The notes beneath the pieces are model-generated. The model ran no database searches. It was not told where the DNA came from and saw nothing but the letters and a program-made list of their open reading frames with translations. Below are positions 1 to 25,009 of a DNA stretch of 25,009 nt, piece after piece (position 1 is the first letter of the stretch; each line of letters opens with the position of its first letter). Made by a program: the position numbers and the translations under genes. The stretch comes from a virus: positions 1-25,009 of the IMG/VR virus record IMGVR_UViG_3300025671_000484. The stretch is one strand, 5' to 3'.

Positions 1-828
1 AAGCGTATGACAGAAGCCGCTGGCAAGTTTGATAAATTTCTAGTTGGAAAACTAGCAGAAGAAATCAAAGAGTTGCGCTCTGATCGCAAAGTTGCACAAG
101 AATCTACACAGAAACTTGAGCAGTTTGTAATCAAAGCTCTAGCAGAAGAAATTCAAGAGTTTGCAAAAGACAAGCAAGACGTAGTAGAAACAAAAGTACG
201 TCTAGTAGCAGAAGCCAAGTCCAAACTAGCTGAACTACAAGACAAATTTGTTGCTAAATCTGCTGCACTTGTCAAGGAGTCTGTAGGCAAGAAACTAGAG
301 TCTGAATTGACTCAACTAAAAGAAGACATTCAAATTGCTCGCGAGAACAACTTTGGACGTCGTCTATTCGAAGCCTTTGCTAGTGAATTTGCTATTACTC
401 ACTTAAATGAGAACAAGGAAATCGCTAAACTTGTGAAGGCACTAGAAGACAAAGAGCAACAAATCACAGAAGCCAAGGCTGCTGCTGATGAGAAGGCTCA
501 ACTAGTTGAATCAAAAGACCGTGAAATTCGCATGATTAAGGAAAGTCAAGAGCGTCAGGATACTCTAAACGAGTTAATGAAACCCTTGAACAAGCAAAAG
601 CAGGAAGTAATGAGCCAGCTTTTGGAAAATGTGCAGACCGAGAAACTGAAGTCTGCATTTGATAAGTATCTACCAGCAGTTCTAAACAATTCTGCACAAC
701 CAAAAGCCGAAAAGCAAATGGTTACAGAGAATCGTAAAGAAGTGACAGGTGATAAATCTGCTAAGGTCAGCGTTGAAACCAACGATAATAATGTTGTTGA
801 AATTAAACGTTTAGCAGGGCTTAAATAA
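1..828 (+). CDS. 22: T4 gp22-like prohead core scaffold protein (possibly 5'-truncated)
   Basis: Internal scaffold of the phage prohead, which assembles with the capsid protein and is normally degraded by the prohead protease before DNA packaging. The protein is almost wholly charged and helical, rich in Glu, Lys, Gln and Ala, with long coiled-coil stretches. A motif of the form LAEEI recurs near residues 17 and 46, and the C-terminal ~50 residues are polar and disordered-looking. From the ATG at 7 it has 273 residues, close to T4 gp22 (269). The reading frame stays open to the window edge (two more codons), so the true start could be upstream, and too little sequence precedes the ATG to judge a ribosome site. 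The assignment rests on composition, length and its place immediately before the major capsid gene, the gene 22-23 order of T4. Several L-x-E sites could be protease targets (inference). Confidence 0.8.
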   Translation, partial: KRMTEAAGKFDKFLVGKLAEEIKELRSDRKVAQESTQKLEQFVIKALAEEIQEFAKDKQDVVETKVRLVAEAKSKLAELQDKFVAKSAALVKESVGKKLESELTQLKEDIQIARENNFGRRLFEAFASEFAITHLNENKEIAKLVKALEDKEQQITEAKAAADEKAQLVESKDREIRMIKESQERQDTLNELMKPLNKQKQEVMSQLLENVQTEKLKSAFDKYLPAVLNNSAQPKAEKQMVTENRKEVTGDKSAKVSVETNDNNVVEIKRLAGLK

Positions 829-852
829 ACCCTAATTAGGAGTAAAGAAAAA

Positions 853-2037
853 ATGACACAAGCACTACTAGAAGGCCGTTGGGGCGAAACAAAAGATGCC
901 CTGCTAGAAGGTCTACAAGGTTCCAAGAGAACCACAATGGGTGTTATCCTAGAAAACACTCGCAAGCATTTGGCAGAAGCTGCTACAGCAGGCGCAACCG
1001 CTGCTGGTAACGTTGCTACACTAAACCGTGTAATTTTACCAGTAATTCGACGTGTTATGCCTACAGTTATTGCTAACGAAATCGTTGGTGTTCAACCAAT
1101 GACAGGACCTGTTGCACAGATCCACACTCTACGTGTTCGTTATGCTGAAACTGCTACAAGCACAGCACCTGCACCATTCGACACAAGCACAACCGCTGGT
1201 GACGAAGCACTGAGCCCATTTAAGATTGCCACAGCATATTCCGGTAGTTTATCTACAGGTCGTGCTGCTAGTACAACAGCACTAGAAGGCAACCCAGGAC
1301 GTAAAATCAACGTTCAAATCTTGAAGCAGGTTGTAGAAGCCAAGACACGTAAGCTAAGCGCACGTTGGACATTTGAAGCTGCCCAAGATGCACAAAGCAT
1401 GCATGGTCTTGACGTTGAAGCAGAAATCATGGCTGCTCTAGCACAAGAGATTACCGTTGAAATCGACCAAGAAGTTCTAGGTAGTCTACGTGCGCTAGCC
1501 GCTACTGACTTCACATACAACCAGGCAACAGTATCTGGTACCGCTACATTCGTTGGTGACGAACACGCTGCTCTAGCTGTTCTAATCAACCGCAGTGCAA
1601 ACTTGATTGCACAGCGTACACGTCGCGGCGCAGGTAACTGGGCAGTTGTAAGTCCAGCCGCTCTAACAGTACTACAGAGCGCAACAACTTCTGCTTTCGC
1701 ACGTACCACAGAAGGTACATTCGAAGCACCTACAAACACCAAGTTTGTTGGTACACTAAACGGCGCAATGCGTATCTACGTAGACAGCTATGCAGCAGAC
1801 ACAACTGCTGTTCTAGTTGGTTACAAAGGTTCCAGCGAGGCTGATGCCGCAGCATTCTACTGCCCATACATTCCATTGATGAGCAGTGGTGTTGTTCTAG
1901 ACCCAGCAACATTCGAACCAGTCGTAGGCTTTATGACTCGTTATGGATATGTTGAGTTGACAAACACAGCATCTTCTCTAGGTAACGCAGGCGACTACCT
2001 AAGTGAGATTAATGTAAGCAACCTAAGCTTCCAGTAA
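853..2037 (+). CDS. 23: T4 gp23-like major capsid protein
   Basis: Forms the hexameric shell of the phage head. The N-terminal part contains VILENTRKHL (residues 31-40) and then a block with LPVIRRVMP and GVQPMTGP (about residues 62-85). That block is the most conserved signature of T4-type gp23 and is followed by a region ending in LRVRYAE. At 394 residues it is clearly shorter than T4 gp23 (521), as in far-diverged relatives, so parts of the insertion domain are probably missing. AGGAG at 838-842 lies 10 bases before the ATG, only 24 bases after the scaffold gene, so the two are probably cotranscribed. L/I-x-E tripeptides at residues 5-7, 17-19, 32-34 and 40-42 are candidate sites for gp21-type maturation cleavage, and which is used cannot be seen. 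Leucine is mostly written CTA. Transcription ends at the hairpin at 2069-2093. Confidence 0.92.
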   Translation: MTQALLEGRWGETKDALLEGLQGSKRTTMGVILENTRKHLAEAATAGATAAGNVATLNRVILPVIRRVMPTVIANEIVGVQPMTGPVAQIHTLRVRYAETATSTAPAPFDTSTTAGDEALSPFKIATAYSGSLSTGRAASTTALEGNPGRKINVQILKQVVEAKTRKLSARWTFEAAQDAQSMHGLDVEAEIMAALAQEITVEIDQEVLGSLRALAATDFTYNQATVSGTATFVGDEHAALAVLINRSANLIAQRTRRGAGNWAVVSPAALTVLQSATTSAFARTTEGTFEAPTNTKFVGTLNGAMRIYVDSYAADTTAVLVGYKGSSEADAAAFYCPYIPLMSSGVVLDPATFEPVVGFMTRYGYVELTNTASSLGNAGDYLSEINVSNLSFQ

Positions 2038-2068
2038 TCACTGAAAATTCTCATAGGGATGGGAAGCG

Positions 2069-2093
2069 AAAAAGGACCGAAAGGTCCTTTTTT
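2069..2093. terminator. Bidirectional rho-independent terminator
   Basis: A perfect hairpin with stem AAAGGACC / GGTCCTTT and a GAAA tetraloop (2079-2082) is followed by a T run on the plus strand. It is preceded by an A run that becomes a T run on the minus strand. It lies between the convergent capsid and PfkB genes and can stop transcription from both sides. Confidence 0.9.
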
Positions 2094-2098
2094 GTTGG

Positions 2099-2917
2099 CT
2101 ATGCAATTGGTAACTGTTGACAGTGTAATGCTGCGGTGTGACAACTTGCTTTTACAGCCTCTTCAACAGATAACCCATTACAAATTGATACTGCAAACTG
2201 TGCTCTAAACACATCACCCGCGCCTAACGTATTAAGGGCCTGTATAGTTTCTGGCTGGCAAGTTTTTACTTCGCCGTTTTCTAACCAACAAATTTCATCC
2301 TCACTGTTAGTATATCCTACCAAGCCTCCAAACTGTCGCTGCAAATCGTAGATGCTGAGGTTGCACAAAGCATAAGTTTCATAACTTAACCAAACGTAGT
2401 CTGCCTTGGGGTATGATTCTAACGTTTCTATTGGTGCGTCAATGTCCAGCATTGTGGGTATGTTGTTTAAACGTGCTGCAGAAAATATTTCATTGACCAT
2501 GGGCATTCTGTGATTGTCTGCGGTAATTAAATCAAAGTCGTAGTCTGTGGGCAAACTTATTTTGCGTTTTATTTCTTCACTTTGATGATAGACAACTGTG
2601 CGTTCGCCTTTGTCGTTTACAATAATAATGCTACTTGGTGTTGCTAGATCTTCTTTGTATTTTACATAATCGTGATTGATGCCATATTCATTTAACAGTT
2701 CAATTATAATTTTTGAATATGCATGTTGTTGGTTGCCCAGCACAGTACAAAGTTCAACTTCTGCACCTAATTCAGTTAGGGCACGGCCCACATTGGCAGC
2801 GTTACCACCGAGAATGATCTCTGCACGCTCACAACCTATTTTGTTGTTTATGTTAGGTATGGTATTACTGTAGTAAACTAAGTCTGTGCAGACGTGACCG
2901 ACACTTAATATTTTCAT
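2099..2917 (-). CDS. PfkB/ribokinase-family carbohydrate kinase (phage cargo gene)
   Basis: ATP-dependent kinase of the ribokinase/PfkB superfamily, which phosphorylates a sugar, nucleoside or related small molecule; the substrate cannot be read from the sequence. The N-terminus (MKILSVGHVCTDLVYY) is the usual first strand of the Rossmann-like core. GGNAANVG at residues 37-44 is the first PfkB signature, which binds substrate. NTLGAGDVF at 229-237 is the second, with D235 in the position of the catalytic base and GAG forming the anion hole. The usual D-T start of that motif is N-T here. At 272 residues it is somewhat short for the family (about 300), and the usual T-x-G-x-x-G strand-loop before the second motif is degenerate (around 200-210). 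It lies opposite to the flanking structural genes, has no Shine-Dalgarno, and has a sigma70-like promoter whose predicted start is only a few bases before the ATG. An active enzyme is likely; its role in infection is inference. Confidence 0.88.
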   Translation of the reverse strand: MKILSVGHVCTDLVYYSNTIPNINNKIGCERAEIILGGNAANVGRALTELGAEVELCTVLGNQQHAYSKIIIELLNEYGINHDYVKYKEDLATPSSIIIVNDKGERTVVYHQSEEIKRKISLPTDYDFDLITADNHRMPMVNEIFSAARLNNIPTMLDIDAPIETLESYPKADYVWLSYETYALCNLSIYDLQRQFGGLVGYTNSEDEICWLENGEVKTCQPETIQALNTLGAGDVFRAQFAVSICNGLSVEEAVKASCHTAALHCQQLPIA

Positions 2918-2927
2918 ATTTTATTTA

Positions 2928-2956
2928 ATAATACTGGGTATAGCCCAAATAGTCAA
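2928..2956 (-). promoter_or_regulatory. Sigma70-like promoter for the PfkB kinase gene
   Basis: Read on the minus strand, TTGACT (2956-2951) is followed after exactly 17 bases by TATTAT (2933-2928); each hexamer differs from the bacterial consensus at one position. The spacer contains short TGGG/CCCA arms around TATAG. The predicted transcription start falls near 2920-2922, so the message would have a 3-5 base leader before the ATG at 2917. This promoter type differs from the ATAAATA boxes in front of most structural genes here. Confidence 0.6.
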
Positions 2957-2963
2957 TGTTTAC

Positions 2964-2971
2964 GGTAAATA
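2964..2971 (+). promoter_or_regulatory. Possible weak late-type promoter box (GGTAAATA)
   Basis: GGTAAATA resembles the T4 late promoter TATAAATA with two mismatches. It lies about 70 bases upstream of the 136-residue gene, much further than the other boxes in this window, so the call is tentative. Confidence 0.25.
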
Positions 2972-2976
2972 CAGTT

Positions 2977-3006
2977 GTTCACATGAACTCTCGGAGCGCC
3001 ACTCCG
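2977..3006 (+). promoter_or_regulatory. Palindrome plus GC-rich hairpin in the leader of the 136-residue gene
   Basis: An inverted repeat GTTCA-CA-TGAAC (2977-2988) is followed at once by a hairpin CGGAG-CGCCA-CTCCG (2992-3006). A short run of unusually high GC continues to 3013 in an otherwise AT-rich region. There is no T tail, so it is not a terminator. It could be an operator, an RNA processing or stability element, or an overlap with regulation of the divergent PfkB promoter. Confidence 0.35.
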
Positions 3007-3040
3007 GGCGGCCTAGAACGCTAAATTAAGGAGAAATAAA

Positions 3041-3451
3041 ATGGCAAAATTTAAGACAGCAAAAAGTGCAACAGTTGATATTGGTTATCCAGTAGGAACA
3101 GCTCAAGTTGGTGGTAATACCAGCATTACAGGCAATCAAATTAGTCCTGAAGTTAAAGTAGGCGGTAACAGTGCTGCTACAGGATACATTGTACGCAAAA
3201 AAGGAGCTACTAAGTTTTTAGTTAATGACCTAGCAGGAAACGAAGGTGTATGCTCTTTGGCAAATACTGACAGTGGTAACTTAACTGCCAACACAATGAG
3301 TATTGAATGTACATATGCTAACGCAGCTACATTCTACGCCAGCAGAATTACTAACAAGTTTGTTTGGAATCAAACAGATGACAAATTCTTGGTTGGTACC
3401 AGTGCAGACAGCGGAACAACACCTGCAACAGTTGCAGTTCCAGTTGCTTAA
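3041..3451 (+). CDS. Small probable virion structural protein (136 residues)
   Basis: I do not recognise a named family with certainty. The protein has 136 residues. The N-terminus is rich in Lys and Thr, a Gly/Asn-rich segment covers residues 23-47, and a compact beta-rich part starting at YIVRKKGATKFLV resembles small structural proteins of marine T4-like phages. There is no signal peptide or membrane segment. AAGGAG (3028-3033) is well placed 7 bases before the ATG. It forms its own short transcription unit between the divergent PfkB gene and a strong terminator. Its place just after the scaffold-capsid pair suggests an abundant head or tail component, such as a decoration protein, but that is inference from position only. 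Confidence 0.65.
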   Translation: MAKFKTAKSATVDIGYPVGTAQVGGNTSITGNQISPEVKVGGNSAATGYIVRKKGATKFLVNDLAGNEGVCSLANTDSGNLTANTMSIECTYANAATFYASRITNKFVWNQTDDKFLVGTSADSGTTPATVAVPVA

Positions 3452-3453
3452 CA

Positions 3454-3470
3454 ATCATTATCGTAATGAT
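3454..3470 (+). other. Small perfect hairpin just after the 136-residue gene
   Basis: ATCATTA and TAATGAT pair perfectly around a TCG loop, starting 3 bases after the stop codon and 4 bases before the terminator stem. It lacks a T tail. It may protect the 3' end of the message or assist the terminator. Confidence 0.45.
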
Positions 3471-3474
3471 GAAG

Positions 3475-3500
3475 ATAGGCCTGCAAGGGCCTATTTTTTT
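3475..3500 (+). terminator. Rho-independent terminator after the 136-residue gene
   Basis: ATAGGCC (3475-3481) pairs with GGCCTAT (3488-3494) around a TGCAAG loop, and seven T residues follow (3494-3500). It separates the small virion gene from the fibre block. Confidence 0.9.
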
Positions 3501-3525
3501 GGTAGAACCTTAATAATCAAAAACA

Positions 3526-3533
3526 AATAAATA
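3526..3533 (+). promoter_or_regulatory. T4-type late promoter box for the giant fibre gene
   Basis: AATAAATA differs from the T4 late consensus TATAAATA at the first base. It lies 28 bases before the giant gene's ATG and directly after a terminator, which makes it the natural start of the fibre transcript. Confidence 0.6.
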
Positions 3534-3561
3534 CTCTATAGTTCTAAAAACCGGATAAAGA

Positions 3562-6500
3562 ATGGCGCAAGAAATCATTGACTTAGGTGATGGTCCAGAT
3601 AGTAACTCTGGTGATTCACTCTATACCGCATTTACCAAAACAAACAGTAACTTTACAGAGTTATACACAATTATTGGTAGCAACAGTACGACAAATTTAA
3701 CCGGTAATACAATTACTGCAAATTATTTTTATACTACTGGCAATTTACGAGTTGGTAATATCAATGGTTTTGGAAATTTAAGCACTATTGGCAATATTAT
3801 TGGGACGGGATATTTTTATCCTAACGGTCAAAGTGTTTTTAGTAACATTCAAGCAGATTTGACTAGCATTAAGTCTGATGTACTACCTCAGACTACAGCA
3901 ACTTATACACTCGGTAGTATTTCTAAAGAATGGGCAGAACTTTATCTCAGCAATAATGTAACTTTGCGCGGCACAAATATTTCTGTAGATAATGGAACTC
4001 TCACAGTCAATGGTGTAGTAGTAAGTGGTAATTACAGCAATGCAAACGTTGCTAGCTACTTGCCAACTTATACAGGCAATATAGGTGCTGGTAATGTCAT
4101 CGTTAGCACAGATGTTATTGCTACTGGTAATGTTAGTGCAGCCTACTTTATTGGTAATGGTAGTCAACTAACTGGTTTAGGTGAAATTACATATGGCAAT
4201 GCCAATGTTGCTAATTACTTGCCTACATACACAGGTAATTTAGATAGTTTGGCTGGTAATGTAATTACTACTGCTAATGTTACTGCTGCTTATTTTATTG
4301 GTAATGGTAGTCAACTCGAAGGACTGCCTGCTTCTTATTCAAACGCAAACGTAGCCAGTTATTTGCCAACGTATAGTGGTAACCTTGACAGTGTCGACGG
4401 TATAACTGCAAACAGTATTAGTGCAACAGAATTTATTGGCAACATTATCCCAAGCGCCAACGTTACTTACAATTTGGGAAGTTCAGATTTTAGATTTAAA
4501 GATTTATTCTTAAGTGGAAGTACTATTAACTTAGATGGTGCATCAATTAGTGCCAACAATACCGCAGTGATTATTACAACTGCTGAAGGTGGTGCATTTG
4601 TTATTCAAGGATCTGAAGATGCAACAACATATAGAATTCAAAATGGCACTTCTAATGTTGACATTCCTGCTAGTGACGGAAATATTTTAATTTCAGTTAA
4701 CGGTGAATCGATAGCAACTTTTTCTTCCTTAGGTTTAGAAGTTGTTGGAAACATTACACCTGGTAATGTAGATACCGCAGGCAATGTTACAGCCAGTTAT
4801 TTCTTTGGTAATGGTAGCCAATTAGACGGACTTACAGAATTAAGTGTAAACTTTGCAAACACTGCGGGTACTGCCGAGTTCGTAACCAATGCTACACAGG
4901 CAAACATTACCAGTGTTGGCACATTGACCAGTCTGACATTAAGTGGTACACTAACTGGCACTACAGTAGAAGCAGCACAAATTGGTAATAGTGGTGCTAC
5001 ATTAACAGGTACACTAGACACTGCAGCACAAACAAATATAACTAGTGTTGGTACACTAACTGGTTTGACTCTAAGTGGTGCTATTACAGGAACGGTTGTT
5101 AATGCTGCTACTGTTGGTAATGCTGCTACACAACTAGTCGGCGAAACGCTAGATACAAGTGCAAATGCCACAGTAAATGGATTAACTGTTAACACTAGTG
5201 CAACAGTGGGAACAACATTAGGCGTTACTGGAAATATTATTGCAGGTAATGTCGAAGCCACAAATTTAGTTGGCACATTAGAAACTGCCAGTCAACCCAA
5301 CGTAAATGAATTAGCAAACGCAGTTACAATTGGTGAGATTACAATTGGTAGTAACAGTATTACCAGCACACATGACACTATCACAATTGATCCTAGCACA
5401 GAAGGCAGTGGCGGCCTAGTTGTAATTGAAGGTAATTTACGAGTAACTGGTAATGTAACTTACATTGATAGTAATGTTGTAAGTACAAATGATTTAGACA
5501 TTATTGTCGCTAATAATAGAACAACTAGTGCAGACATAGACGGCGCAGGTATATTAGCAGGTAATGTTGGTGGTCAAGGTATCGCAACTTGGGTATATAA
5601 TCATGCTACTACCAGTTGGCGCTCAAATGTAGGGATAACACCTCAAGGTAATGCTGCACTAAGTTTTGGTGGTACAAATAATTATTGGAGTACAGGCTAC
5701 TTTAACGCCATCGAAGCACCAAGTATTACTGGTGTACTACAAACACCACAACAGACAAATATAACCAGTGTTGGTACACTAACTGGACTGACATTGAGCG
5801 GAACTCTGACAGGCACTACTGTTAATGCTGCTCAAATTGGTAACACAGGTGCAACCCTAACTGGTACAATTCAGACAGCCAGTCAAACTAACATTACCAG
5901 TGTTGGTACACTAACCGGACTAACACTAAGTGGCACACTAACTGGTACAACCATAAACGCTGCCACAATTGGAAATAGTGGTGCAGCAATTACTGGTAGT
6001 ACATTGACTGGCACTATACAGACTGCTAGTCAACCAAATATAACCAGTGTTGGTATACTAACTGGACTGACATTAAGTGGTATATTAGACGGCACTACTA
6101 TTCGTGCAGCCATTATTGGTAATGCAGGTGCTGCACTAACTGGAACTATTCAAACAGCAGCACAACCAAATATTACCTCAGTTGGCACTCTAACAGGATT
6201 AAATTTAAGCGGCACACTGAATGCCCCAACTGTACAAGCAGCAACCATTGGTAACACCGGCGCTGCATTCACGGGCGCTACTTTAAACACCACTTCTAAT
6301 GCAACTATTAATGCGTTAACAATAAACAACAGTGCTACAATTGGTACTGATTTAGGTGTTACTGGCAATGTGTCTGCTAGTTATTTTTTAGGTAATGGTG
6401 CATTATTAGATGGACTAGGAGGAGTTAGTGTAAGTTTTGCCAATACAGCAGGTGTTGCACAATACGTCAGCGAAGCAGCACAGGCAAATATTACCAGTGT

Positions 6501-9500
6501 TGGTGTATTGACTGGCGCCACCCTGTCAGGAACATTGACTGGCACCACAGTAGAAGCAGCGCAAATTGGTAACACAGGCGCAATCTTAACTGGTACGTTA
6601 GATACCGCTGCTCAAACAAATATAACGCAAGTTGGTACACTGACTGGATTAACATTATCAGGCACGTTAAACGGAACAACTGTACAAGCAGCGCAGATTG
6701 GTAATTCAGGCGCTACATTAACTGGAACAATCAATACTCCAGCACAGACAAATATTAATCAACTTGCTGACGAAGTAACTATTGGTGAGATCACAATTGG
6801 CAGCAATAGTATTGTAAGCACACATAGCGTAATTACAATTGATCCCGCAAGTGCAGGTCAAAATGGATTAGTTGTAATTGAAGGAAACTTACAAGTCACA
6901 GGTAACGTAACTTATGTTGATAGTGGAACTATAATTATCAACGACAAAGACATTATTGTTGCTAATAACCAAACAACGAGTGCTGGTATTGATGGTGCTG
7001 GTATACTAGCAGGTAATGTGGGTGGAGCAGGAGTTGCAACCTGGATATACAATCATGCTACCACAAGTTGGCAAAGTAACGTCGGAGTAACTCCGGTTGG
7101 TAACGCCAGTTTAAGCCTCGGTGGCACCAGTAACTACTGGAGTACAGGTTACTTTAATGCAATTGAAGCACCAAGCGTCACAGGTGTACTTCAAACAGCA
7201 AACCAGACTAACATTACGTCAGTAGGAACACTAACCGGACTTACACTAAGTGGTACACTAACTGGCACTGACATTAATGCTGCTACAATTGGTAATACTG
7301 GTGCCACATTAATTGGTGATGGTAGTGCTTTAACCAGTTTAACTGGCGCAAATGTTACAGGAACAGTTGCTAACGCCACATATTCTCTTGAAGCAGGTAA
7401 CAGTAATACAGCAAACACAGCAGGTACTGCCGGGTATGTAACAGAAGCAGCACAAGCAAATATTACCAGTGTTGGTACACTAACCGGTTTGACACTAAGT
7501 GGTGCGTTAACAGGAACAACTGTTAATGCCGCAACAATCGGTAACACAGGTAGTACTATATTTGGCGCAACAGTTGAAAGCACTGCAAATGCCACTGTAA
7601 ATGATATTACAATCAACAATAGTGCTACAATTGGTACAACATTAGATGTTACCGGAAATATAATTGCTGGTAATGTTGATTCAACTGGAAATATATCTGC
7701 CAGTTACTTTTTTGGTAATGGTAGTCAATTAGGTGGATTAACAGAACTAAGTGTTAATTATGCTAACACTGCAGGAACTGCTGAGTACGTAACAAATGCT
7801 ACACAGAGCAACATTACAGCAGTCGGTACACTAATAGGATTAACACTTAGTGATACGTTAACCGGTACTACTTTAGAAGCTGCTCAAATTGGTAACAGTG
7901 GTGCTACGTTAACAGGAACTTTAGATACTGCTGCTCAAACTAATATCACATCAGTAGGCACACTAACTGGACTAACTTTAAGTGGTACACTAACCGGTAC
8001 TGCTATTAATGCTGCTACCATTGGTAATACAAATACTACACTAACAGGAACGTTATCCACTGTAAGCCAGCCAAATGTAACCTCACTAGGAACACTAACT
8101 GGACTTACACTAAGTGGTACATTAACAGGTACCACAGTAGAAGCAGCACAAATAGGTAATTCGGGCGCTACCCTGACAGGCACTTTAGATACTGCTGCTC
8201 AAACTAATATTACATCAGTTGGAACACTAACAGGACTAACTTTAAGTGGTACACTAACCGGTACCGCAGTGGAAGCAGCAACTATTGGTAACTCAGGTGC
8301 TACGCTAACAGGTACGTTAAGCACTGCTGCACAGACTAATATCACTAGTGTTGGAACACTAACTGGTTTAACACTAAGTGATACACTTACTGGTACAACT
8401 ATAAATGCTGCTACAATTGGTAACTCAGGTGCAACACTAACAGGCACGGTAAGCACCGCTGCTCAGCCAAATATCAACGAACTTGCGGATGCGGTAACAA
8501 TAGGTGAAATAACTATTGGCAGCAACAGTATCACAAGTACACACAGTGTAATTACTATTGATCCAAGCACTGCTGGAAGTGGTGGATTGGTAGTAATTGA
8601 AGGCAACTTGCAGGTTACAGGTAACGTAACTTACATTGACAGCAATATTGTCAGCACCAATGACTTAGACATTGTTGTTGCAAATAATAGATCAACTAGT
8701 GCAGATATTGATGGCGCTGGTATATTAGCAGGTAATGTGGGTGGTGAAGGAATAGCAACCTGGACATATAATCATGCAACTACTAGTTGGCAAAGCAACG
8801 TTGGTATAACTCCACTAGGTAATGCAGCGTTAAGTTTTGGTGGAACCAATAATTATTGGTCAACAGGATACTTTGATGTGTTGCAAGTTGGTGGTAATGT
8901 CACTGCCAATTACTTCTTTGGTAATGGAAGCCAATTAGATGGACTATCAGACCTAAGCGTAAATTATGCCAATACCGCAGGAACAGCTGAATATGTAACA
9001 AATGCTACACAGAGTAACATTACAGCAGTTGGTACACTAACTGGCTTAACATTAAGCGGTGGATTAACAGGAACAACAGTCAGCGCAGCCACTATTGGTA
9101 ACAGTGGTGCTACACTAACAGGTACATTGAGCACTGCGGCGCAGACAAACATTACATCAGTTGGTACTTTAACCGGACTTACACTAAGTGGTACACTAAC
9201 TGGAACCACTGTAGAAGCAGCTCAAATAGGTAATTCGGGCGCCACACTAACTGGTACTTTGAATACCGCTGCACAAACCAACATCACATCAGTAGGTACA
9301 CTAACTGGATTGACATTAAGCGGTACACTAACAGGTACGACGATTAATGCAGCCATAATTGGTAACAGTGGTGCAGCCATTACTGGTAGTACTTTAACAG
9401 GTACTTTACAAACTGCTGCACAAACAAATATTACTAGCGTAGGCACTTTAACTGGACTAACACTAAGTGGCACATTAACAGGTACCGCAGTAGAAGCAGC

Positions 9501-12500
9501 AACTATTGGTAACTCAGGTGCTACACTAACAGGAACATTGAGCACCGCGGCCCAGACAAATATCACATCTGTTGGTACACTAACTGGCTTAACATTATCA
9601 GGAACACTAACTGGTACTACAGTAGAAGCAGCTCAAATTGGTAATAGTGGTGCTACATTAACCGGTACATTAGACACCGCTTCTCAAACAAATATAACAT
9701 CGGTTGGTACGCTAACCGGATTGACACTAAGTGGTGCATTAACAGGTACAACTGTAAGTGCTGCTACTATTGGTAACACTGGTGCTACCTTGACAGGTAC
9801 GCTGAGTACTGCGGCGCAGACAAACATAACCTCACTAGGAACACTAACTGGGCTAACACTAAGTGGCACACTAACTGGTACTAGCGTAGAATCTGCAACT
9901 ATTGGTAATAGCGGATCTCAGTTAACTGGTACATTACAAACTGCTAGCCAAACAAATATTACAGAAGTTGGAACACTAACTGGCTTAACCTTAAGTGGTA
10001 CATTAAACGGAACTACAGTACAAGCAGCCATAATTGGTAACATTGGTGCTGCATTTACTGGCGCCAGTGCAACAATTACTACAATTAATGGCACAAATTT
10101 AAATGGCGCATTGGGTTCCGGCGGCGGCAATACTGCTATTGTAAGCACACTAAGTGCCACAGGTAATGCCACAGTTAATGCATTGTCTGTAAACAACAGT
10201 GCTACAGTTGGTTCGACACTAGGTGTAACTGGTGTTACAACAATTACAGACACAACACAGGCAACCGCTACAACCAACGGAGCATTGGTAGTCGCAGGTG
10301 GCGTTGGTATTGCCAAAGATGTACATATTGGCGGTACAGTTCTTATTAGCCAGGATACAACAATCGCAGGCAACTTAACAGTTGAAGGCAATACTACTAT
10401 TATCGGTGCAAATAATCTTGCTGTCACAGACAACTTGATTGAAATGCACACTGATGCCAACTTAACTCCATTAACTGAAGATGATGGTAGAGACATTGGC
10501 TTCAGAATGCACTACTACAAAACGCAAAACGACAATGCTGCGTTAATTTGGAGTAATGACGAACAGAATTTAGAATGGTATGGTAGTGGTGCAGGAGGCG
10601 ATGCTAACGTCATCAATCACAGTACTGCTGTTTATGGAAATATTAAAACTGGTAACTTGGTACTGATTGGTAGTAGTGATCCAGGTGGCGCCAACGTTGA
10701 TGGAACACGCAGTACCAGTGTAAGCACAGGTGCTTTAGTACTACAAGGTAACAGTGGTATTGGCGTTGGAGGTAACATCCATGCTGGTGGAAATGTAACT
10801 GCTACTTACTTCTTGGGAGATGGTAGCCAATTAAGTAACCTAAGTGGTTTAAGTGTTAATTTTGCTAATACTGCAGGCACTGCTGAATATGTAACAAATG
10901 CGACTCAGAGTAACATTACCGCAGTTGGAACTCTTACTGGCTTAACATTAAGTGGTGGATTAACAGGAACAACTCTTAACGCATCTCAGATTGGTAATAG
11001 TGGAGCAACATTAACTGGTACATTAGATACTGCTAGCCAAACAAACATTACAGAAGTTGGTACGCTAACTAGTTTAATTTTGAGCGGTACGCTAACTGGC
11101 ACAGCCATTACAGCAGCCACCATTGGTAATTCGGGATCGCAACTAACTGGCACATTACAAACATCGGCACAAACTAATATTACTAGTGTTGGTACACTAA
11201 CCGGACTCACTTTAAGTGGTACATTGACAGGTACAACTGTTGAAGCAGCACAGATAGGTAACTCAGGTGCAACTTTAACAGGTACGTTAAGCACTGCTGC
11301 CCAAACCAACATCACATCGGTAGGTACACTAACTGGACTGACACTAAGTGGCACTTTAACAGGCACTACGGTAGAAGCAGCACAGATTGGTAATAGTGGT
11401 GCAACATTAACTGGTACACTAGATACTGCTGCACAAACTAATATTACATCAGTAGGTACACTAACAGGATTAACACTAAGCGGTAACCTAGACGGCACAA
11501 ATATCAACGCAGCCAGTGTTGGCAACGTAGGTACAACAATTACAGGTACATTACAAACTGCAAGTCAAACTAATATTACAAGCGTTGGCACACTAACCGG
11601 GCTAACTTTGTCAGGAACATTAACTGGTACTGCAATTGAAGCCGCTAGCATTGGTAACACAGGAGCAACATTAACTGGCACGTTACAGACTGCAAGTCAA
11701 ACCAATATTACCTCAGTTGGAACACTAACTGGATTAACATTAAGCGGTACATTGACAGGTACCACAGTAGAGGCTGCACAAATAGGAAATAGTGGTGCTA
11801 CATTAACAGGTACATTAAGCACTGCCGCTCAAACTAATATTACATCAGTTGGAACACTAACTGGATTAACTTTAAGTGGTACATTAACTGGTACTGCTAT
11901 TGAAGCAGCAACTATCGGTAATAGTGGATCACAGTTAACAGGCACATTACAAACTGCCGCACAAACGAATATTACTAGTGTTGGTACATTAACTGGCTTA
12001 ACTTTGAGTGGCACACTAACCGGTACAACTGTTGAAGCAGCACAGATAGGTAATACCGATGCTACTCTAACAGGTACACTTAGCACCGCAGCACAGCCTA
12101 ACATTAACTCCTTAGCCGATTCTGTAACTATTGGCGAAATTACAATAGGTAGCAATAGTATTACCAGCACACATAGTGTAATTACAATCGATCCAAGTAC
12201 TGCCGGCAGCGGCGGATTGGTAGTAATTGAAGGTAACCTGCAAGTTACTGGTAATGTAACTTACATCGACAGTAATGTTGTCAGCACCAATGACTTAGAT
12301 ATAGTTGTTGCTAATAACCAAACTACAAGTGCTGGTATTGACGGCGCTGGTATACTAGCAGGTAATGTAGGCGGCGAGGGTATTGCTACTTGGATATACA
12401 ATCACGCCACTACTAGTTGGCGTTCAAATGTAGGTATAACACCTGCGGGTAATGCAAGTTTAAGTTTAGGCGGAACTAGTAATTACTGGGATACTGGATA

Positions 12501-14694
12501 TTTCAATGCTATCCAAGCACCAAGTATTACTGGTGTATTGCAAACTGCTGCACAAACCAATATTACATCAGTAGGCACATTAACTGGACTAACATTAAGT
12601 GGTACACTAACTGGTACGACGGTAGAAGCTGCTCAAATTGGTAACAGTGGAGCAACACTAACAGGTACATTAAGTACAGCAGCCCAAACTAATATTACCA
12701 GTGTTGGTACACTAACTGGATTGACTCTAAGTGGTACACTAACTGGTACTACTGTTAATGCTGCTACTATCGGTAACGCTAGTGCAGCACTAATTGGTGC
12801 AACATTAGACACAAGCGGCAACGCTACGGTAAATGAACTAACTGTAAACAGTACCACTACAATTGGAAGCACATTAGGCGTTACAGGCAATATTGCTGGT
12901 AGTGGAATAACATTAACAGGCGATGTAACGGCAGTTCAGTTAGGAACTACAGGTAACATTACCAGCGGAAGTTACTTGTTTGGTAACGGTAGATTTATTG
13001 AAGGTATTACTGTTGAAGCAGGATCTTCAATCACTAACGGAACAAGTAATGTAGTTGTTGAGGGTAGTGGTAACGTTAATACCAGTGTAAGTGGCATTCA
13101 AAACGTTTTTGTAGTTGCAGCAGACGGCGCACATACAAGCAACTTATTCCTGTCAGACACATTTACTGGAACCACAGTAAATGCTGCACAAATAGGAAAT
13201 AGTGGTGCTACACTAACTGGTACATTAGACACAGCCGCACAAACTAATATTACTAGTGTCGGTACACTAACAGGACTTACACTAAGTGGTACATTAACTG
13301 GAACAACTGTAGAAGCCGCACAGATTGGTAATACTGGCGCTTCGTTAACAGGTACTTTACAAACTGCTGCTCAAACCAACATTACATCAGTAGGTACACT
13401 AACTGGATTGACACTAAGCGGCACATTAACCGGCACAACACTAGAAGCTGCTACTATTGGCAATTCTGGTGCAAGCATAATAGGCGACGGTAGTCAATTA
13501 ACTAGTTTAACAGGCGCTAATGTAACTGGAACGGTAGCCAATGCAACTTATGCAGACAGCACTGGCAGTGCAGGAACTGCAACAACGGCAGGAACTGCTG
13601 AGTACGTAACAAATGCCACACAGGCAAATATTACCAGTGTTGGCACATTAACTTCGCTAACCCTGTCAGGAACACTAACTGGAACTACCGTAGAAGCAGC
13701 ACAGATAGGCAATAGTGGAGCAACTTTAACAGGAACTCTTGACACTGCTGCTCAAACCAACATTACATCAGTGGGTACGCTAACTGGACTCACTTTAAGT
13801 GGTACATTGACAGGTACAACTGTTGAAGCAGCACAGATAGGAAATAGCGGTGCTACACTAACAGGAACTCTTGACACTGCTGCCCAAACTAACATTACGT
13901 CAGTAGGTACACTTACTGGTTTAACACTAAGTGGAACATTAACTGGTACAACTGTAAATGCTGCTACTATTGGTAATGCCAGCGCGGCACTAATCGGCGC
14001 CACTTTAGATACAAGTGGTAACAGTACTGTAAATGCAATAACCATTAATAACAGTGCTACAATTGGAACAACGCTAGGAGTAACTGCTAACGTAACTGCT
14101 AACAGTTACATTATTGCTGGAGATGGAGTTTTCTGGAGCAATGGCGATCCTTATAGTTCAGGTGGTGGCGGCGGCACTACAACAGTAAGCAATACCGCAC
14201 CAAGTAGCCCAAGTCAGGGTGACATATGGATTGACAGTGACAGTGGTATACAATTTATCTACTTCAATGATGGTGACAGCAGTCAGTGGGCTGAAATGCA
14301 GGCAGAACTTTCGTTTAGCAACGGCAGCGGCAGTGGAGGCAATGTTGATTTAAGTGCAGTTGCTCAAAGCATTATTCCTGCTGCAAATGTAACTTACGAC
14401 TTAGGTAGTGCAAGTTACCAATGGCGTGATTTGTTCCTGTCAGGAAATACAATTAATCTTGGCGGAGCAACTATAAGTACAGACGCCAGCACTGGTGCTA
14501 TTGCACTGATGCCGCAACCAACAGAAGCTAATCCAAACCCCAGTGGTATTGTGGTTAGTCCTGCAGGTGGAGTTGTAACAGTTGCTAGTACTGGAGGTAA
14601 CATTGATGCAAACGCTTTTGCCAACGCAGGTAACGAAACTGGATCAGTTACAAGTACAGCGTTTGCATTCTCAATATTATTTGGAGGTTTATAA
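3562..14694 (+). CDS. Giant repeat-built tail-fibre-like protein (3710 residues)
   Basis: Probable virion fibre; at 3710 residues it is nearly three times T4 gp34 (about 1290). The N-terminus (1-40) carries the GDSLYTAFTKTNSNFTELY motif found at the start of many T4-like structural proteins. Next come modules with NVTASYFFGNGSQLDGL-like motifs, then 39 copies by my count of a 44-residue unit with core TNITSVGTLTGLTLSG and a second half like VEAAQIGNSGATLTG. Four ~140-residue modules (starting near residues 588, 1072, 1645 and 2855) and a related one (about 2224-2350, GALVVAGGVGIAKDVHIGG then DIGFRMHYY) interrupt the array. The C-terminus follows GVFWSNGDPYSSGGGGG with a W-containing segment, a LGSASYQWRDLFLSG motif and a small hydrophobic tail. 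Charged residues are rare, and Gly, Thr, Asn, Ala and Leu dominate. The ribosome site (GGATAAAG) is weak. A beta-helical or beta-rich trimeric rod is inference. The stop overlaps the next ATG by one base (TAATG). Confidence 0.8.
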   Translation: MAQEIIDLGDGPDSNSGDSLYTAFTKTNSNFTELYTIIGSNSTTNLTGNTITANYFYTTGNLRVGNINGFGNLSTIGNIIGTGYFYPNGQSVFSNIQADLTSIKSDVLPQTTATYTLGSISKEWAELYLSNNVTLRGTNISVDNGTLTVNGVVVSGNYSNANVASYLPTYTGNIGAGNVIVSTDVIATGNVSAAYFIGNGSQLTGLGEITYGNANVANYLPTYTGNLDSLAGNVITTANVTAAYFIGNGSQLEGLPASYSNANVASYLPTYSGNLDSVDGITANSISATEFIGNIIPSANVTYNLGSSDFRFKDLFLSGSTINLDGASISANNTAVIITTAEGGAFVIQGSEDATTYRIQNGTSNVDIPASDGNILISVNGESIATFSSLGLEVVGNITPGNVDTAGNVTASYFFGNGSQLDGLTELSVNFANTAGTAEFVTNATQANITSVGTLTSLTLSGTLTGTTVEAAQIGNSGATLTGTLDTAAQTNITSVGTLTGLTLSGAITGTVVNAATVGNAATQLVGETLDTSANATVNGLTVNTSATVGTTLGVTGNIIAGNVEATNLVGTLETASQPNVNELANAVTIGEITIGSNSITSTHDTITIDPSTEGSGGLVVIEGNLRVTGNVTYIDSNVVSTNDLDIIVANNRTTSADIDGAGILAGNVGGQGIATWVYNHATTSWRSNVGITPQGNAALSFGGTNNYWSTGYFNAIEAPSITGVLQTPQQTNITSVGTLTGLTLSGTLTGTTVNAAQIGNTGATLTGTIQTASQTNITSVGTLTGLTLSGTLTGTTINAATIGNSGAAITGSTLTGTIQTASQPNITSVGILTGLTLSGILDGTTIRAAIIGNAGAALTGTIQTAAQPNITSVGTLTGLNLSGTLNAPTVQAATIGNTGAAFTGATLNTTSNATINALTINNSATIGTDLGVTGNVSASYFLGNGALLDGLGGVSVSFANTAGVAQYVSEAAQANITSVGVLTGATLSGTLTGTTVEAAQIGNTGAILTGTLDTAAQTNITQVGTLTGLTLSGTLNGTTVQAAQIGNSGATLTGTINTPAQTNINQLADEVTIGEITIGSNSIVSTHSVITIDPASAGQNGLVVIEGNLQVTGNVTYVDSGTIIINDKDIIVANNQTTSAGIDGAGILAGNVGGAGVATWIYNHATTSWQSNVGVTPVGNASLSLGGTSNYWSTGYFNAIEAPSVTGVLQTANQTNITSVGTLTGLTLSGTLTGTDINAATIGNTGATLIGDGSALTSLTGANVTGTVANATYSLEAGNSNTANTAGTAGYVTEAAQANITSVGTLTGLTLSGALTGTTVNAATIGNTGSTIFGATVESTANATVNDITINNSATIGTTLDVTGNIIAGNVDSTGNISASYFFGNGSQLGGLTELSVNYANTAGTAEYVTNATQSNITAVGTLIGLTLSDTLTGTTLEAAQIGNSGATLTGTLDTAAQTNITSVGTLTGLTLSGTLTGTAINAATIGNTNTTLTGTLSTVSQPNVTSLGTLTGLTLSGTLTGTTVEAAQIGNSGATLTGTLDTAAQTNITSVGTLTGLTLSGTLTGTAVEAATIGNSGATLTGTLSTAAQTNITSVGTLTGLTLSDTLTGTTINAATIGNSGATLTGTVSTAAQPNINELADAVTIGEITIGSNSITSTHSVITIDPSTAGSGGLVVIEGNLQVTGNVTYIDSNIVSTNDLDIVVANNRSTSADIDGAGILAGNVGGEGIATWTYNHATTSWQSNVGITPLGNAALSFGGTNNYWSTGYFDVLQVGGNVTANYFFGNGSQLDGLSDLSVNYANTAGTAEYVTNATQSNITAVGTLTGLTLSGGLTGTTVSAATIGNSGATLTGTLSTAAQTNITSVGTLTGLTLSGTLTGTTVEAAQIGNSGATLTGTLNTAAQTNITSVGTLTGLTLSGTLTGTTINAAIIGNSGAAITGSTLTGTLQTAAQTNITSVGTLTGLTLSGTLTGTAVEAATIGNSGATLTGTLSTAAQTNITSVGTLTGLTLSGTLTGTTVEAAQIGNSGATLTGTLDTASQTNITSVGTLTGLTLSGALTGTTVSAATIGNTGATLTGTLSTAAQTNITSLGTLTGLTLSGTLTGTSVESATIGNSGSQLTGTLQTASQTNITEVGTLTGLTLSGTLNGTTVQAAIIGNIGAAFTGASATITTINGTNLNGALGSGGGNTAIVSTLSATGNATVNALSVNNSATVGSTLGVTGVTTITDTTQATATTNGALVVAGGVGIAKDVHIGGTVLISQDTTIAGNLTVEGNTTIIGANNLAVTDNLIEMHTDANLTPLTEDDGRDIGFRMHYYKTQNDNAALIWSNDEQNLEWYGSGAGGDANVINHSTAVYGNIKTGNLVLIGSSDPGGANVDGTRSTSVSTGALVLQGNSGIGVGGNIHAGGNVTATYFLGDGSQLSNLSGLSVNFANTAGTAEYVTNATQSNITAVGTLTGLTLSGGLTGTTLNASQIGNSGATLTGTLDTASQTNITEVGTLTSLILSGTLTGTAITAATIGNSGSQLTGTLQTSAQTNITSVGTLTGLTLSGTLTGTTVEAAQIGNSGATLTGTLSTAAQTNITSVGTLTGLTLSGTLTGTTVEAAQIGNSGATLTGTLDTAAQTNITSVGTLTGLTLSGNLDGTNINAASVGNVGTTITGTLQTASQTNITSVGTLTGLTLSGTLTGTAIEAASIGNTGATLTGTLQTASQTNITSVGTLTGLTLSGTLTGTTVEAAQIGNSGATLTGTLSTAAQTNITSVGTLTGLTLSGTLTGTAIEAATIGNSGSQLTGTLQTAAQTNITSVGTLTGLTLSGTLTGTTVEAAQIGNTDATLTGTLSTAAQPNINSLADSVTIGEITIGSNSITSTHSVITIDPSTAGSGGLVVIEGNLQVTGNVTYIDSNVVSTNDLDIVVANNQTTSAGIDGAGILAGNVGGEGIATWIYNHATTSWRSNVGITPAGNASLSLGGTSNYWDTGYFNAIQAPSITGVLQTAAQTNITSVGTLTGLTLSGTLTGTTVEAAQIGNSGATLTGTLSTAAQTNITSVGTLTGLTLSGTLTGTTVNAATIGNASAALIGATLDTSGNATVNELTVNSTTTIGSTLGVTGNIAGSGITLTGDVTAVQLGTTGNITSGSYLFGNGRFIEGITVEAGSSITNGTSNVVVEGSGNVNTSVSGIQNVFVVAADGAHTSNLFLSDTFTGTTVNAAQIGNSGATLTGTLDTAAQTNITSVGTLTGLTLSGTLTGTTVEAAQIGNTGASLTGTLQTAAQTNITSVGTLTGLTLSGTLTGTTLEAATIGNSGASIIGDGSQLTSLTGANVTGTVANATYADSTGSAGTATTAGTAEYVTNATQANITSVGTLTSLTLSGTLTGTTVEAAQIGNSGATLTGTLDTAAQTNITSVGTLTGLTLSGTLTGTTVEAAQIGNSGATLTGTLDTAAQTNITSVGTLTGLTLSGTLTGTTVNAATIGNASAALIGATLDTSGNSTVNAITINNSATIGTTLGVTANVTANSYIIAGDGVFWSNGDPYSSGGGGGTTTVSNTAPSSPSQGDIWIDSDSGIQFIYFNDGDSSQWAEMQAELSFSNGSGSGGNVDLSAVAQSIIPAANVTYDLGSASYQWRDLFLSGNTINLGGATISTDASTGAIALMPQPTEANPNPSGIVVSPAGGVVTVASTGGNIDANAFANAGNETGSVTSTAFAFSILFGGL
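5323..5750 (+). repeat. ~140-residue fibre module, copy 1 (subtype A)
   Basis: It starts VTIGEITIGSNS and runs through GLVVIEGNL, TYIDSNVVSTNDLDI, GAGILAGNVGG and YNHATTSW to ITGVLQTP. Subtype A is defined by an STxGSGGL-like segment and IDSN-VSTNDLD. The module replaces part of the short-repeat array. Confidence 0.8.
6775..7200 (+). repeat. ~140-residue fibre module, copy 2 (subtype B)
   Basis: It has the same architecture as copy 1 but carries ASAGQNGL and YVDSGTIIINDKDI, the variant also found in the second fibre gene at 19360. It ends VTGVLQTA. Confidence 0.8.
8494..8890 (+). repeat. ~140-residue fibre module, copy 3 (subtype A, different end)
   Basis: Subtype A sequence (STAGSGGL, YIDSNIVSTNDLD). 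After STGYFD it leaves the shared pattern and continues as VLQVGGNVTANYFFGNGSQLDGL instead of the usual ITGVLQTA link. Confidence 0.8.
10231..10620 (+). repeat. Diverged fibre module (GALVVAGGVGIAKD / DIGFRMHYY type)
   Basis: This in-frame segment encodes TNGALVVAGGVGIAKD, then EGNTTIIGANNLAVTDNLIEMH and DIGFRMHYY with ALIWSNDEQNLEWYG. The pattern is familiar from long fibre and baseplate proteins of T4-like marine phages. It occupies the same structural slot as the ~140-residue modules but is only distantly related to them. Confidence 0.65.
12124..12549 (+). repeat. ~140-residue fibre module, copy 4 (subtype A)
   Basis: It starts VTIGEITIGSNS, has STAGSGGL and YIDSNVVSTNDLD, and ends ITGVLQTA before the array resumes. 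The second half (QTTSAGIDGAGILAG, NASLSLGGTSNYW) matches subtype B copies better, which suggests a mosaic. Confidence 0.8.
14683..14687 (+). promoter_or_regulatory. Strong ribosome site of the 119-residue gene inside the giant gene
   Basis: GGAGG lies 6 bases before the ATG at 14694, within the last codons of the giant fibre gene. It is the best Shine-Dalgarno in the fibre block and lets the small protein be made in amounts different from the fibre. Confidence 0.7.
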
Positions 14695-15053
14695 TGGCTA
14701 CACCTAATATCTTAGGTCTAACAACAGTAAATGGCAACACTACAGTACAGAGTTGTACAACAAGCGCCACCGCTATAGTTGAAAACGCTGCTGACAGTGG
14801 AAAGATTTACAAAATTAACAGTTTGATTATCTCAAACATAGATGGCACAAGTTCAGCTGATATCACTGTGGATTTATATCGCAGTAGTACTGCATATCAT
14901 ATAGTGAAAACAGTAGCGGTAGCAGCAGACAGTGCATTTAATGCAATTGACAAAACTGGCACAATTTATTTACTTGAAGGTGATGCACTAAGATGCACCG
15001 CCAGTGCCGATGGTGATTTACAGGCAGTATGTTCATTCGAGGAAATGTCTTAA
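14694..15053 (+). CDS. Small phage structural protein (119 residues, MATPNILGLTTV type)
   Basis: It resembles a recurrent ~120-residue structural protein of marine T4-like phages that begins MATPNILG-T-V and contains SGKIYKINSLIISN, IYLLEGDALRC and a final SFEE. The fold appears to be a single beta domain: alternating hydrophobic strands, few helices, no signal or membrane segment. The start overlaps the stop of the giant fibre gene by one base (TAATG) and has a strong GGAGG ribosome site, so it is probably coupled to it. The next gene begins two bases after its stop codon. A role as a fibre- or baseplate-associated subunit is inferred from its position between the fibre and the LamG adhesin. 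Confidence 0.75.
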   Translation: MATPNILGLTTVNGNTTVQSCTTSATAIVENAADSGKIYKINSLIISNIDGTSSADITVDLYRSSTAYHIVKTVAVAADSAFNAIDKTGTIYLLEGDALRCTASADGDLQAVCSFEEMS

Positions 15054-15054
15054 C

Positions 15055-17943
15055 ATGAGAAATTCAGGCCTTAAAGGAAAACGAGCAGCCGATCAAACGG
15101 GAATTGTTTCTTTAGCATCACAGTTTAACCAAACAGAATATCTAATACCAAAAATTACTGGTTATACTGTTGATGGTAGTGTTAAACAACTCGATCCTGC
15201 AGGCGGCGAGGAAATAGTACTTCAAGGCAGTGGTTTTAAATCTGGTGCAACAGTAAGAGTTGATAATGCACAAATAGGTTCTGTAACTATTACACCAACT
15301 ACACTAACTTTTACCAGTCCTGCTAAAACATCAGGGACTTATACTGTATATGCAACTAATCCAAATGGAGGCACGGCAGCATTGGTGCCAGGTTTGGTTT
15401 ATGACGGACTGCCAACTTGGAGTAGTCCGGCAGCAGACAGCGAACTTGGCCCATACTATGAAACTACCAGTATAAACAATACTTTTGTGGCAGAAGAAGG
15501 TGGTGATTCGATAACTTATAGTCTTTATAGTGGTAGTTTGCCGTCGGGTGCTACGTTAGATGCTAACACTGGAAATTTAACCGGAACTGCACCTGTAGAC
15601 AGTAATACAACAACTTACAGTTTTACCATTCAGGCACAAGATGAAGAAAATCAGACAGCTTTACGTTCATTTACATTAACGGTAAACACTGATGTAGTTA
15701 CTTGGAGTCTGCCTGCCAGCGACGCACAGAGTTTAACTGCGAATACAGCAATGAGTAATTTAACATTGGTAGCCACTAGTGGTGCAGGTTATGGAGTGCT
15801 TTACACAGCAAATAGTTTACCAAATGGCTTAAGTCTTTCAGGCGACACTATTAGTGGCACACCAACTGATGTTGGAACTGAGTACACACTGTTGACTGCT
15901 ACTGCTAATACAACTACAAGAACTGCTACAAAAACAATTACGTGGACCATTAGTGTTGCTGATACGGGTGATGCGTATTTTGCTGATACTAATGCACTTA
16001 TACAAGGCATAGCTACGGCACAAACTGCTGACAATAGCGTAGTCACTGATCATTCCAGTAATAGCATTACTATGACTGTGTCGGGCAACCCTTATTCGGG
16101 CGCAGCCAGCCCATATTATGAACCACCTCCCAGTGTGTATTTTGATGGCAGTTCTTATCACAGTTGGACACTTGATGCTAATTGTACCTGTACAGGCGAT
16201 TTTACGCTTGAGTTTTGGTGGTACAACAATCATACAACTTGGGGCAATTATGGAATCATGGGCGGCTCCTTTGGCTCTAAACCAGCAATCTATGGAGACA
16301 GCGGTGGCATATTGCACTTGTATGACGGCACAGTAAACCTTACATTTAGTGGCGGCACAAGAAATGCCTGGCACCATTTTGCAATCGTAAAAAGTGGTAG
16401 TGGATCAAACAACATAAAAGCCTATCGTGATGGCGCACAAGTAGGAATAACTACATCCAGTTCAACAATTGATTTTTCCGGAACTTTTTATGTTGGGTAT
16501 AGCACCAGTTACAGTTATACACCTAAAGGGTATATTTGCCAACTAAGATTGGTTAACGGCACAGCTGTGTATACTTCCGCGTTTGATCCACCTACACACA
16601 GTTTAGAAAAAATTGCAAATACCGAGTTCTTGGCTTATGCCGGTCCTTGGATGGGCGATATTAGTGATAATGCTTTTGCTACATCTGTAACAGGTTGGCC
16701 TTATTCAAACTCCTCAACGCCAATGACTGCTGGCCCTGTTTACAATGCCTACGATCCTGCCAGCCACGCCGGCGCAATGTATTTTGACGATAGTGGAGAT
16801 TATGTAACTTCATCAGCCAGTTTAACTCATAAACCAACTGGTGATTTTACAATGGAGTGTTGGTTTAAACCAGATGGAACGTTTGATAACACGAACGGCA
16901 TTTTTACATTAGGAACTAATACCAATCAATCCTATAGTATTGCAATAGTAGGTGCAAGCAGCTCAACTGGGGCTATTGCTTTTTGGGTTAACGGATTTAA
17001 CGGTACTACGACTTCATCCACTGGGCTTGCAAAAATAGGCGTATGGCAACACGTTGCTTTGGTTAGAAACGGCACAACAAATACATTATACTTAAATGGT
17101 CAGAGTGTAGCAACTAATACAAACACACCATCATTTACTGGTACTCCTACTTTCAGATTAGCCTCAAGGTATGCAGATAATCCTAACGAAATATTTAAAG
17201 GATGGCTCAGCGATTTTAGATATACAAAAAGTGCAGTTTATACGTCTAACTTTACGCCACCATCAAGTGCATTAGCCAGCGGGTCTGCTTATCTTGCTGT
17301 TCCTTTTAGTGATGCTGACATTTACGACGGTTCTGGTGTCAACAATATAAATCTTAACGCCAGCGTGGCACTCAGTGACAGTGTTAAAAATTTTGGAAAT
17401 ACTTCAATTAATTTTGGCACGTCTGGATCTAATTATATGCGTCTATGGCACAGCACTTCCAGCATACCAACTTTAATTACTACAGGCACAGGAGCATTTA
17501 CTTTAGAATGGTGGATGTATTGTAATTCTGGAACAGGCAGAACACTTAGAATACAATGGAAGTCAGGTTACTTGGCAGTGACAGATACTACAGGTGCTTA
17601 CGCAGTTATGAGTAGCCTTGGTGATAATAACACTGGCTATAGTAATATTATAGACAGTGATACTGCTATATCAGCGCAAACATGGACTTATTGTGCTTTG
17701 GTAAGAACCGCAGCAGGAACGCTTACACTTTACCAAGGAACATCAGGATCAACGGCTAATGTGGGAGCAAGTACTTCAGCGTTGGGCAACAGTTTTGACG
17801 TAGGATTTTGGGGTGCAAGAGCAGGGACATCGACTCAAGAAATGAATGGATATTTAGACGATATTAGATTCACTAAAGGTGTAGCAAGAGATGTAACTTC
17901 GGTACCGACCTCGGCTCTACCCAATAAGTTAAGTACCTCATAA
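15055..17943 (+). CDS. Multidomain adhesin-like structural protein: TIG, two Ig-like, three LamG domains (962 residues)
   Basis: I chose the ATG at 15055 rather than the in-frame ATG at 15004. The former starts one base after the upstream stop (15051-15053), has GAGG at 15039-15042, and avoids a 50-base overlap. Domain order: N-terminal anchor (1-32); IPT/TIG-like fold (about 33-116, with GSGFKSGATVRVD); two putative Ig domains of the He_PIG type (about 120-212 and 215-302, with LPSGATLDANTGNLTGT and LPNGLSLSGDTISGTPTD). Three concanavalin-A/LamG-like domains follow (about 359-529, 572-749, 779-959), each with FTLE(F/C)W-like and WxHxAxV-like strands and a closing R-x-x-x-(G/S)-x-A-V-Y-T-S-x-F motif, degenerate in the third. 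LamG-like folds commonly bind glycans, so host-surface attachment is the likely role (inference). No transmembrane segment is visible. Confidence 0.8.
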   Translation: MRNSGLKGKRAADQTGIVSLASQFNQTEYLIPKITGYTVDGSVKQLDPAGGEEIVLQGSGFKSGATVRVDNAQIGSVTITPTTLTFTSPAKTSGTYTVYATNPNGGTAALVPGLVYDGLPTWSSPAADSELGPYYETTSINNTFVAEEGGDSITYSLYSGSLPSGATLDANTGNLTGTAPVDSNTTTYSFTIQAQDEENQTALRSFTLTVNTDVVTWSLPASDAQSLTANTAMSNLTLVATSGAGYGVLYTANSLPNGLSLSGDTISGTPTDVGTEYTLLTATANTTTRTATKTITWTISVADTGDAYFADTNALIQGIATAQTADNSVVTDHSSNSITMTVSGNPYSGAASPYYEPPPSVYFDGSSYHSWTLDANCTCTGDFTLEFWWYNNHTTWGNYGIMGGSFGSKPAIYGDSGGILHLYDGTVNLTFSGGTRNAWHHFAIVKSGSGSNNIKAYRDGAQVGITTSSSTIDFSGTFYVGYSTSYSYTPKGYICQLRLVNGTAVYTSAFDPPTHSLEKIANTEFLAYAGPWMGDISDNAFATSVTGWPYSNSSTPMTAGPVYNAYDPASHAGAMYFDDSGDYVTSSASLTHKPTGDFTMECWFKPDGTFDNTNGIFTLGTNTNQSYSIAIVGASSSTGAIAFWVNGFNGTTTSSTGLAKIGVWQHVALVRNGTTNTLYLNGQSVATNTNTPSFTGTPTFRLASRYADNPNEIFKGWLSDFRYTKSAVYTSNFTPPSSALASGSAYLAVPFSDADIYDGSGVNNINLNASVALSDSVKNFGNTSINFGTSGSNYMRLWHSTSSIPTLITTGTGAFTLEWWMYCNSGTGRTLRIQWKSGYLAVTDTTGAYAVMSSLGDNNTGYSNIIDSDTAISAQTWTYCALVRTAAGTLTLYQGTSGSTANVGASTSALGNSFDVGFWGARAGTSTQEMNGYLDDIRFTKGVARDVTSVPTSALPNKLSTS

Positions 17944-17946
17944 CCA

Positions 17947-17954
17947 AATAAATA
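17947..17954 (+). promoter_or_regulatory. T4-type late promoter box for the second repeat fibre
   Basis: AATAAATA lies 16 bases before the ATG at 17971, in the 27-base gap after the LamG gene. It matches the box before the giant fibre gene exactly. Confidence 0.55.
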
Positions 17955-17970
17955 TGATAAAGAGTAAGAG

Positions 17971-20667
17971 ATGCCTTTAAATTTTCCAAACAGTCCCAGT
18001 CTAAATGACACCTATACCTTTGGTACAAAAACCTGGATATGGAACGGTGCCGCTTGGAAACTTAAAACGGACGGCGCTATTAACGATATTCCAATCGGTA
18101 ACAGTTCTCCCAGCACCGGTGCATTTACTACACTGAGCGCCACTGGAACGTTTACTGGTACAACAGTAGAAGCAGCACAGATTGGCAATTCAGGCGCCAC
18201 ACTAACTGGTACTTTAGATACTGCAAGCCAACCAAACGTAACCAGCCTAGGTACGCTAACCGGGCTAACTCTGTCAGGTACGCTAACTGGAACAACTGTT
18301 GAAGCAGCACAAATAGGTAACAGTGGTGCCACACTAACTGGCACATTAAGTACGGCCGCTCAAACAAATATTACTTCACTAGGAACACTAACCGGATTAA
18401 CTTTAAGTGGGACACTAACGGGCACCACGGTAGAAGCGGCCACAATTGGTAATACCGGCGCAACACTTACAGGTACATTAAGCACCGCTGCACAAACCAA
18501 TGTTACAAGTCTTGGAACTTTAACCGGTTTAACTTTATCAGGAACACTGACAGGTACAACTATTGAGGCAGCACAAATAGGTAATTCAGGTGCAACACTA
18601 ACTGGCACACTAAGCACCGCTGCTCAAACTAACATCACTTCACTAGGCACATTAACAGGGCTAACTTTATCAGGAACACTAACAGGTACAACTATTAATG
18701 CCGCTACAATTGGTAATAGTGGAGCAAGTTTAGTTGGATCATTGACAGGTGACGTAACTGGAACTGCAGCCGCAGCAACTACAGTTGTAACAACACTAAC
18801 CGGTACATCAGCGAACTATTACATTCCGTTTTCACTAAGTGGCGCTACGACAGGCAATGCATCGTTGGGTATTGACTCAGGACTTTATTACAACCCCGGC
18901 ACCAATTATCTTTACTATACTACGCTATCTGGTACAAGCATTTACGCAAGAGTTATTGATTTCTCAGATGGCAGTTCTTCTGTAGACCATTTAAGGTTTG
19001 GTAATTCAGATGACGCTAAGTTCTTCTACAATGGCACTCCCAACACAATGGAGTTGGACCTCGCAACCGGCGCACAAAGTTTTATTATTACAGATGCGGG
19101 CACCACACGATTTACGTTTGAAAAAGCAACTGGCAATTTAACTGCTGGCAATGTCATTGCTACTGCTTTTACTGGCGACGGAAGCGCATTAACCAGCATC
19201 ACAGGTGCTAATGTAACCGGAACAGTAGCCAATGCCACTTACGCCGACAGCACTGGTAGCGCCGGCACTGCAACTTCTGCTACTACAGCAGGCACTGCTC
19301 AGTATGTAACAGAAGCTTCGCAACCAAACATTACCAGTGTAGGTTCCAGCCTTACTACAGGCGAGATTACAATTGGTAGTAACAGTATTACCAGCACACA
19401 CGACACAATTACTATCGATCCAGCAAGTGCAGGACAAAATGGTTTAGTCGTTATTGAGGGCAATCTGCAAGTTACAGGTAACGTAACTTACGTTGATAGT
19501 GGGACTATTGTAATAAATGACAAAGACATTATCGTTGCCAATAACCAAACAACTAGTGCTGGTATTGACGGTGCTGGTATATTAGCAGGTAATGTCGGTG
19601 GAGTTGGTGTCGCAACTTGGATATATAATCACGCTACTACAAGTTGGCAAAGCAATGTTGGTGTAACACCTGCAGGTAACGCTAGTTTGAGTTTAGGAGG
19701 AACCAGCAACTATTGGAGTACTGGTTATTTCGATGCTATTCAAGCGCCAAGCATTACTGGTGTATTGCAAACTGCTGCTCAGACAAATATTACAAGTTTA
19801 GGTACGCTGACTGGACTTACACTCAGTGGTACGCTAACAGGAACAACTATAAATGCTGCCGCAATTGGTAACACAGGTGCAACACTAACAGGCACAATAC
19901 AAACAGCAGCACAGACAAATATAACCAGTTTAGGTACATTAACCGGATTGACACTAAGTGGGACACTTACCGGTACAACCATAAATGCTGCTGCAATTGG
20001 TAATTCAGGCGCTACACTGACAGGTACAATACAAACCGCAGCCCAAACAAATATCACTTCACTTGGAACTTTAACAGGTTTAACTTTATCGGGTACACTA
20101 ACTGGTACAACGGTAGAAGCTGCTACAATCGGTAATAGTGGAGCAACTCTCACTGGTACATTGAGTACAGCAGCACAAACCAATGTTACTAGTTTAGGCA
20201 CATTAACTGGACTTACACTAAGTGGAACACTGACTGGTACAACTGTTGAAGCCGCACAGATAGGTAATAGTGGAGCCACGTTAACAGGTACACTTGATAC
20301 AGCAGCACAAACAAACATCACATCAGTTGGTACGCTAACTGGACTAACATTAAGTGGAAATGTGTCAGGAACTAACTACATAGCCTCAGGAAACGTTAAC
20401 GCCAGTAGTTATATTATCGAAGGTGATGGTGTTTTTTGGAGCAACGGTGATCCTTACAGTTCAGGCGGCGGCGGCGCTGGTGGCTATTTTAACAGTACAT
20501 TAACATCGTTCCCAGGATCTGCTGGTAACAGTGATTATGGATCAGGCGAAACATATGTAGGGGAAAGTTCGTCATTCGATGCTTTTTTAATTCCGCTTAT
20601 TCCTAACTACGACATGAACGATCCTTCAGGTTCTTTAGAAACAGTTGATCTCGGAGTCCTGACATAA
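17971..20667 (+). CDS. Second repeat-built tail-fibre-like protein (898 residues)
   Basis: Probable virion fibre related to the giant protein by repeat exchange. The N-terminus (MPLNFPNSPSLNDTYTFGTK, then W-x-W-NGAAWKLK) is a fibre start common in marine T4-like phages and differs from that of the giant protein. It is followed by PIGNSSPSTGAFTTLSATG. Full 44-residue repeats 1-4 begin near residue 88. Residues ~255-450 are unique, including RFGNSDDAKFFYNG and a FIITDAGTTRFTFEKATGN segment typical of fibre proteins. One ~140-residue module of subtype B follows, then repeats 5-9, a YIIEGDGVFWSNGDPYSSGGGG junction and a distinct acidic, aromatic tip (about 833-898). Eight of nine repeats read SLGTLTGL where the giant protein mostly reads SVGTLTGL. 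The ribosome site (AAGAG) is weak. A receptor-binding tip at the C-terminus is inference. Confidence 0.8.
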   Translation: MPLNFPNSPSLNDTYTFGTKTWIWNGAAWKLKTDGAINDIPIGNSSPSTGAFTTLSATGTFTGTTVEAAQIGNSGATLTGTLDTASQPNVTSLGTLTGLTLSGTLTGTTVEAAQIGNSGATLTGTLSTAAQTNITSLGTLTGLTLSGTLTGTTVEAATIGNTGATLTGTLSTAAQTNVTSLGTLTGLTLSGTLTGTTIEAAQIGNSGATLTGTLSTAAQTNITSLGTLTGLTLSGTLTGTTINAATIGNSGASLVGSLTGDVTGTAAAATTVVTTLTGTSANYYIPFSLSGATTGNASLGIDSGLYYNPGTNYLYYTTLSGTSIYARVIDFSDGSSSVDHLRFGNSDDAKFFYNGTPNTMELDLATGAQSFIITDAGTTRFTFEKATGNLTAGNVIATAFTGDGSALTSITGANVTGTVANATYADSTGSAGTATSATTAGTAQYVTEASQPNITSVGSSLTTGEITIGSNSITSTHDTITIDPASAGQNGLVVIEGNLQVTGNVTYVDSGTIVINDKDIIVANNQTTSAGIDGAGILAGNVGGVGVATWIYNHATTSWQSNVGVTPAGNASLSLGGTSNYWSTGYFDAIQAPSITGVLQTAAQTNITSLGTLTGLTLSGTLTGTTINAAAIGNTGATLTGTIQTAAQTNITSLGTLTGLTLSGTLTGTTINAAAIGNSGATLTGTIQTAAQTNITSLGTLTGLTLSGTLTGTTVEAATIGNSGATLTGTLSTAAQTNVTSLGTLTGLTLSGTLTGTTVEAAQIGNSGATLTGTLDTAAQTNITSVGTLTGLTLSGNVSGTNYIASGNVNASSYIIEGDGVFWSNGDPYSSGGGGAGGYFNSTLTSFPGSAGNSDYGSGETYVGESSSFDAFLIPLIPNYDMNDPSGSLETVDLGVLT
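18232..18735 (+). repeat. 132-bp repeats 1-4 of the second fibre gene
   Basis: Four units in a row, the first starting with PNVTSLG and the others with TN(I/V)TSLG. The fourth runs out into a unique segment at GASLVGSLTGD. A partial unit precedes them (from about 18150). Confidence 0.85.
19360..19772 (+). repeat. ~140-residue fibre module, copy 5 (subtype B)
   Basis: It matches copy 2 of the giant gene over ASAGQNGL, YVDSGTIVINDKD, the region before ATWIYNHATTSW, and SNVGVTP. It ends ITGVLQTA directly before repeats 5-9. Confidence 0.8.
19783..20380 (+). repeat. 132-bp repeats 5-9 of the second fibre gene
   Basis: Five units in a row. Only the last reads SVG in place of SLG, and it changes after TLSGN into the junction shared with the giant gene. 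Confidence 0.85.
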
Positions 20668-20672
20668 AAAAC

Positions 20673-20680
20673 GATAAATA
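20673..20680 (+). promoter_or_regulatory. T4-type late promoter box for the 181-residue gene
   Basis: GATAAATA lies 17 bases before the ATG at 20698. It overlaps a perfect palindrome TAAATATTTA (20675-20684). GGAG at 20686-20689 serves as ribosome site. Confidence 0.6.
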
Positions 20681-20697
20681 TTTACGGAGTTTATTAA

Positions 20698-21243
20698 ATG
20701 CCAACACAAGTACAATTTAGACGAGGAACTGAAGCACAAAATGACGCATTTACAGGTGCCTCTGGTGAACTTTCGGTAGACATCACCAACGACAGTATCA
20801 GAATTCATGACGGTATTACTGCAGGAGGATTTGAACCCAATGCAAAATACGCTGACTTGGCAGAACGTTACGCTACAGATGTTCCTTTAGAACCAGGTGA
20901 TGTTGTTGTTTTAGGCGGCATGCAGGAAATTACTAAATCCTCACAGCCTGCAGACACAAGAGTACTTGGAGTTGTTAGTACACAACCTAGCCATAAAATG
21001 AATGCTTATGTAGGTGAATTGGCCACTAGAAATCAAACACATCCTTACATTGCACTAACTGGACGTTGTCCCTGCAAAGCCGTCGGTATTGTTAAACAGG
21101 GTGATTTAATGATTACCAGTGAAGTGCCAGGGTATGCTCAATCTACTGATCAGTATATCGGTGGCGCTGTAATTGGAAAAGCAATTACCGGTAAGGATAC
21201 AGAAGATCCTGGCGAAATTGAAGTTGCAGTTGGAAGATTCTAA
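20698..21243 (+). CDS. Mtd-like N-terminus plus peptidase-G2/IMC-like C-terminus, structural protein (181 residues)
   Basis: Residues 3-45 (VQFRRGTEAQNDAFTGASGE, followed by ELSVDITNDSIRIHDG) match the short N-terminal domain seen in Mtd-like and many other phage fibre proteins. Residues ~50-180 begin YADLAERYATDVPLEPGDVV and contain LGVVSTQPSHKMN, IALTGRCPCKAVG, VKQGDLMITS and a closing IEVAVGRF. This is the domain at the C-terminus of many T4-like fibre proteins, related to the peptidase G2 or IMC group of fibre chaperones. Here the two domains are joined with no fibre shaft. It has its own late-type promoter. It may be a baseplate plug, fibre cap or separate assembly factor for the long fibres; whether it cleaves itself cannot be judged. 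Its stop codon overlaps that of the convergent Nudix gene. Confidence 0.75.
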   Translation: MPTQVQFRRGTEAQNDAFTGASGELSVDITNDSIRIHDGITAGGFEPNAKYADLAERYATDVPLEPGDVVVLGGMQEITKSSQPADTRVLGVVSTQPSHKMNAYVGELATRNQTHPYIALTGRCPCKAVGIVKQGDLMITSEVPGYAQSTDQYIGGAVIGKAITGKDTEDPGEIEVAVGRF

Positions 21244-21674
21244 CTTTTAAGTTTTTCCTGCGTCTTTAACTTATTTCGACTTTTTTCTAATCTGATAGTT
21301 CTAAATACGCCTGGGTGCAATGGCTTTGGAAAGAACTCCAAAGGCACCCAGCAGAATCCTTTGTGCTCTCGGTTTAAGTCTGGTACAAATTCTTCTTCTA
21401 CTTTGATTAAAAATGTGTGGTAAACAAATTTTTTGTTGTCGCTGACAAACTGTTCTATGGGAATAACTTTGGCGCCTTCAATTCGGCCACCTAGTTCTTC
21501 ACTAATTTCTCTGTGCAATCCCGCAAGTATACTTTCTCCACGTTCTATTTTGCCACCCACAAGTCCCCAAGTGTCGGGAAACTTGCCGTCGTTACGTAGT
21601 AAGAATAGATAACGTTTTGTAGTGGTGCAATAGATCATTGCACCACAACTTGAATTTATATTACCAGTTGCCAT
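21240..21674 (-). CDS. Nudix hydrolase (144 residues)
   Basis: Hydrolyses a nucleoside diphosphate linked to another group; the substrate cannot be assigned, and ADP-ribose, oxidised dNTP or NAD-type compounds are all possible. The Nudix box is complete at residues 41-62: G41-x5-E47-x7-R55-E56-I-S-E59-E60-L-G62. Only the last box position is Gly instead of the usual aliphatic residue. E59 and E60 are the metal ligands. The N-terminal segment (CGAMIYCTTTKRYLFLLRN) and the WGLVGGKIERGE strand-loop are typical. The C-terminal 20 residues are very basic. The start overlaps the tail terminator gene by 19 bases, with AGGCAGG as ribosome site, so it is translated with the tail genes and would be made late. 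Its stop overlaps that of the convergent 181-residue gene (3 bases shared). Confidence 0.9.
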   Translation of the reverse strand: MATGNINSSCGAMIYCTTTKRYLFLLRNDGKFPDTWGLVGGKIERGESILAGLHREISEELGGRIEGAKVIPIEQFVSDNKKFVYHTFLIKVEEEFVPDLNREHKGFCWVPLEFFPKPLHPGVFRTIRLEKSRNKLKTQEKLKS

Positions 21675-23473
21675 TTACCTGCCTCATAGAAACCTTCGTA
21701 ACTCTTGGCCCAAGTATTACCGTTCCATGCATACTGTGTACCTGTGGTCATGTTGGTTACATAGTATGTATCAGTTAGTTCACTTGCATCAAATATAACG
21801 ACCCAATGTTGCCCGTTGAATTGTATAATGTCGTTTGCACTGGCCACCAGTCTGGTATTGTCTGCACCGACCCAGTTGTAAGTTGCTACGTTTGCAACAT
21901 TTGCAGGACTTGAGTAGTCATTAACTAACAAATATCTTGTACCATTAACAAGTTTTTGTAAATCTCGGTTAGGTCTTGAACTTTGGGGATCAATAATTGC
22001 GTTGATAGGTGAAAGTGTATTGGCTGGTATTGTGTCTACATCTACAGTATATAACAAACTAGTGTCATCGGCAGGGTTGTAAGCCACTGTACCTACAACT
22101 TCTGTTGTGCCGTCTGCTAATTCTAAACGAACTTGACTAGTACCATTAACTAAGTTACCATAAACATTTATTAAACTGCGCCATGGCTCATTTACGCCAT
22201 ATTCATATATGCGTTCGCTGAATACAATCTTATCACCTATGTTACCAGTAATTAAATCATTTGCTAATACTGTAATACCATTTACACTTACTACTGTAGT
22301 ATTTGGGGTTGTAACATTGTTGATAAAATTGTAGGCGTTTGCTGATACATTAGCATTTGCGTTGGCGGATAAAGTAATTTCAGTGTTGCTAACAACATTA
22401 GATACTGTGCCTAAAGATATATTGTCTTGACTGACTATTGTAAATCCAGCACGTATATCTGATGAAAATGTAGTGCTCACACCGGTTATAGTGGTACTTT
22501 CAGTATTAGCAGTTATAGTGCCTGTACCGCGTTGGCTTAACCCAGTAATTAACATGTCACTGGTAATACCATCTGCATCTGTTAACACAATATTAGCATT
22601 TGCACTAACATTAGCAGCAAGTTCTTTAATGTATTGTTGTCCAAATTTGTCGTCGACTGGATCATTGTATTTTACTAAACGTAACTCATCGTTTAGTAAA
22701 ATTACACCATAATCAAGAGGTGTGAGGTATTGTCTACTAAGTAGATTTGCTTCGTCGTATATTGCGGTGTCGATATTGCCGTCTGCATCGTAGATGCTGG
22801 CAATAATTTTTTGTACCACACCCAATGTTTTGACCAGCGCTGGAGCACTGATATAAATTGGCAATTCAAATGTCAATGTTGCTATGTCTATATTAGTATC
22901 TGTTCCCACAGGTACAGTTCGACTGCTCCAACTGACACCACTTAACAATACATAAGTAATGCTGGTCCAATCCACGTAGTTGTCTGTGCTTTGTATTTCT
23001 AGTGCTGGGTTGAATAATGTACAGATTTGTTCCAGAATCTGGAGTTTCTGTTCAGTGTTGCTAGTCCAAATGTCTAATTTTAAAGTCAGTCTATAAGGCA
23101 CAGGCATCAAGCGTTCTACTGTAAAAGTATCACCCTGTGTAGTTGCCAGTTGCCCAGTCTGAGAATCATAATAACGTTCACGTAGGTTCATTTTGTCTAC
23201 GTAAGTGGGATTCATAATTCTACTACGATCATATTCCATTCCAGCAATGTATACTGCCATAGCAGGTGTGCTGTTTAAATAGTTTTCACTGTTTTGTTTT
23301 AGAATTGCTGCTGCCTGCCTACTGCTGTCGCCATATATTACAGGCACACGTTGAAGTGTAGTATTGCTGTTTCTGTCTTTGCCAAACTCTACTTGAAAGT
23401 TTGATACCATACGTATAAACTGCGTAATATATCTGCGTATTTGTTTGTCGTAGAAAAACTGTTGTAAAGCCAT
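21656..23473 (-). CDS. 15: T4 gp15-like tail sheath terminator with C-terminal extension (605 residues)
   Basis: In T4, gp15 caps the tail tube and sheath and provides the interface to the neck. Residues 1-~215 match that family: FFYDKQIRRYITQFIRMVSN, RVPVIYGD (42-49), a central PVPYRLTLKLDIWTSNTEQK (124-143) with LQILEQICTLFNP, and a closing LTFELPIYISAP (200-211). The family protein in T4 has 272 residues, so about 350 extra residues follow here. They include a small beta domain at ~316-383 (GTGTITANTESTTITGVSTTF pattern, frequent in phage and bacterial surface proteins) and a C-terminal aromatic segment with YAWNGNTWAKSYEGF. ATG overlaps the stop of the gp14-like gene by one base (TAATG), so translation is coupled; the order 14-15 matches T4. 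The extension's role is unknown. Confidence 0.8.
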   Translation of the reverse strand: MALQQFFYDKQIRRYITQFIRMVSNFQVEFGKDRNSNTTLQRVPVIYGDSSRQAAAILKQNSENYLNSTPAMAVYIAGMEYDRSRIMNPTYVDKMNLRERYYDSQTGQLATTQGDTFTVERLMPVPYRLTLKLDIWTSNTEQKLQILEQICTLFNPALEIQSTDNYVDWTSITYVLLSGVSWSSRTVPVGTDTNIDIATLTFELPIYISAPALVKTLGVVQKIIASIYDADGNIDTAIYDEANLLSRQYLTPLDYGVILLNDELRLVKYNDPVDDKFGQQYIKELAANVSANANIVLTDADGITSDMLITGLSQRGTGTITANTESTTITGVSTTFSSDIRAGFTIVSQDNISLGTVSNVVSNTEITLSANANANVSANAYNFINNVTTPNTTVVSVNGITVLANDLITGNIGDKIVFSERIYEYGVNEPWRSLINVYGNLVNGTSQVRLELADGTTEVVGTVAYNPADDTSLLYTVDVDTIPANTLSPINAIIDPQSSRPNRDLQKLVNGTRYLLVNDYSSPANVANVATYNWVGADNTRLVASANDIIQFNGQHWVVIFDASELTDTYYVTNMTTGTQYAWNGNTWAKSYEGFYEAGKWQLVI

Positions 23474-24849
23474 TAGTTATCTGCCTTGGGTGTAAGCGCC
23501 TTGCTAAGGCTTTGGCGTGTTGGAAATCTTTCGCCTTCTTGATTAGTGTAAGTTGTAGTATCATTAACAAAGATGCTGCGTAGTGTCTTATTGTCCGGAC
23601 CTGGAGTCAAGTTAGCGCGAACATTGTCTTCAACTTTGATCCATCTAACACCATCGTAACGGAATAATCTATTCGGCACGTAATCTGTCCTTAATACATA
23701 TTGCCCGATTGTTGGACTTCCGGGGAAAGAAGTACCAGCAGTTACAGTAAATCCGTTTGGAGCAGTTCCATCACCGCCTAAGTAAGCAGGAATAGCAACA
23801 TTGGGAGTAGTTGGACTTGTTGTTGCTAATGTTCTAGTACTTCCTGCGTAAGTGTTTGAGTTATCTGCACCAAGACCAGTAGGATCGCCTGGAGCGCCTG
23901 TTGGAGTAAGTGGGACAATATAGAGTTCATCCATATTGTTACCGCTTTTATCTACATCTTGTTCTGCTTGTTCTATAATAGCATCGTTTATTTGCAACAA
24001 CTTACTGAAGTTACTGGACACATTGCCAATTGTTTCAGAAGTGTTTTCGCTGGCTGCGATGTTGTTGAGAATATCTTTGTATTCTTGTGCATCCACTAGC
24101 GGAGTCATTTTGATACGCCATAAGTGCGGCCACCAAGTTTGACTGAATCCTTCTGAACTAAAAGTACAGTCCTGTACTACATAAAATCTTTTTAGGACTG
24201 CAGGAATTGTGGCATCTAAAGGATAGTAGTCTTTTTTGTGAGGTAGTTCAATAACGTCACCTGACATGATTTTACGTCCCAGCGTAGCAATCATGTCATT
24301 TAAGTGAAACGTCATATAAACTGTGTCTGCATTTAAGAATAAACCAAACTGTGTCAAATCAAAATCATTGTCGTTAACAGTGTAAATACCGCGCATGACA
24401 TAAACGTCTTCGTCATACTTTCTATCTCTATTTTCTAAAAACAACAAGTCCTGTATGTTTTGGGCACTTTGATTCTGATATACGGGCTGTTCCCAATCTT
24501 TCCAATAAACACTAATAGGTGTACCATTTGCTATTGTGGTTGTGGTATTGGCACTGATTGTGACTGTGTTTGCTGTACTATTAGCCACAGTGATAGTGGT
24601 ATTTGCAGCAATACCTATACCCTGTACAGTTTGTCCTGGTTCAAAAGTGCTGACATTAGCAAAACTTAAAACTGTTGTATTGGCACTGACTTCTGACGTA
24701 AGTGCATAGGCATTAGCCTGACTGTTCGTGCCAATGTATTTGTGTAAGTAGACTCCGGTGCCACCGATAGTAAACTCTTCGGAAATGCGTTTATCAAAAA
24801 ATCTATAATCGTTGGTGTGGTTTTCACGCCACATGCTTAATCTTGGCAT
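23473..24849 (-). CDS. 14: gp14-like neck protein with inserted beta domain (458 residues, tentative)
   Basis: Probable head-tail neck protein. The core (about 130-262) has DLLFLENRDRKYDEDVYVMR, TQFGLFLNADTVYMTFHLND and SGDVIELPHKKDYYPLD, then RFYVVQDCTFSSEGFSQTWW. This follows the pattern of T4 gp14 (peptide with xYYVPR, then FGxxxxDxVxxxI, then a GDxIxxP loop), but similarity is low. Immediate position before the gp15-like gene, as in T4, supports it. T4 gp14 has 256 residues. Here residues ~50-113 form an inserted Thr/Asn-rich beta domain (FEPGQTVQGIGIAANTTI), and ~310-458 is a low-complexity then folded tail containing LRTDYVPNRLFRYDGVRWIK. The start is supported by the late-type promoter 23 bases upstream; no clear ribosome site is visible. 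An alternative is another neck or connector protein of the same operon. Confidence 0.6.
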   Translation of the reverse strand: MPRLSMWRENHTNDYRFFDKRISEEFTIGGTGVYLHKYIGTNSQANAYALTSEVSANTTVLSFANVSTFEPGQTVQGIGIAANTTITVANSTANTVTISANTTTTIANGTPISVYWKDWEQPVYQNQSAQNIQDLLFLENRDRKYDEDVYVMRGIYTVNDNDFDLTQFGLFLNADTVYMTFHLNDMIATLGRKIMSGDVIELPHKKDYYPLDATIPAVLKRFYVVQDCTFSSEGFSQTWWPHLWRIKMTPLVDAQEYKDILNNIAASENTSETIGNVSSNFSKLLQINDAIIEQAEQDVDKSGNNMDELYIVPLTPTGAPGDPTGLGADNSNTYAGSTRTLATTSPTTPNVAIPAYLGGDGTAPNGFTVTAGTSFPGSPTIGQYVLRTDYVPNRLFRYDGVRWIKVEDNVRANLTPGPDNKTLRSIFVNDTTTYTNQEGERFPTRQSLSKALTPKADN

Positions 24850-24871
24850 AAGTCAGAATCCAGTATTCTTA

Positions 24872-24879
24872 TATTTATG
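24872..24879 (-). promoter_or_regulatory. T4-type late promoter box for the neck-tail-Nudix operon
   Basis: On the minus strand the box reads CATAAATA, one base from the T4 late consensus, and lies 22 bases before the ATG at 24849. It is the only such box seen upstream of the three overlapping minus-strand genes. Confidence 0.6.
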
Positions 24880-24911
24880 GCGATATGAATTGTAAATAGT
24901 CCAAAAGTAAT

Positions 24912-24929
24912 GTAGTACTTTGGTACTAC
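24912..24929. promoter_or_regulatory. Perfect 7+7 palindrome, operator-like
   Basis: GTAGTAC (24912-24918) and GTACTAC (24923-24929) pair perfectly around TTTG. The right arm ends exactly where the -35 hexamer of the last gene starts. No T tail follows, so a terminator is unlikely. An operator for a repressor or activator is the simplest reading. Confidence 0.45.
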
Positions 24930-24958
24930 TTGCACAATAATGATAAATCTGTTATAAT
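24930..24958 (+). promoter_or_regulatory. Sigma70-like promoter for the last gene
   Basis: TTGCAC (24930-24935) and a perfect TATAAT (24953-24958) are separated by 17 bases. The start codon follows 24 bases after the -10 hexamer. The -35 element matches only TTG of TTGACA, so help from a factor at the adjoining palindrome would be plausible. Confidence 0.55.
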
Positions 24959-24982
24959 ACAGTTTTCCAAGAAGGATCAAAA

Positions 24983-25009
24983 ATGGCTACAGTAGCAGGC
25001 GTCAAAGTA
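24983..25009 (+). CDS. Start of an unidentified gene (cut by window end)
   Basis: Only nine codons are present (MATVAGVKV). GAAGGA at 24971-24976 is a good ribosome site 6 bases before the ATG, and a sigma70-like promoter lies upstream. The gene diverges from the neck-tail operon. Nothing can be said about its product. Confidence 0.6.

Follow-up and report, generated by a model that had tools for sequence, protein, structure and literature searches.

A 3,710-residue repeat-built protein of an environmental T4-like phage as a probable baseplate-anchored long tail fibre

The window, meaning the whole stretch of DNA analysed here, comprises 25,009 bases (positions 1 to 25,009 of the IMG/VR record IMGVR_UViG_3300025671_000484) and carries a gene for a major capsid protein of the T4 gp23 type (853..2037, + strand) followed by a PfkB-family sugar kinase gene on the opposite strand (2099-2917, − strand), an insertion that sets the capsid gene apart from the fibre cassette. 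A terminator-like hairpin with a T run, identified by eye at 3470-3500, lies 3′ of a 136-aa ORF and just upstream of the fibre gene. The giant fibre ORF itself runs on the + strand from an ATG at 3562 to a stop at 14694, encoding 3,710 aa with no cysteine and with threonine making up 20% of the residues. In keeping with a preliminary description of the DNA, which had noted one uninterrupted frame filling about 45% of the window, the frame is open over 3,710 codons and takes up 44.5% of the window. The stop codon overlaps the start of a 119-aa ORF (14694..15053, + strand) for which neither Pfam nor PHROG gave a match. A small ORF also lies directly 3′ of the giant fibre gene in the related region G006 (110 aa; L198-L200), with no BLASTP similarity between the two small proteins at E ≤ 10.

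Downstream, a 979-aa protein (15004..17943, + strand) contains LamG-like lectin domains in three stretches together with He_PIG and TIG domains, a composition that makes it likely to be surface-binding. This is followed by an 898-aa second fibre protein (17971..20667, + strand), which includes one copy of a domain, here termed domain X, that recurs in the giant ORF, and for which tblastn against phages with the low-complexity filter on returned two records. Next is a 181-aa protein with an Mtd_N domain (20698..21243, + strand), the C-terminal part of which matches PHROGs that also match two other proteins of G001, a genome of the same phage. The right end of the window is occupied by two genes on the − strand, encoding a T4 gp15-type tail sheath stabiliser (21656..23473) and a virion structural protein of the neck region (23473..24849) homologous to gp320 of PA5oct. 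Against 2.1 expected occurrences, the window has no copy of the T4 late promoter octamer.

The best-scoring named relatives of the capsid protein, among the 20 listed of 2,489 records, are jumbo T4-like phages, with identities of 68.8% to Vibrio phage 2.275.O, 68.8% to Sinorhizobium phage Phosso and 66.5% to PA5oct. In G005 and G006 the capsid gene is followed in turn by the fibre cassette, the NUDIX gene, the gp15 gene and the neck-region gene (established mostly by eye, with gp15 by search), an order also found in PA5oct. In Vibrio phage 2.275.O and Phosso, the 20 kb around the capsid gene did not show it. The gp23-NUDIX-gp15 locus together with the same N-terminal fibre domain was found in G003, G005 and G006 (the domain by profile, gp15 by search and the neighbours by eye); of the G003 capsid gene, the region takes in just the end.

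Short-read assemblies can go wrong over 132-nt repeats, and on this general ground the repeat array of the giant ORF might be put down to misassembly or to a short-lived expansion, a reading that is scarcely credible given the contigs now compared. Two further contigs (L083 and L084), from IMG/VR assemblies 3300025889 and 3300034418, contain the whole ORF with 39 unit cores each and differ from the window by 12 and 18 SNPs with no gaps over 18.6 kb, while four partial contigs carrying the 5′ part have 20, 32, 32 and 32 cores up to the contig ends, concordant with the window. One of the partial contigs (L082) has two one-base gaps relative to the window, near position 1280 in the capsid gene, with none in the fibre ORF. 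The giant ORF is also without any exact 60-nt repeat, seven different 50-mers recurring within it, and the DNA of the units has diverged almost to the level of shuffled synonymous codons, such that the concordant contigs and the divergence together make an artefact very unlikely. A recent tandem expansion is ruled out as well, with unit pairs that are identical as protein sharing only 76.5-82.6% DNA identity in seven of seven pairs. Comparison of the contigs revealed 21 distinct changes, 11 of them synonymous, with five of the polymorphic sites inside units and 16 outside; the resulting pN/pS of 0.32, on small numbers of 21 changes only, supports the giant ORF being under purifying selection.

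The preliminary description had the ORF built from 39 near-identical units of 44 residues, of which the number stands and the uniformity, as stated, does not. The core pattern for NITSVGTLTGLTLS occurs 39 times in the giant ORF, whereas 1,000 shuffles of its residues gave no occurrence. The next unit follows at exactly 44 residues for 26 of the 39 units, and identity to the consensus averages 84% (range 57-100%), reaching at least 80% in 25 of the 39 and at least 90% in 16. A profile of the unit gave 40 matches in the giant ORF covering 1,736 of its 3,710 residues (46.8%), with a further 10 matches in the 898-aa neighbour. The remainder consists of the N-terminal anchor, four copies of the roughly 135-150-residue domain X, other fibre modules and the C-terminal region. 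Other spacings between units, of 37, 40, 54, 55 and 61, are also seen in relatives.

Reading along the + strand, units 1-2 (4903..5166) are followed by the first copy of domain X (5323..5718), a run of four units (5758..6300), a run of two (6487..6750), the second domain X (6775..7182), two single units (7210..7341 and 7459..7590), a run of five (7810..8469) and the third domain X (8494..8934). A run of eight units (9016..10086) then precedes the longest run, nine units at exact 44-residue spacing (10912..12099), after which come the fourth domain X (12121..12522), two runs of two units (12559..12822 and 13246..13509), a run of three (13627..14022) and the C-terminal region of residues 3539-3710 (14176..14691). 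By eye, the first part of this C-terminal region is like that of G003, with the last ~120 residues unlike.

The suggestion that the repeat motif is recurrent but poorly characterised is well founded, with no Pfam family, no PDB sequence match and a weak match of the full-length protein to PHROG 6942 "tail fiber protein" (4.9e-4), while the motif strings were absent from the literature searched. The full-length protein has no Pfam family at E ≤ 0.1, and the last 223 residues (14023-14691) gave no Pfam match, Peptidase_S74 being absent from the C-terminus. Full-length phmmer against PDB gave no match, though the N-terminal domain was also missed by the same search. A pattern scan of the genome contigs for relatives of the unit gave 106 pattern matches with 0 confirmed, and tblastn against phages returned 0 records for both residues 1-3000 and residues 1-440, with the low-complexity filter on, which is not proof of absence. 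The literature search listings on long or repeat-built fibres and on the unit motif strings held nothing on the giant protein.

A single-chain AF2 model of nine units reached a pLDDT of 50 with no usable fold, while the model of the third domain X (8458-8949) had a mean pLDDT of 77.6 and a best stretch of about 95. For domain X, Foldseek against PDB gave no match at E ≤ 0.001. Comparison by VIA gave Z ≥ 2 for five of 50 chains, including at least four phage endosialidases, the best Z of 2.6 being too weak to use. In BFVD, domain X had seven matches at E ≤ 0.001, of which four are nameless and three named, all of these phage proteins and including a virion structural protein of cyanophage S-TIM5, with algal virus proteins among the weaker rows.

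The N-terminus points to where the protein belongs. A scan of residues 1-167 matched residues 1-52 (3562..3717, + strand) to PHROG 677 "baseplate wedge tail fiber protein connector" (3.8e-8), although this family was not listed in the PHROG scan of the full-length protein, and the match of Pfam T4_gp9_10_N to residues 5-64 fell short of its cut-off (E 0.022, 15.2 of 25 bits). A profile of 17 related N-termini searched against PDB matched gp10 (4.5e-8, 8.5e-7 and 2.4e-4), the baseplate wedge tail fiber connector 9f4a (6.4e-6) and T4 gp9 (2.5e-5). In keeping with this, the N-terminal 100 aa of the G006 fibre found 409 phage records, and among the 40 listed 37 are annotated as baseplate wedge tail fiber connector and three as hypothetical protein. 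With the anchor-domain profile there was one clear match each in the regions of G001, G003, G005 and G006, in every case the giant fibre, whereas the 41-kb pieces of PA5oct, Vibrio phage 2.275.O and Phosso gave no match. For T4, an excerpt of PMC3004832 describes gp9 as binding gp7 through its N-terminal domain and as the protein to which the long fibres are coaxially attached.

The connector domain and the fibre are thus joined in one chain in the window. The chains of T4 gp9/gp10 and cyanophage gp9 (the PHROG 677 connectors), which are alike in the N-terminal ~50 residues, are 288-607 aa long, whereas here the domain is fused to about 3,650 further fibre residues. A fusion unique to this phage is ruled out, since many relatives have it. 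The same N-terminal domain is fused to a long chain in other environmental T4-like giant fibres (G003, G005, G006, L114, L137 and others), the fused examples outside the window's species ranging from 1,714 to 3,250 aa (L135, at 907 aa, left out). These differ from the window fibre in that other unit spacings also occur and many have few or no unit cores, while some relatives encode the domain in a gene of its own. Seven loci were chosen for a short frame with the anchor domain (L122, L124, L142, L151, L155, L164 and L182), and in all seven the short gene is immediately followed by a giant ORF with 0 or 1 unit core, the lengths ranging from 1,323 codons (truncated at the contig end) to 2,787. 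By eye, five of these seven giant ORFs begin like the window's 898-aa protein and unlike the shaft. Of 79 anchor-domain frames, a redundant set that includes the window, 41 have at least 1,500 codons and 24 fewer than 600, and this spread together with the seven loci indicates that split and fused forms both exist.

The giant ORF is therefore probably the gene for a long, baseplate-anchored tail fibre. Its phage would be a T4-like myophage, with jumbo phages as the nearest named capsid relatives. The preliminary description had called it a phage fibre, an assignment which the N-terminal matches and the split loci sharpen to a tail fibre anchored in the baseplate. The surrounding genes could be read differently, as the gp23 gene on one side and the gp15 and neck-region genes on the other would also suit a head or neck appendage, such as a capsid fibre or whisker. 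Such a placement is very unlikely given that the N-terminal domain is of the baseplate connector type and that in some relatives this domain is a separate short gene before the giant ORFs.

As a baseplate-anchored fibre, the protein would be seated in the baseplate by its first ~52 residues, as in proteins of the T4 gp9/gp10 type. Behind the anchor would follow a long shaft of 44-residue units, interrupted by the four copies of domain X; by analogy with T4 relatives this shaft is probably trimeric and beta-rich. The units would act as a spacer, with the variable C-terminal region probably touching the host, perhaps aided by the neighbouring lectin-like 979-aa protein. A little-described repeat motif found in environmental phages would thereby be placed in the shaft of fibres anchored at the baseplate.

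The T4 long tail fibre is alike in its presumed role, its attachment to the baseplate and its elongated, repeat-bearing chain, but T4 has separate connector and fibre genes (gp34-gp37 for the fibre) where the window has one chain. The shaft repeats of T4 gp34/36/37 are a further point of difference, the unit profile (A1) having no match among PDB chains at E ≤ 1. T4 fibre parts are presumably among those chains. One such part is PDB entry 5nxh, which appears in an excerpt of PMC10253068.

For T4, gp34 is 1,289 aa and 700 Å long with a distal half-fibre of 740 Å, according to the same excerpt of PMC3004832. Scaling these lengths per residue would give about 200-220 nm for a trimeric fibre made of 3,710-residue chains, compared to 144 nm for T4, this being the scaling of the present analysis. 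The chain might instead be cut, or be wrapped round the tail or itself, with no 200-nm rod being formed. Jumbo phages with wavy tail fibres and with an outer structure coiled around a tail sheath are described in the excerpts of PMC5348500 and PMC13282480, and the four copies of domain X could act as hinges. Nevertheless, cutting or wrapping is unlikely, there being no direct sign of either and the ORF being kept whole in three contigs. Whatever its shape, the protein is not of record length, larger phage proteins being known, and its supposed place among the longest phage proteins carries little weight beside a 7,124-aa protein of P-SSM7, a PHROG virion family whose profile has 6,136 positions and a 4,473-aa ORF in the same phage. 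The P-SSM7 protein, PSSM7_090 (54052-75426), is annotated as a structural protein of a T4-like phage and is likened to the window fibre by size and annotation only, its gene lying between gp6 and gp9, unlike the fibre gene of the window. The 4,473-aa ORF (G001:C1:49011-62429, with parts in L188 and L189) lies directly after a baseplate wedge gene, and its first 2,000 residues match giant virion or baseplate PHROGs.

In PA5oct the same place in the structural cluster is taken by gp324, "putative tail fiber protein H", which bears an ESI-MS/MS mark in its record. This protein is 1,008 aa long with Phage_fiber_2 repeats and a Peptidase_S74 domain, whereas the window fibre is without S74 and thereby also differs from the S74-chaperone fibres, which have this domain at their C-terminus. 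With a BLASTP E of 0.069 between gp324 and the giant ORF there is no recognisable homology, and gp324 is a positional counterpart only.

The units are considerably more alike as protein than as DNA. For 26 units, the mean amino-acid identity of 84% compares with a third codon position agreement of 46%, and DNA identity averages 71% (range 55-83%). The mean DNA identity of 0.714 is close to the mean of 0.697 obtained from 200 synonymous shuffles (sd 0.004, maximum 0.709), which suggests that the units are old and that purifying selection has preserved their protein sequence. Avoidance of shared codons as an active process is unsupported, as 0.714 lies slightly above, not below, the shuffle mean. 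Divergence this strong should protect the array against collapse through homologous recombination.

Comparison with the relative G003 suggests a possible second role for the units. Positions 1833-5081 and 20389-25009 align to G003 at 88.6-98.3% identity, while between 5083 and 20388 the only alignments at ≥84% identity are two short pieces (84.5-84.7%). On the left the similarity breaks off sharply, within unit 2 and immediately past its conserved core, at about 5083 (residue 508); the right edge of the exchanged region is less sharp. Unit 1 is 98.5% identical to that of G003 while the other 38 units have best identities of 66-85% among the G003 fibre units, without positional order. Conserved fibre motifs can act as recombination points in T-even phages. 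The in-unit junction suggests that the units may act as seams joining different fibre bodies, although one phage pair cannot show that junctions prefer units. The units would then serve as joining places for different fibre bodies even though their diverged DNA should keep the array from collapsing.

As a long tail fibre this is an ordinary object in an unusual form, with connector and fibre in one chain, a shaft uniform as protein whose synonymous DNA is nearly random, and, from inside a unit onwards, a fibre body unlike that of a relative. The combination of conserved protein, near-random synonymous codons and an in-unit junction makes it testable how phages keep long repetitive genes stable yet swap their host-recognition parts. 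A more speculative and rather doubtful proposal is that selection keeps the array uniform as protein and scrambled as DNA, the scrambling preventing recombinational loss of the ~1,700-residue shaft while the short unit cores stay as seams for the exchange of whole fibre bodies and tips between phages. If true, the array would be more than a spacer, serving also as a modular connector system for changes of host range.

Elsewhere in the genome of the same phage (G001, C1:69000-83500; L189 and L190) there is a run of proteins with paired cysteines that by eye resemble the SPASM/radical-SAM type.
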